Assembly: GCA_018434685.1 (NCBI GenBank) | Contig: JAHDOV010000004.1 | Location: 248,001-312,000, forward strand | Reading direction: 5' to 3' | Length of the DNA stretch: 64,000 nt | Source of the DNA: Deltaproteobacteria bacterium | GTDB taxonomy: Bacteria > Desulfobacterota > Desulfomonilia > UBA1062 | Part shown: positions 1 to 64,000 of the stretch, piece by piece | Numbering within the stretch: the stretch's first letter is position 1 | Layout: each line of letters starts with the position of its first letter | Notes under the pieces: generated by a model | What the model saw: the letters and a program-made list of their open reading frames with translations, nothing else | What the model was told of the DNA's origin: nothing | Database searches by the model: none | Program-made: the position numbers and the translations under genes

Positions 1-1
1 T

Positions 2-1594
2 GGCGGCAATACGGCTATCGATGCTGCCCGCTCTGCCCGAAGGGTGGGCAGCGATGTCACCATCCTCTACCGCAGGACCATGGCCGAGATGCCGGCAGGC
101 GCGGCTGAAATAGAGGCGGCCGGAGAGGAGGGTGTGAAAATAGAGTTCCTCTGCGCCCCGGTGGCTGTATCGGGAAACGGCGGAGGGGCAGCGACGTGCC
201 AGAGGATGGAGCTCGGCACGCCGGACACCTCCGGAAGACCTCGACCTGTTCCCGTCAGGGGCAGCGAGTTCGAGGTGACCTTCGACACGCTGATCGCAGC
301 CATCGGCCAGGACATCGGCGCACCAGGCTTCGAGGATCTTCTCGGGACATCCCCCTGGTTCACGGTGGATACCGTGGGACGGACCGCCCAGGCGGGTGTT
401 TTTGCAGGCGGCGATGCGGCGAGTGGACCCGGCCTGGTCTCTGAGGCCATCGGTGCAGGGAGAAGGGCAGCCGTGGCCATCGATGCCTTTATCAGGGGCA
501 AGAAGGCTGTCCTGCCGGAGAAAAAGGAGATCACCTACAAAGACATCCCCCTGTGTGACAGGGCGATGATCGCCAGGATCGAATCCGATGACCTTGCGGT
601 GGAAAAGAGGCTGTCGAACCCCGATGCCGAGGTCGAGCTCCCGCTGAGCCCGGATCAGGTGATCTCAGAGGGGAGGAGATGCCTTTCCTGCGGCATGCAG
701 CAGCCGAAATTCACGGGCATCCAGTATTTCGGAAAGATCTGCATCGCATGCCACAACTGTGAAGCGATCTGTCCGAACGAGGCACTGACATTCCCGCATT
801 ATTACAAGGTGGGCAATGGAAGGTTTGCCCATGACTTCGATTACCCCACGGATGCACAGGACGGATATCCGAACCCGTTGAAGAAAGACAAGACCCCAGC
901 CCTGAGCGCCATCGAATCCGAGATAACCGGGGTAGAGAAGATCATATACACCAGGAGATCCACCCGGGTGTACAAGGCCGATCCGGTCCCCAGGGGGATG
1001 ATCGAGCGGGTGCTCGAGGCCGGCAGGTTTGCGCCGTCTGCCGGGAACTGCCAGGGGTGGAAATTCGTGGTTCTCACCGACAGGGAACTTATGAGCGAGA
1101 TCAGTGCATCCACGCTCAAGTTCCTGAATCTCTTCACCAAGCTCTACCAGGGGAAGGATCCCCTGAGAACCATGGTGAAGAAGTCGCTGCCCTTTGTAAA
1201 GCCCGAAGGCAGCGACCAGCGTCCCATGGTCGCCATGCAGGCGCTCCTGACGCCGAAGTTCGGCGACAAGAAACTGAGTGTATTCTTCGATGCCCCCGCA
1301 GCCATTGTTCTGCTTACACACCATCACCACATATCGGATCCCGAACTCGGTATGGGCATCTGCGCGCAGAATATGGTGCTTGCGGCACATTCACTCGGGC
1401 TCGGCACGTGTTATGTCGGGTTTGTGGCAACCTCGCTGAACATGGACCCGATAACCAAAAAGAAGTTCAGGTCCAGGCTCGGTATCGAATGGCCCTATGA
1501 TCATGTGGGTACGGTCCTTACGCTCGGGTATCCGGCGGTGCCGGTCGACAAGCCGGTGGCCCGGGAATTTCCCCGGATACAGTGGGTGGAATAG
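2..1594 (+). CDS. FAD-dependent oxidoreductase / 4Fe-4S / nitroreductase fusion (5' truncated by window edge)
   Basis: The reading frame is open from the first bases of the window, so the N-terminus lies outside. The visible part begins in a GltD-like NAD(P)-binding segment (GGNTAIDAARSARR, then ILYRR), continues through the FAD-binding end of the pyridine-nucleotide disulfide oxidoreductase fold (GVFAGGDAASGPGLVSEAI), then a cysteine-rich stretch with a canonical 4Fe-4S motif (CIACHNCEAICP, about codon 245). The last ~220 residues are a nitroreductase-type FMN domain (RRSTRVYKADPVPRGMIERVLE; APSAGNCQGW). Known GltD-like modules pass electrons between NAD(P)H, FAD and Fe-S clusters; an added nitroreductase domain suggests an FMN-dependent reductase of unknown substrate. 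The GTG at 44 is internal, not a start. Confidence 0.85.
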   Translation, partial: GGNTAIDAARSARRVGSDVTILYRRTMAEMPAGAAEIEAAGEEGVKIEFLCAPVAVSGNGGGAATCQRMELGTPDTSGRPRPVPVRGSEFEVTFDTLIAAIGQDIGAPGFEDLLGTSPWFTVDTVGRTAQAGVFAGGDAASGPGLVSEAIGAGRRAAVAIDAFIRGKKAVLPEKKEITYKDIPLCDRAMIARIESDDLAVEKRLSNPDAEVELPLSPDQVISEGRRCLSCGMQQPKFTGIQYFGKICIACHNCEAICPNEALTFPHYYKVGNGRFAHDFDYPTDAQDGYPNPLKKDKTPALSAIESEITGVEKIIYTRRSTRVYKADPVPRGMIERVLEAGRFAPSAGNCQGWKFVVLTDRELMSEISASTLKFLNLFTKLYQGKDPLRTMVKKSLPFVKPEGSDQRPMVAMQALLTPKFGDKKLSVFFDAPAAIVLLTHHHHISDPELGMGICAQNMVLAAHSLGLGTCYVGFVATSLNMDPITKKKFRSRLGIEWPYDHVGTVLTLGYPAVPVDKPVAREFPRIQWVE

Positions 1595-1619
1595 CGTGCA
1601 GCAGGGGCAGTGCATGATG

Positions 1620-2033
1620 TCACTGCCCCTGCTCCTCCTTGTCCTGTAACAGCCGGGAGAGAACCTCTTCGATGCTGTCAGTGGTAAAGGGTTTTTCGAT
1701 ATAGTCATTCACCCCCACCTCGTGGGCAAGGGCATAGAGTTCCCTGTTCCCGTAGGCGGTGATGAGGATCTTGATGGCATGCGGACACCACCGCTGGATA
1801 CGCCCGAAAAATTTCAGGCCGTCCATGCCCGGCAGGCGGTAATCCGTCAGGATGATGTCATAGGTGTTCTTTCTGATGGCCTCGATCCCCTCTTCAGCCG
1901 TTTCAAAGGCATCGAGAGAACACCCTTCACCTGCAAAGAAGAGGCTCAGGGAATCCCGGATCCACTCGTCATCATCGATGAGCAGGATCTTTAGGTCCTT
2001 GAGTTTTACAAAGAGATTGCCCGTTGTTTTCAT
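1620..2033 (-). CDS. Stand-alone response-regulator receiver protein
   Basis: A 137-residue CheY-like receiver with no output domain. The acidic pocket (IDDDEW, D20-D22), phospho-acceptor D64 in ILTDYRLPGMDG, T92 (ILITAYG) and K114 (EKPF) are all present, so it should be phosphorylatable. Its start overlaps the stop of the preceding radical-SAM-like gene by four bases (ATGA), indicating translational coupling and one operon with the RsbRD-like gene further upstream. No kinase is in this operon; the nearest is encoded at 6612-8150. It may act through protein-protein contact with its operon partners (inference). Confidence 0.9.
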   Translation of the reverse strand: MKTTGNLFVKLKDLKILLIDDDEWIRDSLSLFFAGEGCSLDAFETAEEGIEAIRKNTYDIILTDYRLPGMDGLKFFGRIQRWCPHAIKILITAYGNRELYALAHEVGVNDYIEKPFTTDSIEEVLSRLLQDKEEQGQ

Positions 2034-3667
2034 GACAAGATATCGTCCTTAAGCCGTTGTCCTGACGCCTGTTGGGGCTCGGGTTTGTTGATGAGCTGAA
2101 TATGCCGTTTCAGGTCCGTGCCATAGTTTTCCAGGGAAAAGGCGAGAGATTCCAGCATAACCTTTGCGTAGAGGGGATTGTATCGGGCCCATTTTCTGTT
2201 CTTGTCACAGAACTCGGACCGGCTCAGGGTGAATTCGACCCGGTCGAGGCCTTCGCCGTAACTGCGCTTGTTCTCATGCATTTCTTCGATTTTCTGCCCG
2301 TAGCCGGTCTTCCACAGGTCGTCGGCAAGATCGGCAAAAACAGAGGAATACTCATCGAGAGACCGGGTAATCTCCGGGTTTTTGACGAGGGCCTCTGCTC
2401 CTTTCTGGGTCGGACGGGCCTTGAACCTCGTGCAGGCGGTTCTCCAGATCTCTGGATTATCAATAAGCATACAGGGCCGCAGCAGGTTGTCGGTATGGGG
2501 CTGGTTCATCCGGATAAAGGTGAAAAACGGCGATTGGAGAGCCTCCACCAGGGTACACTGATGGATGTTATGGGTTGCATGATGGGCAAAGATGCACGGC
2601 TCAACCTCTCCACGGCTGGTGATGTGTAGCAAACGCCTTCCGCCTGCGATACAGCCATGAACCGTTGGGGCATCGGTCAAGAAATCCATGAGGAACAAGG
2701 GATGCCTTTCGCGGTATTCCCTGATAAAGGAACCAATGTCCAGGCGCTGCTGCGGTGTCGGCATGAGGCTGAGGTCAGGGTCTGACCCCTCGGGCATGAA
2801 CAGGAAATTCCATCCGAACAACATCCCCTGCTTCTCCCAGAAATCCAGGAACTCAGGGGAGGTAAGGGTGTCATAATTTTTCGAGGTGAGCACGAAGGAC
2901 ATGCCGTACATGAGCGAGCGTCTTTTCAGGAGCGATACCGAAGCGAGCATCTGCTCGTATACCCCGTGGCCGAAGAGATCATCGGTGTCCTCCTTCGTGC
3001 CGGGAATTCTGAAGACCGGGACCATGTTTTTTTGTTCATGGAGTTGGTCTGCCATATCGGGTGTGATGCAGGTCCCGTTGGTAAATATCAGGAACAGGCA
3101 GTCTCTATGGTTTGCGGCAATGCGGGAGAGGTCATCGAAGAGGAGAAAGGGTTCCCCTCCGACGATGGTGTAGAGGTGAACCCCGATTTCCTTGCCCCCC
3201 TTGATGATCCTGTCCAGTGCTTTCAGGTCCAGTTCGTTATCAGGTGCAGGCTTGACGTCGGCTGTCTTTCCCCTGGGGGAGAGATTGTTTCTCATGGTCG
3301 GGCTGATCAGGATCGTGAAGGGAGGGCAGAACCCGTATTTTTTCTTGAGAAAATGCGCTTTTTCCATCCACTCCAGGACACAGCAGCCGAGGAAGGTTTC
3401 CACGAAGCTCTTGAGCTGACCGGGGTCTCTTGACAGGAGCTTCCGGAACGACTGGTTTGTGCCGGGGTGCGCCTGTATCCACCTCATCATTTTCCCGAAC
3501 GGTCCCTGGGTACTGAACAGGGGATCCAGAGAGGCCAGCATTTTCATCAGGGTCCCCAGGTGATCATCAGGATTCTTCCGGAGAGTGTGGACAATAAAGT
3601 CTGCACTCTTGGCCAGCCCTGCCTGTCTGGAGTTGTTCTCCGCAGTGTCTTGTCTCCACATAGTCAT
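2030..3667 (-). CDS. Radical-SAM-like protein lacking the three cluster cysteines
   Basis: 545 residues. The segment FTILISPTMR..L at about 118-129 matches the start of the radical SAM core, where the family has CxxxCxxC; here the aligned positions are N127, P131 and K134. The SAM-binding GGEP motif is kept (170-173), as is a C-terminal SPASM-like region (GCIAGGRRLLHITSRGEVEPC, about 335-356) with scattered cysteines. The gene is not broken: it is full length and in frame, with GGEP intact. A cluster-less homologue cannot do classical radical chemistry, so a binding, sensory or scaffold role is inferred. It lies between an RsbRD-like sensor gene (83 bp upstream) and a receiver gene (4-bp overlap). 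Start ATG 3667 follows a purine-rich AGGAAAGGGG. Confidence 0.75.
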   Translation of the reverse strand: MTMWRQDTAENNSRQAGLAKSADFIVHTLRKNPDDHLGTLMKMLASLDPLFSTQGPFGKMMRWIQAHPGTNQSFRKLLSRDPGQLKSFVETFLGCCVLEWMEKAHFLKKKYGFCPPFTILISPTMRNNLSPRGKTADVKPAPDNELDLKALDRIIKGGKEIGVHLYTIVGGEPFLLFDDLSRIAANHRDCLFLIFTNGTCITPDMADQLHEQKNMVPVFRIPGTKEDTDDLFGHGVYEQMLASVSLLKRRSLMYGMSFVLTSKNYDTLTSPEFLDFWEKQGMLFGWNFLFMPEGSDPDLSLMPTPQQRLDIGSFIREYRERHPLFLMDFLTDAPTVHGCIAGGRRLLHITSRGEVEPCIFAHHATHNIHQCTLVEALQSPFFTFIRMNQPHTDNLLRPCMLIDNPEIWRTACTRFKARPTQKGAEALVKNPEITRSLDEYSSVFADLADDLWKTGYGQKIEEMHENKRSYGEGLDRVEFTLSRSEFCDKNRKWARYNPLYAKVMLESLAFSLENYGTDLKRHIQLINKPEPQQASGQRLKDDILS

Positions 3668-3750
3668 TCACCCCTTTCCTGTTGAAACCGGCCTGGATCG
3701 ATGTTCGTTGCCGGGAAACGGAGGTAGCCCGGCTTTGATTTTCGGCCAGA

Positions 3751-4212
3751 TCATGATCCTATCCTCGTTGCTTGTTCTTCCTGGTACCCGACGATGGTGG
3801 CATGCACGATTTTGTCAAAAAAGAGATTCACGTAGGAGAAGAGCTCGGTGGTCTGGTTCAGGGCGTAGCCGTCGTCGAGGGATCTCTTTTCCGTGATGTA
3901 GCGGTAGATCTTTTTTTTAATGAGGAAGAGGACCTGGATGACCTCACCGAGGGGGATTCCCTCCTTGGATCTTACCCTGCCGAGACCCGTATAGTAGGCA
4001 AAGACGACATTCTTTGAGGTGTTGTTGTGGAGCCAGCTGGAAAGCCGTTTATACACGTTGTAAAGAACCTGGTGCAGCATTTCGTGCAGGATATCTTCCG
4101 GAAGATCACGGTAGTGCAGGGTCTCTTCCATGCTTCGAATTTCCGTGTTCAGCTCGTGGATCAGGAGTTCCTCGTTTTTTTCGATGAGCTCCATCAGGTT
4201 GTGGTAAAACAT
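3751..4212 (-). CDS. RsbRD N-terminal-like sensory helical protein
   Basis: 153 residues, predicted all-helical, no signal peptide. It resembles the N-terminal sensory domain of RsbR/RsbRD-type stressosome proteins and related kinases (MELIEKNEELLIHEL at the start; GIPLGEVIQVLFLIKKKIYRYI at about 87-108). No STAS, kinase or DNA-binding domain follows. A strong Shine-Dalgarno (AAGGAGGG, 5 bases before ATG) fixes the start. It is the first gene of the three-gene minus-strand operon with the radical-SAM-like protein and the receiver. Assignment rests on motif likeness only; a signal-sensing role is inferred. Confidence 0.6.
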   Translation of the reverse strand: MFYHNLMELIEKNEELLIHELNTEIRSMEETLHYRDLPEDILHEMLHQVLYNVYKRLSSWLHNNTSKNVVFAYYTGLGRVRSKEGIPLGEVIQVLFLIKKKIYRYITEKRSLDDGYALNQTTELFSYVNLFFDKIVHATIVGYQEEQATRIGS

Positions 4213-4458
4213 CGATGCCCTCCTTGTGCGGTAAGAGAACTGTGCTCTTGAAGCATAGATGGCGCCGGTATGTGCACGGCGGTGTACCGTGCCGTTGATT
4301 TCCCCCTCCCCTCCTTGTTTGAGACAGCATAATACATGCCATCAAGGTTCACGGGCGTTTCTTTCCGGGTATATCCTTTAATTAAGAGGACATATCCTGG
4401 AAATCGTGTCTGTTCGTGGTCGATGAGGGCAAGCGGGGTGTCGTAGAGGGGGAAAAAG

Positions 4459-4494
4459 TAGAAAAAACTCTAACTGCATGTAGAAAAATCTCGA
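4459..4494. promoter_or_regulatory. Operator-like tandem palindrome, copy 1
   Basis: Pattern TAGA-N6-TCTA-N8-TAGA-N6-TCGA. The half-site order and every spacing are identical to copy 2 at 4800-4835. Two dyads start 22 bp apart, about two helical turns, as expected for side-by-side dimers on one DNA face. The flanking sequence downstream (GGCCCGGGTGAG) also resembles that of copy 2. The binding protein is unknown. Confidence 0.5.
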
Positions 4495-4799
4495 ATCCTC
4501 TGCCTGGCCCGGGTGAGAAAAACAGGATCTTGAGCCAGGCTTTGAATCTATTTCATTGATTATATATTCAATAATTAATTCTGAGCCCAGGGAGCAGATC
4601 CTGAGGACCGGAACGAATCGATGGTCTGGTGCATGCTGACCGCAGATCGCCTGCACGTATTGTCCAGGGCAGGTACCAGGCTATACAGTATTTGCTGGAG
4701 CGGTTCTTGTGCTGTCCACCGGTACGGATGCCGTTATCGGGATACGGTGAGTATCTCCCCAAGAGAAGTAGAAGATTTTCAACTTTTTCTCTGAGGGGA

Positions 4800-4835
4800 T
4801 AGAGAAATCTCTAACTGACATTAGAAGAAAATCTA
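4800..4835. promoter_or_regulatory. Operator-like tandem palindrome, copy 2
   Basis: Pattern TAGA-N6-TCTA-N8-TAGA-N6-TCTA; the first dyad is the palindrome TAGAGA-AA-TCTCTA. It shares the CTCTAACTG core and all spacings with copy 1, 341 bp away, and lies about 350 bp upstream of the PAS-domain gene. A further degenerate half-site pair (TAGA-N6-TCAA) starts at 4769. Confidence 0.5.
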
Positions 4836-5181
4836 AAATCGAGCACGGCCCCCGGGATGAGCAGGTGGGCTTCATCAACCGTATGATTCTAAGGCGTTAA
4901 ATATACCAAAGACAATGCCTGATTCAAATCGTGGCATAGTTCCTGCTCCATATGGAAACCAGGATGCATCACCTGAGACCTCTTGTTTTTATCGTGCCGT
5001 TGGAAGGCCCAGGGCGGGAGGATATACACGGCAGTACGTTCTGGCATTTCCTTCAGGATGGTGCCCGGGGGATGAGCATGCCGGCATGCATAAGCCAGTT
5101 TTTCCCAGGGGGAGTCGCAGATATATAGTGTGAAAATTCGCTCAAAATGGTATAGGTTGGGGTAGGTTGCGGGGTGACGAG

Positions 5182-6582
5182 ATGACTCAACCAACATTAT
5201 TCAAAGGCAAGTTGTCAAGGAAGAACAAGCACGAGGAAAACGAATCCATCTACCGTCAGTTTTTCGAAGGTTCTCCGGATGCGCTGTATGTGACGGACGC
5301 CGAAGGCGTGATTGTGAACGTGAACAAGGCGTTCATAGAGTTGTTCGGCTACACAAAAGAGGAGATCATCGGCCAAGACATCCGCACCATTTACGTTAGC
5401 GATGACGAGAAGACCCGGTTCTGGAAACAGATTAAAAAGGAAGGATCTCTGATTTCCGCCGAGGCCCGACTGGTCCGGAATGACAGGACCGTACTCATCT
5501 GTCAGCATTCCTGCTATGTGACTACGGATTCACGGGGGGATAGTGCGGCTTACACGGGCATTGTCCGGGATATTACCGCTGTCAGAAACGATCAGGAGGC
5601 GCTACGGAAAAAGACGCGGGAACTCTCCGACAAGGTCAAGGAACTCGATTGTCTCTATGAGATCTCCACGGTCATAGAGAGGAAAGGGCACACCTTTGAC
5701 GATATCGTCAAGGGCTTCCTGGAAGTCATTCCACGGGCAGTGAACTATTCCGGGATTACCTGTGCCCGCATAACCCTCGACGGGGAGGTTTATACCAGCA
5801 GGAACTTTCAGCAGACCCCCTGGCGGATGGCCGTTGATATCATGTCGCGGTGTCATCTCGTGGGTACCCTGGAAATCTTCTACCTTGAAGAGCGTCCGGC
5901 AAACCACTACGGCCCGTTTTCCGATGATGAGAAGCGGGTTGCCGAGATGATCTCGTCGAGACTCGGGAGATTGCTCGCCCGCAAACAGGCCGAAGAGATG
6001 CTCCGGGAAAGCGAGGAGAGATACCGGAGCCTCTTCGAGGATTCCCATGATGCCATCTATACCACATCGCGAGACGGGATACTGCTGGACGCCAACCAGG
6101 CAACCCTGGACCTGTTCGGCTACAGCAGGGAAGAGATGATCGGCATGGATATCCAGCAGCTCTACGTGAACCTCCAGGAGCGGATGAAGTTCCAGACAGA
6201 GGTCGAGGAGCAGGGTTCCGTGAGAGACTATGATGTCTGGCTGAAGAAGAAGGATCGCTCCATCATGAACTGTCTTTACACCTCAAGCGTGAGGAGATCA
6301 AGAGAAGGAGAGGTCATCGGGTACCACTGCATCGTCAGGGACATCACCGAGCAGCGCCAGGCAGAGGAGGTGCGGCAGGGGCTCATAGAAGAGCTCACCG
6401 TAGCCCTGGAGAAGATCAAGACCCTGCGGGGCCTGATCCCTATCTGCGCCACCTGTAAGAAGATCCGCGACGACAGTGGGTACTGGAATCAGCTGGAAGA
6501 ATATATCGAGGCCCATTCCGATGTGGTGTTCAGCCACGGGCTGTGCCCCCAGTGCCAGAGAAGATTCGAGGAAGACGACTGA
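5182..6582 (+). CDS. PAS-GAF-PAS sensory protein with C-terminal CxxC/CxxC module
   Basis: About 466 residues. Two PAS domains (YRQFFEGSPDALYVTDAEG near the start; YRSLFEDSHDAIYTTSRDG in the second half), each ending in the PAC-like G..RDIT motif, flank a GAF-like segment (LYEISTVIERKG...FSDDEKRVAEMISSRLG). There is no kinase, cyclase or DNA-binding domain. The C-terminus is a compact module with two cysteine pairs (CATC and CPQC) around the motif KKIRDDSGYWNQLEEYI; it recurs at the end of many deltaproteobacterial PAS and receiver proteins and could bind a metal (inference). ATG 5182 is preferred over TTG 5167 because GGGGTGA sits just before it. It runs toward the convergent kinase gene. 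Confidence 0.85.
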   Translation: MTQPTLFKGKLSRKNKHEENESIYRQFFEGSPDALYVTDAEGVIVNVNKAFIELFGYTKEEIIGQDIRTIYVSDDEKTRFWKQIKKEGSLISAEARLVRNDRTVLICQHSCYVTTDSRGDSAAYTGIVRDITAVRNDQEALRKKTRELSDKVKELDCLYEISTVIERKGHTFDDIVKGFLEVIPRAVNYSGITCARITLDGEVYTSRNFQQTPWRMAVDIMSRCHLVGTLEIFYLEERPANHYGPFSDDEKRVAEMISSRLGRLLARKQAEEMLRESEERYRSLFEDSHDAIYTTSRDGILLDANQATLDLFGYSREEMIGMDIQQLYVNLQERMKFQTEVEEQGSVRDYDVWLKKKDRSIMNCLYTSSVRRSREGEVIGYHCIVRDITEQRQAEEVRQGLIEELTVALEKIKTLRGLIPICATCKKIRDDSGYWNQLEEYIEAHSDVVFSHGLCPQCQRRFEEDD

Positions 6583-6611
6583 GGAGCCTTCTCAGGGAAG
6601 TCGACAAGAGA

Positions 6612-8150
6612 TCATGGTGCGGCAGGCTCCCTTTTTATGGGCAGCTCTATGATGAATTGGGCACCGCCCAGCCGGCTTGCGGTTACCCTCAGCACGCCGC
6701 CGTGATCCGTAACGATCCTGCGGCAGAGACTCAATCCAATCCCGGTGCTGCCGTCTTTTGTGGTGTAGAACGGATCGAATATCTTGTGTCGTCTGTCCGG
6801 GGTAACCCCGGGGCCGGAATCTTCCACGCTCATGATGATGGATTCTCCCCGGGCGAATGAGGATATCCTGATCTTCTTCCCCTCGTCCATATCCTTCATG
6901 GCCTCGGCTGCATTGGTTATGAGGTTCAGAATCACCTGCTCTATGAGCTGGGGGTCGGCATAGCACGGCGGGGTGTCCGTGCTGAGGCAGAGCTGAACCT
7001 CAACACCGGTCTTGCGCAGGGTGACCGAAGACAGCGCCAGGGCATCTTCGATGGGATCGTTGATGGCGATACGGCTGAACCGGGGTTCGCTCGGTTTGGA
7101 AAAATCCATGACCCGCTTGATGACCGATTCGATCTTCAGCGAGGCCGAATGCATCTTTTCGAGAACATCCAGGGCTCTTTCCAGGCCATCTCCCCGCACC
7201 AGGATCTTTTCCAGGGCATCGAGGTAGATGTTGATACCTGACAGGGGGTTGCGTATCTCGTGGGCTATGCCGGCAGCAACATGCCCGAGCGACGTCATCC
7301 GGTCCTGTACATGGAGGAGCCGTTCCAGTTCCCTGGCCATGGTAACATCCATGATATTGATGAGGATCGCCGGGCTCCCCTGATATTCAATCGGGCTTGC
7401 ACGACAGTGCAGCCACTTCATGTCATGGAGGTCGTCCCTGTTGCCATGGGGGAAAAACCGCACGACCATGCCGGGGTGCTTTTCTTTTCCCGACAGGAGG
7501 TCCCTGTAGAGGGATTTCACCAGCGGGACATCATCGGGATGGATGTGCTCATACACTGAGGGTGCATGGGTTATGGGGAGCGGTCCCAGGAGCCTCTGCT
7601 GTTCGGGATTCCGGTAAATGATCTGTTCGTCCTGAATGATGGAGATGCCGGTGAGGGAATACTCCACCAGTTCCCGGAAAAGTTGTTCGCTCTTGGTCAG
7701 GGCGTCCTGGGCCTGCCGGTACCCAGTGATATCATGGCCGGCGGAGATGACGGTGGCAGTGGGCAGCCTGAAGTTCGCCCACAGCTGGATGCGTGTGGAG
7801 CCGTCTTTGTTGGTAACACGATATTCGCGGAAGTTTCCGTCCGGATTGGTTTTATTCCGCAGGGCCCGCCCGTATTCCCGGGGATCGGGATACAGGATGG
7901 CCAGAGAATCATCGAAGGCCAGGAGTTCCTCTTTGCTCCACCCGAGCATTTTTTCACACTGGGTATTCCACAGCAGGCACCGGCCCCGGGCGTCGAAGGC
8001 GTCAATCATGATCGGTGCCTTTTCAAAGATCGTCCTGAATTTCTCCTCGCTTTCCCTCAGAGACCGGATCGTCTCTTCCTGCAGGGCAATCTTTTCGGTC
8101 AGCTCCTCTAATCGGTTCTCCAGGTCTTTCCGTCTTGGTTTCGGCGCCAT
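6612..8150 (-). CDS. PAS-domain sensor histidine kinase
   Basis: About 512 residues, soluble. A short coiled-coil start is followed by two PAS domains (FRTIFEKAPIMIDAFDARG; FRELVEYSLTGISIIQDEQ), then HisKA with the H-box IAHEIRNPLSG and HATPase_c with N-box (LNLITNAAEAM), G1 (EDSGPG) and G2 (GSTGIGLSLCRRIV). All catalytic boxes are present, so it should autophosphorylate. No transmembrane segment: it probably senses a cytoplasmic signal. ATG 8150 is chosen because GGAGG lies 10 bases upstream; an in-frame ATG at 8198 has no ribosome site. It is convergent with the PAS gene, 29 bp apart. The lone receiver at 1620-2033 is a possible partner (inference). Confidence 0.9.
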   Translation of the reverse strand: MAPKPRRKDLENRLEELTEKIALQEETIRSLRESEEKFRTIFEKAPIMIDAFDARGRCLLWNTQCEKMLGWSKEELLAFDDSLAILYPDPREYGRALRNKTNPDGNFREYRVTNKDGSTRIQLWANFRLPTATVISAGHDITGYRQAQDALTKSEQLFRELVEYSLTGISIIQDEQIIYRNPEQQRLLGPLPITHAPSVYEHIHPDDVPLVKSLYRDLLSGKEKHPGMVVRFFPHGNRDDLHDMKWLHCRASPIEYQGSPAILINIMDVTMARELERLLHVQDRMTSLGHVAAGIAHEIRNPLSGINIYLDALEKILVRGDGLERALDVLEKMHSASLKIESVIKRVMDFSKPSEPRFSRIAINDPIEDALALSSVTLRKTGVEVQLCLSTDTPPCYADPQLIEQVILNLITNAAEAMKDMDEGKKIRISSFARGESIIMSVEDSGPGVTPDRRHKIFDPFYTTKDGSTGIGLSLCRRIVTDHGGVLRVTASRLGGAQFIIELPIKREPAAP

Positions 8151-8541
8151 GGTCTCAGAACCTCCGCGTCCCAGCTGCTGTATGTCGGACATTCCCATCG
8201 TGGTGGTCCGGCGGGTACCCGTTGCGTGTGAACACCGGTTGTTTCATCAGAATATAGCAGATCTCACTCTAGGAATATTTTCCTTATAGGGCAAGGCTTT
8301 TTTATTCTGGCAGTTTTTGGGGCAGAGCGATTCGCTGGCGGAAGCAGGATAACGGTGCGGCTGAGCGACATTGATCGAGCGAGCAGCCTCGGTCGAAATT
8401 TCAGGGCAGGATGTAGTTTTCCCTTTTCATTTCGGCCTGATTTAGGTAAAAGAGCACTTTTCCTCCCTGGTGGATTACTGCTGGAATATTTGAAAATGCG
8501 GTGCTAAGAAGGGGAAAAATTGCTTTAGAGAAGGTGTCACG
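8151..8541. other. Non-coding region upstream of the arginine operon
   Basis: 391 bp between the divergent kinase and argB genes. No gene, tRNA or clear leader peptide was found. A weak hairpin (GGTAAAAG...CTTTTCC) lies near 8444-8464. The promoter of the arginine-lysine run should lie here; I could not identify it or an ArgR box with confidence. Confidence 0.5.
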
Positions 8542-9426
8542 ATGGAACATGCGATTAACAGGGCAAAGATCCTTGTTGAGGCGCTACCCTACATTCGGGA
8601 TTTCAGGGGAAAGAAGATCGTCATCAAATATGGCGGGCACGCCATGGTGGACCCTGAATTGAAGAGGCTCTTCGCCCAGCAGATCATTCTCTTTCACTAT
8701 ATCGGCATCCATGTGGTCGTGGTGCACGGCGGGGGACCCCAGATATCAACCGTGCTGAACCAGATGGGTATCAAGTCGAGCTTTATCGACGGCAAACGGA
8801 TCACCGATGCGCGGACCATGGATGTCGTGGAAATGGTGCTCGCCGGCGGTGTGAACAAAGAGATCGTAAGCCTGATCAATTCCGAAGGAGGAAAAGCGGT
8901 GGGTCTGTCCGGCAAGGATGGCGGGCTGATCAGTGCACGCAAGCTCTACCTGTCGAGAAAAGACGCACAGGGGAACAAACTCACCGATGTCGATATGGGG
9001 CATGTGGGAGAGGTCACCCACATCAATCCCGATATCATCGAGGCAGTGGAAAAGGCCGGCTTTATCGCCGTGATCGCACCGTCCGGTGTGGGCGATGACG
9101 GCCTGACCTATAACATCAATGCAGATACCGTTGCTGCGGAAATTGCACGGCACCTCGGGGTCGCCAGGCTCATCATCCTCACGGACGAGAAAGGGGTGCT
9201 GGACAAGGATGGGAAATTAATATCGAGCATGCACTGCGGCGAGATCCCGGAGCTCATATCCTCGGGGACCGTGACGGGAGGGATGATTCCCAAGCTGGAG
9301 TGCTGCATACGGGCCCTTGACGGAGGGGTGATGAAGGCTCATATCCTCGACGGCAGGATCCCCTATTCGATCCTCCTGGAACTCTTTACGCACTCGGGTA
9401 TCGGCACGCAGATCATCAAGGAGTAA
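8542..9426 (+). CDS. argB: Acetylglutamate kinase
   Basis: 294 residues, the usual length. Phosphorylates N-acetyl-L-glutamate in the second step of arginine synthesis, in the cytoplasm. Diagnostic amino-acid-kinase motifs are present: KYGGHAM near residue 29, VVVHGGGPQI near 60, the substrate-binding NINADTVAAEIA near 192 and LTDEKGVLD near 214. The ATG has a good ribosome site (GAAGGTG). It is first of a tight arginine operon (gap to argD 5 bp). The long helical N-terminus resembles that of arginine-inhibitable hexameric forms, so feedback inhibition is possible (inference). Confidence 0.97.
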   Translation: MEHAINRAKILVEALPYIRDFRGKKIVIKYGGHAMVDPELKRLFAQQIILFHYIGIHVVVVHGGGPQISTVLNQMGIKSSFIDGKRITDARTMDVVEMVLAGGVNKEIVSLINSEGGKAVGLSGKDGGLISARKLYLSRKDAQGNKLTDVDMGHVGEVTHINPDIIEAVEKAGFIAVIAPSGVGDDGLTYNINADTVAAEIARHLGVARLIILTDEKGVLDKDGKLISSMHCGEIPELISSGTVTGGMIPKLECCIRALDGGVMKAHILDGRIPYSILLELFTHSGIGTQIIKE

Positions 9427-9431
9427 ACGAC

Positions 9432-10595
9432 GTGAGCTATGTAATGGAGACGTATTCCCGGTTGCCGATCAGGCTTGTTCGAGGCAAAGGCTGCCGGGTC
9501 TGGGACGACGAGGGAAACGAGTACCTCGACATGATTTCAGGTATTGCCGTATGTAATCTCGGACATGCCCATCCGGCAGTGGTAAGGGCGTTGAGGGATC
9601 AGGCGGGCGAGCTGTTCCACTGCTCGAACCTCTACCGCATCCCCCAGCAGGAACTCCTGGCCCGGATGCTTGCCGAGAATGCCTTTGACTCCCGGGCCTT
9701 TTTCTGCAACTCCGGTGCCGAGGCGAACGAAGCGGCCATAAAGCTCGCGAGACGATTCTGCAATTCTTCAGGGAAGCGGGGATCTCACATCATCACCTTC
9801 GAGGGATCCTTCCATGGCAGAACGCTCGCAACCGTTGCCGCCACCGGCCAGGGAAAGTTCAGGAAGGGGTTTGATCCTATCCCTTCGGGATTTTCCACGG
9901 TCCCCTATGGAGACATCGATGCGCTCGAAGCAGCCATTGACGAGAGGGTTGGCGCGGTCATGCTGGAAGCTATCCAGGGCGAAGGGGGCATCAGGATTCC
10001 ACCCGCAGGGTTCCTGCAGCGGGTCAGGCAGCTCTGCGACGAAAAAGGCCTGCTCATGATCCTCGATGAGGTGCAGACCGGAATGGGCAGGACCGGCAAG
10101 CTGTTCGGGTACATGCATGAAGAAGTCGTTCCGGATATCATGACCATGGCAAAGGCCCTGGGCAACGGGTTCCCGGTGGGGGCCATGATCGCAAAGCCCC
10201 ACGTGGCAGAGGCCTTTACCCCGGGATCGCATGCCTCGACCTTTGGCGGCAACCCCCTGGCCATGGCATCGTCCATTGCAACGCTCAACGTCATGATCGA
10301 GGAGCGCATACCGGAAAAGAGCTGTGAGCAGGGACGCTGCTTCGTGGATCGTCTCGGCAGGCTCAAGGCATCTCACCCGGCCATCACGGCCATCAGGGGC
10401 AGGGGGCTCATGATCGGTGTCGAATTCGATGCCGACATCGCCACGCTCAATGCCGAAGGTCTGAAAAAGGGCATTCTCCTCAACATCATCCAGGGGCGCA
10501 TCCTCAGGCTTGCACCCCCGCTCGTGATCACCACTGAGGAGATCGACGAGGCCATCGAAAAGATACATGCCGTTCTTACGGAAAAGGGGTTATGA
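9432..10595 (+). CDS. argD: Acetylornithine aminotransferase
   Basis: 387-residue class III PLP aminotransferase. It converts N-acetylglutamate semialdehyde to N-acetylornithine and in many bacteria also serves in lysine synthesis. Visible: substrate/PLP loop CNSGAEANEAAIKLAR, the Asp of LDEVQTGMGRTG, and the PLP lysine in TMAKALGNGFPVGA, followed by STFGGNPLAMA. GTG is taken as start, 5 bases after the argB stop, because the alternative ATG at 9444 would remove conserved N-terminal residues. Its stop overlaps the argF start (ATGA). The lysine genes 4 kb downstream make a dual acetylornithine / succinyl-DAP role plausible (inference). Confidence 0.95.
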   Translation: MSYVMETYSRLPIRLVRGKGCRVWDDEGNEYLDMISGIAVCNLGHAHPAVVRALRDQAGELFHCSNLYRIPQQELLARMLAENAFDSRAFFCNSGAEANEAAIKLARRFCNSSGKRGSHIITFEGSFHGRTLATVAATGQGKFRKGFDPIPSGFSTVPYGDIDALEAAIDERVGAVMLEAIQGEGGIRIPPAGFLQRVRQLCDEKGLLMILDEVQTGMGRTGKLFGYMHEEVVPDIMTMAKALGNGFPVGAMIAKPHVAEAFTPGSHASTFGGNPLAMASSIATLNVMIEERIPEKSCEQGRCFVDRLGRLKASHPAITAIRGRGLMIGVEFDADIATLNAEGLKKGILLNIIQGRILRLAPPLVITTEEIDEAIEKIHAVLTEKGL

Positions 10596-11497
10596 TGGAA
10601 CACCGGGATTTTCTTTCCATTACCGATCTGTCTCCGGAAGAAATACAGCAGGTCTTCTCCAGTGCACAGGAGCATAAACGCGCTCTGCCGCAGCAGTGTC
10701 TGTTGGGCAAATCCGTGGTCCTCATTTTCGAGAAGGCCTCCACCAGGACGCGGATCTCCTTTGAAGTGGGTGTGGCCAGAATGGGGGGGCACCCCATTGT
10801 GCTGACCCCCCAGGGTTCACAGATGGGACGGGGAGAGCCTTTGCGTGATACCGCTCGGATCCTGGCCGGATACTGCGACTGTATCGTGATGAGGACCTTC
10901 GGCCACGACCGGGTGGAGGAAATGGCACACTTCGCCGATGTCCCGGTGATCAATGCACTGACCGATCTCCTCCATCCGTGCCAGGTCCTTGCCGACTGTT
11001 TCACCCTGACGCAGCGTTTCGAAGATCTCGCAGGCAGGAAGGTGGCCTGGATAGGGGACGGCAACAACATGGCGAACTCCTGGATCAATGCCGCCGCAGC
11101 ACTGGGTTTTGAACTCGCGCTTGCCTGTCCGAAAGGGTACGATCCCGACGAGGCCGTGCTGAGCGCTGCAGTGGAACGCGGCGCGAAGGTGCGTATTGTC
11201 AGGGATCCTGCCGAGGCGGCCTCGGGTGCCATTGCCGTAAACACCGATGTCTGGGCAAGCATGGGGCAGGAAGACGAGGCCGGCAGCCGCAAGGGGGTTT
11301 TCGAGGCCTTCCAGGTAACGCAGGCACTCATGGACCGGGCCGCACCGGATGCGGTGTTCATGCACTGCCTGCCTGCCCACCGGGGTGAAGAGGTAACGGA
11401 AGACGTGCTGGAGGGAAGCGGGTCGATCGTGTGGGAACAGGCACAGAACAGGCTCTATGTACAGGAAGCCATTGTTGAGTTCTTATTAAGACAATAG
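10592..11497 (+). CDS. argF: Ornithine carbamoyltransferase
   Basis: 301 residues. Makes citrulline from ornithine and carbamoyl phosphate. The carbamoyl-phosphate loop [12 protein letters not shown] (about 45-56), the HPCQ motif ([11 protein letters not shown]) and the ornithine loop [10 protein letters not shown] near the C-terminus are intact, which distinguishes it from aspartate and N-acetylornithine transcarbamylases. Starts ATGATG within a four-base overlap with argD. Followed after 13 bp by argG. Confidence 0.96.
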
Positions 11498-11510
11498 GGG
11501 TGTGACTATC

Positions 11511-12713
11511 ATGAGTGGAAAAAAGGTTGTATTGGCGTATTCGGGCGGTTTGGACACATCGGTAATCCTCAAGTGGCTGCAGGACGAATTCGACTACGAG
11601 GTCATCTGCTATGCCGCTGATGTGGGTCAGGCAGAAGAACTCAATGGCCTGGAAGAAAAGGCCAAGAAGACCGGTGCATCGAAGATCTATATCGATGACG
11701 TCCGGGAGGAGTTCGTCAGGGACTACGTGTTCCCTGCCTACCGGGCAGACGTGGCATATGAGGGGACCTATCTGCTGGGGACCTCGCTCGCCAGGCCTCT
11801 CATTGCAAAGAAGCTCATCGAGATAGCACGTGCCGAAGGTGCCGGAGCCGTGGCGCACGGTGCAACAGGCAAAGGAAACGACCAGGTCCGGTTCGAGCTC
11901 ACGTTCTGGGCGCTCAATCCCGCCATCAAGGTTATCGCCCCGTGGAAGATGGACGAGTGGAAGCTCACCTCGCGCGAAAAGATGATCGATTACGCGGCAG
12001 CCCACGGCATTGACGTGCCGGTCACCAAGGCCAGGCCCTACAGCATGGACCGGAACCTGCTGCACATCAGTTTTGAAGGCGGTATCCTCGAGGATCTCTG
12101 GAACGAACCGCAGGAGGATATGTTTGTGCTGTCGTGTTCGCCGGAGAATGCCCCGGACCGTCCAACCTCCGTCGAGATCTCCTTCAGGGACGGAGACCCG
12201 GTGGCCATCGACGGCCAGGAGATGAGCCCTGCAGAGCTGCTGGCATCACTCAATGGGCTCGGCGGGAAAAACGGCATCGGCAGGGTGGATATCGTGGAAA
12301 ACCGTTACGTGGGGATGAAATCCCGCGGGGTATACGAGACGCCGGGGGGGACGATACTCAAGATCGCCCACCGGGGCATCGAGCAGATCACCATGGACCG
12401 GGAGGTCATGCACCTGAGGGATGAACTCATGCCGCGCTACGCTGCGCTCATCTACAACGGCTACTGGTTCGCACCGGAACGCCTTGCCCTGCAGAAATTC
12501 ATCGATGAATCCCAGAGAGGCGTCACCGGTGATGTCAGGGTAAAACTCTACAAGGGCAACTGCAGCATCACCGGGCGCAGGGCCAAGGCTTCGCTCTACA
12601 ACCCCGAGATCGCGACCTTCGGAGAAGACGAGGTCTACAATCAGAAGGATGCCGCAGGATTCATCCGCCTCAACGCCCTGCGGCTCAAGATGCGCAAGCA
12701 GATGGAACCATGA
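11511..12713 (+). CDS. argG: Argininosuccinate synthase
   Basis: 400 residues. ATP-dependent joining of citrulline and aspartate. The N-type ATP pyrophosphatase loop AYSGGLDTS is at the start, then [13 protein letters not shown] (about 115) and the citrulline/aspartate-binding segment ending in SLYNPE. ATG 11511 is preferred over GTG 11502 because GGGG lies 10 bases before the ATG but only 1 base before the GTG. Stop overlaps the argH start (ATGA). Confidence 0.96.
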
Positions 12714-14104
12714 AAGACAAACCGTGGTCAGGCAGGTTCAATCAGGATACCGATGTAGTGGTGGAGGCGTTCACCGAGTCAGTTTCATTCGATAGCCGCC
12801 TCTACCGGGAGGATATTCAGGGGAGCATTGCCCACGCGCACATGCTGTGCGCTGCGGGAATCCTCACCGCAGCCGAGGCGGAGGCCATTACCGAAGGGCT
12901 TGTCGGGATAGGGGAGGAAATCGAAAACGGGTCCTTTTCGTTTGATCCGGCACTCGAAGATGTCCACATGAACATCGAGGTCGAACTGACCCGTCGGATC
13001 GGCGAGGCCGGAAGGAAGCTCCATACGGCGCGCAGCCGCAATGACCAGGTGGCTACCGACTTCAAGCTGTACGTGCGGGAGGAACTCTGCCGGACAGAGG
13101 AGTCGCTCAGGCGGCTCATGACCTCCCTCATCGAGAAGGCCCGTGAGCACGTGGACACCATCATCCCGGGCATGACGCACCTCCAGCATGCCCAGCCGGT
13201 CTCCCTTGCCCACCACCTGCTTGCCTACGTTGAAATGTTCCTGAGGGACCACAGCCGGATTGTGGATACGAAAAAGCGGCTCAACACCTCACCGCTCGGC
13301 AGTGCTGCGCTTGCCGGGACTCCCCATCCTATCGACCGGGAGATGACCGCTGCTGAGCTGGGGTTTGACGGACCGAGCCGGAACTCCATGGATGCGGTGA
13401 GTGACCGGGATTTTGCCCTGGAAGCGGTTTTTGATGCGGCCACCATCATGATGCACCTGAGCAGGATGGCAGAGGAGATCATCCTGTGGAATTCCAGCCC
13501 GTTTTCCTTCGTGGAGCTTTCTGATGCCTACTGTACCGGCAGTTCCATCATGCCCCAGAAGAAGAACCCGGACGTGGCAGAGCTCGTACGGGGCAAGGTG
13601 GGCAGCGTGTACGGAAATCTTGTGGCCCTTCTGACCATGATGAAGGGCCTCCCGCTGGCGTATAACCGGGACATGCAGGAAGACAAGATCCCGGTGATGG
13701 AAACCCTCGATACCGTGCGGCAGTGCCTCGAGGTCATGGCGGGGCTCATCGCAGGGCTTCGGGTGAATCAGGAGGCAGTGCGGGAATCTCTGAATAGAGG
13801 CTTCATCACGGCAACCGACGTGGCGGACTTCCTCGTGGACAAGGGTGTGTCCTTCAGAGAGGCGCACCGAATCACCGGCGAGCTCATTTCATCGCTCATC
13901 GGGCAGGGAAGGACCCTGGGCGAATTGACCCTCGACGAATTCCGCAGCTATGCAAAGGAATTCGATGAGGGGATCTTTACGGTAATCAGGCCGGAGAATT
14001 CCGTGGACCGGAGAACGAGCTTCGGCGGCACGGCCCGAAAGAACGTACGCCAGGAGCTGAACCATGCGCAGGAGAGGTTGGCAGGCCTTGAAAACACAGA
14101 CTAG
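12710..14104 (+). CDS. argH: Argininosuccinate lyase
   Basis: 464 residues of the fumarase/aspartase superfamily. Splits argininosuccinate to arginine and fumarate. Present: [12 protein letters not shown] near 104, [14 protein letters not shown] near 158 (catalytic His), and the signature loop [12 protein letters not shown] near 277 with the catalytic Ser. Overlaps argG by four bases. The 3' end overlaps the next small lipoprotein gene by 41 bases in another frame. Confidence 0.97.
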
Positions 14105-14468
14105 GGTTGCCCTGGGCTTCGTTCTCATGGTGCTCGTCTGCGCGGGGTGTGGCCGGAAACTGCCGCCGCTGCCACCGGGTGAGCCCGATCCTGTTGAGAT
14201 CGTATCCATCCGGTTCGTGGATGATGTGGTCGTCGTAGAGGCCAGGTGCAACGCGGCAGGTGCCGTGGTGGTGCTCCTGGGCAAGGCAAAGGGCATATGC
14301 CCTGCGTGTACCGATGACCTCCGGAAAAAGGATGAGCTGTCCCTGGGCGAGCCGGGTGTGCTCGTTCTGAAGGATACAGCCCCTGACGATGATTACATGG
14401 TCTACCGTCTCGCGTTCGAAAAGGGGACCACTGCCTGGATGACACCGGCACGGATCGTGCGCAGATAG
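14064..14468 (+). CDS. Small lipoprotein (LptM-like N-terminus) between argH and lysA
   Basis: 134 residues. A positively charged N-terminus and hydrophobic stretch end in the lipobox LVCAGC, so it should be a lipidated outer- or inner-membrane protein. Directly after the lipid cysteine comes GRKLPPLPPGEPDP, a proline-rich start reminiscent of LptM/YifL, which sits beside lysA/dapF in gammaproteobacteria. The rest (about 90 residues) is predicted beta-strand rich with two further cysteines (CPAC). ATG 14064 lies inside argH but has AGGAG 7 bases upstream. Function unknown; the LptM link is an inference from position and N-terminus. Confidence 0.7.
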   Translation: MRRRGWQALKTQTRVALGFVLMVLVCAGCGRKLPPLPPGEPDPVEIVSIRFVDDVVVVEARCNAAGAVVVLLGKAKGICPACTDDLRKKDELSLGEPGVLVLKDTAPDDDYMVYRLAFEKGTTAWMTPARIVRR

Positions 14469-14559
14469 GCAGGGCCCGGAACAGGCATACCTGAGGGGCT
14501 GAAAACGCGACGAACCCCGGCTGCCTCGCGCAGAAGAAACGAAGAGGAGACAAGAGAAC

Positions 14560-15816
14560 ATGCATGATTTTCAGTACAAACAGGGAACATTCCATTGTGG
14601 GGAGGTTCCCTTGGAAGAGATCGCAAAGGAGGTCGGCACACCGTTTTACTGCTACAGCCTGCCGACGCTGGAGCGCCATATCCGCGCCTTTGAAGATCCT
14701 CTTCAGGATGTGGACCACCAGACCTGTTTTGCCATGAAGGCAAACTCGTGTCTGGCCATCCTGAACACCATGGCCCGCCAGGGACTCGGTGCCGACGTGG
14801 TCTCCGGCGGGGAGCTCTACCGAGCGCTTCATGCAGGCATTCCTGCCCACAAGATCGTGTATTCCGGCGTGGGGAAAACCACTGACGAGATCGACAGGGC
14901 AATCCGTGCGGGGATCATGATGTTCAATATCGAGAGCGAGCAGGAGCTCGAGGTGATCAATGCCCGTGCCGGACAACTGGGTAAAAAGGCCCCGATCTCC
15001 ATCAGGGTCAATCCCGATGTGGACCCCCATACCCACCCTTATATCTCCACAGGTATGCGTGACAACAAGTTCGGGATCGATATCGAGGGCTCCATGGCAC
15101 AATACGTGAAGGCAAGAGAGATGGAGAACATCGAGATCGTGGGGATCGACTGCCACATCGGGAGCCAGCTCACCGACGTGACCCCCTTTATCGATGCAGT
15201 GGAGCGGCTCAAGGTCCTGATTGCCAACCTGGGGAAGCTCGGAATCGAGTTCCGCTATCTCGATCTCGGCGGCGGCCTGGGGATAACGTATTCCAACGAA
15301 GAACCCCCGAACCCCAAGGACTATTGCACTGCCATTCTCGAGGCCGTGGGTCCCCTGGGGCTGAAACTCATCTTCGAACCCGGCAGGGTAATCGTGGGTA
15401 ACGCCGGGATCCTCGTCACCCGGGTCCTCTACCGGAAGGAGACCAAGACCAAGACCTTCATCATCGTGGATGCCGGCATGAACGACCTCATACGGCCGGC
15501 GCTCTACGGCGCCTATCACGAGATAACCCCCGTGGAGGAGCACAATGGCGGCACGGAAAAGGCCGACGTGGTGGGGCCTATCTGCGAATCGAGTGATTTC
15601 CTTGCAAAGGAGAGAGATCTCCCGAGGTTCGTCAGGGGTGACCTGATCGCAGTCATGTCTGCGGGTGCATACGGCCATACAATGGCCTCCAACTACAATT
15701 CCCGGCCCAAGCCGCCCGAGGTTTTGGTGGATCGCACCCGGTTTTATGTGGTATCAAAGAGACAGTCGTATGAAGACCTCATGTCCGGGGAGATCGTACC
15801 GGATACAATACGCTAG
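14560..15816 (+). CDS. lysA: Diaminopimelate decarboxylase
   Basis: 418 residues, fold-type III PLP enzyme. Last step of lysine synthesis: meso-DAP to L-lysine. Visible: PLP lysine in CFAMKANSCLAIL (about 62), SGGELYRAL, the GGGLG phosphate loop (DLGGGLGI, about 238), EPGR (about 270) and the C-terminal catalytic region GPICESSDF and AGAYGHTMASNYN. The start follows GAAGAGGAGA. It lies 91 bp after the lipoprotein gene and 13 bp before dapA. Confidence 0.97.
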   Translation: MHDFQYKQGTFHCGEVPLEEIAKEVGTPFYCYSLPTLERHIRAFEDPLQDVDHQTCFAMKANSCLAILNTMARQGLGADVVSGGELYRALHAGIPAHKIVYSGVGKTTDEIDRAIRAGIMMFNIESEQELEVINARAGQLGKKAPISIRVNPDVDPHTHPYISTGMRDNKFGIDIEGSMAQYVKAREMENIEIVGIDCHIGSQLTDVTPFIDAVERLKVLIANLGKLGIEFRYLDLGGGLGITYSNEEPPNPKDYCTAILEAVGPLGLKLIFEPGRVIVGNAGILVTRVLYRKETKTKTFIIVDAGMNDLIRPALYGAYHEITPVEEHNGGTEKADVVGPICESSDFLAKERDLPRFVRGDLIAVMSAGAYGHTMASNYNSRPKPPEVLVDRTRFYVVSKRQSYEDLMSGEIVPDTIR

Positions 15817-15829
15817 GCGGAGGTGAAAG

Positions 15830-16702
15830 ATGTTTTCTGGCGCAATAGTAGCGATCGTAACCCCCTTTTGTGACGGGAAGGTCGATGAAAAGGCCTTCAG
15901 GGAACTCATCGACTTTCAGATAGCAGGCGGTGTTTCAGGGATCGTACCCTGCGGGACCACCGGGGAGTCCGCGACCCTTTCTCACGCAGAGCACGAGCGG
16001 GTCATCGATATCTGTGTTGAAGAGGTGGGGGGAAGAGTGCCGGTCATTGCCGGTACCGGCTCCAATTCCACGAATGAGGCAATCAGGCTCACCAGGCATG
16101 CAAAGGATGCCGGTGCAGATGCGGCTCTGCTGATCACCCCGTACTACAACAAGCCGACTCAGAAGGGGCTCTACGAGCACTATGCAGCGGTTGCCGCCGC
16201 ATGCGATATCCCGCAGATCCTCTACAACGTCCCGGGAAGGACCGGGGTGAACATGGGGATTGAGACCGTCACCGCCCTGGCGAAGATCGACACCATCGTC
16301 GGGATAAAAGAGGCGAGCGGCGATCTGGTGAAGTGCTCCTATATCGTGAGGGACACCGATGATGACTTCTGCCTCCTGTCCGGGGAGGATGCCCTGAACC
16401 TGCCCATACTGTGCGTAGGGGGAACCGGGGCCATCTCGGTAACGGCAAATGTCATGCCCGGAAAGGTCTCCGGCATGATCAGTGCCTGGAAGAACGGGGA
16501 TGTCCAGGCGGCACAGGAGATCCACTTCGAGCTGCTCGAGGTCAACGAGGTCATGTTCATCGAGACAAATCCCATACCGGTGAAGACGGCACTGGCGCTC
16601 ATGGGCAAGGTGAAGGAGGAGTTCAAGCTGCCGCTGTGTGCAATGGCACCGGCGAACAGGGGAAAACTCTCGGCGGTACTGAACAAATACGGGTGCATAT
16701 AG
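15830..16702 (+). CDS. dapA: 4-Hydroxy-tetrahydrodipicolinate synthase
   Basis: 290 residues, TIM-barrel of the DHDPS/NAL family. Condenses pyruvate with aspartate semialdehyde. The pyruvate-binding CGTTGES motif (about 42-48), the Tyr of YYNKP (about 106) and the Schiff-base lysine in GIKEASGDL (about 160) are present. Ribosome site GGAGG before ATG. Part of the lysA-dapA-dapB block; 31 bp to dapB. Confidence 0.97.
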   Translation: MFSGAIVAIVTPFCDGKVDEKAFRELIDFQIAGGVSGIVPCGTTGESATLSHAEHERVIDICVEEVGGRVPVIAGTGSNSTNEAIRLTRHAKDAGADAALLITPYYNKPTQKGLYEHYAAVAAACDIPQILYNVPGRTGVNMGIETVTALAKIDTIVGIKEASGDLVKCSYIVRDTDDDFCLLSGEDALNLPILCVGGTGAISVTANVMPGKVSGMISAWKNGDVQAAQEIHFELLEVNEVMFIETNPIPVKTALALMGKVKEEFKLPLCAMAPANRGKLSAVLNKYGCI

Positions 16703-16733
16703 GGGCCCGTTACCCGAAGGTGGAGGAAGAAAC

Positions 16734-17534
16734 ATGATTCATGCCGGGGTTGTGGGCATTGCAGGACGGATGGGCTCACTGATTGCGCGGGGAATCGTCG
16801 ATGCGGACGACATGGTGCTGGCCGGTGCACTGGAGGCGGGGGGTCATCCCCTGCTCGGCAAGGATGCCGGGATGGTCCTCGGTGCCGGCCCGCTCGATAC
16901 GGCAATTACCTCCAGGATAGAGGATGCGTTTTGCACCTGCGACATCATAGTCGATTTCACCCTGCCCGTGGTGACCATGGAAACCTTCCGGTATGCGGCT
17001 GCCGAAGGCAAAAAGCTCATTATCGGCACTACCGGGTTCAGTGATGATGAGCTCACTGAGATCAGGGGGTGTGCCGGGAAGATCGCGGTTGTCATGGCGC
17101 CCAACATGAGTATCGGGGTGAATGTGATGTTCAAGGCGGTCTCCATACTGGCCGGGCTTCTGGGGGAGGACTACGATGTGGAGATCGTCGAGACCCACCA
17201 CCGGCTCAAGAAGGATGCCCCCTCGGGAACGGCCCTCGGACTCGCCCGGGCCATCGCCGAGGCCAAAGGGGTGGATCTGGCGGATCATGCCCGCTATGAA
17301 CGCCACGGTATCATCGGGGCCAGACCGGACGGTGAAATCGGTATCCAGACGCTTCGTGCCGGAGACATCGTCGGGGATCACACCGTGCTGTTTGCCGGGA
17401 ACAACGAGCGTATCGAGATCACCCACCGCGCTCACTCGCGGCAGAATTTCGCCCGGGGCGCACTGCGGGCTGTACGCTGGGTGAGCGACAGAGAACCCGG
17501 GCTGTACTCCATGATCGACGTGCTGGGGCTGTGA
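16734..17534 (+). CDS. dapB: 4-Hydroxy-tetrahydrodipicolinate reductase
   Basis: 266 residues. NAD(P)H-dependent reduction in the DAP/lysine pathway. N-terminal Rossmann motif GIAGRMGSLIA (about 8-18), GTTGF (about 102), and the catalytic/substrate motif EIVETHHRLKKDAPSGTA (about 150-167) with the His pair and SGT loop. The N-terminal substrate segment is normal. One base separates its stop from the next start, so the following enzyme is cotranscribed. No dapL or dapD is seen nearby, so the middle of the DAP pathway must be encoded elsewhere. Confidence 0.96.
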   Translation: MIHAGVVGIAGRMGSLIARGIVDADDMVLAGALEAGGHPLLGKDAGMVLGAGPLDTAITSRIEDAFCTCDIIVDFTLPVVTMETFRYAAAEGKKLIIGTTGFSDDELTEIRGCAGKIAVVMAPNMSIGVNVMFKAVSILAGLLGEDYDVEIVETHHRLKKDAPSGTALGLARAIAEAKGVDLADHARYERHGIIGARPDGEIGIQTLRAGDIVGDHTVLFAGNNERIEITHRAHSRQNFARGALRAVRWVSDREPGLYSMIDVLGL

Positions 17535-17535
17535 G

Positions 17536-18279
17536 ATGAAGATAGGCAGGGCTCACACGACAGATGGAAGGATTGTCCAGTATGCGACCGAAGACGAAAC
17601 AGAGTTCTTCGGGTGGGATCCCCAGACCAGCCGGAAGTTGCAGCCCCTCGAGATCGAGAGGCTCCTTGTCCCGGTTCTTCCCGGCAAGATCGTCGCGGTG
17701 GGGCTCAATTACCGGGACCATGCCAGGGAACTCGGCCTCGAGCTCCCGAAGGTGCCGCTGCTGTTCATGAAGCCGTCTACGAGCGTGATCGGTCCGCTTG
17801 ATGATATCATCTATCCGGCTCAGACCTCGAGGCTCGATTTCGAGGCAGAACTCGCCGTGGTCATAAAAAGGACCTGCAAGGACGTGAAGGCCTCGGCCGC
17901 ACAAGATGTGATCCTGGGCTACACCTGTCTGAACGACGTTACGGCACGCGACCTTCAGGTTTCGGACGGCCAGTGGACGCGGGCAAAATCGTTCGACACC
18001 TTTGCGCCCATCGGTCCGTGGATCGAGACCGGCATCGAGGACCCGCATGCCCTCGCAATCAGCGCCCGCCTCAACGGGGAACTCAGGCAGTCCTCGAACA
18101 TGGAAAATCTCATCTTCTCTGTCTATGAACTCATCGAGTTCATAACAGGGATCATGACCCTGAACCAGGGCGATGTAATCGCCACGGGCACGCCCTCGGG
18201 GATCGGGCCCATGCAGAGAGGTGACGAGATAGTGATAGAGATTGAAGGCATCGGTGTCCTGAAGAACCGGGTTGTGTGA
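17536..18279 (+). CDS. Fumarylacetoacetate hydrolase (FAH) family protein
   Basis: 247 residues, single FAH fold. Members include acylpyruvate hydrolases, 2-hydroxyhepta-2,4-dienedioate isomerase and oxaloacetate decarboxylases. The metal-binding FEAELAVVI (about 100), NDVTARDLQ (about 133) and the closing ATGTPSGIGPMQRGD are present; an N-terminal lid of about 55 residues matches bacterial stand-alone members. One base after dapB and overlapping folK. In this pyruvate/aspartate-semialdehyde operon a role in clearing acylpyruvate-like by-products or oxaloacetate is conceivable, but that is inference. Confidence 0.85.
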   Translation: MKIGRAHTTDGRIVQYATEDETEFFGWDPQTSRKLQPLEIERLLVPVLPGKIVAVGLNYRDHARELGLELPKVPLLFMKPSTSVIGPLDDIIYPAQTSRLDFEAELAVVIKRTCKDVKASAAQDVILGYTCLNDVTARDLQVSDGQWTRAKSFDTFAPIGPWIETGIEDPHALAISARLNGELRQSSNMENLIFSVYELIEFITGIMTLNQGDVIATGTPSGIGPMQRGDEIVIEIEGIGVLKNRVV

Positions 18280-18770
18280 TGAGGGGGTACCTCTCTCTGG
18301 GGTCCAATCTCGGAGACAGGGAGGCATATCTCGATCAGGCCATGAACGCACTTGGTGCCTGCGGGGTACACATCATCAAGACCTCGAGCGTGTACGAGAC
18401 AAAACCCTGCGACGTTCCCGACAGGCAGGAGAATTATTACAATCTCGTGGTGTATGTGGAGACGGAGTTGTACCCGGCCGATCTGCTTGCACTGTGTCAG
18501 GTGATCGAGAAGGATCTCGGCAGACAAAGACCGTATGTGCATTCCCCCCGAACGATCGATATCGACATCGTCTACCTGGAAGGGATAACCGTGTCGACCG
18601 ATACCCTGAGCGTACCGCATCCTGCACTTGAGGAGAGGTCCTTTGTCGTTTATCCCCTTTGTGAAATTGCCCCGGATATTGTTTTACCTTCGGGCAGGCC
18701 TATAATAGAGGTAAAGAACACCCTGGGAGATGACGACATAGTCAGGATGTGGAAGATCGACCATGGTTGA
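18279..18770 (+). CDS. folK: 6-Hydroxymethyl-7,8-dihydropterin pyrophosphokinase
   Basis: 163 residues. Transfers pyrophosphate from ATP to the pterin in folate synthesis. The YLSLGSNLGDRE start, YETKP loop, YNLVVYVET, and the HPPK signature RTIDIDIVYL (two metal-binding aspartates) followed by PHPALEERSFVVYPLCEI are present. The frame can start at GTG 18276 or ATG 18279; ATG gives the TGATG coupling with the FAH gene. Its last eight bases overlap the hybrid kinase start. Confidence 0.93.
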   Translation: MRGYLSLGSNLGDREAYLDQAMNALGACGVHIIKTSSVYETKPCDVPDRQENYYNLVVYVETELYPADLLALCQVIEKDLGRQRPYVHSPRTIDIDIVYLEGITVSTDTLSVPHPALEERSFVVYPLCEIAPDIVLPSGRPIIEVKNTLGDDDIVRMWKIDHG

Positions 18771-20292
18771 GACTCAGGAGAAAAAATGGAAGATCCTGAT
18801 CGCGGACGACAACCGTGACGTCAACGAGGTGGTCAAAAACACCTTGTGCGAATACGGGTTTGAGGTAATCCAGGTATTCAACGGGCAGGAGGCGGTGGAT
18901 GCCTTTCTGCAGTACAAACCCGATCTGGTATTCCTCGACTACCGCATGCCGAAGCTCGACGGCATCGGTGCGCTCACCCGGATCAAAGAAATGGACGAAA
19001 ACGCCGCCGTGGTCTTTATCACGGGCGAGGGATCGGAAGATGTCGCGGTAAAGGCCATGAAGGCCGGGGCGAACGACTACATCACGAAGCCCATTTCCCT
19101 GCCGGACCTGGTTCACATGGCAAACACGCTCATAAAGGAACATGAAATCCTCGTGGAGAATGTCCGGCTCAAGGCCAGGGGGGATGCCTACAAGGATTAC
19201 CTGGTAACCATCACCCAGACCATGGGTGAGGCCGTGGTCACCATTGACGGCAAGGGCTCTATCCAGTTCATGAACTCCATGGCCAGGAATTTCTGGGGTG
19301 ATCTGGATGAGATGAAAAACAAACCCGTGGATGTGATCATCCCGGACCCCTCGGTAGATATCTTTGCCGACATCAAAAAGGCATTTTCCGACGGGATCGA
19401 TAATTTCGAAAACGAGTATGCCTTCCGCAAGGCAGACGGCAGCATTTTTTCGGGGCTCCTGTCAGCCTCAGCCCTCAAGAGTGAAAAATACGCCGGGGGG
19501 ATTGTCCTTGTCATACGGGACCTGACTGATATTGAAATGATGAGAAGGCAGATGATCAATGCAGAAAAACTCGCATCCCTGGGCAAGGTGGTGGAGGGCG
19601 TTGCGCACGAGATCAGGAACTCGCTCACCTCTCTCGGTGGTTTTTCCAGGAGGCTCAGCAAATCCGTGAGCCCGGACTGCACCGAACAGGTGTATGTTGA
19701 GTATATCATTGAGGATGTCAAGAGGCTTGAGGCCATGATCATGGACATCGAGGAATATGTGAACTACACCAAGATCCACCGGCCCGATTTCTCCTCGACG
19801 AATATCGAGGATGTCATTGATGAAGCACTCATCAAGACGTTCGGTTCGGGTAGATTCAGCGGTGTGGCCTATGAGGTGAACGTGCCGGAGAACCTCGACA
19901 CGATCGAGGCCGACCAGAGCTATCTGGTGGAGGCCTTCTGGCATCTGCTCGTGAATGCCTGTGAATCCATGCATGGCAAGGGGAGCGTCGAGATCAACGT
20001 GAGTCTGCATCCGCACTATGTGATCATTGACGTCGTGGATACGGGCAAGGGCATACCGGGAGATGAGATAAAGGATATCTTCAACCCCTTCTATACCTCG
20101 AAGGTGAGCGGGGCCGGGCTTGGTCTCTCGAAGGTTTATATGATTATCGAGGAACACGGGGGGTATATTACCGTGCAGAGCGCGGTGGGGAAAGGCACGA
20201 GAATTCGGGTTCTACTCCCCAGAAAACGTGTGATCAAGGCTGTTCCTCCCCAGAATACCACGGCACCGAAAGGGCGCTGGACCAAAGACTGA
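18763..20292 (+). CDS. Receiver-PAS-histidine kinase hybrid
   Basis: 509 residues, cytoplasmic. The N-terminal receiver (ILIADDNRDV; phospho-Asp59 in VFLDYRMPKLDG; ITKPI) is followed by a PAS domain (VTIDGKGSIQFMN), HisKA (VAHEIRNSLTSLGG) and HATPase_c (WHLLVNACESM, VDTGKG, GAGLGLSKVYMI). This receiver-first order is typical of kinases that take phosphate from another kinase or are controlled by it. It overlaps folK, hence is cotranscribed with lysine/folate genes; no output regulator is adjacent. Confidence 0.92.
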   Translation: MVETQEKKWKILIADDNRDVNEVVKNTLCEYGFEVIQVFNGQEAVDAFLQYKPDLVFLDYRMPKLDGIGALTRIKEMDENAAVVFITGEGSEDVAVKAMKAGANDYITKPISLPDLVHMANTLIKEHEILVENVRLKARGDAYKDYLVTITQTMGEAVVTIDGKGSIQFMNSMARNFWGDLDEMKNKPVDVIIPDPSVDIFADIKKAFSDGIDNFENEYAFRKADGSIFSGLLSASALKSEKYAGGIVLVIRDLTDIEMMRRQMINAEKLASLGKVVEGVAHEIRNSLTSLGGFSRRLSKSVSPDCTEQVYVEYIIEDVKRLEAMIMDIEEYVNYTKIHRPDFSSTNIEDVIDEALIKTFGSGRFSGVAYEVNVPENLDTIEADQSYLVEAFWHLLVNACESMHGKGSVEINVSLHPHYVIIDVVDTGKGIPGDEIKDIFNPFYTSKVSGAGLGLSKVYMIIEEHGGYITVQSAVGKGTRIRVLLPRKRVIKAVPPQNTTAPKGRWTKD

Positions 20293-20491
20293 ATGCGCCG
20301 AAGCAGCCGTTGATGGGCATAGACGCTGGTTCTTTACGGTGTGCACAGTCCCCGGTTCCCCCAGGACTGGTCGGGACAAGCGCTGAAACAGCACAGGCGC
20401 GAGGCCCGTTCATGCTGAATAAGGTGAGACCGAAGCCTGATCCGGGATCATAAAGATTGAATAAAAACATTATAATGACGATAAGGGCGAT

Positions 20492-21100
20492 ATGCATTTT
20501 GTCTGCAGGGCACATGATGGCGTTTCACGACACACGAGTATACTCGTGCTGTGTTTTCTTGCCGTCCTTGCCTTCACTGCATCTTCTGCCTGGGCAGATA
20601 TCTTTGTGAAGCGCCAGTCCGACGGGACGCTGTCTTTCAGCAACTGTCCCAGGGGGGAGGACTGGGATATCTACTATCGGGAGCGAGCCCAGAGGAGAGG
20701 GTCGGTGGCGGTGAAAGGGCACTATGAGCAGCTGATAACCGACATTGCCATCGGGCATGGCCTCGACCCGGATGTGATAAAGGGCATAATTCAGGTGGAG
20801 TCGGCGTACAATCCCCGGGCGCTGTCCTGCAAAGGGGCGATGGGGCTCATGCAGCTCATGCCGGAGACAGCGCTCGACATGGGGGCCGAAAATCCGTGGG
20901 ACCCTGTTCAGAACATAACCGCCGGGACCAGGTATTTTTCCCGTCTGCTCAGTCGCTACCAGGGGGATCTGCAAAAGGCCCTGGCTGCATACAATGCAGG
21001 ACCTACAATCGTAGATGCATACGGGGGAATTCCTCCCTACCAAGAGACCCAAGAGTATGTTAAGAGTGTACTTGCGATTATCAATGGAGGGAGGGAATGA
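20492..21100 (+). CDS. Periplasmic lytic transglycosylase (SLT domain)
   Basis: 202 residues. A signal peptide ends about residue 35 (SSAWA). Residues 36-52 look like a short DUF4124-type segment (DIFVKRQSDGTLSFSNCP). The SLT domain follows with catalytic Glu103 in VESAYNPRA, then GAMGLMQLMPET and AYNAGP, the hallmarks of Slt70/MltC-like enzymes that cleave peptidoglycan to 1,6-anhydromuropeptides. It lies 199 bp after the hybrid kinase and 6 bp before pgsA. Confidence 0.93.
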   Translation: MHFVCRAHDGVSRHTSILVLCFLAVLAFTASSAWADIFVKRQSDGTLSFSNCPRGEDWDIYYRERAQRRGSVAVKGHYEQLITDIAIGHGLDPDVIKGIIQVESAYNPRALSCKGAMGLMQLMPETALDMGAENPWDPVQNITAGTRYFSRLLSRYQGDLQKALAAYNAGPTIVDAYGGIPPYQETQEYVKSVLAIINGGRE

Positions 21101-21106
21101 TCAGGA

Positions 21107-21643
21107 ATGAATCTGGCAAATGCTTTGACCATATCCCGCATCGTTGTGGTGCCGGTCATTGTCATACTGCTCCTCTGTGACGGCCTCATACCTTCTGTCA
21201 TCGCAGCAGTCCTGTTTGTTGCTGCAACGATAACCGACTATCTCGATGGCTATTTCGCCAGGAAATACAACATTGAATCCGATCTGGGCAAACTGCTCGA
21301 CCCTCTGGCCGACAAATTGCTTATCGCGTCGGTCATGATCATGCTCATCCCACTGGACAGGGTGCCGGCATGGATAGCAGCCATCATCATCGGCAGGGAA
21401 CTCGCTGTTACCGGGCTGAGGAGCATCGCATCGGAAAAGCACATCATCATTGCGGCAAACTGGCTCGGGAAATACAAGACCGCATTCCAGTGTGCAGCAC
21501 TCATCCCGCTACTTATCCACTACCCGATCTTCGGCATCCAGTTCCAGCTTGCAGGAGAATTCTTCCTGTGGATTGCGCTCTTCTTCTCTGTCTGGTCGGG
21601 ATATGATTACATCTCCAGCTATGTCAAGCAGACCCTTGCGTGA
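21107..21643 (+). CDS. pgsA: CDP-diacylglycerol--glycerol-3-phosphate 3-phosphatidyltransferase
   Basis: 178 residues with four to five membrane segments. Catalyses the committed step to phosphatidylglycerol and cardiolipin. The CDP-alcohol phosphatidyltransferase motif is complete: D44, D47, G48, A51, R52, G61, D65, D69 (DYLDGYFARK...GKLLDPLADK). The N-terminal NLANALTISRI is typical of PgsA rather than PssA. Six bases follow the transglycosylase stop. Confidence 0.95.
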   Translation: MNLANALTISRIVVVPVIVILLLCDGLIPSVIAAVLFVAATITDYLDGYFARKYNIESDLGKLLDPLADKLLIASVMIMLIPLDRVPAWIAAIIIGRELAVTGLRSIASEKHIIIAANWLGKYKTAFQCAALIPLLIHYPIFGIQFQLAGEFFLWIALFFSVWSGYDYISSYVKQTLA

Positions 21644-21985
21644 GGAATAACCAGACAGCTCTGGGAATTCACGACCCACTACCTGCCTGGATTGTCCGTG
21701 ACCCAGAGATCTCTGTGCCCTCACTTGAGGGTGAAAAAATCGTGGCGGTCCTCCTGGTCTGTTCGGGTGCGCATGGAAAAAATCGCCCAATAAGTAGAAT
21801 ATAGTACCTTCCCTTGAATCGGAGGGCAGGAGGTCTCGGCATGGGAACGAGGTATAACTATAAGGTATTATTGGTTTATCATTGTTGTTATAGAGGGTTG
21901 AAGCAAGCAGAGTCCTTGTATCGTACTGCTGTGCCATGATGGGGATTGTGGCATGCCAAGGCACGACTGTGATGTTGCGCGCTGA
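21644..21985. other. Non-coding stretch after pgsA
   Basis: No intact gene. One frame from about 21897 to 21985 reads residues that could be the upstream part of the decayed HMG-CoA reductase (VLVSY...AMMGIVAC against LVASYNRGMKLINMC), but the likeness is weak. The rest shows nothing I can name. Confidence 0.4.
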
Positions 21986-22270
21986 ATAGATGAGAACAGC
22001 TGAGAGATCCGAAGGCAGGCAGAGGGCACCTCAAGGCGGCCAAGCTTGTTGCTATTGAAAAAGTTCTCACGAGCAAGTTCGTTTATCTCAGGTTCAATAT
22101 ATTGAAAACCGGCGGGAAAAGGGTGACGGCAGAAATCACCTTGAAACGAGAAATGATACAGTCCATGAGAGGGTCACTATACATGCCCTGAAATCCTTTA
22201 TGCAGCACACTGGAGGGAATCAAACTTCAGCATTCTTATCAGCAGCAGCGGTTGCAGGTGTGGATTGAAT
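21986..22270 (+). pseudogene. Decayed HMG-CoA reductase relic
   Basis: Frame pieces on the plus strand match the intact HMG-CoA reductase encoded just downstream. 21986-22035 reads IDENS*EIRRQAEGTSR against IDEHMDEIRTHAESGSR; 22040-22096 reads KLVAIEKVLTSKFVYLRFN against KLLSIDRYIASRLVYLRFN; then, after loss of about 50 codons, LKTGGKRVTAEI against LNTRGKRVIGEI up to about 22170; and 22188-22270 reads LKSFMQHTGGN against LGAFMAGASSN. Stops, frameshifts and deletions separate the blocks, so it is non-functional. Many third-position differences suggest an old paralogue or replaced copy rather than a fresh duplication. Confidence 0.75.
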
Positions 22271-22613
22271 ACCATTCCGAGGTGATCGTCTCATGCTGCA
22301 CAGTTCGGGTTTAAAGACTGTGGGGTTAAGCAGGCAAGAATTGGAGAATAGTTTTCTTCTCTATGTGGCAAAATATTACCCATCGGCAAAATGCCCACCA
22401 TTTTTAGCAAATAATATAATTGCATGATATAACTAGCCATATGACTTTTTATACAAGTAAGTAGCTGTCAATTGACTAGTATTATTTTGCTGATAAAACC
22501 ATGTATTCACTGGCACGATCTTTGAATGCCAAAGACCACTGTCATTATTTTCTGATCTTACAAGTCGGAAATGACTTGATGGTATTGAATGTTAAACTAA
22601 AATAGGGGGAATC
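22271..22613. other. AT-rich upstream region of the HMG-CoA reductase gene
   Basis: Markedly AT-rich from about 22350. A possible promoter is TTGACT at 22472-22477 with TAAAAC at 22494-22499 (16-bp spacer). The ribosome site GGGGG lies just before ATG 22614. Long minus-strand frames here are not credible genes. Confidence 0.35.
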
Positions 22614-24221
22614 ATGGGAAATACAACGAAAGAGCCCGGGCTTGTCTTGATCCACAGCACATCTGAAACAAAGGGACATGTTTCGATTCCCCCGATCATC
22701 ATGAACAAGATCTATTCTGTGGGCAGCATGAAAAACCTTGAGGATGGGTTGACATTCAACATCAAGAACCCCTTGAAAGACGGTTTGATTATCGGTATAT
22801 CCGGCATAACCATAAATAGTCAGGAAATCCCGCTGAATACTGTTGCAGTGAAGAATAACGGGACACAACTCAATGCCGACAAAATAAATACGGACCAGCC
22901 GCTTCCTTTTCCCATGGGACAGAATGTTGAATTCCACGTGTCTGCAATGGCACTTGCCAAGAACCAGGAACACACAGTCACTATTTCCTGCTATACGGAT
23001 ACTTATGGCATATTGAACCTCGAGGCAAAAGATTCGGTTATCGAGACGAGGACTGTCGGGAGAAAACTGCCATATGACAAACAGAACAACTATGACATGG
23101 ATATTGTCCGTCAGCGGCAGGCTTTTCTGGAAGAGTATACAGGCGTTCATTTTCATCATATCAAGCAGCACTCCTTTGATCCGGCTCTGACCCAGGGAAA
23201 CATCGAGAATTTCACCGGCGTAGCACAGATTCCTCTGGGGTTTGCGGGGCCTCTCATGGTCAACGGTGAACATGCCAAGGGGGAATTCTTCATTCCCATG
23301 TGCACGAGCGAAGGGACCCTTGTGGCATCGTATAACAGAGGGATGAAGCTCATCAACATGTGCGGCGGCGTAAAGGTCACGGTTGTTGAGGATCGCATGC
23401 AGAGGTCACCGGCATTTGCCTTTGACTCTGCACGGGAAGGCAGAGACTTCATGCTGTGGATCGATGAGCACATGGATGAGATACGCACTCACGCCGAATC
23501 CGGATCAAGGGTAGCGAAACTGCTGAGTATCGACAGATACATAGCGAGCAGGCTCGTATACCTGAGATTCAACTACTTCACCGGCGATGCAGCAGGACAG
23601 AACATGGTAAGCATGTGCACCTATACGGCATGTAACTGGATCCTCTCCCAGATCAATACGGTCAGGCATTTTTATCTGGACGGAAACATATCAACCGACA
23701 AGAAGGCATCTTTTATCAACAACCTCAATACCCGCGGCAAAAGAGTGATCGGCGAGATTCTGATCCCTAAAGAGATAATGCTTCAACACATGAGGGTCGA
23801 CCCTGTGACCCTTGACTATCTGTGCAGGGCCTGCCAGCTCGGTGCCTTTATGGCAGGCGCCTCGAGCAACGGTCTCCATGCTGCCAATGCCCTTGCCGCC
23901 ATCTTCATGGCAACGGGACAGGACGTGGCAAACGTATCCGAGTCGTCGGCAGGCATGGTCTGTACCGAGGTAACACCGGAAGGCGACCTGTACGGATCAT
24001 TGACTCTTCCCTCCCTGATCGTTGCGACCTACGGAGGCGGCACCGGCCTGCCAACCCAGCGCGAATGCCTTGAATCGCTTGGTTGTTACGGCCATGGCAA
24101 TGTCATAAAATTTGCAGAGATAGTCACAGCCGCAGCAACCGCAGGAGAGATCTCCCTGGCAGGAGCGATAGCATCCCTGGACTGGGCCACAAGCCATGAA
24201 CGCTTTGGCAAGAATCGCTAG
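22614..24221 (+). CDS. Hydroxymethylglutaryl-CoA reductase with extra N-terminal beta-sandwich domain
   Basis: 535 residues. The C-terminal ~390 residues are HMG-CoA reductase: catalytic Glu in TSEGTLVASYNRG, NADP/substrate region DAAGQNMVSM, catalytic Lys in STDKKAS, Asp in ATGQDVANV, and the C-terminal His in TSHERFGKN. The first ~140 residues are not part of the usual enzyme: a predicted all-beta stretch (LTFNIKNPL...ITINSQEIPL...LPFPMGQNVEF...HTVTISCYT) resembling DUF6379 / C-glycoside deglycosidase beta-subunit sandwiches. No membrane anchor. Whether it works in mevalonate formation or in HMG-CoA turnover is unknown; no other mevalonate gene is nearby. Confidence 0.85.
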   Translation: MGNTTKEPGLVLIHSTSETKGHVSIPPIIMNKIYSVGSMKNLEDGLTFNIKNPLKDGLIIGISGITINSQEIPLNTVAVKNNGTQLNADKINTDQPLPFPMGQNVEFHVSAMALAKNQEHTVTISCYTDTYGILNLEAKDSVIETRTVGRKLPYDKQNNYDMDIVRQRQAFLEEYTGVHFHHIKQHSFDPALTQGNIENFTGVAQIPLGFAGPLMVNGEHAKGEFFIPMCTSEGTLVASYNRGMKLINMCGGVKVTVVEDRMQRSPAFAFDSAREGRDFMLWIDEHMDEIRTHAESGSRVAKLLSIDRYIASRLVYLRFNYFTGDAAGQNMVSMCTYTACNWILSQINTVRHFYLDGNISTDKKASFINNLNTRGKRVIGEILIPKEIMLQHMRVDPVTLDYLCRACQLGAFMAGASSNGLHAANALAAIFMATGQDVANVSESSAGMVCTEVTPEGDLYGSLTLPSLIVATYGGGTGLPTQRECLESLGCYGHGNVIKFAEIVTAAATAGEISLAGAIASLDWATSHERFGKNR

Positions 24222-24330
24222 AATACAGCGGAGGGAACCATAAAAGAACACAGAGGTAGTCTTTTTATCTCTGACTCCACCGTCGATACAGGCACGACGC
24301 CTGGTGATGGCCCCCAAAAATCAATACCAA

Positions 24331-24540
24331 TTATGCGGCTATTTTTTGTTTGTACCAGACTGGAGAGGAATACCCGAGTTCCTGGCGAGGACGTTCGGTC
24401 TTGTACTCTGAGATCCAGTCTTCAATAATTCACGTTGCTTCTGCAACGGTCGGGTATGCTTGGAGCCAGATGCATTCTTCCTTCAAGGTTCCCATGAAGT
24501 GTTCCCCGTGCACGGGAGAGCGGGCACCGGTATGGGGCAC
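24331..24540 (-). pseudogene. IS3-family transposase 3' relic
   Basis: The minus strand reads FMGTLKEECIWLQ, then VAEAT, a TGA stop (24430-24432), IIEDWISEYKTERPRQELGY and SSPVWYKQ before the final TAA at 24331. This is the C-terminal end of an rve-type integrase core (usual pattern: FxxTLKxE...I..WI.xYNxxRPHxxLGYxxP). Only about 65 codons remain, with an internal stop and no start; no inverted repeats or OrfA were found. A dead insertion sequence fragment. Confidence 0.75.
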
Positions 24541-24545
24541 CTCTT

Positions 24546-24935
24546 TTAGGGAGCCGTTTTAAGGGGTTTCTGCTGCTTATAGAAGGCGGCGGTATCCCTG
24601 TGCATGAGGAAGAAGGTCGCCAGGGCGAACAGGAGAATGTTGATCAGGCAGACACCTGTCGGGAGAGTGCTCGCTGTATGGGCAGGGGGTGGAGAGACCA
24701 GGGCGTACACATTATTTGCCATCATCAGGATATTGAATATGACACAGAAGATTCTGCCCCAGGGTTTTAACGAGTAGACCACCACACCACACACCAGGGC
24801 AAGGGTGATCGGCACAAGAGAGATGGTGGAGGTCATGACGGCCTGGGATAGAATGGAGAAGACCCAGGCGGAAATGGTAAAGACAATGCCGAGGCGGGCA
24901 CTGAGGGGGAATGATGAAAATTGGACCTTGTTCAT
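24546..24935 (-). CDS. Small four-helix membrane protein, unknown function
   Basis: 129 residues with four predicted transmembrane helices (about 15-35, 40-57, 60-80, 92-112) and a basic C-terminus. No family recognised. Start ATG 24935 has GGAGG six bases upstream. It is downstream of the NERD-like gene on the same strand (36-bp gap), so the two may be cotranscribed. Its end abuts the transposase relic. Confidence 0.6.
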   Translation of the reverse strand: MNKVQFSSFPLSARLGIVFTISAWVFSILSQAVMTSTISLVPITLALVCGVVVYSLKPWGRIFCVIFNILMMANNVYALVSPPPAHTASTLPTGVCLINILLFALATFFLMHRDTAAFYKQQKPLKTAP

Positions 24936-24971
24936 ACATAACCTCCTAAGACGCTGGTTGGTTCATGGGGT

Positions 24972-25688
24972 TTATTTTTTCGGGCCGTAGCGATCTTTAA
25001 TATAGAAAGCAAACCCCTGAGAGATCTCTGTGGTAAGGACTTCTTTCTTTTGATCACGGATGAGAGACATGAGCTCAGTGGGTGTGACTATGCTGATGTC
25101 GTCATACGTTTTGACGTCAAGGCGCTCCACATCGGGAATTACCAGAACCGGCTGCGGCATGACGTCGACCTGGTAACCCTTTTTGAGTACGATGTTGACG
25201 AGGTGACATAACCGCCACAGGTTTCCGGTCAGCGTCTCTATTGTCCGGCCTCCCTGGAACAGGATGTTGTCCCGAATTTCGAGGTCTCCGCTGCCTTTTG
25301 CCTTTTCAATGAGGAAGATCCCTTTGGGAGCAATCACGAGGAATTCAATATGAAAGAGCTCGAATGTGATATTGTGAATAATGTAATGAGAATCGTCCAG
25401 TTTCAGCAGTTGCTCTGCGATCATGCTGTCCTGCCGGAGGCTTTCCAGGTAATCCTGCTTGTTGAGCATCAGTTTCCATCCCTTGGGGTTCACCTTGAAC
25501 GAGACGTATAACATGATTGCAAGGATAATAATGAGAGGTACGGAGGAAGAGGATAACTGTTCGAACCAGTCTTTCGAGAAATCAATCATGAACCCGACAG
25601 TCGCTATCATGACAATCGCCATGAAGGCCAGGTGTCTCAGGAGCGACCTGGAGATGTCCTGGGGGGGGAATCCTTCTATATATGCCAT
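24972..25688 (-). CDS. Membrane-anchored NERD-like (nuclease-related) domain protein
   Basis: 238 residues. Two N-terminal membrane helices (about 16-34 and 48-64) followed by a cytosolic domain resembling NERD: FHIEFLVIAPKGIFLIEKAKGSGDLE (about 112-137) matches the usual xxxD.lvv.p.GifviEvK..sG, though the Asp is Glu here and the E-x-K order reads EKAK. Such domains occur in predicted nucleases and DNA-processing proteins, so activity is uncertain. It sits 130 bp downstream of the transporter gene, beyond a strong hairpin. Confidence 0.55.
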   Translation of the reverse strand: MAYIEGFPPQDISRSLLRHLAFMAIVMIATVGFMIDFSKDWFEQLSSSSVPLIIILAIMLYVSFKVNPKGWKLMLNKQDYLESLRQDSMIAEQLLKLDDSHYIIHNITFELFHIEFLVIAPKGIFLIEKAKGSGDLEIRDNILFQGGRTIETLTGNLWRLCHLVNIVLKKGYQVDVMPQPVLVIPDVERLDVKTYDDISIVTPTELMSLIRDQKKEVLTTEISQGFAFYIKDRYGPKK

Positions 25689-25748
25689 ATAGATACTATC
25701 CTTGAGGAAACGTGCTTTGTCAACGGTATGTATTCTGTGTGGAAGGTT

Positions 25749-25772
25749 GAGCCCCTCCCGCAGGAGGGGCTC
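25749..25772. terminator. Perfect 10-bp hairpin after the 4-hydroxybutyrate operon
   Basis: GAGCCCCTCC - CGCA - GGAGGGGCTC, a perfect GC-rich stem between the transporter stop (25819) and the NERD-like gene. There is no clear T-run on either side, so it could be a terminator helped by other factors or an mRNA-stabilising stem. Confidence 0.5.
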
Positions 25773-25818
25773 ATGGGGCTTAAATAAGATTGAGTATTCG
25801 CTTGTATACCATCAGGTT

Positions 25819-27252
25819 CTACTGTTCGTTCTCCATGATTTCTTTAATATCCTGTGCAATCTTTTCCGGTGAGTCGCAGGGGAAGATAGGCTCTTCAGGT
25901 TCGTAGGCTTTCTTCCACTTGCCGCCGGCATAGATCAGGCCTGTGAGGACCAGTGCTGCGCCAAGACCCCATGCCGCGCCTCTGGTTGCGAGGATGGCTC
26001 CGGCAACACCGGCAATGCCGAGGTCATTGAATGACCGGGACTTCAGTACGCCGACCCGGACACTGACATAACCCTGGATGAGCATGGTGGATGCCAGACC
26101 GACACCGAGGATCGGTTTCACCGTGGAGACGATCGGGGCGAGGAAGTAACCGGTCCAGGTACCCCAGCGGAACGATCCGGCTCCGCCGTTGATGGATTCC
26201 ATGGCCTTGGGGCCGTGTTTGTAGCGTTCGCATACAACCACCTGCATGGCCGCCCACAGCGGTCCGCACATGGAGATGTCCGGTCCGAGAATGCTCATGA
26301 TGGTGTTACGTGCGCCGAAGATGATGTGGGATCTGTTCGGGTTGTAGTCGACGTTCTCGTCAGGCCGGTATTTCTGTGCGTCGTTGAGAAGGGCCTGTGA
26401 CTGGATGACGTCGCCGAACACCACGATATATGCACTGATAACCATGGGAAGACCGGTGAGGAACATCTTCAGCGGAGGCAAGGGGATGGCGCCCATCATG
26501 GTGAAGTCTCTGAACAAGGTTGTGAAATCAGGCCTGGTGAAGATATTGGTGTCATACGTGGGCCATGGAAGCTCGCCCAACATAGGCCCCACGAAGATTG
26601 CCAGCGCCAGGGCAGGCATCATACCGAGGTTTCCGATGTAGTACAGCAGCTTGTTTTTGCGTCTGAGTTGCTTGAAGCTTTCCGAGAAGAGAATGAGGAA
26701 AGCAATGCCGATACAGATAGTGATGGTCCAGGGATTTGAGTCGAAGCTCTTGAGCCCCTCTCCCGGTTTGAACACGAGCATGACCGCTGCGAAACCAGCA
26801 CCAACAAGGATTGCCGACTGGACCGCGTTCGGGATGATAGCGACAAATTTCTTCGCCAATCCGGTGACGCCGAGGAATATACAGAACAGGCCAAAGGTAA
26901 GTTCGAATGCGATCAATGACTGCATACGCTCCACACCCGGTGCAAATGTCTCGCAATATGCGACCAGCAGGGGTATGGCCGGCGTTACCCAGCCCGGTAC
27001 AACCGGGTCGCCGAACGTGACATGGGCGAGGTAGAGTGTCCCATTCAGAATAACAATGGCCAGGGCTACCTCGAAAGACATTCCGAGCTTGCCCGTAAGC
27101 ACCGGAATGATGGCGAGACAGACGGTACACATCAGGAGACCCTGAAGGTAGTCTGCAATCTCGAACCGGTAGTGAATCCCTGGCAGCCTGAGAGTTAAAG
27201 GCCCCAAGGGAATACCGGGCTGAACCTCTCCGTATTCTCTTTTAATACTCAT
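25819..27252 (-). CDS. NCS2-like membrane permease, putative 4-hydroxybutyrate/carboxylate transporter
   Basis: 477 residues, about 12 membrane helices. The sequence resembles the nucleobase-ascorbate (NCS2/SulP-like) permease fold: FGDPVVPGWVTPAIPLL in the N-terminal half and a second half-site SMCGPLWAAMQVVVCERY. It lacks the classical uracil or xanthine signature that I would expect, and lies 67 bp after the 4-hydroxybutyrate CoA-transferase gene in the same direction. Uptake of 4-hydroxybutyrate or a related short acid is inferred from context only. Start has GGGGG four bases upstream. Confidence 0.7.
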   Translation of the reverse strand: MSIKREYGEVQPGIPLGPLTLRLPGIHYRFEIADYLQGLLMCTVCLAIIPVLTGKLGMSFEVALAIVILNGTLYLAHVTFGDPVVPGWVTPAIPLLVAYCETFAPGVERMQSLIAFELTFGLFCIFLGVTGLAKKFVAIIPNAVQSAILVGAGFAAVMLVFKPGEGLKSFDSNPWTITICIGIAFLILFSESFKQLRRKNKLLYYIGNLGMMPALALAIFVGPMLGELPWPTYDTNIFTRPDFTTLFRDFTMMGAIPLPPLKMFLTGLPMVISAYIVVFGDVIQSQALLNDAQKYRPDENVDYNPNRSHIIFGARNTIMSILGPDISMCGPLWAAMQVVVCERYKHGPKAMESINGGAGSFRWGTWTGYFLAPIVSTVKPILGVGLASTMLIQGYVSVRVGVLKSRSFNDLGIAGVAGAILATRGAAWGLGAALVLTGLIYAGGKWKKAYEPEEPIFPCDSPEKIAQDIKEIMENEQ

Positions 27253-27319
27253 GATACCCCCTTTTATTATTTTTCATTCGATGCTTGCAGGGACAGTTTC
27301 TTTCGCATCGTTGTTGCCG

Positions 27320-28612
27320 TTACTTCCTGAATATTCTGGCTGCTTCGCGCTCGAGGTTCTCCCGGAAGTCAGGGTGTGCGATGCTGATGAGCGCCTTTGC
27401 CCGCTCCGGCACCGATTTGCCGCGCAGGTTGGCAATGCCGTATTCGGTAACGATGTAGTGCACATCGGTGCGGGGAGTGGTCACACTTGCTCCCTCGTCG
27501 ATATGGGACACAATGCGGGAGGCGGTTCCCTTTGCAGCGGTAGAAGAGAAGGCCAGGATCGAACGCCCACCTTTTGACCACTGTGCGCCCCGGACAAAGT
27601 CCAGTTGGCCGCCGCTGCCGCTGAACTGACGATAGCCGATGGTGTCGGATACCACCTGTCCGGTGAAATCCACCTGAATGGCGGAGTTGATGGACACCAT
27701 GTTGTCGTTTCGGGCGATGATGCTGGGGTTGTTGGTGTAATCCACGGGAAACATCTCTACGATGGGGTTGTTGTGAACGAAGTTGTAGAGTTTCTCGGTG
27801 CCCATGAAAAAGGTGGCCACCATCTTGCCATTGTGGAAGTTTTTCTTTTTGCAGTTGATAACTCCCTGATGGAACAGGTCAACGACGCCGTCTGAGAACA
27901 TCTCGGTGTGGATGCCCAGGTCTCTCTTGTCTTTCAGCGAGGCGAGCACAGCGTCCGGAAGTCCGCCGATTCCCAGCTGCAGGCAGTCGCCGTTTCTGAC
28001 AAGCTCTCCACAGTTGCGGCCTATGGCTTCGTCCACCGGGTTGATCTTGGCCGGGTGCAGCACGATGGGTTTTGTCTCGGTCTCCACGATGTGGTCGATC
28101 TGTGAGACGTGAATGAAAGAATGCCCCAGAGTTCTCGGCATATAGGGGCTGACCTCGGCAATAACCAGTTTGGACTTCTCAGCTGCCGGTTTCGTGTAGT
28201 CCACCGATATTCCGAAAGAGCAGTAGCCATGTTCATCGGGGGGTGAGAGAAGGCAAATGGTTACATCAACCGGCAGGGCAGAATCGAACATGGAGGGGAT
28301 CATGCTGAAATGACATGGGGTGAATTTGGCCCGGCCTTCCTCGATGGCCTTGCGGCTCGTGCCTCCGGCAAAAAAAGAATTGTGTACAAAGTGTCTGGCA
28401 TTCTCTGGAAGGCAGTACTCGGCCTTGCCCATTGCCACCATGTGAACGATCTCCACATTCTGATAGCTTTCTTTGTTGGCCACTATTGCCCTGAGCAACT
28501 CCTGCGGTTCGCCTGTTGCATGACCGTTGACCACGCGATCCCCTGACTTGATGTGACTGACTGCCTCTTCAGCTGTGGTAAGCTTGCTTTTATAGATGTC
28601 GTGCCAGTTCAT
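27320..28612 (-). CDS. abfT: 4-Hydroxybutyrate / acetyl-CoA CoA-transferase
   Basis: 430 residues of the acetyl-CoA hydrolase/transferase (Cat2/AbfT) family, the usual length. Transfers CoA from acetyl-CoA (or similar) to 4-hydroxybutyrate via a glutamyl-CoA thioester. The likely catalytic Glu237 lies in GIHTEMFSDGVVDL, matching Glu238 of the Clostridium aminobutyricum enzyme; the CoA-contact loop GYRQFSGSGGQLDFVRGA and LGIGGLPDAVL are present. It overlaps the small CGGC protein gene by one base, and the dehydratase gene lies just upstream of that, so the substrate assignment is well supported by context. Confidence 0.9.
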   Translation of the reverse strand: MNWHDIYKSKLTTAEEAVSHIKSGDRVVNGHATGEPQELLRAIVANKESYQNVEIVHMVAMGKAEYCLPENARHFVHNSFFAGGTSRKAIEEGRAKFTPCHFSMIPSMFDSALPVDVTICLLSPPDEHGYCSFGISVDYTKPAAEKSKLVIAEVSPYMPRTLGHSFIHVSQIDHIVETETKPIVLHPAKINPVDEAIGRNCGELVRNGDCLQLGIGGLPDAVLASLKDKRDLGIHTEMFSDGVVDLFHQGVINCKKKNFHNGKMVATFFMGTEKLYNFVHNNPIVEMFPVDYTNNPSIIARNDNMVSINSAIQVDFTGQVVSDTIGYRQFSGSGGQLDFVRGAQWSKGGRSILAFSSTAAKGTASRIVSHIDEGASVTTPRTDVHYIVTEYGIANLRGKSVPERAKALISIAHPDFRENLEREAARIFRK

Positions 28613-28884
28613 CAGATATCTCCTTTAAGTTCCTTGATCAGTGCTTCTGTATCTTTCTCACTAGTGATGATCCGTATGTGTTTCCCTTCGAAGGCATCTA
28701 AGTTTGCACAGGCAGTGTCGCATCCCATGACTGCCAGGATGAAATCGATGCCGGGCTCATCGGGTGAGACGAATTCAATCGTCCCACCCAGTTCCTTTTT
28801 AATACGTTTGACCATATCGACCCGATCGTAGCGCGGGGAGCATCCCCCGCAGTACTTCAGGCCTATCTTTAGAATGTTATTCAT
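28612..28884 (-). CDS. Small CGGC-motif protein of the 4-hydroxybutyrate operon, unknown function
   Basis: About 90 residues. An N-terminal CGGC motif in LKYCGGCSPRYDR is followed by an alpha/beta pattern with two more cysteines (MGCDTACANLD). Similar small CGGC proteins occur beside anaerobic CoA-ester operons in deltaproteobacteria, role unknown; redox or Fe-S handling is possible (inference). It overlaps both neighbours: the dehydratase end (28877-28884) and the CoA-transferase start (28612). ATG 28884 touches its GGAGG with no spacer; an in-frame GTG at 28899 lacks any site, so the start is uncertain. Confidence 0.65.
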   Translation of the reverse strand: MNNILKIGLKYCGGCSPRYDRVDMVKRIKKELGGTIEFVSPDEPGIDFILAVMGCDTACANLDAFEGKHIRIITSEKDTEALIKELKGDI

Positions 28885-30331
28885 CCTCCGGGATACCACA
28901 TAGATGCTTGGCGACGTCCGTCTTTGCTTTCATGTTGATCTGCCGGGCGATCATGATTCGCTGGGCCTGGGGTGAACCTGCTCCGTGCATACTCTCGGTG
29001 AGATAGCCTACAGCTGCGGTACCCAAGGTTATGTTTTCGATCAGCCTCAGCATACGCATTCTGTATTCCGTAGGGACATCCGGGTTGGCCTTGTAGTATT
29101 TCTCGATCCATTTGCCAATTTCCGGTGAGCGCAGGTCTTCTTCTGACGGTAGTGTCACCATGAGTCCGCCGGCGATATCCTGTGCGAGCCGGGCGATCTC
29201 GTAGGGGAAGCGGGTTACGTTCTGCTTGCAGACATTGGCAAGGAGTGTGTTTACGTAGTAGGTGCCGCTAGGTTCTTTGTGACCCTCGGCTGCGCAGGCA
29301 ATAGAACCGCAGAACAGGGTCTCGTTGAGGTGGTTCATCTCGATGATCTTGTCTTTCACGTGAGATGCCTTGTTGGCCCCGTTGTATACGGCAATGTTCT
29401 GGGTGGCGCCGATAAGGACATCACCGACACCGGCTTTGCAGGCGTAACTCTGGCGGTGGTACGATGCGAACTGTTCCACGAGCTGACCGGCAAAATCCCA
29501 CTCTTTGTACATGAATACTCGATCCCAGGGGACAAAGACATCTTCGAAGACCACCAGTGCTTCGTGGCCGCCGTAGAGCTGGTTGCCGCGATCCAAGGTG
29601 CCCTTTTCCAGCTTGCGGGTATCGCATGACTGACGGCCCATGATGTAGATGATTCCCTCGGCATCAGAGGGAAGGGCGAACGAAATGGCATAGTCCTTGT
29701 CTTCCTCTCGCATGCTGATGGTGGGCATGATGATGATTTCATGGGAGTTCACCGCGCCGGTCTGGTGGCATTTTGCGCCGCTGACCACGATCCCGTCGGG
29801 GCGTTCCTCGACCACGCGCATAAACAGGTCCGGATCTGCCTGCTGGTGCGGCGCCTTGCTGCGGTCACCCTTGGGGTCTGTCATGGCGCCGTCACAGGTG
29901 AGGTCGTTTTCCTGTACGAATTCGAGGTATTTCAAAAAGCGCTTGTTATACTCTGTCCCGTACTTCTGGTCGATATCGTAGGTGGTCATGGACAGGGCGT
30001 TCATTGCGTCCATGCCCACGCAGCGCTGGAAACAGCAGCCGGTGAGCGATCCGAGCAGCCGGCCCATCTTCGATTTCTTCACGAGATCTTCCGTACTCTG
30101 GTGAATACTGGTGAAGCGGTTGATTTTCTTGCCCGTGATATGGGAGGTGGTGGTCATGAGGTCCTCATATTCAGGGTAGTGGGCAAATTCATAGGTGGCG
30201 GCCACAGCATTCATGGAGGGGCGTATGATCGGATCGTCCACCGGGTTTTCCACCCGCTTGCCGAACATGTAGACTTTTAAATGTAACTTCCTCAGGCTGT
30301 CTTCGTACTGTTGAGCGTTCATCATTGGCAT
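28877..30331 (-). CDS. abfD: 4-Hydroxybutyryl-CoA dehydratase (vinylacetyl-CoA delta-isomerase)
   Basis: About 484 residues of the 4-hydroxyphenylacetate hydroxylase-like family. Converts 4-hydroxybutyryl-CoA to crotonyl-CoA using FAD and an oxygen-sensitive [4Fe-4S] cluster. The cluster ligands of the Clostridium enzyme (C99, C103, H292, C299) have counterparts: C100 and C104 in LTGCCFQRC, His292 in YHRQSYAC and Cys298. Note the His-Cys spacing is six here. The start at 30331 is chosen because AGGAG lies seven bases upstream; a longer frame to 30394 has no site. First gene of the operon, preceded by a sigma-54-type promoter. Confidence 0.93.
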   Translation of the reverse strand: MPMMNAQQYEDSLRKLHLKVYMFGKRVENPVDDPIIRPSMNAVAATYEFAHYPEYEDLMTTTSHITGKKINRFTSIHQSTEDLVKKSKMGRLLGSLTGCCFQRCVGMDAMNALSMTTYDIDQKYGTEYNKRFLKYLEFVQENDLTCDGAMTDPKGDRSKAPHQQADPDLFMRVVEERPDGIVVSGAKCHQTGAVNSHEIIIMPTISMREEDKDYAISFALPSDAEGIIYIMGRQSCDTRKLEKGTLDRGNQLYGGHEALVVFEDVFVPWDRVFMYKEWDFAGQLVEQFASYHRQSYACKAGVGDVLIGATQNIAVYNGANKASHVKDKIIEMNHLNETLFCGSIACAAEGHKEPSGTYYVNTLLANVCKQNVTRFPYEIARLAQDIAGGLMVTLPSEEDLRSPEIGKWIEKYYKANPDVPTEYRMRMLRLIENITLGTAAVGYLTESMHGAGSPQAQRIMIARQINMKAKTDVAKHLCGIPEDE

Positions 30332-30376
30332 GGGGTTGCTCCTTTCTGTGAGAATATTTCCGGAATGCCCTGTGTA

Positions 30377-30393
30377 ATTCAAGTATGATGCCA
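30377..30393 (-). promoter_or_regulatory. Sigma-54 type -24/-12 promoter of the 4-hydroxybutyrate operon
   Basis: The minus strand reads TGGCATCATACTTGAAT, matching TGGCAC-N5-TTGCW with the correct spacing; the -24 GG is intact, while the -12 GC is GA. Predicted transcription start near 30368, about 37 bases before the dehydratase ATG. A sigma-54 activator gene lies directly upstream of the operon. Confidence 0.55.
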
Positions 30394-30488
30394 ACGAGTG
30401 TGCAAGATAATATAAATCAAATAAAACAGCATGTTGGAGAGCAAACCAAGGGTATTCTCAAGGGAGGCCGCTGCTAAAAGATGATAAA

Positions 30489-30508
30489 ATAATGCAAGAC
30501 CGCATCAT
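30489..30508. promoter_or_regulatory. Activator-site palindrome 1
   Basis: ATAATGCA-AGAC-CGCATCAT, an imperfect copy of the 8-4-8 palindrome at 30592-30611. Centre about 130 bp upstream of the predicted start of the dehydratase operon, a normal distance for an enhancer-binding protein. Confidence 0.6.
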
Positions 30509-30591
30509 GGATGAAGGAAGATTCTGTAAGAGGACTGTTCCAAAGATGATTGATTATAAAATAAACCAATCAAATCCATAAAGTAATTGCA

Positions 30592-30611
30592 ATGATGCAA
30601 ACCTGCATCAT
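30592..30611. promoter_or_regulatory. Activator-site palindrome 2 (perfect)
   Basis: ATGATGCA-AACC-TGCATCAT, perfect 8-bp arms with a 4-bp spacer. Starts 103 bp from palindrome 1 and 102 bp from palindrome 3, about ten helical turns each, so all three would face the same side of the helix. Confidence 0.65.
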
Positions 30612-30693
30612 GCGGAAGAGGTCAAGGGGGGCTTTGTGTAAATGACTGTGGTCATTAAGAATAAAGGATAAAGATATCATATGATTAACAGCA

Positions 30694-30713
30694 ATAATGC
30701 AAAACTGCACCAG
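30694..30713. promoter_or_regulatory. Activator-site palindrome 3
   Basis: ATAATGCA-AAAC-TGCACCAG, left arm identical to site 1 and a weaker right arm. Lies 76 bp from the stop of the activator gene and about 335 bp upstream of the predicted operon start. Confidence 0.55.
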
Positions 30714-30789
30714 TCAGGATAGCGCAGCGTTCATTCAATTGAGCACAATACAATAAATAAAATAAAAAATACGATATATTGGGTAAATT

Positions 30790-32607
30790 CTAAGGCTCTT
30801 TGATCTGTTTGAGCTTGCGGGTGATGGTAGAGGGGTCCATCCCGAGGTGAGGCGCGGCCTGCCGTGCATTGCCGTAGCGCTTTACCGCATCGCGGAGAAT
30901 GGCGATCTCCATGTTCTGGAGGTACTCTCTGAGGGAGCACCCGAGACACCTGTCGTCAAAATTCCCCGAGGTATGAAATTCTGCCGGGAGGTGGTGCAGG
31001 GTAATGATATCGCTGTGGGTGATTACCACCAGCCGCTCGATGAGGTTGACGAGTTCCCTGACATTTCCCGGCCAGGTGTACGAACGCATCCGCTCCAGGG
31101 CATCCCGGCTGAAACTTTTTTTCCGCGAGTGTTTGCGGTTGAATTTCTTCAGGTACAGTTCGATCAGCCGGGGTATGTCCTCGCCACGGTCACGAAGGGG
31201 GGGGATATAGATGGGTATGACATTGAGACGGTAGTAGAGGTCCTCGCGGAACTTCTGCTCCTTGATGAGCTCCCTGAGGTCCTGATTGGTGGCACACACC
31301 ACCCGGACATCGACCTTGAGCGGCTTGGTTCCTCCGACCCGGGTGATCTCGAAGCTCTGCAGCACCCTCAGGAGCTTTGACTGCAAGGCAAGGGACATGG
31401 ATTCCACCTCGTCGAGAAAGATGGTGCCCTTGTGGGCAACCTCGAAGAGTCCCATTTTCCCTTCTCTTTTTGCCCCGGTGAAGGCCCCTCTCTCATAGCC
31501 GAACAGTTCACTCTCCAGCAGGGTCTCGGGTAAAGCGCCGCAGTTCAGTTTTACCAGGATACCGTCTTTGTTGCGTCTGGAGCGGGCATGAATCTCTTCT
31601 GCCACCCGTTCCTTGCCTACCCCTGTCTCTCCGTAAATGAGGATTGTGGTATCGGTGTCACTTACCCGCTGGACAAGATCGAATACCGATTGCATGCCCT
31701 TGGAGGCGATAATGAAGTCGCTCCCCAGGCTCTGCATCTGCTGGAGCTGTTCCTTATAGGCGAGGGTCATCTCGATGGAATGTTCCAGCTGCTTGTGGAG
31801 ATTGACCAGATCGGTCATGTCGCGGACATTCGTGACCACCATGATGATCTTGTCGTGTTCGTCGAAGATGGGGTTTCCCGTTACCAGGACTTCCTTGCCT
31901 GTTTTCAGCTTCTGGGTAAGTGTTACCACGCCGTTTTTTTCAAGCACCTTCAGGGTAACGCTCTCGCTGTAGTACCCATCTCTGACCAGGTCACGCATGT
32001 TACGGCCCAGCACCTCCGATGCATTGATGCCGGTGATGATCTCATAAGCCCTGTTGAGCTTGATGGTATTGGCATCTCCGTCTGTGACATAAATGCCATC
32101 GTAGGAAGAGTCGATGATGGCCTCCACCTGTTTGTTGAGTTCCTGGAACTCAAAGAGCCGCTGCGAGATATCGTCGAACACATCCATATCCTGAATGATG
32201 CTGATTACCCCGACGAAGGCATCCTTCCATATCAGGGGGGTGCGGTTGGCAACAAGTGGCCGGATCCCCTTCTGTATCGGGACACCGATTTGGGGTTCTC
32301 GGTTGGCAATGATTTTTTTGAAGTCGATCCAGCGCACCGGGTCGATCTCGGATACGTGCATCGTCTCGGTAGAGATGTCTTTTTGAATGTCGAGAAGTTC
32401 TCGTGCCTTGTCATTCATGAAAATGAAATTGCCATCGAGGTCGGTGGCGGTGATGCCAAAGTAGCACGAGTTCAGCAGTGCACTGGCCAGGGTGTCTTGC
32501 TGCGAGAGGATTTCTCTGATGAGAATGTCTCTGTCTGCCTTCACGATAGAGGTATTCTTGCACGAAAGCAGGGTATTTTCAATTGCCAATTCGGGCAATC
32601 CGGGCAA
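30790..32607 (-). CDS. PAS-domain sigma-54-dependent transcriptional activator
   Basis: About 605 residues. Two N-terminal PAS domains (ALLNSCYFGITATDLDG; EAIIDSSYDGIYVTDGD) joined by a coiled coil to a complete AAA+ domain: Walker A GETGVGKE, sigma-54 contact loop GAFTGA, Walker B GTIFLDEV, and the arginine-finger region RLNVIPIYIPPLRDR. The C-terminus is a Fis-type helix-turn-helix (NARQAAPHLGMDPSTITRKLKQ). The PAS domains suggest control by a small ligand, perhaps a pathway intermediate. It lies just upstream of the 4-hydroxybutyrate operon and is the natural candidate to bind the three palindromes at 30489-30713. The start is uncertain: TTG 32607 or a nearby TTG; no ATG lies upstream in frame. 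Confidence 0.92.
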   Translation of the reverse strand: MPGLPELAIENTLLSCKNTSIVKADRDILIREILSQQDTLASALLNSCYFGITATDLDGNFIFMNDKARELLDIQKDISTETMHVSEIDPVRWIDFKKIIANREPQIGVPIQKGIRPLVANRTPLIWKDAFVGVISIIQDMDVFDDISQRLFEFQELNKQVEAIIDSSYDGIYVTDGDANTIKLNRAYEIITGINASEVLGRNMRDLVRDGYYSESVTLKVLEKNGVVTLTQKLKTGKEVLVTGNPIFDEHDKIIMVVTNVRDMTDLVNLHKQLEHSIEMTLAYKEQLQQMQSLGSDFIIASKGMQSVFDLVQRVSDTDTTILIYGETGVGKERVAEEIHARSRRNKDGILVKLNCGALPETLLESELFGYERGAFTGAKREGKMGLFEVAHKGTIFLDEVESMSLALQSKLLRVLQSFEITRVGGTKPLKVDVRVVCATNQDLRELIKEQKFREDLYYRLNVIPIYIPPLRDRGEDIPRLIELYLKKFNRKHSRKKSFSRDALERMRSYTWPGNVRELVNLIERLVVITHSDIITLHHLPAEFHTSGNFDDRCLGCSLREYLQNMEIAILRDAVKRYGNARQAAPHLGMDPSTITRKLKQIKEP

Positions 32608-32748
32608 GGGCCTAACACAATGAAATCAAAACATTAAATGCCTTTACGCGGAAGAACCCCTGTCTCAGGGTTTCACGTGCACGGGCAGATGCCGTCAATG
32701 AGCGTAGAAGGGTCCCCCATAACCGGTAGATGTCGGGTATGGTTGAAT

Positions 32749-32952
32749 TCAGATCTTGTCGCTAGTGCTGATGCCCAGGTGGGTATACAGTGGGCAGTAT
32801 CCCGATGCGGCACTGGAGAGCAGGGCACCGCTTGCGACCAGGGAGAGTGCCGTCACGAGCCGCACCCTGCCGCTTTTTATCAGGACAATAATCAGTGCCG
32901 CTGCCACCACGAATCTGCTGATCCTGTCGAGAAAACCGACGTTTGGTTCCAT
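32749..32952 (-). CDS. DUF2892 (YgaP-like) small membrane protein
   Basis: 67 residues. MEPNVGFLDRISRFVVAAALI begins a two-helix hairpin and CPLYTHLGIST closes it, the usual DUF2892 pattern (NvG..DR..R...g, then GxCPxYxxLGi). Start ATG 32952 has GGAGG six bases upstream; a longer frame to 33078 is not needed. Last gene of the TonB-dependent uptake run, 56 bp after the NTPase gene. Function of the family is unknown, though similar segments are fused to rhodanese domains. Confidence 0.8.
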   Translation of the reverse strand: MEPNVGFLDRISRFVVAAALIIVLIKSGRVRLVTALSLVASGALLSSAASGYCPLYTHLGISTSDKI

Positions 32953-33008
32953 TTCATACCTCCGATTACACAGTAGTCTCTTATTTTCAGCTGAAAGACT
33001 GCCGCATG

Positions 33009-33539
33009 TCAACCACCATTCCAGTACGAGCCGGCGATAAATGCCCTGATTCCCTCCAGGGCCTCCCGCCTGGCACATTTCTCCAGATCGATCAGGACAT
33101 GATCGATGTCCCTGGACAGGGAGCCAAGAAAATCAGCCAACAGCTCTGAGCGCACCACCAGAATGCTTCGGTGACGGGTTTTCTCCAATGAGGCAAAGAT
33201 GGGATAGTGCCCTTTTTTTTCCATCTCGAGCGGACCGAATTCATCGAAGACAAAGGGGAGATCCGGCGTTATCTCCTGGAAGTGTGTGTTGACGAGATCG
33301 AATACCTGCGGATAAAAATAAAATCGCCCGGTGCTCACCTGTGTCGCAATAGGGCTTGTGGTTGCCATGGGAACGGATCGGTGCTCCGGGAGGATAAGGA
33401 GCGAGATCCCGGTAACCGTACCTGCAGAAACCTCCTTGAGGCTCAGAAATCCCTGCACCGGAATATCGAGCCCGATGAACAGTTCCTTGAGCAGGGATGT
33501 CTTGCCGCGGCCTTTTTCACCGCTCAGCACGAGCATCAT
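33009..33539 (-). CDS. THEP1/DUF2478-like NTPase
   Basis: 176 residues. P-loop SGEKGRGKTSL at residues 6-16 and a Walker B-like FVFDEFGPLEME (about 97-108), the arrangement of THEP1-type nucleoside triphosphatases. Overlaps the binding-protein gene by four bases (ATGA), so it is translated with the transporter. NTPases of this kind sit next to some metal or cofactor uptake genes; whether it powers, gates or processes the imported ligand is unknown. Confidence 0.75.
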   Translation of the reverse strand: MMLVLSGEKGRGKTSLLKELFIGLDIPVQGFLSLKEVSAGTVTGISLLILPEHRSVPMATTSPIATQVSTGRFYFYPQVFDLVNTHFQEITPDLPFVFDEFGPLEMEKKGHYPIFASLEKTRHRSILVVRSELLADFLGSLSRDIDHVLIDLEKCARREALEGIRAFIAGSYWNGG

Positions 33540-34516
33540 GGCTTGACTCCACCTCCCAATGAGATTTCCTGGGGATATGTTCCGTAAAAGGTTATATAAA
33601 AATGACGCGCTTCCTCGCTCATGTCAAACCGTAGCTGGTCCGGGTAGAGGGTATTGGCAAGCCACATGATCCCGAGGATGGATTCCGGCGACGGGAGATC
33701 CCAGGCATCGATGTAGGAGGGGAAGGTGTGGATTTGTCTGTTCCTGAGAGCAGTCAGGGTCGAAAGGGCCTTGTCGTTGAGGATCTCCGTGCTGCTGACT
33801 CCCTGAAAATAGGGGACCATGACCATGACATCGGGATCCCATGAAACGAGGTGTTCGCGGGATACCCCAACCCAGCCGCCTTTGAGCTCATGAGATACAT
33901 TTATCCCGCCGGCATATGTGATAATATGATCCTGATAGAAATCCCCCCCGATTGTTGTGAGTGTTCTTGCGCCGATGAGATAGACCTTTTTTTTCGGCGA
34001 GATGCCAGATGTCTTTGCCGCTATATAGGCAAGCTTGTCCCGGTAATAGGCGGCAATCTTTCCTGCATGTTCCTGCTGACCCAGGACGTCTGCAATCATG
34101 GACAGCCCGGCGAGCATGGCATCGGGGGTTTCCACCTCGAGACAGAAAACAGCTATTCCTGCCTTCTCCAGGCCTTCTACAACCGGGCCGGGCGAGGTGA
34201 ACACCACATCGGGCTGTAAGCTCAGGATCTCCTCGAGGCTGGAGTGGCGATCGGCAATTCCGGCCTGCGCCAATCCGGGATAGAAGATACGGGTGACCCT
34301 TGTGGGCATGGTGGAGACGCCGACGATCTTTCCTGCAGCCCCGAGTACCAGGAGCATCTCGGTTGCGACTCTGTAGGGAGAGGCTATCCTCGTGATATCC
34401 TCCGGAACGGATACCCTTCTGCCCGTCATGTCGATGACGTCCCGGGCATGAAGATTCGCTGTTTGCAGGACAATCAGAACCAGTACAGACAAGACCAAGG
34501 TGATGCGGTTATTCAT
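33536..34516 (-). CDS. Periplasmic binding protein of metal-chelate ABC transporter (BP-1)
   Basis: 326 residues. Signal peptide ends near residue 24 (ANLHA), followed by the TroA/BtuF-like fold: DMTGRRVSVPEDITRI, LEEILSLQPDVVF, YAGGINVSHEL, WDLPSPESILGIMWLA. It is a paralogue of the second binding protein encoded at 35660-36685. Family members bind haem, cobalamin or ferric siderophores; the ligand cannot be read from sequence. It lies 136 bp after the permease gene, the largest gap in the operon. Confidence 0.88.
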   Translation of the reverse strand: MNNRITLVLSVLVLIVLQTANLHARDVIDMTGRRVSVPEDITRIASPYRVATEMLLVLGAAGKIVGVSTMPTRVTRIFYPGLAQAGIADRHSSLEEILSLQPDVVFTSPGPVVEGLEKAGIAVFCLEVETPDAMLAGLSMIADVLGQQEHAGKIAAYYRDKLAYIAAKTSGISPKKKVYLIGARTLTTIGGDFYQDHIITYAGGINVSHELKGGWVGVSREHLVSWDPDVMVMVPYFQGVSSTEILNDKALSTLTALRNRQIHTFPSYIDAWDLPSPESILGIMWLANTLYPDQLRFDMSEEARHFYITFYGTYPQEISLGGGVKP

Positions 34517-34652
34517 GGAAGCACCTCCAGTTTTCGTGATCGTGCAGGGCCGATTCGGGGCATTCTATGGGTGAGAACCTTGGGGCCTGGATAAAGTTGG
34601 AAAAGCGCAGTACGTCCAATATAGCCGGAGCAGGGGTTCTTAAGGTTGCAGG

Positions 34653-35663
34653 TCACAGGTTGTCTCCATTGGTCCTCTTGAGCAGATAGGCAAAAAACGG
34701 GGCTCCGATGATTGCAGTTACAATGCCCAGGGGGATCTCCTGCCCGGTTATCATCCTGGCAAGGTCATCAACCACAAGCATGTATGCCGAGCCCATGAGC
34801 GCGGAGGCCGGCAGGAGCCGGTCATGGTCCGCGCCGACCATCATCCTGCACAGGTGGGGAACGACGAGGCCTACCCACCCGATAATCCCCGCTATGGCAA
34901 CTATGGAGGCAGCAATAAGGGTGGAGCACGTAATGATGATGATGTAGAGGACTGATGTATTAATGCCGAGCTCCTTCGCCTCATCCGTGCCGAGCGAGAG
35001 GATATTGAACCGCCATCTGAGCATGATCAGAACAATGATGCAGAAGATGATCACCGGTGCAGTTGTCAGCAGGTCGTCTATCTTGACAGATGCCAGGCTC
35101 CCCATGAGCCAGAACACGATTGCGGGAAGCTTGGTATAGGTATCTGCAACATACTTGAGCAGCGAGATGAGGGCAGAGAAGAAAGACCCCACCACGACAC
35201 CTGCGAGGACAAGGGAATAGGTTGAGAGCCTGTCTCCGAGTCGGGCTATAAGGTAGGTGATGGTCACTGCGATCATCCCGAACACAAAGGCGAACAGCTG
35301 GATCATCTTTGTATCGCTGAACAGGAGAATGGCCAGGGCGGCGCCGAATCCACCGCCTGAAGATACCCCGAGGATGTAGGGGGAAACCAGGGGATTCCTG
35401 AATATTCCCTGGAAGGAGGCCCCGGTGATCCCCAGGCCTGCACCGACGATCATGGCGATCAAGATCCGGGGGAGCCTGACGTGGAAAAGGACGATGTTTT
35501 CCAGGTGGGTTGCCTCGTCGATGGAGGAAGAGAGAGGATGTGCCAGCACCGAGAGCACCTCTGAAATGGGGATGCGGTACCTGCCGAGAAACAGCGAAAC
35601 GAGAAAGATGACCACATTCAAGGCGACCAGGGAACTGAGGTAGTGTCTGAAGGGCTTCATCAT
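34653..35663 (-). CDS. FecCD-family ABC permease
   Basis: 336 residues, about ten membrane helices. Inner-membrane permease for siderophore, haem or cobalamin. Signature segments: LRLPRILIAMIVGAGLGITGASFQGIFRNPLVSP is read as LPR...GAxLxxxGxxxQxxxRNPLxxP, and GWVGLVVPHLCRMMVGADHDRLLP near the end is the ATPase-coupling EAA-like loop. Only one permease gene serves two binding proteins, so the functional transporter is presumably a homodimer. Start overlaps the BP-2 stop by four bases. Confidence 0.93.
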   Translation of the reverse strand: MMKPFRHYLSSLVALNVVIFLVSLFLGRYRIPISEVLSVLAHPLSSSIDEATHLENIVLFHVRLPRILIAMIVGAGLGITGASFQGIFRNPLVSPYILGVSSGGGFGAALAILLFSDTKMIQLFAFVFGMIAVTITYLIARLGDRLSTYSLVLAGVVVGSFFSALISLLKYVADTYTKLPAIVFWLMGSLASVKIDDLLTTAPVIIFCIIVLIMLRWRFNILSLGTDEAKELGINTSVLYIIIITCSTLIAASIVAIAGIIGWVGLVVPHLCRMMVGADHDRLLPASALMGSAYMLVVDDLARMITGQEIPLGIVTAIIGAPFFAYLLKRTNGDNL

Positions 35664-36685
35664 TTTCCCAGTACCTGCGTGATCTCATGCCTGTCAGGGG
35701 TGTATCCGTAACACGTGCTGTAGAAAGAGACCATCTCCTGGGCCATGTCGAAGCGCACCTCCTTCGGGTAGAGTTTGCTGGCAAGCCACATGATGCCGAG
35801 GAGCGACTCGGGCGTGGGGACATCCCACGAGCCGATGAAGTAGGGCGACATGTACACATTGCCTGAGAGTACCGCGCGAAGTCCGGCAAGACGCGGGTCT
35901 TTCGTAAAGCTCTCAACACGAGCGGTTCCGTAATTGCCGATGAAGATACAGTCCGGGTTCCATGCCAGCAGGTGCTCGACGGATATGCTGCACCAGCCGC
36001 CGCGTGCCTGGTGAGCCACATTGGTCCCTCCGGCATACTCGATGACGAAATTCTGGTAGTAGTCACCGCCGGCAGTACTGAGCATATCCGGTCCGGCAAA
36101 GTATACCCGTTTCTTTTCCGGCAGGGTTGAGGTCGTTTCCTCAATAGCATCGAGGTGTCTCCTGTAGAAGTCCACCACCTCTGCTGCACGCTCCTGTCTG
36201 TTCATGATCTCTCCCACCAGAACGATGCCCTCCATGAGGGCTTCCGGGGTCTCGAGCTTCAAACAGACAGTCGCTATGCCGGTGTCATGAAAATTGCTGC
36301 CCCGGGAATTTCTCATGTGGGTAAAAACCACATCCGGTCTCATCTTGATGATCTCTTCTGCGGAGATGTCTCCGTTCGAGGACTTCCCGGGCCGGTATAT
36401 CCGGTCTATGGGGGGATAGATCCTGCTCATGACGGGGTTCACATCCATAGCGGAGATTCCCACGAGCGTCTCCTGGGCCCCTACGAGAAAAATGAGCTGG
36501 GTAGCGATGGGGTAGATGGCAGTAACCACACGGTTGACCTGCGCGGGGATATGAACCGTGTTACCGGCCATGTCCACTATGAGCCGGTCATTCTTCGTTG
36601 TCCCTGATTCTGACGGGTAGAGCATGGCCAGGGCAAAGAGGATGATGACCAGGGCAGGCAAAGCGAAAACGACAATCTTTTTCAT
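35660..36685 (-). CDS. Periplasmic binding protein of metal-chelate ABC transporter (BP-2)
   Basis: 341 residues, paralogue of BP-1 (shared WDVPTPESLLGIMWLA, DYYQNFVIEYAGGTNV, LKLETPEALMEG). The N-terminal hydrophobic stretch (residues 4-22) lacks a clear AxA cleavage site, so it may stay anchored in the inner membrane while BP-1 is free (inference). Overlaps the ATPase gene and the permease gene by four bases each, which makes it the primary partner of this permease. Confidence 0.88.
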   Translation of the reverse strand: MKKIVVFALPALVIILFALAMLYPSESGTTKNDRLIVDMAGNTVHIPAQVNRVVTAIYPIATQLIFLVGAQETLVGISAMDVNPVMSRIYPPIDRIYRPGKSSNGDISAEEIIKMRPDVVFTHMRNSRGSNFHDTGIATVCLKLETPEALMEGIVLVGEIMNRQERAAEVVDFYRRHLDAIEETTSTLPEKKRVYFAGPDMLSTAGGDYYQNFVIEYAGGTNVAHQARGGWCSISVEHLLAWNPDCIFIGNYGTARVESFTKDPRLAGLRAVLSGNVYMSPYFIGSWDVPTPESLLGIMWLASKLYPKEVRFDMAQEMVSFYSTCYGYTPDRHEITQVLGK

Positions 36686-37494
36686 GAGGTGAAGTTCCCC
36701 CGGCTGAGATGATCCAGGGCCGGCATGACCCCGCGGATGAGATTTTCCTTTCTTATTTCTTCCACATCCACTGCATAGACCTGTTTGATGTTTCTGCTGT
36801 TTATCACCTCCTGGGGCGATCCCCTGGAGATGATCCTACCTTGGTGGAGGATCATGACCTCATCGGCATAGTTCAGTGCGTGGTTCGGATCGTGCGTTGC
36901 AATGATGGCGAGAAGTCCTTTGTCCCTGACGAGCCGTTTGAGAATCGACAGGACACGGATCTGGTTTCTGAAGTCCAGGTGATTCGTGGGTTCGTCGAGG
37001 ATCATGATCGGTGTGTTCTGGGCAAGGGCGCGGGCTATGAGGACGAGCTGGCGTTCACCGCCGCTGATCTTGGTATAGAGCTTATCGGACAGGTGTGTAA
37101 TCCCGGTCTCATGCATGGCCTCCTGCGCGATGGCCTTGTCTTTCTCGGACGGATTCGAGAATGAACCGATATAGGGGGCCCTGCCCATGATCACCATGTT
37201 GCTCACCAGGTAGGGAAAAATGATCGTATGTTCCTGCGGCACGACACTCATCAATCGTGCGCATTCCTGTCTGCTCAGGCTCTCAATGGATCTGCCGGCA
37301 ATGGTAATGCTGCCGGCATCACGGGAAAGGATACCGGAGAGGCATCTGAGAATGGTGGTCTTTCCGGAGCCGTTTCCGCCCATGAGCGCATAGAGCATGC
37401 CCTTTCTGAACTGAAACGATATATCGTCAAAGACACGCTTGTCTTTCTCGTAGCAGAAACCGAGATGTTCGACCTCGAGCAGGGGCATGTTCAT
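36682..37494 (-). CDS. ABC transporter ATPase (FecE/BtuD type)
   Basis: 270 residues. Walker A GGNGSGKTT (about 37-45), Q-loop VVPQEHTI, signature KISGGERQLVLIARAL, Walker B IMILDEPTNHLD, and H-loop IATHDPNHAL are complete. Energises the FecCD permease. The C-terminal extension (about 245-270) is short. One base separates it from the tonB stop, so it belongs to the same transcript. Confidence 0.94.
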   Translation of the reverse strand: MNMPLLEVEHLGFCYEKDKRVFDDISFQFRKGMLYALMGGNGSGKTTILRCLSGILSRDAGSITIAGRSIESLSRQECARLMSVVPQEHTIIFPYLVSNMVIMGRAPYIGSFSNPSEKDKAIAQEAMHETGITHLSDKLYTKISGGERQLVLIARALAQNTPIMILDEPTNHLDFRNQIRVLSILKRLVRDKGLLAIIATHDPNHALNYADEVMILHQGRIISRGSPQEVINSRNIKQVYAVDVEEIRKENLIRGVMPALDHLSRGNFTS

Positions 37495-37495
37495 T

Positions 37496-38125
37496 TCATG
37501 AATCCTGCACGAGGCGGAAGGTGATGGGTATGCTCAGCGTCAGGGTTTCATCTGGCGGGGGAGGGAAGATACAGTGCTCTATCGTCGTGAGCGAGGCCCT
37601 GTCGAGAATACCGTAGCCCGATGGATTGGTGATCGAGATGTTGCTTACCTTGCCGGATGCATCAATGGTGAAACGGACGTTGACGGTTCCCTCGAGCCCT
37701 CTCCTCCTGGCGCTGCTGGGGTAATAGAGGTTATGGCGAATGATCTCGAGGATCTGCTTCTGGTAGAGGTTCACCATGAGATCTCGATCTACGGCCTGAG
37801 GAGCTGCCGGGAGATCCTCCTGTACCGGCTGTGGATCAACAGGGGCTACCTGTTCTTCCACCGGCGGCTGCGGGGGCTCTTCGGGTTCCGGTTCCGGTTT
37901 AGGCTTCGGCTTCGGTTTAGGCTTCGGTTTAGGCTTCGGCTTGGGTGGCGGCGGCGGTTCCGGGGCGATGACCTTTTCCTGCGGCTGCTCTTTCTGGACC
38001 AGGGTCACCACAACCGGCTGGTACCGGGGTTTCATAATATTCGACGCATCCAGGATCTCGGTGATTGCGAGATGGATGAAGAGCGATAGAATTATGAAGA
38101 ACAAAAATTTAATGAGATTTTTCAT
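37496..38125 (-). CDS. tonB: TonB energy-transducing protein
   Basis: 209 residues. N-terminal membrane anchor (about 5-20), a long proline-rich periplasmic spacer with alternating Lys-Pro and Glu-Pro (about 57-95), and a C-terminal TonB domain (YPSSARRRGLEGTVNVRFTID and GYGILDRASLTTIEHC). It couples the proton gradient sensed by ExbBD to the outer-membrane receptor encoded at 39110-41179. The start overlaps the exbD end by 17 bases. Confidence 0.93.
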   Translation of the reverse strand: MKNLIKFLFFIILSLFIHLAITEILDASNIMKPRYQPVVVTLVQKEQPQEKVIAPEPPPPPKPKPKPKPKPKPKPKPEPEPEEPPQPPVEEQVAPVDPQPVQEDLPAAPQAVDRDLMVNLYQKQILEIIRHNLYYPSSARRRGLEGTVNVRFTIDASGKVSNISITNPSGYGILDRASLTTIEHCIFPPPPDETLTLSIPITFRLVQDS

Positions 38126-38507
38126 CGGTCACAATCGATATCTTGGTGAGGCCGGTTTTCCTGAGGGTGTCGAGGATTTCTATAAACACCCCGTACGGCC
38201 CGTCTTTATCCTCAAGGAGCAGGATATCCCTTCCCGGGGGTATCCTGACTATGTCATCAAGGGTGGCAGGGGAATTGTTGAGGGTAAATGTCCCGTCGCT
38301 CGCTATGGCAATGGTGTATGGGTCTGTATGATCCTGGGGCATCGAGGTTTCTGCCTCGGGCAGGGTCAGATCCATGCTGGGCTCGATGTACGATGTTGTC
38401 AGCAGGAAAAAGATGAGCAGGAGAAAGACGATATCCACCATGGGCGTGACATCGAGAGAGGAAAACCCATCGCTTTTGGATTTATTGTTTATCCGTATCA
38501 TTGCCAT
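38109..38507 (-). CDS. exbD: ExbD/TolR proton-channel subunit
   Basis: 132 residues. SLDVTPMVDIVFLLLIFFLLTT carries the conserved transmembrane Asp needed for proton use, followed by a periplasmic domain. The start overlaps the exbB end by 26 bases. With the ExbB and TonB genes in the same order, it forms a dedicated energising complex for this receptor. Confidence 0.93.
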   Translation of the reverse strand: MAMIRINNKSKSDGFSSLDVTPMVDIVFLLLIFFLLTTSYIEPSMDLTLPEAETSMPQDHTDPYTIAIASDGTFTLNNSPATLDDIVRIPPGRDILLLEDKDGPYGVFIEILDTLRKTGLTKISIVTDEKSH

Positions 38508-39027
38508 GCTCGATGATCTCCAGTTCTGCCTGTCGTGCTGTCATCTTGGCGATTCTGCCTACGAGATGCGAAAGATAATGATACATGAAGAAGGTCACGA
38601 TCGCCACGATGAGACCTTCTGCCGTGGTAAGCAGCGCGACCCAGATACCCGAGGCGAGAATCGCGGGCTTCACCGTGCCCCCCATCTCGGAGACCTGCTT
38701 GAAGGCCTGGATCATGCCGAGGACCGTACCGAGCAGTCCCAGCAGGGGCGCTACGGTGGATATCAGCCGAAGGAAGGTGATGCTCGAGGACAGGTGCTCC
38801 ACCTTGTCTTCTATCCTGTATGCAATCAGCTCCGAAAGCTGCCCTGCAGGCATGCCGGCATGTTCTCGCATCAGGGAAAGGATGGTCTCCATAAAGGCCT
38901 TGCCCTGCTTTGAACGGACTCGCTCCCAGTGCAGGGAGATGAATCGTTCCAAAAACAGGGCGAGGGAAATAACGGAGATTCCTGCCAGGATATACCCTAC
39001 AATGCCACTTTTTTCTAACCACTCCAT
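38482..39027 (-). CDS. exbB: ExbB/TolQ proton-channel subunit
   Basis: 181 residues with three membrane helices (about 6-24, 85-110, 120-148). The MotA/TolQ/ExbB signature is visible in the segment APLLGLLGTVLGMIQAF and in GIWVALLTTAEGLIVAI. Start ATG 39027 follows CAGGAG. It lies 82 bp after the receptor gene; that gap carries a 7-bp inverted repeat (CCCCGGG at 39050, CCCGGGG at 39071) without a T-run, which may temper expression of the downstream genes relative to the receptor. Confidence 0.92.
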   Translation of the reverse strand: MEWLEKSGIVGYILAGISVISLALFLERFISLHWERVRSKQGKAFMETILSLMREHAGMPAGQLSELIAYRIEDKVEHLSSSITFLRLISTVAPLLGLLGTVLGMIQAFKQVSEMGGTVKPAILASGIWVALLTTAEGLIVAIVTFFMYHYLSHLVGRIAKMTARQAELEIIEHGNDTDKQ

Positions 39028-39109
39028 GTTATACTCCTGATGATATCGACCCCGGGAAGCAGGAATGCCGCCCGGGGCACGTGCTGTACTGTTTTTCGTC
39101 GGTGCGCGT

Positions 39110-41179
39110 TTATAGCTTTGCCGTAGCCTTTATGAAGAATGTTCTCCCGGTGCTCTCATCATAGCTTTCCCAGTAGGTTTTATCAAATGCATTGTAGATC
39201 GCGCCGGTTATCTCAAAGTGCTCTGACCGGTACCCGAGATTGAAATCGATGACGGAATACGGATCGTAACCGTCCATACGGTAGTCGTAGATATCGCTGT
39301 TGTCATCGTTCATGTACCGGTCTCCAACATAGCGCAGCGTGAGGTTGGAGAATACCGTGCCGTCGTCGTAGTCAAGGCCGATATTGAAGGCATTCTTGGG
39401 TATATCGGTGAATTCTTTCCCCTCGATCTGTTCGGCCAGGACAGGATTGTCGACATCGCTGATTCTCGTGTAGGTCTTGGTGAAATTGAAGAAGAGGCCG
39501 AGATCGTTGGTGATGGTGAGATCAACCGTGGCCTCATAGCCTCTGGTCCATGCCTCGGCAACATTCTCATACCGGTAATCATTGTTGCCGTCACCGTCGA
39601 GGTCCGCAGTATCAACCTGGTAAATCAAGTCGTTGAAGTTGTTTGTGAAGTAGGTGAAGCCGACCTTGACAACAGGAGAAAGTTTCCTGTCGAGACCCAG
39701 CTCATAGGATCTTGTCGTTTCGGGGTTGAGATCCGGGTTTGGCAGAGAAGTGCCGCGGCGCCCCCGGGAATACTTGAATGCCTCCCACAGGGTCGGGCCC
39801 CTGAAGGCATCACCAGCAGATGCCCTGAATGTGGTATTGGCGTCCGGTCTGTACACCAGGGAAATCTTCGGCGAGACATAGGTCTCGGAGGAGCTTGGCG
39901 TGTCTATGGGGAAACCCAGGTCTGCGCTGTTTGTTTCTGCATTGAAGGACTTCCAGGAATCATAGCGGGCGCCGGCGTAGAGGGTGATGGTATCGGTGGC
40001 ATCGAACTGATCCTGAAGGTAGAAGCCGATGGTCCTTGTGCTCCCTTTTGTCATCTGGTCGTCGTCGGGCTCCGGGGTGCTTCCCTCGTCCACCGATGAT
40101 ACGCGGCCCTGGGTCCAGTCCGTTCCGAGTGTGAGGATGTTTTTGTTCAGGGTGATGTTGGTCTGCAGGCCGGCGTTATAGTGAGAGTTCGGACGTACAG
40201 AGTCTCCGGAGTTGTTGTTCCAGATGAAGAGGTCCTTGTAATTGTCTGTCAGGCCTGCATTGAAAAGAATTTCGAGATTTTCGATATCGGCATTGTAGTA
40301 GGAGAGCAGATAGTTGTTCGTGGCATGCTCCCGGTATGAAGCAGAGAGGTAGGCGCCGTCGAATGTCTGTGTTGCCTCGGGATCAAGCTTGTAGGTGGCA
40401 TGGGTGTACTTGAGGTTCAGGTAGGACTCTGCGCTCATGTCCCAGGAGATCCCCGCGGTCAGTGCGTTGCTGCTCGATTCGAGGCGCTGATACCCCTGAA
40501 TATAGGTGACCCCGCCATCGGCCGTGGGGACCTCGACGGTATTGGTGCCGGGCCGCGAGGTGGTGCTTGTCTCTTCGGGATCATCCATCTTCATGGACCG
40601 TGCCACGATGCTGTAGGTGAGATCGCCGAAACTCCCGCCGTGGCCGATGGAGGCGGTTTCGGTCTTGTAGCTTCCCCTGCCGTACGACACCTCGAGCGGG
40701 GAGTGATCGGTCTTGGTGATGATATTGATAACACCGCCCATGGCCCCGCCGCCATAGAGTGAAGACGTAGGTCCGCGGACCACCTCGATGCGGTCGATGT
40801 TCTCAACAGGGATGCTCCACCAGTGGATATTGCCTTCGTAATTGTTCATCGCCTGTCCATCCAGCAGGACGAGGGTCTGTGAGGCATTGGGCATTCCGCG
40901 CAGGTGGATCGGGGCAAAGGAATCGGACAGTCCGAGAACGCCGTCACGTCTCTCGCTGTAGACGCCGGGAAGATTTCGCAGCGCCTCGTCTGCAAACCGG
41001 GCATTGGTCTTTTTAATGGTCTCGCTCGTGACGACATCCACGGTTGCCGGTGATTCCTCGATGTTCTGCTGGGTCTTTGTGGCGGTTATCACCACCTCCT
41101 GCAGTTGCTGTTGTTCTGCAAGAGCAGCGCTGCCCATGAATAATGACGCAAGTAACAACGTGATGCATAAACGATTCAT
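39110..41179 (-). CDS. TonB-dependent outer-membrane receptor
   Basis: 689 residues. Signal peptide to about residue 21 (SAALA), TonB box EVVITATK (about 28-35), plug domain (LPGVYSERRDG, LRGMPNASQTLVLLDG, RIEVVRGPTSSLYGGGAMGGVINIIT) and a 22-strand-type barrel ending in aromatic/hydrophobic residues (TFFIKATAKL). It resembles receptors for ferric siderophores and cobalamin; the ligand is not identifiable. First gene of the uptake run; its ATG has AGGAGG and is preceded by a structured leader (41289-41367). Confidence 0.93.
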   Translation of the reverse strand: MNRLCITLLLASLFMGSAALAEQQQLQEVVITATKTQQNIEESPATVDVVTSETIKKTNARFADEALRNLPGVYSERRDGVLGLSDSFAPIHLRGMPNASQTLVLLDGQAMNNYEGNIHWWSIPVENIDRIEVVRGPTSSLYGGGAMGGVINIITKTDHSPLEVSYGRGSYKTETASIGHGGSFGDLTYSIVARSMKMDDPEETSTTSRPGTNTVEVPTADGGVTYIQGYQRLESSSNALTAGISWDMSAESYLNLKYTHATYKLDPEATQTFDGAYLSASYREHATNNYLLSYYNADIENLEILFNAGLTDNYKDLFIWNNNSGDSVRPNSHYNAGLQTNITLNKNILTLGTDWTQGRVSSVDEGSTPEPDDDQMTKGSTRTIGFYLQDQFDATDTITLYAGARYDSWKSFNAETNSADLGFPIDTPSSSETYVSPKISLVYRPDANTTFRASAGDAFRGPTLWEAFKYSRGRRGTSLPNPDLNPETTRSYELGLDRKLSPVVKVGFTYFTNNFNDLIYQVDTADLDGDGNNDYRYENVAEAWTRGYEATVDLTITNDLGLFFNFTKTYTRISDVDNPVLAEQIEGKEFTDIPKNAFNIGLDYDDGTVFSNLTLRYVGDRYMNDDNSDIYDYRMDGYDPYSVIDFNLGYRSEHFEITGAIYNAFDKTYWESYDESTGRTFFIKATAKL

Positions 41180-41288
41180 GGTGATTCCTCCTGTTGGTAT
41201 AATATTGTATCTCTATAAACATAATAAGGACTGGTCCTGTCAACCTGAAAATCAATTATTTGGGGAGGATGTCTCCAGCAGAGGGGAA

Positions 41289-41367
41289 GGGAGGCAATCA
41301 CAGCTCAATAGAGAAGACAAGGAGGTGTTCTGCATCTTGCTGTAATTGCCCTCCCGAATACGGAGGC
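41289..41367 (-). promoter_or_regulatory. Structured leader upstream of the TonB-receptor gene (riboswitch candidate)
   Basis: On the minus strand the arm at 41339-41355 (GGGAGGGCAATTACAGC) can pair with the arm at 41289-41304 (GCTGTGATTGCCTCCC), about 16 bp with one bulge and a 34-base loop, or with the segment at 41362-41367 to form a short hairpin (CCTCCG-TATT-CGGGAGG). The two folds exclude each other. No T-run follows, so translational or processing control is likelier than termination. Class unassigned; it does not match the cobalamin riboswitch core I know. Confidence 0.45.
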
Positions 41368-41824
41368 TCTAGTTTCATCGAGTCCTCTTGGTACCGTGAT
41401 TAATATGCAACAAATAACATAACAATAATATCCGGTCAATACTAAAATGCACAGACAAGAGAATAAATGGGTTCATGGATTGTTGCTTGCGGGAATAATG
41501 CATATGGTGTCACGGATGTGCCCCGACCAAGACCACAAAAGTTGATTGATTTTAAGAAAGTAAAGATGGATCAGCGCTGTAGTTCATCAGGATCAGGGGA
41601 GGATCTGCCTGCGATGGGGGATGTTTTTCCGGGAGACGGATTTTTTCCGCGCCGGGCATGGAGGATGAGCTTTGAGGAAAAAATATCTGACCAGGGTGCG
41701 GCGACATGCGGGTGCCTGACCGGCAGGAGCTTTTCTTGATGATCTCATGACAAGAGAAAGAGGGGGGGGTGTATTATGCAAACAATAACATATAATTAAA
41801 ATGAATGATGGCTCAGTTTTTTTG

Positions 41825-41853
41825 TTGTGCTCTTGCTTCTGTTAGGTTAAAAT
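41825..41853 (+). promoter_or_regulatory. Sigma-70-type promoter candidate for fdhA
   Basis: TTGTGC at 41825-41830 and TAAAAT at 41848-41853 with a 17-bp spacer, about 40 bp before the formate dehydrogenase start. Motif quality is moderate. Confidence 0.4.
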
Positions 41854-41891
41854 GGTAGACACGTTAAAAATTATATAACAGGGGGGGCTTT

Positions 41892-44800
41892 ATGAATATA
41901 AGTAGGAGGGGTTTCCTGAAGCTTTCAGGTGGGACCCTTGCCGCTGCGGGCATTGGCGCGAGTGTCGGTGTAAGGACTGCATCGGCACAGCCTCTGAAAG
42001 TGCGCTACGCCAAAGAGGTGCCCACAATCTGTCCTTACTGTGCGGTCGGATGCGGAATCATCGCCCATGTAAGCAATGGTAAAGTCATCAACACCGAAGG
42101 CGATCCGAACCATCCTGTCAACAGGGGATCGTTGTGTTCCAAGGGCAGCGCGCTCTACCAGATACCCAACAACGACAAGAGGCTGGACAAGGTGCTTTAC
42201 CGGGCCCCTGGTGCTGATTCCTGGACACAGGTGAGCTGGGATTGGGCTCTGGACAAGATCGCCCGCAATGTGAAGACCGCCAGGGACAAGGGATTTGTGA
42301 AGACCAACAGCAAGGGCGAGGTCGTCAACCGGGTTGAAAATATCGCGTCGCTCGGCGGGGCAGGTCTCGACAACGAAGAGGTATACTCCCTGGTGAAATT
42401 CAAAAGGGCCCTCGGCCTGGTCTATATAGAGCACCAGGCGCGGATTTGACACAGCTCCACCGTCGCCGGTCTGGCGAACTCATTCGGACGTGGGGCAATG
42501 ACAAATCACTGGATAGATATTCAGTATGCCGATGTCATCATGGTCATCGGGTCCAATGCCGCAGAGAATCACCCGATCTCCTTCAAGTGGGTCAATGAGG
42601 CGAGAAACAAGAGAGGGGCGAAACTCATCAGTGTTGATCCCCGGTTTACCCGGACATCAGCAACGGCAGACTACTACGCACGTCTGCGATCGGGCTCCGA
42701 CATAGCCTTTATCGGGGGCATGATCCATTATGCGCTCGAAAACAACAGGATACAGAAGGACTATGTGGTTAATTATACCAATGCCGCATTCCTGCTGGAC
42801 CCTGGGTTCAAGGGGCCTGCCGATCTGGATGGCGTCTACTCGGGACTCACCAATGGCAAGTATGACAAGTCCACCTGGAGTTACCAGATGGATGAGAACG
42901 GCAATCCCCGGAAAGACCCGACGCTGACGGATCCCAACTGCGTCTTCCAACAGATGAAGAAGCACTATGAGCGCTACGATATGAAGACGGTCTGCAAGGT
43001 TACCGGAGGAGATGCCAAGGAGTATGAAGAGATATTCGATCTCTACACCTCTACCTGCAAACCCGAAAAATCTGCTACCATCATGTATGCAATGGGTGCT
43101 ACGCAGCACACATACGGATCCCAGAACGTGAGGGCCTATGCGGTACTGCAGCTCCTTCTCGGGAACATCGGCGTTGCCGGCGGCGGGATCAACGCACTGC
43201 GCGGCGAGAGCAACGTGCAGGGTTCGACAGACCATGCAGCCCTGTTCCATATCCTGCCCGGCTACCTCCAGACCCCGAAGGCATCCCAGCAGACCTATGA
43301 AAGGTATCTCACGGAGAGCACTCCGGTCACTAACGACCCCATGAGTGCAAACTGGTGGAGCAACTATCCCAAGTATGCGGCCAGCCTGCTCAAGGCATTC
43401 TGGAGAGAAGAGGATCTGGAGACGGCATACAGCTACCTCGGCAAGATCGAAAACGGCAAGAACTACTCCACCATCCCCATCATCGAACAGATGGCAGGCG
43501 GCAAGATCAAGGGGCTGTTCTGCTGGGGCCAGAATCCGGCCGTGGGCTGTCCGAGTTCCCGTCTTGTGAGAAGGGCCCTTGCCAAGCTGGACTGGCTGGT
43601 GGCAGTGGACCTGTGGGAGACCGAGACGGCAGCGTTCTGGCAGAAGGAAGCTGGCGTGGACCCCGCATACATCAATACAGAGGTGTTCCTCCTTCCGGCA
43701 GCTGCATCCATGGAAAAGGAAGGTTCCATATCCAACTCGGGCAGATGGGCGCAGTGGAGGTGGAAGGCCACCAATCCACCGGGCGATGCGCGAGACGACC
43801 TCTACATCATGACCGAGCTCTTCTTCAAGGTTCGGGAACTCTACGAGAAGGAAGGCGGGGCATTCCCGGAACCGATTCGCTCTCTGAGCTGGGAGTATGC
43901 AACCGCAGGTATGGACGGACATGCCCACCACCCGAACCCACGTGAGGTTGCCAAGGAGATCAACGGATTCTTCCTGAAAGACACGGAAATCAAGGGCACG
44001 GTATACAAGGCAGGACAGATGGTGCCGAGCTTTGCATTCCTGCAGGATGACGGATCAACGTGCAGCGGGAACTGGCTCTACTGTAACTCCGTCTCGGACA
44101 CTGAGAACCGGATGATGCGCCGCGACACCTCCGACCCAACCGGTCTTGGCTTCTACCATAATTGGTCGTGGTGCTGGCCGGTGAACAGGCGGGTCATTTA
44201 TAACCGTGCGAGCGTTGACATGCAGGGAAGACCCTGGGCGAAAGACAAACCCGTTATCTGGTGGGATGCCCTCAAAAAGACCTGGTTGGGTGATGTTCCC
44301 GACGGCGGATGGGCACCGGGCAGCAAATATGCATTCATCATGCTGCCTCACGGACACGCGCGGCTCTTTGCACCGGGTATGGCCGACGGCCCGTTCCCGG
44401 AGCACTATGAACCGCTGGAGTCCCAGGTGAGGAATCTCCTTTCCGATCAGCAGGAGTCACCGGTGATCTTCCGCTGGGACAAGGCGGTCAAGGAGCAGGT
44501 GTGCGATCCCATGCTCGTAGAGGGTGCTGCAGCCTGTGTGTATGGCAGTCCTGACAAGGACAAGTTCCCTATCGTCTGCACCACCTATCGGGTAACCGAG
44601 CACTGGCAGGCCGGACAGATGACCAGATGGCTGCCCTGGCTCGGCGAACTCGTACCGAACATGTTTATCGAGTTGAGCGAGGAGCTGGCGAAAGAGAAAG
44701 GCATCCGCAACGGGGCCAAGGTGAGGATTACCTCGATCAGGAACCTGGAGGGTATCGTGGCATACGCCATGGTTACCAAGAGATTCAAACCCTTTGAGGT

Positions 44801-44966
44801 GGATGGGAAGGTGCTTCATCAGATTGGCATGCTGTGGCACTTCGGATATAAAGGGAGGGTGACCGGAAGCATTGCGAACGACCTCACACCGCTTATCGGA
44901 GATGCAAACACCATGATCCCTGAGTACAAGGCATTCCTGGTAGATGTAAACAGGGAGGAGGTGTAA
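41892..44966 (+). CDS. fdhA: Formate dehydrogenase alpha subunit, selenocysteine-containing
   Basis: One reading frame of 1024 residues if the TGA at 42447-42449 is read as selenocysteine (residue 186). The context QARI-Sec-HSSTVAGLA is the invariant active site of respiratory formate dehydrogenases, and a SECIS hairpin follows. The N-terminus has a twin-arginine signal (SRRGFLKLSGG), so the enzyme faces the periplasm. A [4Fe-4S] site (CPYCAVGC...SLCSKGSA) and bis-MGD binding regions (MVIGSNAAENHP; GATQHTYGSQNVRA) are present, with Mo or W as metal. Ribosome site GGGGGG. The downstream half is not a separate gene; an ATG at 42498 is internal. Confidence 0.95.
42447..42485 (+). promoter_or_regulatory. 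SECIS element for selenocysteine insertion
   Basis: The stem TCGCC (42463-42467) / GGCGA (42473-42477) closes the loop GGTCT (42468-42472), identical to the GGUCU apical loop recognised by SelB in E. coli fdhF, at the expected distance of about 14 bases after the UGA. Confidence 0.88.
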
Positions 44967-44969
44967 GTC

Positions 44970-45761
44970 ATGGCTGAATATATCAAGCTCATTGATCTGA
45001 CAAAGTGTACCGGCTGCCGGGCATGCCAGGTGGCCTGCAAACAGTGGAACGAGCTTCCTGCAGAGAATACAGGGTTTACCGGTTCACTCCAGAACCCTGC
45101 GGATCTGTCGTATGACACCTGGACGCTCATCAGGTATGACGAATTTGAGAAGGGCTCGGGTGTGAACTGGATCATGCGCCACGATGCATGTATGCACTGC
45201 GACTGGCCCGCATGCGTCAAGGCGTGTCCATCGCCCGGCGCACTGGTAAAAACCGATACGGGCGCCGTGGTTCACGATTCGAAATTCTGTATCGGCTGCA
45301 AGGCCTGTATCGTCGCCTGTCCGTTCGATATCCCGAGATATTCGAAAAAGGAAGAGAACATCGCAAAATGCACGCTCTGCTACAACAGGATCATTGACGG
45401 AAAGGCCCCTGCCTGTGTGACCGCATGTCCCACCGGGACACTGCAGTTCGGACCCAAGGCCGACATGCTGGCGAAGGCCCATGCACAGGCAAAGGCGGTC
45501 GGCGGAACCGTGTACCCCAGCAACCCCAACTATGAGACCCATGTGCTCTACATCATGCCGGCAGAGGTCAAGCTCGCCGCACTCCAGCACGTAAACCCGG
45601 ACCCGAAGATGCCGACCACCATCCTGTGGTGGAAGAACCTGTTCAAGCCCTTTACCCTTATCGGTATGGGCGGTGTAGCCGGCATGGCTGCACTGCACTA
45701 CTTTATCAAGGGACCGCACAAGGTTGAAGAAAAAGAAGAAGGGGGTGAGGCAGATGGCTAG
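44970..45761 (+). CDS. fdhB: Formate dehydrogenase beta (iron-sulfur) subunit
   Basis: 263 residues. Four ferredoxin-type cysteine clusters: CTGCRACQVACKQW at the start, CMHCDWPACVKACP, CIGCKACIVACPFDIPRY and CTLCYNRIIDG...CVTACP. A C-terminal membrane helix (about 228-247, LIGMGGVAGMAALHYF) would anchor it to the cytochrome subunit. No own Tat signal: it is presumably exported together with FdhA. Starts 3 bases after fdhA and overlaps fdhC by eight bases. Confidence 0.95.
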   Translation: MAEYIKLIDLTKCTGCRACQVACKQWNELPAENTGFTGSLQNPADLSYDTWTLIRYDEFEKGSGVNWIMRHDACMHCDWPACVKACPSPGALVKTDTGAVVHDSKFCIGCKACIVACPFDIPRYSKKEENIAKCTLCYNRIIDGKAPACVTACPTGTLQFGPKADMLAKAHAQAKAVGGTVYPSNPNYETHVLYIMPAEVKLAALQHVNPDPKMPTTILWWKNLFKPFTLIGMGGVAGMAALHYFIKGPHKVEEKEEGGEADG

Positions 45762-46389
45762 TACTAAGGAGAAAATGGTGTATGTCACCACCGCCGAAGA
45801 GCGGATCATTCACTGGCTGCTGGCAGGGAGCTGTCTGTTTGCCCTGCTCTCCGGCCTGGGCCTGATGTTCCACTCGTGGGAGATCATCCCGACGCTGCTG
45901 GGCGGCTACTATGCAACGAAATGGATGCATATCTTCGCCGGCGTCGTGTTTGCCTTTTCACTCGTTGCGGCGAGTATCATGTGGTGGGATCACTGCAAGT
46001 TTGTTGCCGATGATGCAAAGTGGGTGGCACAGGCAGGAGGCTATCTCTGGGAGGCACACGACCTGCCGCCGTGCGGCATGTACAATGCCGGCCAGAAGCT
46101 CTTCTTCTGGTTCGTATTCGTGTTCGGGATCATCATCGTGCTCTCGGGTCTCGTGATGTTCAACCCGCTTCCCTACAATGTCACCCTTGCCCGGTGGGCA
46201 TATATGCTCCATGTGATGAGCGTGGTGGTGATCGGTTCATTTTTCGTAATCCACCTCTATCTCGGTACCGTCGGGAACCCCGGAACCGTCCAGATCATGT
46301 TCCATGGGTGGGCGACGAGGGCTTACTGCGAGTTTCACAAGGGGAAATGGCTGGCCGAGCGGGAAGCCAAAGGCGAAAAAGCCGAATAA
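45754..46389 (+). CDS. fdhC: Formate dehydrogenase gamma subunit, cytochrome b
   Basis: 211 residues with four membrane helices and haem-ligating histidines (ERIIHWLLAGS; KWMHIFAGVVF; YMLHVMSVVVIGSFFVIHLY). Passes electrons from the Fe-S subunit to the quinone pool. ATG 45754 is preferred over 45724 because GGGGGTGAGG precedes it, which gives an eight-base overlap with fdhB. Last gene before a strong hairpin. Confidence 0.93.
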   Translation: MASTKEKMVYVTTAEERIIHWLLAGSCLFALLSGLGLMFHSWEIIPTLLGGYYATKWMHIFAGVVFAFSLVAASIMWWDHCKFVADDAKWVAQAGGYLWEAHDLPPCGMYNAGQKLFFWFVFVFGIIIVLSGLVMFNPLPYNVTLARWAYMLHVMSVVVIGSFFVIHLYLGTVGNPGTVQIMFHGWATRAYCEFHKGKWLAEREAKGEKAE

Positions 46390-46404
46390 ACATGAAACAT
46401 TAAA

Positions 46405-46434
46405 AAAGCCAGGGGACATTCGTCCCCTGGCTTT
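46405..46434. terminator. Bidirectional intrinsic terminator between fdhC and the polysaccharide locus
   Basis: AAAGCCAGGGGAC - ATTC - GTCCCCTGGCTTT, a perfect 13-bp stem. On the minus strand it is followed by a run of six T's, on the plus strand by three, so it suits the end of the minus-strand locus best and can also stop fdhABC transcription. It marks the border of the AT-rich region. Confidence 0.85.
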
Positions 46435-46543
46435 ACGTTCCCGAGTAATTTTCCTAACAGATTTTCTACTGCCGCGATTCAGGAATACAATGATATGTCA
46501 ATGGGTATCCGTTATGCGCACATGAACAGCAATTTGTATTTTA

Positions 46544-47644
46544 TTAGGTAAAGACACAGTCACCATCTCCATCCTGAATAATAATTTCGTTAAAATCTAC
46601 CTCCTTAAATTTATTGGAGAAGTGATATAATTTGACTCGGTTTATTTTGTACAGAAAGGGTAATCTAATTTTATTGAGATTATTTATGACATCTCTATTG
46701 TAAGTCTTAAATATATCGATATTCATTTCACATATCAAAAAGCCTATGAGATAGAGGATAGGGGTCAATGCACTGGGATCACAATACAGGTACGGAATAG
46801 TCATGATGTTGTTTTTCACCTTGAGCATAACAAACCCAGTCATCGTATCGTTTATGTCATATACCTTTATATTGAGATAGAGAAACCTCTTGGAGACAGA
46901 GGAGAAAAAATATTTTTGGACAGTCTTGTCTGCGACAGGAGATGAGATGATCCACGGGTATTTGATTATCCAATTGAGGTTTTTTGCGTTCCTTGTTGAT
47001 AATTCATTTCGTCTATGGTCTCTTATAAATTGATCTGTCTGTTCATCCAACTCCGCTATGAATTCTATAGAAGCTGGTTTGTAAGAGGCGTTTTTCTGTC
47101 TCCAAAAAAACAGACGAAGATCACCAAACACATTGACCAGCCGATCTACACACTTGAGCACAGGGCTCAGCCAGCTGAGCTTCGGGAATTTTTTTAGGAT
47201 GAAATACTTGCTGCAACAACGCGCGATAAATTCTATTCCCTCGACTTTTCTCAATGTGGAGATCTTGTTCGATGCCTGATATACATTTTCAGCATCATCT
47301 GTGGCGCCCGATGTCGCGAGAGTATGGTGATTTAATACCGTTAGTAATAAGAAACCGCCTGTCCCGGCAAATCGATGATTTGGGTCAACCCACCAGGTAG
47401 TTGCCCACGCTATCTTATGTTCAACGTTGTTGAGATGAATCTTGTCAGGTAATACGCCGATATAACCGATTATACTATCCTCATGGTGCGCGACAAATAA
47501 AACGATATCATTCCCATCAGCATTTGGATTGTTGATGTACGAGATCACTCGCTGCTTTGTGATGGGGAAGATGTTTTTACTCCACAATGTGCCTTGCTGG
47601 AGTTCCTTTTTCAGGTCATTGATCGTGTATTTTACAATCTTCAT
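46544..47644 (-). CDS. GNAT-superfamily acyltransferase-like protein, copy A
   Basis: 366 residues. The N-terminal third has the GNAT pattern (IVLFVAHHEDSIIGYIGVLPDKI, then KIAWATTWWVDPNHRFAGTGGFLLL, where V/I-x-x-x-x-R-G-x-G appears in relaxed form); the C-terminal half may be a second GNAT-like lobe (FVMLKVKNNIMTIPYLYCD). It is a full-length paralogue of copy B (51878-52978), also 366 residues and also ending QDG-D/E-GD-x-VFT. It starts eight bases after a deacetylase gene. Probable N- or O-acylation of a surface-polysaccharide sugar (inference). AT-rich. Confidence 0.65.
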   Translation of the reverse strand: MKIVKYTINDLKKELQQGTLWSKNIFPITKQRVISYINNPNADGNDIVLFVAHHEDSIIGYIGVLPDKIHLNNVEHKIAWATTWWVDPNHRFAGTGGFLLLTVLNHHTLATSGATDDAENVYQASNKISTLRKVEGIEFIARCCSKYFILKKFPKLSWLSPVLKCVDRLVNVFGDLRLFFWRQKNASYKPASIEFIAELDEQTDQFIRDHRRNELSTRNAKNLNWIIKYPWIISSPVADKTVQKYFFSSVSKRFLYLNIKVYDINDTMTGFVMLKVKNNIMTIPYLYCDPSALTPILYLIGFLICEMNIDIFKTYNRDVINNLNKIRLPFLYKINRVKLYHFSNKFKEVDFNEIIIQDGDGDCVFT

Positions 47645-47652
47645 GTCAGATT

Positions 47653-49476
47653 CTAATCATTGAGCTGTTTGGGATTATTCATCAGGTCTCGTGTCCAGGT
47701 TACCCCCTTGAGTCCAGTATGTAAGACAAAAGAGAGGAGATCACTTTTTGAGATATAATTGTCCCGAATCTCAGAAAGATAACGTCTGAGAAGAACATTC
47801 ATTGAATCGATAGTTCTGTGACGGTAGATGTTACTCGAATAGTGATCAGCATATTCTATGGTTAACTCGGCCCTAGTCCCTGGGCCAATTTCTGCAATGA
47901 CAGCGATATGATCGGCATTCTTCTCACAAGACATGATTTCTCCACCAACGATGTTGATTGCCTGTATAGATGCAGGCTCCGGTTCTGTCTTCTTGATGTA
48001 GTATGTTTGTTTATTTTCCGAGTCATTGACGATGTGTAATGGATTCGCATACATTTTGACGTCGATATTGCCATCAGGCCTGCTCCTTATGAGGCAGGTC
48101 TGTTTTACAATGGCTTCGAGATTTTCCCACCGAATAGAGCTGTCAAGGGTTCGTATCTCTCGAATAAAATCCTCGAGATTTTGATAACCATGCTTGAAAT
48201 AAGTATGGTGCTCGACGATGAGTAACGATTTTCCAAAAAATAAATCAAAAGCGAAATCCTCAATACTTGCCGGATATCTTCTTAAAAATAATGGAAATTG
48301 CGAGTAACGCATAACGATAGGTTCCATGCAGTCTGATAATTTTAACTGGATGTTGTTTTCCCAGGCTATGGCTTCTGTATTCACTGCAGCACAATAAGTA
48401 TTGTATTTGAGCATTTTCATCGAGTTGTGGGAAAAAATCCCTCTGGGAAATATCATCACCTTTTGATAGGGCACGCCTGTGGTTCTCTCATGTTCGTCCA
48501 TCCGCTGGGTTGCAAGGGTGATCTTGTGGTTTAATTCACTGAGATCATTGATTGCGAATTCATTATGGGTATGCTGGGAGCCATGGACACATAGAGATAA
48601 TCTATCCGGCCGTTCAAGAAAAAGGCGGGCTGTGTCCTGGTCGGTTTTTTTATAATTGATGGGGATAAAGGCAATAGTTGCACGGATGTTATGCCGGTCC
48701 ATTACCTCGAGCAGCGTCCGATAGTTCAAGAAGCCGTACTTTCTCTTGAGCAGAGGATCATCGATGATTAAATTTGCATAGACCTTTTCGGTATGCCAGC
48801 ATGTATCCCCGAAGACATATTTAAGAAACATTACTTCCGGTACCAGTTGCGAGAAATAATCGCGTATTCTTTTTGGATTTTCGAGCTTCATGTCAATATC
48901 GACAATTTGATTATTTGCTACGTAAAAGACGTCACACCTGCATTTCTTGCATTTGACAAAAAATGGATGATCGTCAATGGTAATGAGAGAGATCATATCT
49001 TCATGATCATAAATTGCATTAAAGGTAAAATCGTGTTCCCTGTGGATGGGCCCGAACGAAAGACCATGAAAATGCCTGGTAATATAGATATTCTCATTGC
49101 TTATCGTGTAGTTTTGTGCGCTACGACTCAGAGGATATACGCTCCTGAGCTTTCCCCCGCTTAAAGAACTTATTGTCCGGGCAGCAGCATCATTCGGGCT
49201 AATATTATAGACAAGCACAGAGGCGTTTCTAGAAATGAAAAATTCTTTCAGCTCCTCGATGCCGCCGCTTACATGCACTCTGGAAAGGGCCTTACAGTTT
49301 ATTACTGCACAGGCATCATCCGCTGCTGGTTGCTCTTGCAGGCGGTTCAGGGCATAGGCAGAATCATCCAGGAAAATGACCTGGGATTTCAATCCAAGAA
49401 AAGTAATAATCTTAAGTAGATTCAAGTCATTGCTGTCCAGTTCCTGCAAGCACAGCATAGTAACTTGTGAGGGCAT
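47653..49476 (-). CDS. Large NodB-like polysaccharide deacetylase family protein
   Basis: 607 residues; the usual NodB domain is about 200. The catalytic-like core is central: NLIIDDPLLKRKYGF (Asp pair of motif 1, about 236-250), SLCVHGSQHTHNEF (metal His-x(3)-His of motif 2, about 294-307) and FPRGIFSHNSM (motif 3). It is flanked by about 230 residues before and 180 after with no recognised domain; the N-terminal part contains a CKKC pair (about 177-182). No signal peptide. It starts 20 bp after the acyltransferase gene and is followed by GNAT copy A. Confidence 0.65.
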   Translation of the reverse strand: MPSQVTMLCLQELDSNDLNLLKIITFLGLKSQVIFLDDSAYALNRLQEQPAADDACAVINCKALSRVHVSGGIEELKEFFISRNASVLVYNISPNDAAARTISSLSGGKLRSVYPLSRSAQNYTISNENIYITRHFHGLSFGPIHREHDFTFNAIYDHEDMISLITIDDHPFFVKCKKCRCDVFYVANNQIVDIDMKLENPKRIRDYFSQLVPEVMFLKYVFGDTCWHTEKVYANLIIDDPLLKRKYGFLNYRTLLEVMDRHNIRATIAFIPINYKKTDQDTARLFLERPDRLSLCVHGSQHTHNEFAINDLSELNHKITLATQRMDEHERTTGVPYQKVMIFPRGIFSHNSMKMLKYNTYCAAVNTEAIAWENNIQLKLSDCMEPIVMRYSQFPLFLRRYPASIEDFAFDLFFGKSLLIVEHHTYFKHGYQNLEDFIREIRTLDSSIRWENLEAIVKQTCLIRSRPDGNIDVKMYANPLHIVNDSENKQTYYIKKTEPEPASIQAINIVGGEIMSCEKNADHIAVIAEIGPGTRAELTIEYADHYSSNIYRHRTIDSMNVLLRRYLSEIRDNYISKSDLLSFVLHTGLKGVTWTRDLMNNPKQLND

Positions 49477-49496
49477 TATTTCTCCTCTCTCTTTTC

Positions 49497-49988
49497 TCAG
49501 GCTTTCAGAGGGATTAAACCATTTTTAAAGTCAGTATAGCTGGTATCCAGTGTGAGGGGGACAGTGACTCGTGCAATGGGTTTTGCAGGAACGCCACCCA
49601 CTAATGTATAGGGAGGCACATCTCTGGTTACCACGCTACCAGCGGCGAGTGCGGCACCCTCGCCTATGGTGACCGTTTGTCCACCGGCTGCCGCAATGAT
49701 GCATCCAGAGCCGATCCACGCCTTGCTGCGTATGATAATCTTTCCCGGACCCCTCAGGTGGGCGACTAAAGTCACCCGCAGGGCAATCACCACGTCCTCC
49801 TGAATCTCGATACACTCGGGGTATTCGTTTTCTATATAGACTTCCTCGCCGATGAAGACCCTTCCCGATATCTTGACGCCACGCATGCGATGTAAGAAGG
49901 GACGTAAGGTAATTGTGCCAGGCGAAAATCTCGCAGCAAGATGGAGGACCCTGTTAACCAGGCCACGTAGCAGAGTCTTGTTTTGCAT
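49497..49988 (-). CDS. Hexapeptide-repeat acyltransferase (serine/colanic-acid O-acetyltransferase type)
   Basis: 163 residues. Left-handed beta-helix repeats ([71 protein letters not shown]) typical of WcaF/CysE-like O-acetyltransferases using acetyl-CoA. GSVVT.DVP.. and VGG.PAK are the usual C-terminal signature. First gene of the short minus-strand run with the large deacetylase and GNAT copy A. Acceptor unknown, presumably a polysaccharide sugar. Confidence 0.87.
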
Positions 49989-50347
49989 TCGATACCTCCT
50001 CGATCATTTTCGACAGGTTACCCATTCCTGTCTCCAGCAGCCCTGGAAGGGGTGATAACCTCATATGACGATTGTAAGTCACTATGATCTTGACACCTAT
50101 TTTAAACATGATTACTTTTCACATATAAAGAAGAATAGCAGTCGTGTGTTCGGGTATTAGTTTCATGACATCGGAACAGATTTGTATTTTGCTTGGAAGA
50201 TATTGTATTTTTCCTCGGGGGCAGCGAAGAGAAGCTTTCTGTTTACGCTGAAGGATCATTGATGTTTTGTTTCACAAACAACTGGCATGAATTGTGCTTA
50301 TTGTCTCTCATTGAAATAAATCACAACAAGGAAAACGGAGACAACTT
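49989..50347. other. 359-bp divergent region between acyltransferase and beta-helix genes
   Basis: AT-rich, no gene. It should hold the promoters of both divergent neighbours; one candidate is listed separately at 50090-50118. Confidence 0.45.
50090..50118 (+). promoter_or_regulatory. Promoter candidate for the beta-helix gene
   Basis: A consensus -35 TTGACA (50090-50095) with 17 bp to TACTTT (50113-50118). The -10 match is poor and the 5' leader would be about 225 bases, so this is tentative. Confidence 0.3.
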
Positions 50348-51769
50348 ATGAAAAAGAATGAAATACACATTAGAGTTAGTATGATTTTAAGTGTAATGAT
50401 ACTATTATTGCTGATTTCAGCCCCAGGTTGGGCAACAACATATTATGTCTCGAACAACGGGAGTGATAGTAGCAGCGGGACATCCACGGGCAGCCCCTGG
50501 AAAACCGTTTCTAAAGTTAACGGCGCATCTTTTTCTCCTGGGGATAGCATCCTGTTTGAGCGTGGAGATACATGGAATGAACAACTCAAGCCATCGTCTT
50601 CCGGTTCGACTACCGGAGGCTACATCACCTATGGGGCGTATGGAAGCGGAAACAAGCCCATACTGAACGGCAACGGCATCGGGTATATGATATACGATGG
50701 GTCCGGGAGGGATTATCTGATCTTTGAAAATCTGGATGTGAGATCTGCCAGCCAGGCAGGCATCTATAACGTTTATGGAAGCACACATTGGTATATCCAG
50801 GATTGCATCGTCCATGACATAGGGTCTCTTTCTTCAGAGGTCGGTACCGGATTCTTGAATAGAGGTTCGTATATAACCGTGCGGCGATGCACCTTCTATA
50901 ATAACGGTCGGCATGGGATGAGCATCTGGAATGACAGCTCATCCGCTCAAACGGATGTAGTATATGAATATAACGATGTTTATAATTTCAACCATACCGG
51001 TATTGACATTCAGGCCGGCAGTGGCACCGTCGGCGCTATGAAAAATATCACCATTCGGTATAACAAGATACATGAAGTTGATTCTTGGTCTGCTCCTGCC
51101 ATGTATGTTGACGGAACCTCCTCCTGCAATGTCAACAATCTGCGGATATATGGGAACATAATGTACAATATAACTGGCAGGGGCATAGTACTGGGTGTTA
51201 ATTGCAGTCCTGTGTATATCTATAACAACACCTTGTATGACATATCCGATCAGGCATATGCGCTGCGTAACGCTAGTGGCACCGTATATATCCATAACAA
51301 CATCGGCATGAACTCAGGTACGTATAATCTTCGGGTAGATGACTCTACTAATAAGCATATCGATTATAACTGTTGGTACCAGGGATCGGGGTATTCCAGT
51401 ACTATCGCTAATGTGAATGGCTCGAGTTACAGCAATTGGACATCATATAAGAACGCCACAGGATTTGATGCTCATTCAATATGGGCAGTGAACCCGAATT
51501 TTACCAATGCCTCCTCTGGCGATTTTTCTTTAAGATCTGACTCGGTGTGTGTGAATGCGGGCACGAGCCTTGATGGCACCTATGCAGATGCCCTGGGATC
51601 CGGTTCCTCGTGGCCAGGCGGTGTCATCCTGCTTGATCAGAATGCAAATGGCTCTTCCTGGGATATCGGCGCATTTCTCTATGGTTCGGGTTCACAGTCC
51701 TCAACACAACCAGACATAGATGTTGTCGCTCCAAATCCTCCAATTGGACTTTCTCTCCGAATGCAGTGA
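50348..51769 (+). CDS. Secreted right-handed parallel beta-helix protein (pectate-lyase-like)
   Basis: 473 residues. Signal peptide ends near residue 29 (SAPGWA). TYYVSNNGSDSSSGTSTGSPWKT is the common start of secreted PbH1/pectate-lyase-fold proteins; repeated strand-turn units rich in Asn and Tyr follow (IRYNKIHEVDSW, LRIYGNIMYNITG, VYIYNNTLYDIS). These bind or cleave polysaccharides outside the cell. The C-terminus ends abruptly with PNPPIGLSLRMQ, a Pro-rich linker followed by nothing, so a downstream domain seems lost (inference). It is the only plus-strand gene of the polysaccharide locus, between two GNAT paralogues. Confidence 0.85.
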   Translation: MKKNEIHIRVSMILSVMILLLLISAPGWATTYYVSNNGSDSSSGTSTGSPWKTVSKVNGASFSPGDSILFERGDTWNEQLKPSSSGSTTGGYITYGAYGSGNKPILNGNGIGYMIYDGSGRDYLIFENLDVRSASQAGIYNVYGSTHWYIQDCIVHDIGSLSSEVGTGFLNRGSYITVRRCTFYNNGRHGMSIWNDSSSAQTDVVYEYNDVYNFNHTGIDIQAGSGTVGAMKNITIRYNKIHEVDSWSAPAMYVDGTSSCNVNNLRIYGNIMYNITGRGIVLGVNCSPVYIYNNTLYDISDQAYALRNASGTVYIHNNIGMNSGTYNLRVDDSTNKHIDYNCWYQGSGYSSTIANVNGSSYSNWTSYKNATGFDAHSIWAVNPNFTNASSGDFSLRSDSVCVNAGTSLDGTYADALGSGSSWPGGVILLDQNANGSSWDIGAFLYGSGSQSSTQPDIDVVAPNPPIGLSLRMQ

Positions 51770-51877
51770 TCTATAGCTTACGGTGATCCAACGGGCTCGG
51801 CTGAGAGGATATTTCAGCCGAGCCCGGCTATATCTCCCGAATCTAAAGAGGCCTTTTGAAACCGTTGATCTGTTCCT

Positions 51878-52978
51878 TTACGTAAAGACACTATCTCCTT
51901 CTCCATCCTGGAAATTACGGCTCGAGAAATCATAATCTTTTAGTTTGTTAGATATGTAGTAGAGGAGCGACAAGTCTTTCTTGTAGAGGCAAGGGAAATT
52001 CAATTCCCTTATTTTATACATAATATCAATGTGGTATGTGACGAATATGTCTATTTTCATTTCAAACATCATAAAGACTATGAGAGACGCGATATCGTTT
52101 ATGGCTGTTTTATTAAAATAAGCAAAAGGAATATTCATTGTATTATCTTTCACCTTGAACATTATAAAGCCGATCATAGAATCGGTTTCATCAAAGACCT
52201 TTACATTGAGATACAAAAATCGCTTAGATATTGAGGAAAAAAAATACCTCGCGCTGGTGTTATCTGCGCGTGGTGCAGACAAGATCCATGGAAACTTGAT
52301 TATCCAATTGAGTTCCTGTGCTGTCCTTCTCGAGAGCTCTTTCCGGCTCTGTTGTCTGATGAAATGGTCTGTCTGTTCATCTATTTCCGTGATAAATTCG
52401 ATATGGTCTGTTCGGTACCTGGGTTTGTTTTTTTTCCAGAGGAACAACCTAAGATCAACGAACTTATTCATGATCTTGTCCATAACTTCAAGGGCAGGAC
52501 GAAGCCTCCTCAGTTTTGGGAATTGTTTTGGGAGGAGAAAACTGCAACAGGATCGTACGATAAAGGCTGTTCCCTCGGATTCTCTCAATGTCGAGAACTT
52601 ACCTGATGCGTCAGCTACCATTTTGCCGCTTCGTGTAAAGCCCGATGAGCAGATATCATGGTGTTTGAAGGCGGCTAGTAATAACGAACGGCCGATTGTG
52701 CTGCCCCTGAGTCGCGGGTCCACCCAAATGGTACTTCCCCATGCTATTTTATATTCAACATCATGCAGGTAAATTTTATCTGGCAATACGCCAAAGTAAC
52801 CAATAATACTATCATTGTCATATGCCACGAACAAAACAACATCATCCCGGTCTGCCCTGGGATTATGTATGTGTGATAGGGCCCTATGTCTCGTAATGGG
52901 CAGCACAGGGGTATTCCAGAAGCTGTTTTGTTGCAGTTTTTCTTTCAAGTCATTCACTGTATATGGTTGTATTTTCAT
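51878..52978 (-). CDS. GNAT-superfamily acyltransferase-like protein, copy B
   Basis: 366 residues, paralogue of copy A over the whole length (shared SIIGY-GVLPDKI, KIAW, VDP, IEFI-E-DEQTD-FIR, LNWIIK-PWI, YFFSS-SKRFLYLN, C-terminal GD-VFT). GNAT-like N-terminal region (VVLFVAYDNDSIIGYFGVLPDKI; WVDPRLRGSTIGRSLLLAA with the acyl-CoA loop R-G-S-x-I-G). It overlaps the deacetylase gene upstream by four bases (ATGA), so the two are translationally coupled. Acyl donor and acceptor unknown. Confidence 0.68.
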   Translation of the reverse strand: MKIQPYTVNDLKEKLQQNSFWNTPVLPITRHRALSHIHNPRADRDDVVLFVAYDNDSIIGYFGVLPDKIYLHDVEYKIAWGSTIWVDPRLRGSTIGRSLLLAAFKHHDICSSGFTRSGKMVADASGKFSTLRESEGTAFIVRSCCSFLLPKQFPKLRRLRPALEVMDKIMNKFVDLRLFLWKKNKPRYRTDHIEFITEIDEQTDHFIRQQSRKELSRRTAQELNWIIKFPWILSAPRADNTSARYFFSSISKRFLYLNVKVFDETDSMIGFIMFKVKDNTMNIPFAYFNKTAINDIASLIVFMMFEMKIDIFVTYHIDIMYKIRELNFPCLYKKDLSLLYYISNKLKDYDFSSRNFQDGEGDSVFT

Positions 52979-53754
52979 GACAGTTCCACTGCACTGAGGT
53001 GATCCTCAACAAGAGGATTACTACTGGTTAATGCGTCACTTACCGTAGCGAGTGTGAGCCCGCTGCGCTTTGATTCTTGTAAAATCAATTGTAACGCATT
53101 GACGGTGGTCGTTACATCGCTTGAATGAGAATCATTGTGTCTGCCGTCATGCAATAATATAACTGCACCGGGTTGAAGGTTCTCTTTTACGTGCCTGAAA
53201 ATCATGTCTGCGGAATTCTGTTCGTAATCTTTCGGATTCACGTTCCAGAAAACAGGCTTCCTTCGGTGCATGAACATATAAAGACAGACTATCAGGTTTA
53301 ATTTTCCAAATGGCGGCCGGAATAGAATCTGTTTATTCGAATCAGCAAAAATCCTGAGTGATTGCTGTCCCAGAATATGATCTCTCATGGACTGCCCAGG
53401 GCTGCATTTCCAGGGATGAGTATGTCGATAGCTGTGCTCGCCGATCTCGTGACCTGCTTTAATGATTCTCTTCATCAGGTGCGGGTATTTTTCTGCATTC
53501 ATGCCTAATACAAAAAAGGTCGCTTTTGCATTGGCTTTTTTCAATAGATGGAGGATCTCAGGTGTTGATCTGGGATGTGGTCCGTCGTCAAAAGTAAGAC
53601 AGACCTTTTTGCTGATCTTGATGGCCGAGAGAAATCTTTTTCGCAGAATAATCTTCAAACACCATGGAAATATGATGTACAATGATGAAAGGAAGAAGAT
53701 AGTAAGGTATGCTTTCCTTAACATTTTCAATAGGTCCGTGCTATATCCGCTCAT
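52975..53754 (-). CDS. NodB-type polysaccharide deacetylase
   Basis: About 259 residues. One N-terminal membrane helix (about 14-36), then a complete NodB domain: motif 1 VCLTFDDGPHPRSTPEIL, motif 2 GHEIGEHSYRHTHP, motif 3 LFRPPFGK, and ILLHDGRHND. All metal-binding and catalytic residues are present, so removal of N-acetyl groups from an amino sugar is likely. ATG 53754 is chosen, overlapping the glycosyltransferase gene by 14 bases; the longer frame to 53931 lies inside that gene. Its stop overlaps GNAT copy B. Confidence 0.88.
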   Translation of the reverse strand: MSGYSTDLLKMLRKAYLTIFFLSSLYIIFPWCLKIILRKRFLSAIKISKKVCLTFDDGPHPRSTPEILHLLKKANAKATFFVLGMNAEKYPHLMKRIIKAGHEIGEHSYRHTHPWKCSPGQSMRDHILGQQSLRIFADSNKQILFRPPFGKLNLIVCLYMFMHRRKPVFWNVNPKDYEQNSADMIFRHVKENLQPGAVILLHDGRHNDSHSSDVTTTVNALQLILQESKRSGLTLATVSDALTSSNPLVEDHLSAVELS

Positions 53755-54994
53755 GCTTCGAAAATCCTGTCGCCTTGCTTGGTTCCTGCTGCTGAGGGGA
53801 ACGTGCTTGTGCAAGAGATTGTACAAGCATGGTGAGCTCTTTTTTCTGAAGTTCCCACCGGTGACCCTGGTAAACAGCTTTGCCTCTGTCCAGAATCTCT
53901 CTGAGGGAATCAGGTCTCTGATACATTTCAAGGATCACCTGTGCAAGGTTCTCTGGATTGCCTGGCGAGAAGAAACAGATCGAATCTTCAGGGAAATAAT
54001 CCAGTATTCCTCTTGTTCGCGGAGCAATTACCGGCTTGCCCAGACAGAGATATTCGAAAATACGAGTCGGAAAAGCCAGATCCCAGTGTTTGCTCGGTTT
54101 ATTCGGAACGAGGCCTATGTCTGCGGCTTCGACGGCGGCAACAATTTTTTCCGCAGAGACGTGACCATGATAGTGGACGATCTCTTTCAGATTCAGCTCA
54201 GAAACTCGGTTTATAAATTGAGGTACAAAATCCCCGTCGCCATAAACCTCAAAGGTAAGTGATGGTGTTTTGTGACGAATCGTGGCAAGCGCTTCAAGAG
54301 CAACACCGATACCGTTTCTTTCAACGATTGTTCCGTGGTACAAGAGTACAAAGCAGTCTTCGTTTCTCTGAGTAATAAGGGGCTTTTGTTTACAGGTATT
54401 GCAAAAGATTGATTCCTGTGGTGAGTTCATAATAATGTGTATCTTGGAAGCCGGACAACCTCGAGAGACAAAGAGATCCCGAAAAGCAATATTTGGTGTC
54501 AATACGAGATCAGAAAACAAGATACAGAATTTTTCCATAACACGAAGAATGCGAATAACCACATGATCCTCGTCTATGGAATATTTGGCCATAAAGACCT
54601 CCGGCATGGGATCATGCAGGTCCAGAATTAACCGGGCACCTAAAATCTTTGGTATCAGTGCACTTATAACTAATATATCAGGCATGTTGTGAACATGCAC
54701 AAGGGTAAAGGGTTTGCGTATGTGTAATAGGGATATCATGATCGCAGACCGAAGGATAAAATACAAGTATTCGAATAAATAGCGCAACTTGCCGCTGCGT
54801 CTGCGTGTTATGGGAAGCCTGTATACTTCCACCCCATGGACAGTCTCTCTCTTGGCCTCTGCCCCTTTTCTGAGGCAGATGACCTCAACCGCCATACCTT
54901 CCTCAACAAGAGCCTCTGCCTCTCTGCGTGGCCGGGGATCATCCGGATAATACGAGAACACTATCATACAGACTCGAATCATTTTGTTTTCCAA
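53741..54994 (-). CDS. GT4-family glycosyltransferase
   Basis: 417 residues. N-terminal Rossmann half (IVFSYYPDDPRPRREAEALVEEG) and C-terminal half with the GT-B signature (LLYHGTIVERNGIGVALEAL, then GLVPNKPSKHWDLAFPTRIFEYLCLGKPVIAP, with the E-x7-E-like donor site). Resembles WcaI/Stp-type mannosyl or GlcNAc transferases of exopolysaccharide loci. It overlaps the GT2 gene by 16 bases and the deacetylase by 14. Confidence 0.9.
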   Translation of the reverse strand: MENKMIRVCMIVFSYYPDDPRPRREAEALVEEGMAVEVICLRKGAEAKRETVHGVEVYRLPITRRRSGKLRYLFEYLYFILRSAIMISLLHIRKPFTLVHVHNMPDILVISALIPKILGARLILDLHDPMPEVFMAKYSIDEDHVVIRILRVMEKFCILFSDLVLTPNIAFRDLFVSRGCPASKIHIIMNSPQESIFCNTCKQKPLITQRNEDCFVLLYHGTIVERNGIGVALEALATIRHKTPSLTFEVYGDGDFVPQFINRVSELNLKEIVHYHGHVSAEKIVAAVEAADIGLVPNKPSKHWDLAFPTRIFEYLCLGKPVIAPRTRGILDYFPEDSICFFSPGNPENLAQVILEMYQRPDSLREILDRGKAVYQGHRWELQKKELTMLVQSLAQARSPQQQEPSKATGFSKHERI

Positions 54995-55881
54995 GGAATG
55001 ATGTTAAGAAATTCTGCTTTTACCCTGGTTTTTTCCCTTGCCTGAAGATCCCTCACTATGGACTCAGGAAGGATCTGCGATTCACGATGTAGAAAGGCCC
55101 AGCAATAACCAGTCGTTCGGAAGATGCTTCCCAATAAGTATGGTTTTTCTTTTATTCGATAAATCATTTTGGCAAGTTGAAAAAAAGGGTGAACACTCAG
55201 GATATAGTCAATCTCTCCCTGCCGGAACCTTGTATGAAGGACATTCCTTTGTCCTGCCGCGGTCCTTCGATAATGTAACACGGTACAGTGGGGGAAGGAC
55301 TCCACGAGCCAGCCTGACCCCAAGGCCTTTATCTCTGCAACCGTATCAATTCCACCTTTGGTAACGGGAATATAACCATCAATGTCTTCAAAACACTTTC
55401 TCCTGAACAACTGTATAGCCCCTGGGACACTGCGCGTTGTATTTGCAATACGTTCCCTGAAGATGCCGTCCCTTGGTTCCCAAATCCAACCTCCTGCAAT
55501 TCCTAATGCTGGATTCCTTGAGAATTCTTCCAGTATACTTTCGAAATAGTCTGAACTAAAGGAAACATCTGCATCAAGATTTCCGATGAACTCATAGTCA
55601 TCGTCTTTTAAGAGCGAGTATCCCCGGTTGAATGCCCCGACCTTGGATGCGAAATTACGGTTGCTGCTCGAGGCAACAGTTACTAATTCAATGAAGGCAT
55701 GGCGGGAGGCATACCCCTTCACGATCTCCTCTGTTCGATCCGTAGATCCATCACTAACGATTATCCATTTTCTTGGTTGAATAGTCTGAGAGATTACCGA
55801 GGAAATGGTTTTCTCGATATACGCCTCTTCGTTACGGGCTGGTGTAACGAGCACATATGACATAGCTTTATGAAATGACAT
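54979..55881 (-). CDS. GT2-family glycosyltransferase
   Basis: 300 residues. GT-A fold with VLVTPARNEEAYIEKTISSVISQ, IVSDGSTDRTEEIV and the metal-binding NLDADVSF (DxD). A C-terminal hydrophobic patch could associate with the membrane. ATG 55881 has AAGAGGC upstream and overlaps the preceding gene; an internal ATG at 55863 is an alternative start. Sugar specificity unknown. Confidence 0.9.
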   Translation of the reverse strand: MSFHKAMSYVLVTPARNEEAYIEKTISSVISQTIQPRKWIIVSDGSTDRTEEIVKGYASRHAFIELVTVASSSNRNFASKVGAFNRGYSLLKDDDYEFIGNLDADVSFSSDYFESILEEFSRNPALGIAGGWIWEPRDGIFRERIANTTRSVPGAIQLFRRKCFEDIDGYIPVTKGGIDTVAEIKALGSGWLVESFPHCTVLHYRRTAAGQRNVLHTRFRQGEIDYILSVHPFFQLAKMIYRIKEKPYLLGSIFRTTGYCWAFLHRESQILPESIVRDLQAREKTRVKAEFLNIIPWKTK

Positions 55882-56959
55882 TTGAAGATGCCTCTTTGAG
55901 ATTATTGTGCTTGGTTTTAAAATAGTCTCCGCATGTTACCATTATCGTGCTCAGCTTGTTCTTGCAGCTGTCAAACTGCTGAAAAACAGGGGTGTCTATT
56001 CCTGTCGAACCGGCGAGTCCTTTTTTGAACTGATACCCCCCGGGATTCCTGTCGGGATTTATGCCGCCGAGATCATACCAGGTGCATCCCTGCATCTTTG
56101 CCCATTCCATCATTTTCCAGAATAATAAATGAGAGCCGTTTACTCTGTTTTCGATATCGAATGAGCTCGAGGCTGCAAGGAGGTTGATCGCGATATCTCC
56201 AATGGCACTGCAGACAAGGGCTGAGCAGAGATTTCCATTGGACGTGCATACCATCACGTGCATCTTTAATCTCTCAGGTAAATCAGATTGAATCAAACGA
56301 TAGTCATCAATATCAACATGTTCTACAAATTTTTTTCGGGCATGCATCTGTCTATAAATATCCGAAAAGATATTATATAACTTAAGGTCCTGACCCTGAA
56401 TGATTTCCAGGCCGTTCTTTTCAGCTTTCTTCAGATTGTTACGCCACTGTCTTTGCGTTGCAGTACGGAGGTACTGTAATGAAGGGCTTAAATTTATGAG
56501 GAACGTCCTTCCTGATTTTGAACAGGGAGAACAGGCAAAACCCTCGTCCATCATCACCCCCATGATGTCCCCATAAGAATCATGGGTGGTCGGTGCAAGG
56601 ATTCTCAGATGCATACGACGCGTGTCGACATATTCGTATTTCAATGCTCGAATCACCTGCTCCAGTATCTCAATACCACTATCATTTCCAGATAAGTGCC
56701 ATAAAGGCCCGCCAAGCACATAGGCTATTCCAGCAGGCAGCAGAGGTGCTTTCATGATGGTGATCTGAGCGCAGGCGAGGATCGTCCCGTTTCTCTTTAA
56801 GAGCAGGTGGCTCAGGTTCTTATCCCCCCAGCGAATAGAACCATACGACCATGTCTGATAGAGGGTCGCATCGGAGAAATTCAAAATGATTTCAGACCAC
56901 GTGGTTTTGTCAACAGAATCAACATCGATAGTAAAATCCTCAGACAGTACCTTGGCCAT
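55868..56959 (-). CDS. FemAB-like (GNAT-fold) acyltransferase
   Basis: 363 residues. Duplicated GNAT-fold protein of the FemAB/peptidoglycan-bridge type found in exopolysaccharide loci: TLYQTWSYGSIRWGDKN in the first lobe, LRTATQRQWRNNLKKAEKNGLEI between lobes, and the signature WYDLGGINPDRNPGGYQFKKGLAG near the end. It may add an amino acid or acyl group to a sugar amine. It follows the third deacetylase gene after ten bases. Confidence 0.83.
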   Translation of the reverse strand: MAKVLSEDFTIDVDSVDKTTWSEIILNFSDATLYQTWSYGSIRWGDKNLSHLLLKRNGTILACAQITIMKAPLLPAGIAYVLGGPLWHLSGNDSGIEILEQVIRALKYEYVDTRRMHLRILAPTTHDSYGDIMGVMMDEGFACSPCSKSGRTFLINLSPSLQYLRTATQRQWRNNLKKAEKNGLEIIQGQDLKLYNIFSDIYRQMHARKKFVEHVDIDDYRLIQSDLPERLKMHVMVCTSNGNLCSALVCSAIGDIAINLLAASSSFDIENRVNGSHLLFWKMMEWAKMQGCTWYDLGGINPDRNPGGYQFKKGLAGSTGIDTPVFQQFDSCKNKLSTIMVTCGDYFKTKHNNLKEASSNVIS

Positions 56960-56969
56960 GATCCCCCCC

Positions 56970-57827
56970 TTAAATCCACATCTCGTCTTTGCAACGATAG
57001 TTGTTTGAGGTATTTATTTTTAATAAGTTATAAACTTTTCGTTTCATAGAGATTCCCAGGAGAAGCCACTGGTAGGCACCCATAATCTTCAACCAGAATT
57101 CCAGCACCCAGTCATCCGGGCTGGCAGTAATCCTGCCCAATAAAAATCCATCCGACCCAGATAGTGGCGATAGCGGCCATGAGCAGAAAACCTTCAGGTA
57201 CCCGGCCCTCTTGGCAAGAGCCAGCACATTGTTGTTATAGGCTCCATATGGAAGGGAGAGACATGCGATCTGACTGTGCAGGAGTTCCTCCAGGCATTTT
57301 TTTGAATCAACGAGTTCTGCCAGGGCTTCCTCTTCATCGAGGAGGGTTAAAAACCGATGTCTAGCAGTATGAGAGCCTATTTGTATGAAGTCTGTCGGGA
57401 GTGATAGTAATTGCTCAGGGGTCATGACAGATTCGTTGATAGAGTTACTCTCCTGGTTGGTTATCCACCCTGGTCTTTGCCCCAGATATCCTGTGGGGAT
57501 AAACAGGGTCGCAGGGATGTTGCGTTTTAACAGTTCAGGAATAGCCTTTTCAACAACGCACTCGAATCCATCATCAAAGGTAAGCGCCACAAAATGTCGT
57601 CCTGTATCCAGAGGTATCTCGGCATCGGGAAATATCGTATGATATCTTTTGAGCATATTGATTTGACGTATAAAATTCTGATGCTGCGTGTCACTGATCG
57701 AATGGTACGTGAGGATTACGAGGGTTGAGGGTGAGTTCTTGTTGAAAAGCGAGCGAATCAGCAGATAACATCTATAAGATATTAGAAACAAAACAGATAT
57801 GATTATTTTTAATAAACGATTGATCAT
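56970..57827 (-). CDS. NodB-type polysaccharide deacetylase (membrane-anchored)
   Basis: 285 residues. N-terminal membrane helix (about 5-22), then LVILTYHSISDTQH, FVALTFDDGFECVVEKAIPELL (motif 1), IQIGSHTARHRFLTLL (motif 2, H-x3-H) and CLSLPYGAYNNNVLALAKRAGY (motif 3). The family includes PgaB-like and XrtA-associated deacetylases. ATG 57827 overlaps the upstream gene's stop (ATGA). Followed by the FemAB-like gene after ten bases. Confidence 0.88.
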   Translation of the reverse strand: MINRLLKIIISVLFLISYRCYLLIRSLFNKNSPSTLVILTYHSISDTQHQNFIRQINMLKRYHTIFPDAEIPLDTGRHFVALTFDDGFECVVEKAIPELLKRNIPATLFIPTGYLGQRPGWITNQESNSINESVMTPEQLLSLPTDFIQIGSHTARHRFLTLLDEEEALAELVDSKKCLEELLHSQIACLSLPYGAYNNNVLALAKRAGYLKVFCSWPLSPLSGSDGFLLGRITASPDDWVLEFWLKIMGAYQWLLLGISMKRKVYNLLKINTSNNYRCKDEMWI

Positions 57828-59161
57828 GCCGCGATGACCCCCCTTGTCATGAAATAGAGATGTTTGATTGCTATAATCCAGAAGATCCAAAACGCCATTG
57901 ATTCAAAGCTCCGGCTGCTGGATATGGCGCTTTCAAAAAAGTTTGTCAGCAATAATTGTATCATCATCACCAGGAAAAGCGCCTTGTAGTAATCTCCTGG
58001 GAGATAGAGTATTTTCCATATAGGAGGTATAATAATTGCCAGCCATATGAGCAGTCCCATGAATCCCAGGCCAATGGCAACCGACAGGTAGCCGTTGTGT
58101 ATCGAGCTTTTTGCACTGCCCATCCACAATTGGGATTTATTTGATTGAAAACGCGGATCCTCCCATATTTTTCCCTCGACGGCATATCCGTATCCAAGAA
58201 GGGGTCTTTCAATGGCCAGTTCAAGGCTTCCAACCCAGAACTGAGTTCTTCCGGTGAGGTGGGTTATGCTGTTACCTTCAGCCCGCTCAAAGCTTGGGAG
58301 TTGACTTTGCACGAGGAAGTATCCGCCAAACAGGACGAAAGCAGCTATCAGGAGGAACGTGAGCTTTTTCTTGAGAACGATTTGCCAGGCGACAAAACCA
58401 ATGAAAGAAGCAGCGAGAGACGTACGGGATCCGGATAGTACATGCATCAACAACAGCACAGGCAGAAGTGAGATAACGAATATCCTGCCTGGAGTGCCTT
58501 GGCGATTATACTCCCACAGCAATATTGGGTACGATATCATACAGAAGCCGCCCAACGTATTGGGATGAGACATAAACCCTTGGAAGCGGCCCGGTGCCTG
58601 CCACCACCATGCCCGATCGGGAAACAATACAAGTGTGCTGACATTTAAAATCGTTGCGGAGACGATGATGAAAAAGAAGATATCTATGGTTCTATCCATA
58701 TAGGATGAGTCTCTCAGCCAAAAGAAAAGTCCCATTAAGAAACAGAAGAATGCGATAAATTCGGTGGAACGGATAAAGGTAAATGTCCGATCGATAGAAT
58801 AGCTTGTCGATAGTAACGCGTATAATAAAAATATTCCAAAAATAAAAAGAGATCCCGGAATCTTTTCGTCACTGGATGATTTCAAATGGAAGAATTTGAA
58901 TGCACCGATACTACCGGCAAACAGCACGATGCTCAGTCGAATATAGGTAGAAGGCTCTACAACGGTTGCCCCCAGTACTTCCTCAGGACTCTGCGGAATA
59001 TTCGTTGCAAAGAGAAAATGAACCCATGGAGAAAGAAGGAGCATAAGTATTACAAGCTCATAGCGTCTCTGAGACCAGAAAAATATAATAATTACTAAGA
59101 ACAATCCAATGGAACCGATGAGCGATAAAGTCAACATGTCCATATTATGAGTGAAGGGCAT
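57824..59161 (-). CDS. O-antigen ligase/polymerase-like membrane protein (Wzy/WaaL type)
   Basis: 445 residues, about 10-12 membrane helices with a large periplasmic loop. The Wzy_C region is visible: FMSHPNTLGGFCMISYPILLW, then the catalytic-like VLSGSRTSLAASFIG and RPLLGYGYAVEGK with SIHNGYLSVAIGLGFMG. Polymerises or ligates lipid-linked repeat units at the outer face of the inner membrane. Starts 14 bases after the flippase stop. Confidence 0.87.
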   Translation of the reverse strand: MPFTHNMDMLTLSLIGSIGLFLVIIIFFWSQRRYELVILMLLLSPWVHFLFATNIPQSPEEVLGATVVEPSTYIRLSIVLFAGSIGAFKFFHLKSSSDEKIPGSLFIFGIFLLYALLSTSYSIDRTFTFIRSTEFIAFFCFLMGLFFWLRDSSYMDRTIDIFFFIIVSATILNVSTLVLFPDRAWWWQAPGRFQGFMSHPNTLGGFCMISYPILLWEYNRQGTPGRIFVISLLPVLLLMHVLSGSRTSLAASFIGFVAWQIVLKKKLTFLLIAAFVLFGGYFLVQSQLPSFERAEGNSITHLTGRTQFWVGSLELAIERPLLGYGYAVEGKIWEDPRFQSNKSQLWMGSAKSSIHNGYLSVAIGLGFMGLLIWLAIIIPPIWKILYLPGDYYKALFLVMMIQLLLTNFFESAISSSRSFESMAFWIFWIIAIKHLYFMTRGVIAA

Positions 59162-59175
59162 AGTGCATACCGGGG

Positions 59176-60636
59176 TTAGGAAGAGATAACGGATTTCAGC
59201 TTGGCTGCAGAATTTTTGAAGATGATCCGTTCCTGCTTGTTGAAGAAGAGGCCATTGTATAACAACACCACGCTTGTTGAAAACATGAGGCCCCAGCCAC
59301 TGTAAAAGGCAATCTGGCCAAGATTATTCAATAAGAAAATCATGAACAGAAAAACAGAAAACAGCAGTACGATAGCTGATACGCTGTACCATTCTATATG
59401 AAGGGACAGTGCCCGTGTGCCGATGAGAAAGAGGGTGAATCCAACTATAAAAAATGAGACATTGGATGCGATGACCGCACCATGCCAGTTCAATGATGGA
59501 ATAAGCAGATAATTCAACACCAGACAGAACACTGCACAAGCTGTCATGGTCAGGCCGATGATGTGTGTCTTTTCTACAGCACTGAGGAGGGTTTCACTGA
59601 AATAGTGGACACCGAGCAGAGCGGTCAGAGGTAATAGCTGCAGGAGTACGTCAAAGGCCTGGGCATATGCAGGGGGTGCGATAACTGGCAGTATGATGTG
59701 CGAACCCAGGATGATAATGAAAGACATGAAGGTGATCGAGAGGAGAAAATAGATAAACATTCTAGGAAGCTGATCTTTTATATGCGTGTCTTTCAAGTGG
59801 GAAAACACATAAGGCTGAAAGGCCAGTTGAAAAGGCAGAATAACCGTGATTGCAACCAGTTGTGATAATTTAAACCCAAGCGAATACACGGCAACAGTTT
59901 CGAGGTCATGGTAATAACTCAAAAAATAGATGCTCGATTCCACCAGAACGGAACCTCCTACCATTGAAAAAACAAGAGGAAAACCGAACCGTACGAGCCG
60001 CGGGATCAGGGAGGGTGTAATCCACAGACCATTCTTCATGATCACTTCCAAGGTTATATAGCAGAAGATAATGGTGTGGGTGAGGATATATGCGCTCAGT
60101 GCGCCGATGATACCGAGGTGGTACATCCGCAGGGCTATAAAGGTGGTGATAAAGAGCAGGAGTGCCGAAGAGATGCCCACGCTCATGAATTTCATGGCCT
60201 GATGACGTGCCCGGTAATAAGACATGACGTGAAGGCTTAAAGACTGTACAAAGGCACCGGTGCAGGTAAGGATTATGAGAACATGAACGGTTTGCGTGTG
60301 AAGGACGGCCTGGAAAAAGGGAAGCAGGAAGAACACCGCAAGAGAAGTGATGGATAGCCCCCCCAAGACATTGACCAGGAGTGTTGTTCCCAATAGTGCC
60401 CCTATCTGTTTATTATCCAGATACTCCTGGGTAAAACGGATAAGGCTCGTGCGCATTCCAAGGCTCATGAGAATAAGCATTATCTGTATAGTTATCAGTA
60501 GGGTTGCCAGTAAGCCATAATCTTTCAATGTGAGACTATGGGCATAGAGAGGAACAAGCAGGAATGAAGCCGCTTTCAGGCCCACATTGCCGATCGCATA
60601 AATTGCCGTATTCTTGCCGAATAATATCAGGCTCAT
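59176..60636 (-). CDS. Oligosaccharide flippase (Wzx, MATE/PST superfamily)
   Basis: 486 residues, about 12-14 membrane helices. The start FGKNTAIYAIGNVGLKAASFLLVPLYAHSLTLKDYGLLAT is the standard beginning of Wzx proteins. It moves undecaprenyl-linked repeat units across the inner membrane for the polymerase encoded next. Confidence 0.9.
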   Translation of the reverse strand: MSLILFGKNTAIYAIGNVGLKAASFLLVPLYAHSLTLKDYGLLATLLITIQIMLILMSLGMRTSLIRFTQEYLDNKQIGALLGTTLLVNVLGGLSITSLAVFFLLPFFQAVLHTQTVHVLIILTCTGAFVQSLSLHVMSYYRARHQAMKFMSVGISSALLLFITTFIALRMYHLGIIGALSAYILTHTIIFCYITLEVIMKNGLWITPSLIPRLVRFGFPLVFSMVGGSVLVESSIYFLSYYHDLETVAVYSLGFKLSQLVAITVILPFQLAFQPYVFSHLKDTHIKDQLPRMFIYFLLSITFMSFIIILGSHIILPVIAPPAYAQAFDVLLQLLPLTALLGVHYFSETLLSAVEKTHIIGLTMTACAVFCLVLNYLLIPSLNWHGAVIASNVSFFIVGFTLFLIGTRALSLHIEWYSVSAIVLLFSVFLFMIFLLNNLGQIAFYSGWGLMFSTSVVLLYNGLFFNKQERIIFKNSAAKLKSVISS

Positions 60637-60643
60637 GGATTTA

Positions 60644-61879
60644 TCATTCAGATCGAGGGGATCCGGTCAGATCATGGGGTTCATAGAGAGGGGATGTCTT
60701 CTCATCATAGTCGAAATCCTGTATCAGGTGTGCGATAAATGAAATATCTTGCCTGGATAACCCGGGAAACATGGGCAGCGACAGTATTTCACGGCAAACC
60801 TTCTCGGTGACGGGATAGGCACTGTACGAGAATTGTCGACCCATGTAGGCCCTTTGTTTATGGAGCGGGGTGGGGTAGTGCAGCCCCACATCGACATTGT
60901 GGGCTGTGAGATACTCCTTTAACTCATCTCTCCTGGCTGTTCGCAGTATATAGAGATGATACACGCTCTTACACAATGCTGATTCTGCAGGCGTGATCAC
61001 CTCCTCGAGCTCTTCGAGGAACTCATTATACCACCGGGCAGCCTGCCGTCTCCTGGCTATCCAGTCATCGAGGTATCGCAGCTTCACGCTAAGGATTCCT
61101 GCCTGTAGAGTGTCCATCCTGCCGTTATACCCCTCGAGTTCATGACAATATTTCTGTGACTGACCATGATCGCGAAGCATCCTCGCCTTGTGGGCGAGTT
61201 CCTCGCTGTTGGTGGTTATCGCCCCTGCCTCGCCACAGGCACCGAGGTTCTTCCCGGGATAAAAGCTGAAGGCAGCGGCCACTCCCATGGAGCCTGCTGT
61301 CTCCCATTGTCGGCTCAGGCTCGAATAGTACTGGGCCCCATGGGCCTGACAGGCATCCTCTATGACCTTCAGATTGTATTGACGGGCAAGGTCAGTGATG
61401 GGGTCCATATCCGCCATCTGACCATAAAGATGAACCGGGATCACTGCGCTGACAGGCCTTTGGGTGAGGCGGTGTACGGGCATGAGGGTTGCGGCATCCC
61501 ACACACAGTGTGTTTCCAGATAGTCCCGGAGTTTTTCAGGATCCATATTGTAGGTCTGTTCATTGATATCGACAAAGTCCGGAATGGCACCTGCCTGGGA
61601 AATGGCTTCTGTAGTGGCAATAAATGTGTTCGGCACGGTGAGGACGATGCTTTCTCGTTCAATGCCTGAAGCCATCAATGCAAACCGCAGGGCATCTGTT
61701 CCACTGCCGACCGCTACGCAGTAATTCACGTTGCAGTACGCAGCAAACTCTCTTTCAAAATTTTCCACCACCGGTCCGCCCACAAATCTGCCGGACAAAA
61801 GGATATCGGTGAACAGTTCCACTAATTCTTCCTTGAGTTCACGATGAGGTGTAGCAAGATCGAGGAATGGTATTGTCAT
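60644..61879 (-). CDS. DegT/DnrJ/EryC1 family sugar aminotransferase (WbpE-like)
   Basis: 411 residues, PLP-dependent. Start IPFLDLATPHRELKEEL; G-S-G-T-DAL (VAVGSGTDALRFALMA, PLP phosphate), DACQAHGA, and the PLP lysine in FSFYPGKNLGACGEAG. Transaminates a nucleotide 3- or 4-keto sugar. With the WbpB-like dehydrogenase and WbpD-like acetyltransferase genes nearby it fits the 3-amino step in making a 2,3-diamino-2,3-dideoxy sugar (inference). The C-terminus runs about 40 residues longer than WbpE. Confidence 0.9.
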   Translation of the reverse strand: MTIPFLDLATPHRELKEELVELFTDILLSGRFVGGPVVENFEREFAAYCNVNYCVAVGSGTDALRFALMASGIERESIVLTVPNTFIATTEAISQAGAIPDFVDINEQTYNMDPEKLRDYLETHCVWDAATLMPVHRLTQRPVSAVIPVHLYGQMADMDPITDLARQYNLKVIEDACQAHGAQYYSSLSRQWETAGSMGVAAAFSFYPGKNLGACGEAGAITTNSEELAHKARMLRDHGQSQKYCHELEGYNGRMDTLQAGILSVKLRYLDDWIARRRQAARWYNEFLEELEEVITPAESALCKSVYHLYILRTARRDELKEYLTAHNVDVGLHYPTPLHKQRAYMGRQFSYSAYPVTEKVCREILSLPMFPGLSRQDISFIAHLIQDFDYDEKTSPLYEPHDLTGSPRSE

Positions 61880-62024
61880 GCTCCTCTCCTTTCTGAAAAG
61901 TGATTCCTTCCTGATTGCGTTGTTGAAAAAGATAGATTGAACCTGTTTGAAGAGACTGCGGTCAAGTCGTCGCTGATGGTCGTATGCGCAGCCTCTTTCC
62001 TTTAGCCAGGCTCCGTGCAGCCGG

Positions 62025-62555
62025 TTATTTTTTAGGAAATGCCCTCAATATCCTTGCCGGATTTCCGGCAACAATAACGCCTGGGGGGACATCTTTCGTT
62101 ACCACACTGCCCGCGCCGATGATGGCATTTTCATGGATAGTGAGCCCGCAGAGTATGGTTGCTCCCGACCCGATACTCGCGCCCTGTTTCACCACCGTGG
62201 GGATGCACACCCAGTCCGATTCTGTCTGCAAGGTGCCATCGGGATTTGTGGCACAGGGGTAGGAATCATTGATGAAGGTGACATTATGGCCGACAAAGAC
62301 ATTGTCCTCGATTATGACGCCCTCACAGATAAAGGTATGACTGGAGATCTTGCAGTTTTTGCCGATTCGAGAGTTTTTCTGTATCTCGACAAAGGCACCG
62401 ATCTTCGTGTTTTCGCCGACACTGCAGCCGTACAGGTTGATGAATCTGGATAGTTTTACATCCTTGCCGAGCAGGACATCCGCAGCTATGCAGACATGGC
62501 TGGAATCGTTCAGCATGCAGGTATTGACAGGGATTGATGTTTTGACCGATGACAT
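62025..62555 (-). CDS. Hexapeptide N-acetyltransferase (WbpD/WlbB-like)
   Basis: 176 residues of left-handed beta-helix. FVGHNVTFINDSYPCATNPDG, ESDWVCIPTVVKQGASIGSGATILCG and IIGAGSVVTKDVPPGVIVAGNPARIL match the enzymes that N-acetylate UDP-2-acetamido-3-amino sugars. It acts after the aminotransferase step. 144 bp separate it from the aminotransferase gene, the loosest junction of this block. Confidence 0.87.
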   Translation of the reverse strand: MSSVKTSIPVNTCMLNDSSHVCIAADVLLGKDVKLSRFINLYGCSVGENTKIGAFVEIQKNSRIGKNCKISSHTFICEGVIIEDNVFVGHNVTFINDSYPCATNPDGTLQTESDWVCIPTVVKQGASIGSGATILCGLTIHENAIIGAGSVVTKDVPPGVIVAGNPARILRAFPKK

Positions 62556-62576
62556 GACAGAACCGGCAGGGGAGTC

Positions 62577-63596
62577 CTATGTCGCCAGCCTCACCGGCCT
62601 TCCTTCATTCCGCAGGGATTCCGTGGAGGCCTCCATCATCTTGACCACCCTCAGGCCGGCGTGCCCGTCATTGATCGGTTTCCTGTCATTGAGGATGCAG
62701 TCCACGAAATATTCTGCCTCGACCCTGAGGGCTTCGGTTTCCTGGATCTTGGGAGACCAGATATCTCCCGATCTGTAGCTCACGAGGAGGTTGTATATCC
62801 CTTCCCTGTTCATGACCTTCACCCCCTTGTCGTAGACCCTGATCTTCTCGTCGGCATCCAGGTCGTTCCATACCACCATCTTCTTCTCACCGCCTATGAG
62901 GGTGGTACGAACCTTCACCGGGGAGAGCCAGTTCACATTAAAATGAGCGATGATGTTGTTGTTGAAAAAGACCGTAAGAAAAGCCACATCTTCCAGCGAA
63001 TTGCCGAAATGCGGTCTGCCGTTGGCTGATATGGCCTCCGGTTTCTCATCGATGATATAATCCATTATGGAGAGGTCATGGGGTGCCAGATCCCATATCA
63101 CATTCACGTCGTGCTGAAAAAGCCCCAGATTCACCCTCATGGAATCGTAGTAGTACAAGTCGCCGAGCAACCCCTCATCGATCAATTCCCTGATCTTTCT
63201 CACCGCGCCGGTGAAGAGAAAGGTGTGGTCGACCATAATCTTGAGATTCTTTCTCTCCGCGAGTTCAATCAGTTCCTCGGCCTGTGCAACACTGGAGGTG
63301 AAGGGTTTTTCCACGAAGATGTGTTTCCCGTTCTCCAGGGCCTTCTTTGCCAGTTCATAATGGGTAAAAACCGGCGTGACGATGGCAACGGCGTCGATTT
63401 CCGGGGAAGAGAGTATTTCATGGAAATCCGTGGTCAAATTGATCGCCGGGTAATTCTTTTTCGCACATCTGAGGGCATCGCGGTTTATATCACAGACAAA
63501 AATGGATGTTATCAGTTCAACCGCACTGAAATTTCTCACGATATTTGGCCCCCAGTACCCATAACCCACTACGGCAACAGTAAGAACTTTTTGCAT
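62577..63596 (-). CDS. Gfo/Idh/MocA family sugar dehydrogenase (WbpB/WlbA-like)
   Basis: 339 residues. Rossmann start VAVVGYGYWGPNIVRNF, EKPF motif (HIFVEKPFTSSVAQAEELI) and the C-terminal sheet with DLAPHDLSIMDYI (catalytic His region). Oxidises the 3-position of a nucleotide sugar, giving the keto substrate for the aminotransferase. ATG 63596 has GGGAGGG six bases upstream and shares one base with the preceding stop (TAATG); a longer frame to 63641 lies inside the neighbour. Confidence 0.9.
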   Translation of the reverse strand: MQKVLTVAVVGYGYWGPNIVRNFSAVELITSIFVCDINRDALRCAKKNYPAINLTTDFHEILSSPEIDAVAIVTPVFTHYELAKKALENGKHIFVEKPFTSSVAQAEELIELAERKNLKIMVDHTFLFTGAVRKIRELIDEGLLGDLYYYDSMRVNLGLFQHDVNVIWDLAPHDLSIMDYIIDEKPEAISANGRPHFGNSLEDVAFLTVFFNNNIIAHFNVNWLSPVKVRTTLIGGEKKMVVWNDLDADEKIRVYDKGVKVMNREGIYNLLVSYRSGDIWSPKIQETEALRVEAEYFVDCILNDRKPINDGHAGLRVVKMMEASTESLRNEGRPVRLAT

Positions 63597-64000
63597 TATG
63601 TCCCTCCCGCAAATAATTTTGGTATGGATATGTGCGAGCAAAAAGTCTTGACCTCGTTTTTGCTACACGCATGAATAAACTTTTTGATCAGTGACTCAAG
63701 TGAGGTGCATCGCGTCCAGTCGGTCCTCAACTCTTCGATATCCGATTCAAAGGCCGGATCCGCAATGCCCGGCTCCAGATCAACGAAGTCGGCCTGGACT
63801 TTCTGGTGGGTAATGCCCTCAAACTGGGCAACCACCTGTTCTGTTTTCAAGGGATCAGTAGTGATGAGATATCTCGGGGAATCAGCTGCCAGGGCCGCTT
63901 GTATCACAAGATCCACCACGTCATCGATGTAGAGGATAGTGCAGAGGTGGCCCTTGTTTACGATGATTCTCTGATTCTCAAAGGCGCCGGCATACAGTCG
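63596..64000 (-). CDS. NAD-dependent epimerase/dehydratase, 3' part (5' end beyond window)
   Basis: The frame is open to the right edge. The visible 134 codons are the C-terminal part of a short-chain sugar epimerase/dehydratase: RLYAGAFENQRIIVNKG, then CTILYIDDVVDLVIQAALA, matching the usual xxDFxYVDDVVxA segment, and the closing helices. It is upstream of the dehydrogenase gene and overlaps it by one base, so it belongs to the same operon. Substrate cannot be decided from this part. Confidence 0.8.
   Translation of the reverse strand, partial: RLYAGAFENQRIIVNKGHLCTILYIDDVVDLVIQAALAADSPRYLITTDPLKTEQVVAQFEGITHQKVQADFVDLEPGIADPAFESDIEELRTDWTRCTSLESLIKKFIHACSKNEVKTFCSHISIPKLFAGGT

Follow-up and report, generated by a model that had tools for sequence, protein, structure and literature searches.

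The window, by which we mean the whole stretch of 64,000 nucleotides that was analyzed, carries an intact gene for a protein resembling HMG-CoA reductase (HMGR), and the DNA directly upstream of this gene had been taken in a preliminary description for the relic of another such gene. The locus thus raises the questions of whether the relic is real, from which lineage of reductases it descended, and what it records about enzymes of this kind in these bacteria.

The relic proved to be real, as its collinear translated similarity to HMGRs was significant in both profile and shuffle tests. In frameshift-tolerant alignment against one profile of 33 HMGRs, the interval 21644-22613 scored 142.6 (antisense 27.2), whereas none of the 124 tiles of the remaining window scored above 52.3 and the 970-base stretches preceding 22 other HMGR genes reached at most 46.0, so that no relic was found upstream of any of these 22 genes by this alignment. 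In frameshift-tolerant local alignment, the whole interval scored 138-158 against HMGR profiles, compared with shuffle maxima of 55-71. With 26 HMGR proteins of this genome and its relatives as tblastn queries, the plus strand of the same interval yielded KAAKLVAIEKVLTSKFVYLRFN (22033-22098), followed by the GGKRVTAEITLKRE stretch up to 22170, at 36-37 bits for the best queries (at most 36.6), against a best of 30.0 bits among 300 dinucleotide shuffles. The similarity was unevenly distributed along the interval: the part 21986-22170 scored 126 with a maximum of 33.5 in 100 shuffles, none of which was as good; the left part (21644-21985) scored a marginal 37.5, which 5 of 100 shuffles matched; and the right part (22171-22613) scored 26.3, which 65 of 100 shuffles equaled and which is therefore at chance level. 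On these part-by-part scores, a genuine relic is present, and its secure extent is confined to HMGR residues 283-320 and 371-387. Thus, of the four blocks originally placed in order, the core at 21986-22152 was upheld and the last block, after 22170, was not. A chance similarity in intergenic DNA would account for the flanks right of 22170 and left of 21986, which are at or near chance level; for the core it is refuted by the shuffles and by the window tiles, and as an explanation of the relic its probability is practically negligible. The features concerned are the following.

21986-22152, plus strand: secure HMGR relic (tblastn, frameshift-tolerant alignment with shuffles, codon alignment), with secure blocks for residues 283-298 (frame of 21986), 299-320 (frame of 22033), and 371-387 (frame of 22102)
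21700-21985, plus strand: possible further relic, HMGR residues about 189-282, insecure on the shuffle scores
22182-22270, plus strand: last block of the preliminary description, no better than chance in the shuffles
22001-22003, plus strand: in-frame stop TGA in the first block (sequence, alignment)
22099-22101, plus strand: in-frame deletion point (alignment), at which 49 codons (HMGR residues about 321-370) are gone, including the TDKK motif
22154-22181, plus strand: dispersed repeat, likely a mobile-element end, with matches in the same genome and in two family relatives
22614-24221, plus strand: intact HMGR-like gene of type A1 (see below), 535 amino acids (Pfam PF00368, 6.1e-119; PF25653, 5e-21)

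The stops, frame changes, and deletion of about 50 codons noticed earlier amount to one in-frame stop, one frameshift, and 49 missing codons. The first block reads IDENS*EIRRQAEGTSR, in which the asterisk is the TGA codon, and the alignment places the frameshift near 22033. The TDKK motif, which contains the catalytic lysine, is at residue 361 in both intact copies of the genome. In addition, the identity of the relic to intact HMGRs over 61 codons was higher at codon positions 1 and 2 than at position 3 in all 33 comparisons (Fisher p from 5.3e-3 to 2.5e-10), which indicates that the relic diverged under protein-level selection before its death and agrees with its earlier characterization as a diverged, once functional gene. 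As far as can be judged from the sequence, the relic is today most likely without function.

Part of the relic is overlain by the dispersed repeat. Positions 22154-22181 matched C13:8646-8673 in the same genome at 27 of 28 bases (E 2.4e-5), and the 25 bases at 22157-22181 are identical to those at C13:8649-8673. A scan allowing up to three mismatches found this 25-mer in 3 of 395 genomes of the phylum, all from the same family: two copies in this genome, two in G015, and one in G017, those of the relatives with 2-3 mismatches. The 25-mer read backward, which served as a control in the 395 genomes, gave no match among the matches listed. Three of the four other copies have about 17 extra bases in common on the left, ending in ctgg, and the right flanks otherwise diverge immediately after CTATA; because one of the G015 copies resembles the G017 copy over the flanks printed, these two may represent a single ancestral site. 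The repeat likely fits the end of a small, undescribed mobile element. In the loci examined, a search for partner repeats at 4-8 mismatches gave none, and neither a transposase nor a partner end was detected; viral contigs and plasmids contained no exact match of the 25 bp. Since the relic codons at 22153-22170 overlap the repeat, they were not counted as relic and were excluded from the final tree test.

To place the relic, the intact HMGRs were classified by identity as type A1 (the window gene and its kin, 75-90%), type A2 (68-74%, in other genera), and type B (60-64%), the last of which is resident in an operon with a methyltransferase gene and an LPG_synthase_C gene. The second intact HMGR of this genome (C22:146013-147611, on another contig) is a B copy with 62% identity to the window gene. 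Of this genome and the 59 others searched (60 in all), 18 gave an HMGR match. Among the 23 family relatives, 16 had a match and 7 had two full copies on different contigs, and none carried an intact HMGR of the relic type. The expectation that relatives might hold two intact copies was therefore borne out in these seven, while an intact tandem pair was seen only in L097, a related metagenome-assembled genome (MAG).

The placement of the relic depended on the HMGRs with which it was compared. In the first trees, which lacked HMGRs of Desulfobacterota from outside the family, the relic joined B or branched off at the base of A, and the DNA tree had it inside B; the addition of nine HMGRs of other Desulfobacterota moved its best place onto their branch. 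The HMGRs of 54 loci (L103-L157 minus L104, already included) joined the comparison for the letters of the relic, and its IDEN, LTSK, and TLKR letters are also present in the outside Desulfobacterota HMGRs. In the final test (55 codons, repeat-derived codons removed), the branch of the outside HMGRs was again the best place, with AU values of 0.92 for protein and 0.83 for DNA, and a sister position to the B copy of this genome was rejected (p 0.003 and below). The phylogeny thus did not join the relic to the clade of its neighbor, as a local origin would have it, but placed it best with the HMGRs of other Desulfobacterota. Because the relic is sister to neither intact copy, it probably represents a third lineage. 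These tests draw on 55 codons and a long branch, on which attraction of the decayed sequence to deep branches is possible.

Two duplication scenarios have to be weighed against a third lineage. That the relic is a dead tandem duplicate of the neighboring intact gene might be suggested by its position on the same strand, 0.4 kb upstream, and by the intact tandem pair known in L097; however, every placement in or on the stem of the A1 clade was rejected with both protein and DNA, at AU p < 0.01 in the final test and at p < 0.02 in an earlier test that included the outside HMGRs and kept the repeat-derived codons. Without the outside HMGRs, positions inside the A1 clade were likewise rejected (p < 0.05), and its stem was not (p 0.11 in the protein test). 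Moreover, the relic and its neighbor share 33 of 61 residues, which is among the lower values, compared with 35-41 for B copies. We regard such a local duplication as very improbable; the tree tests rule it out, and its rescue would need gene conversion between the two copies. The simple pair with the neighboring gene proposed earlier was accordingly not sustained, as the genome also has its second intact HMGR, which is not the sister of the relic either. The main rival is an origin from the resident B type, by a duplication that split off before the two B copies of the same genus diverged. The stem of the B clade was not rejected, with AU values of 0.13 for protein and 0.06 for DNA, the DNA tree without the outside HMGRs placed the relic inside B, and the HMGR matches obtained in relatives when searching with the relic DNA were all B genes. 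However, the log-likelihood of this placement was 8-10 units below that of the best place, and positions on the terminal branch of either same-genus B copy, as well as on the stem common to both, were rejected in both alignments. We consider a B-type duplicate unlikely, albeit clearly less so than a local one, and judging from these placements the relic probably belongs to a third HMGR lineage, derived from an old paralogue or by transfer.

The surroundings of the relic were compared with those of relatives, which gave the following features.

21107-21643, plus strand: CDP-alcohol phosphatidyltransferase gene (pgsA-like; PF01066, synteny), left border of the segment
21644-32752: segment of 11.1 kb that G001 and G002 lack at this site (synteny)
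22440-22613, plus strand: DNA leading up to the intact gene, conserved in G002 (73% identity across some 170 bp), where the stretch peculiar to the relic ends on the right

G001 and G002, which belong to the same genus, show an unchanged gene order to the left of 21643, and their next matching DNA corresponds to 32753-33021 and 32760-32966 of the window; in G016, the two segment borders are about 83 bp apart. This synteny puts the relic at the left edge of a segment that came to this site by insertion or rearrangement. The segment contains the relic, the A1 gene, a NERD-domain gene, a CoA-transferase gene, an HpaB-family gene, and a sigma-54 activator gene; because it also holds the intact A1 HMGR, the relic and the A1 gene probably arrived or were rearranged together. 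In G002, 22440-24298 (one match of 1,862 bp) and 28760-30333 were matched at another place, where the relic is absent. No tRNA, end repeat, or element boundary was found at the borders of the segment. The proposed replacement of one reductase by another could not be demonstrated here: an intact gene of the relic type occurs at this site in none of the relatives, and the segment itself is missing from the site in the two genomes of the same genus. At the other HMGR or pgsA sites of the relatives, no secure relic was found. A weak match in G002 (L051, E 0.03), considered as another relic, belongs to a TM7S3/TM198-like membrane protein, and weak matches in the relic search also came from G005 (L075, E 0.03, 29 residues). 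Around the relic, no remains of HMGR operon partners (methyltransferase, LPG_synthase_C, and others) were detected (best E 0.25), and no RNA family was found in the window. Elsewhere in the window (46000-60000), the GC content is 0.43-0.45 along roughly 14 kb, down from about 0.55, and this part is possibly acquired DNA.

The reductases in question occur without a visible mevalonate pathway. HMG-CoA synthase (PF08540) had no match in this genome, which is 99% complete, nor in any of the 24 genomes of the family (this one included); it was over the cut-off in one of eight other Desulfobacterota genomes. Of 14 genomes from other groups that carry this kind of HMGR, one had it over the cut-off (three at E 0.001). 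As many of these genomes are drafts, such absences are weak singly but consistent as a set. Mevalonate kinase (TIGR00549) also had no match in this genome, and Dxr of the MEP pathway is present. All four HMGR-like proteins tested fell below the cut-off of the NCBIfam HMG-CoA reductase model (TIGR00533), with 345 bits for the intact neighbor against a cut-off of 441.8. The HMGR-like proteins (window 22614-24221, L002, and L095-L157; PF25653 was tested on the window gene) occur in genomes mostly lacking HMG-CoA synthase. The bacteria thus seem not to use the HMGR-like enzyme for its textbook role.

In several Desulfobacterota (L050 4910-8570; L095-L104), genes for a methyltransferase, LPG_synthase_C (MprF-like domain), and HMGR recur together as a module, the product of which is perhaps a modified lipid. 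A scan of genome contigs kept 80 of 145 relatives, and of 80 loci L097 alone (Deltaproteobacteria MAG Zod_Metabat.1020, JAFGBH010000054.1) showed a second HMGR in view; there, methyltransferase, LPG_synthase_C, HMGR, LPG_synthase_C, and HMGR genes follow one another in an intact tandem arrangement, with the duplication of LPG_synthase_C plus HMGR at 1294-7545. Our search of the literature found nothing on HMGR relics or on this module in these bacteria.

Taken together, the results show that the relic is a pseudogene, what is left of a third HMGR-like gene, whose lineage was probably deep and separate from those of the two intact copies. This gene was once under selection, and its source would have been either an old paralogue or a transfer from another Desulfobacterota lineage; its function was lost through the stop, the frameshift, and the deletion that removed the TDKK region, and the short repeat within it likely marks the end of a mobile element. 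The relic now stands at the left edge of the segment, between two genes that are near neighbors in relatives. It records that three or more HMGR-like genes were once present in this lineage, one of which has been lost. Taken by itself, the pseudogene is ordinary, and the reductases without a mevalonate pathway are the more interesting part; because these reductases occur without HMG-CoA synthase, the relic gains some weight. Much more tentatively, it could stem from a third lineage of an HMGR-like enzyme with no part in isoprenoid synthesis, whose copies duplicate, move, and are repeatedly gained and lost, partly as the module described above, perhaps in the modification of lipids.

In comparison with known systems, the intact neighbor resembles HMG-CoA reductases in its matches to PF00368 and the N-terminal PF25653 and in its nearest solved structure (6hr7, an HMG-CoA reductase, E 7.5e-86), but it differs from the enzyme of the mevalonate pathway in its NCBIfam score and in its genomic context, which has no match to HMG-CoA synthase or mevalonate kinase. 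In the pair of L097, too, the two HMGR genes share a strand, at a distance of 1.4 kb; however, both are intact, an LPG_synthase_C gene lies between them, and both belong with the outside Desulfobacterota HMGRs, with no A1 gene. Bacterial pseudogenes are common and arise by duplication or transfer, followed by decay. From these the relic differs in nothing essential, although none of the intact copies in the 23 family relatives represents its source lineage, and it shares with them collinear homology, a stop, a frameshift, a deletion, and a leftover codon-position bias.

Follow-up and report, generated by a model that had tools for sequence, protein, structure and literature searches.

Activation of sigma-54 promoters from several upstream sites has a studied precedent in NorR, for which three enhancer sites upstream of the sigma-54 promoter of norVW are essential and scaffold an oligomer or hexamer of the activator, according to PMC2941729, citing Tucker et al. 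2010. An earlier note on the locus described below had considered three evenly spaced sites to be more than is common for such activators, a view that this precedent corrects. In Clostridium, the operon abfD-nifU-hyp-ach-golB is predicted to be under the control of XanR, a sigma-54 enhancer-binding protein (Nie et al. 2019, PMC6615313), and sigma-54 control of an abfD operon has thus already been predicted in that genus. The same source describes multiple upstream sites as usual in Clostridium and gives the sites of PrdR, the proline reductase regulator, as TGT and ACA, 10-12 bp apart. TyrR boxes are palindromes with an invariant G and C 14 bp apart (PMC4374768). In the literature searched, no operator, promoter or activator assignment for 4-hydroxybutyrate use was reported outside Clostridium.

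Here, we report three dyads and a -24/-12 element in a stretch of 64,000 nucleotides from a deltaproteobacterium, hereafter called the window. This array probably constitutes the enhancer and sigma-54 promoter of an operon for 4-hydroxybutyrate use, with the adjacent activator binding the dyads and three dimers giving rise to one hexamer. What the sequence itself shows is that dyads and promoter element exist, that both are conserved and that both are linked to the activator; binding, hexamer nucleation, looping and the nature of the inducer are inferred. The locus resembles norVW in its three activator-type sites upstream of a sigma-54 promoter, but NorR senses nitric oxide by a GAF domain and has another motif and another HTH, and a need for three sites is here a proposal. 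XanR, compared through its description in PMC6615313 only, is likewise a predicted sigma-54 activator of an abfD operon and likewise has an upstream-site motif of its own, while phylum and operon make-up differ.

Results

Gene order in the window runs from the activator gene (30790-32607, minus strand), which the earlier note had rightly placed directly upstream, through the three dyads and the -24/-12 element to abfD (start 30331, minus). abfD (28877..30331, minus) encodes 4-hydroxybutyryl-CoA dehydratase (1u8v, E 7.4e-212) and is followed by the genes for a small CGGC protein (28612..28899, minus), for 4-hydroxybutyrate CoA-transferase (abfT, 27320..28612, minus; 3eh7, E 5.3e-160) and for a PurT-like permease (25819..27252, minus; 7tak, E 3.2e-86; no Pfam match). 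The matches to 1u8v and 3eh7 show that AbfD and AbfT are both encoded, which identifies a 4-hydroxybutyrate operon; it comprises abfD, the CGGC gene and abfT, and probably also the permease gene. The small CGGC protein carries the motif KYCGGCSPRYDR, is without a Pfam or NCBIfam match and trails abfD in most abfD loci, with identity down to about 40%; it appears to be a conserved, unnamed partner of the dehydratase. The permease gene is followed by that of a NERD-like protein (24972-27252 for the pair, minus), and in Desulfoluna, Desulfospira and Spirochaetes, abfD loci contain this pair in identical order.

Domain profiles resolve the activator, whose start codon is uncertain, into a PAS domain, a sigma-54 AAA+ domain (PF00158, E 5e-68) with GAFTGA at residue 374, and an HTH_50 domain. 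HTH_50 (PF18024), which we take to be the TyrR-type HTH, matched at 32.2 bits against a Pfam cut-off of 27, and the Fis model HTH_8 scored under its Pfam cut-off; the Fis-type HTH previously proposed is thus replaced by a TyrR-like one. The genome also encodes RpoN (TIGR02395, 451.6 bits, cut-off 277.35). The top NCBIfam match of the activator was the PrdR model NF041552 (residues 124-601), but its 414.9 bits fall below the cut-off of 795 and the protein was rejected as a PrdR; the PrdR sites given in PMC6615313 differ as well.

The three dyads lie where the earlier note had located them. The promoter-proximal dyad (30489..30508, ATAATGCA-AGAC-CGCATCAT) forms 6/8 pairs, the middle dyad (30592..30611, ATGATGCA-AACC-TGCATCAT) is a perfect 8-4-8 palindrome with 8/8 pairs, and the distal dyad, closest to the activator gene (30694..30713, ATAATGCA-AAAC-TGCACCAG), is the weakest of the three with 5/8. 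Loose 8-4-8 dyads with at most two mispairs are by themselves weak evidence in the A+T-rich DNA of the window (6 observed against 2.3 expected), and the dyads are credible because all three share one motif, not because such loose dyads exist. When a weight matrix built solely from 48 sites of other families was scored over the 64-kb window, the middle, proximal and distal dyads took ranks 1, 2 and 8 of all positions, the last with a score of 9.9. When the 457-bp intergenic region was regenerated 20,000 times with a first-order Markov model, three sites as good as the weakest dyad arose in 0 cases, and in a pattern search of the 4.29-Mb genome the array was the sole cluster of such sites. Dyads and -24/-12 motif alike are confirmed as real and do not represent a chance pattern. 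A further near-perfect dyad, AATGAC-TGTG-GTCATT, sits between the middle and distal sites at about 30641-30656, within 30639-30658; its conservation was looked for in relatives and not found.

The -24/-12 element of sigma-54 type is located at 30393-30377 on the minus strand (TGGCATCATACTTGAAT; TGGCATCATACTTGAA at 30378..30393), 62 bp before the abfD ATG (30331). It is a weak match, with two departures from TGGCAC-N5-TTGCW and without the usual GC at -12 (TTGAA), and it has a counterpart in every intact array operon.

A scan of genome contigs yielded 80 named abfD loci. Three GATGCA-N4-TGCATC dyads together with a -24/-12 element were found before abfD, or before the linked PurT-like permease, in about two dozen operons, and conservation of this architecture is well supported. 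In the window's family (G012, G019, G022, G021, G018 and G014) they precede abfD at near-constant positions, with the -24 element 116-117 bp ahead of the aligned start. Desulfoluna species, Desulfospira joergensenii, Dethiosulfatarculus sandiegensis and several MAGs also harbour the triple array and -24/-12 element before abfD. The permease has its own triple array and -24/-12 element in Desulfoluna and G028; in Desulfoluna, permease and abfD are each preceded by a triple array. Every intact array, whichever its layout, has three dyads, and more distant homologues are associated with none, one or two matching sites. When the loci with activators of the window's clade (clade A) were aligned, conservation in blocks was largely limited to the dyad cores and the -24/-12 element. 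In G014, two dyads and TGGCACTTTCTTTGCT are also found before an operon of what look like LamB/YcsF plus KipI/KipA-type (5-oxoprolinase-like) genes (locus L066, 11300-11510), which is a possible second target of the activator.

The array was confined, with few exceptions, to genomic settings that include an orthologue of the adjacent PAS/AAA+ activator. For 76 of the named abfD loci the upstream DNA could be read; 13 of these have both an upstream activator and dyads, 3 the activator only, 4 the dyads only and 56 neither (Fisher p 7e-9); the corresponding counts for the -24/-12 element were 16, 0, 4 and 56 (p 4e-13). These loci are not phylogenetically independent and the Fisher test ignores kinship. 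Most exceptions have an explanation: L108 and L111 are at contig ends, L114 has a degenerate triple, L123 and L126 have a different motif, and L121, the locus of G014, has retained the array with its activator gene 25 kb off. L133, with two marginal sites and without a close activator, is an exception without explanation. G011 was rejected as a counterexample because its array site falls in an assembly gap, as were the Spirochaete loci, whose dyads keep the frame but have another sequence. In both G012 and G019, abfD is present in two close copies, of which only the one near the activator has the array. Homologous operons lacking both dyads and -24/-12 element would have spoken against the proposal; operons with the activator have both and, the explained exceptions aside, abfD loci without it lack both.

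In the family motif, GATGCA-N4-TGCATC, G and C are 14 bp apart. The outer G is present in 81% of family half-sites and mostly replaced by A in the remainder, as in 3/6 half-sites of the window. This G-N14-C frame and the HTH_50 domain are shared with TyrR and its boxes (PMC4374768); the differences are the half-site, GATGCA here as opposed to TGTAAA in TyrR boxes, the GAFTGA motif of the activator and the -24/-12 promoter. Judged by its half-site, the dyad of the window's family is of the TyrR-box frame yet is not a TyrR box. The Spirochaete loci L123 and L126 have GTTTCA-N4-TGAAAC dyads, in which the G-N14-C frame is kept, plus a -24/-12 element; three of these dyads are in tandem 19 bp apart and a fourth lies 163 or 176 bp further. 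Their activators branch beside clade B, the other activator clade, and differ in the recognition region of the HTH. This joint change of motif and HTH is good indirect evidence that the activator is the protein binding the dyads. Three sites are not universal, since these Spirochaete relatives have four dyads. The Spirochaete-type motif occurs also outside Spirochaetes, in a Desulfobacterales MAG (L163, 42-143) in which two GTTTCA-N4-TGAAAC dyads, spaced by 82 bp, precede abfD close to a contig edge.

Dyad starts in the window are 103 and 102 bp apart, as the earlier note had it, and at 10.5 bp per turn these distances correspond to 9.8 and 9.7 turns. The description as about ten turns is loose, and the outer pair, at 205 bp, is 19.5 turns apart. 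Among 19 distinct arrays, those of clade A have 92-102 bp between distal and middle dyads and 78-81 bp between middle and proximal dyads, the 103 bp of the window being the exception, and those of clade B have 16-21 bp and then 60-114 bp. Dyads before abfD recur in related genomes, and the even 102/103-bp spacing is unique to the window among the arrays compared. The two spacing layouts, spread or tandem pair plus one, match the two activator clades, each with full support, in a group test in which L070 was counted with B and unlabelled rows were left out. At L070 (8140-8235, in G028), three dyads of the same motif, with spacings of 20 and 59 bp, lie between a distant activator paralogue, far from clade B, and a sugar-type ABC transporter; this genome hence has two regulators with nearly identical motifs. 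The tandem-pair-plus-one layout is not confined to the abfD regulator, because this paralogue has it too.

Discussion

Comparative genomics supports the earlier suggestion that the 4-hydroxybutyrate operon is preceded by a sigma-54-type promoter and, upstream of it, an enhancer made of activator dyads. In the mechanism that we propose, an activator dimer would bind each GATGCA-N4-TGCATC dyad, and the six protomers on three occupied dyads would, by analogy with NorR, form one AAA+ hexamer. Looping of the DNA would bring this hexamer to sigma-54 polymerase at the -24/-12 element, where it would remodel the closed complex once the PAS region signals the inducer, possibly 4-hydroxybutyrate or a related metabolite.

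Adjacency of genes is by itself no proof of binding, and the dyads could serve another protein, such as a repressor or global regulator, with the adjacent activator acting elsewhere. We regard this as quite unlikely, since the dyads co-occur with the activator, their layout tracks the activator tree, the Spirochaete motif shifts along with the HTH, and the array of G014 has been kept with its activator gene 25 kb distant. It is barely conceivable that the dyads act as RNA hairpins, such as a terminator or attenuator downstream of the activator gene. They do come after the activator stop codon in the window, and one terminator-like match (30728-30704) touches the distal dyad, but they are upstream of the -24/-12 element, their core arms are without covariation, and in G012, G018 and G014 a distance of 2 to 25 kb separates array and activator gene. 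That abfD is read from an ordinary sigma-70 promoter, the array merely modulating it, is highly improbable, as the one sigma-70-like match in the region compares with 1.7 expected by chance and all array operons have kept the -24/-12 element.

The earlier note had described the array as a helically phased enhancer; on this reading, three dimers on one face of the DNA, some ten turns apart, would require this phasing for assembly. The nearly equal spacings of the window fit such an arrangement. So does the distance between -24 and the proximal dyad, which for most clade-A arrays is near 12 turns, a regularity that may stem from shared descent. Against it, the spacings of relatives are 92-100 bp followed by 78-81 bp, or 16-21 bp followed by 60-114 bp; distal-middle distances in clade A have no common phase (R 0.07); the nearest relatives have about 7.5 turns between middle and proximal dyads; and the outer pair of the window is out of step. 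The clade-A alignment shows extra length between the dyads of the window relative to its relatives, and its even spacing is read as a coincidence for this reason. A phased enhancer is accordingly very unlikely, and helical phasing of the three dyads is not supported as part of the mechanism, in which it would play no role. Tentatively, and with somewhat less than even confidence, we suggest that selection has acted on the number of sites and not on their spacing or phase: three dimers would template one hexamer, in two layouts for two activator clades, and in Spirochaetes the motif would have been rewritten within the fixed G-N14-C frame, with four sites.

For sulfate reducers and their relatives, the proposed enhancer and sigma-54 promoter would assign a specific operator, promoter and activator to the use of 4-hydroxybutyrate. 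The arrays also offer a natural series of three-site enhancers with widely differing spacings, suited to asking if it is the number of dimers or their geometry that a sigma-54 activator requires.
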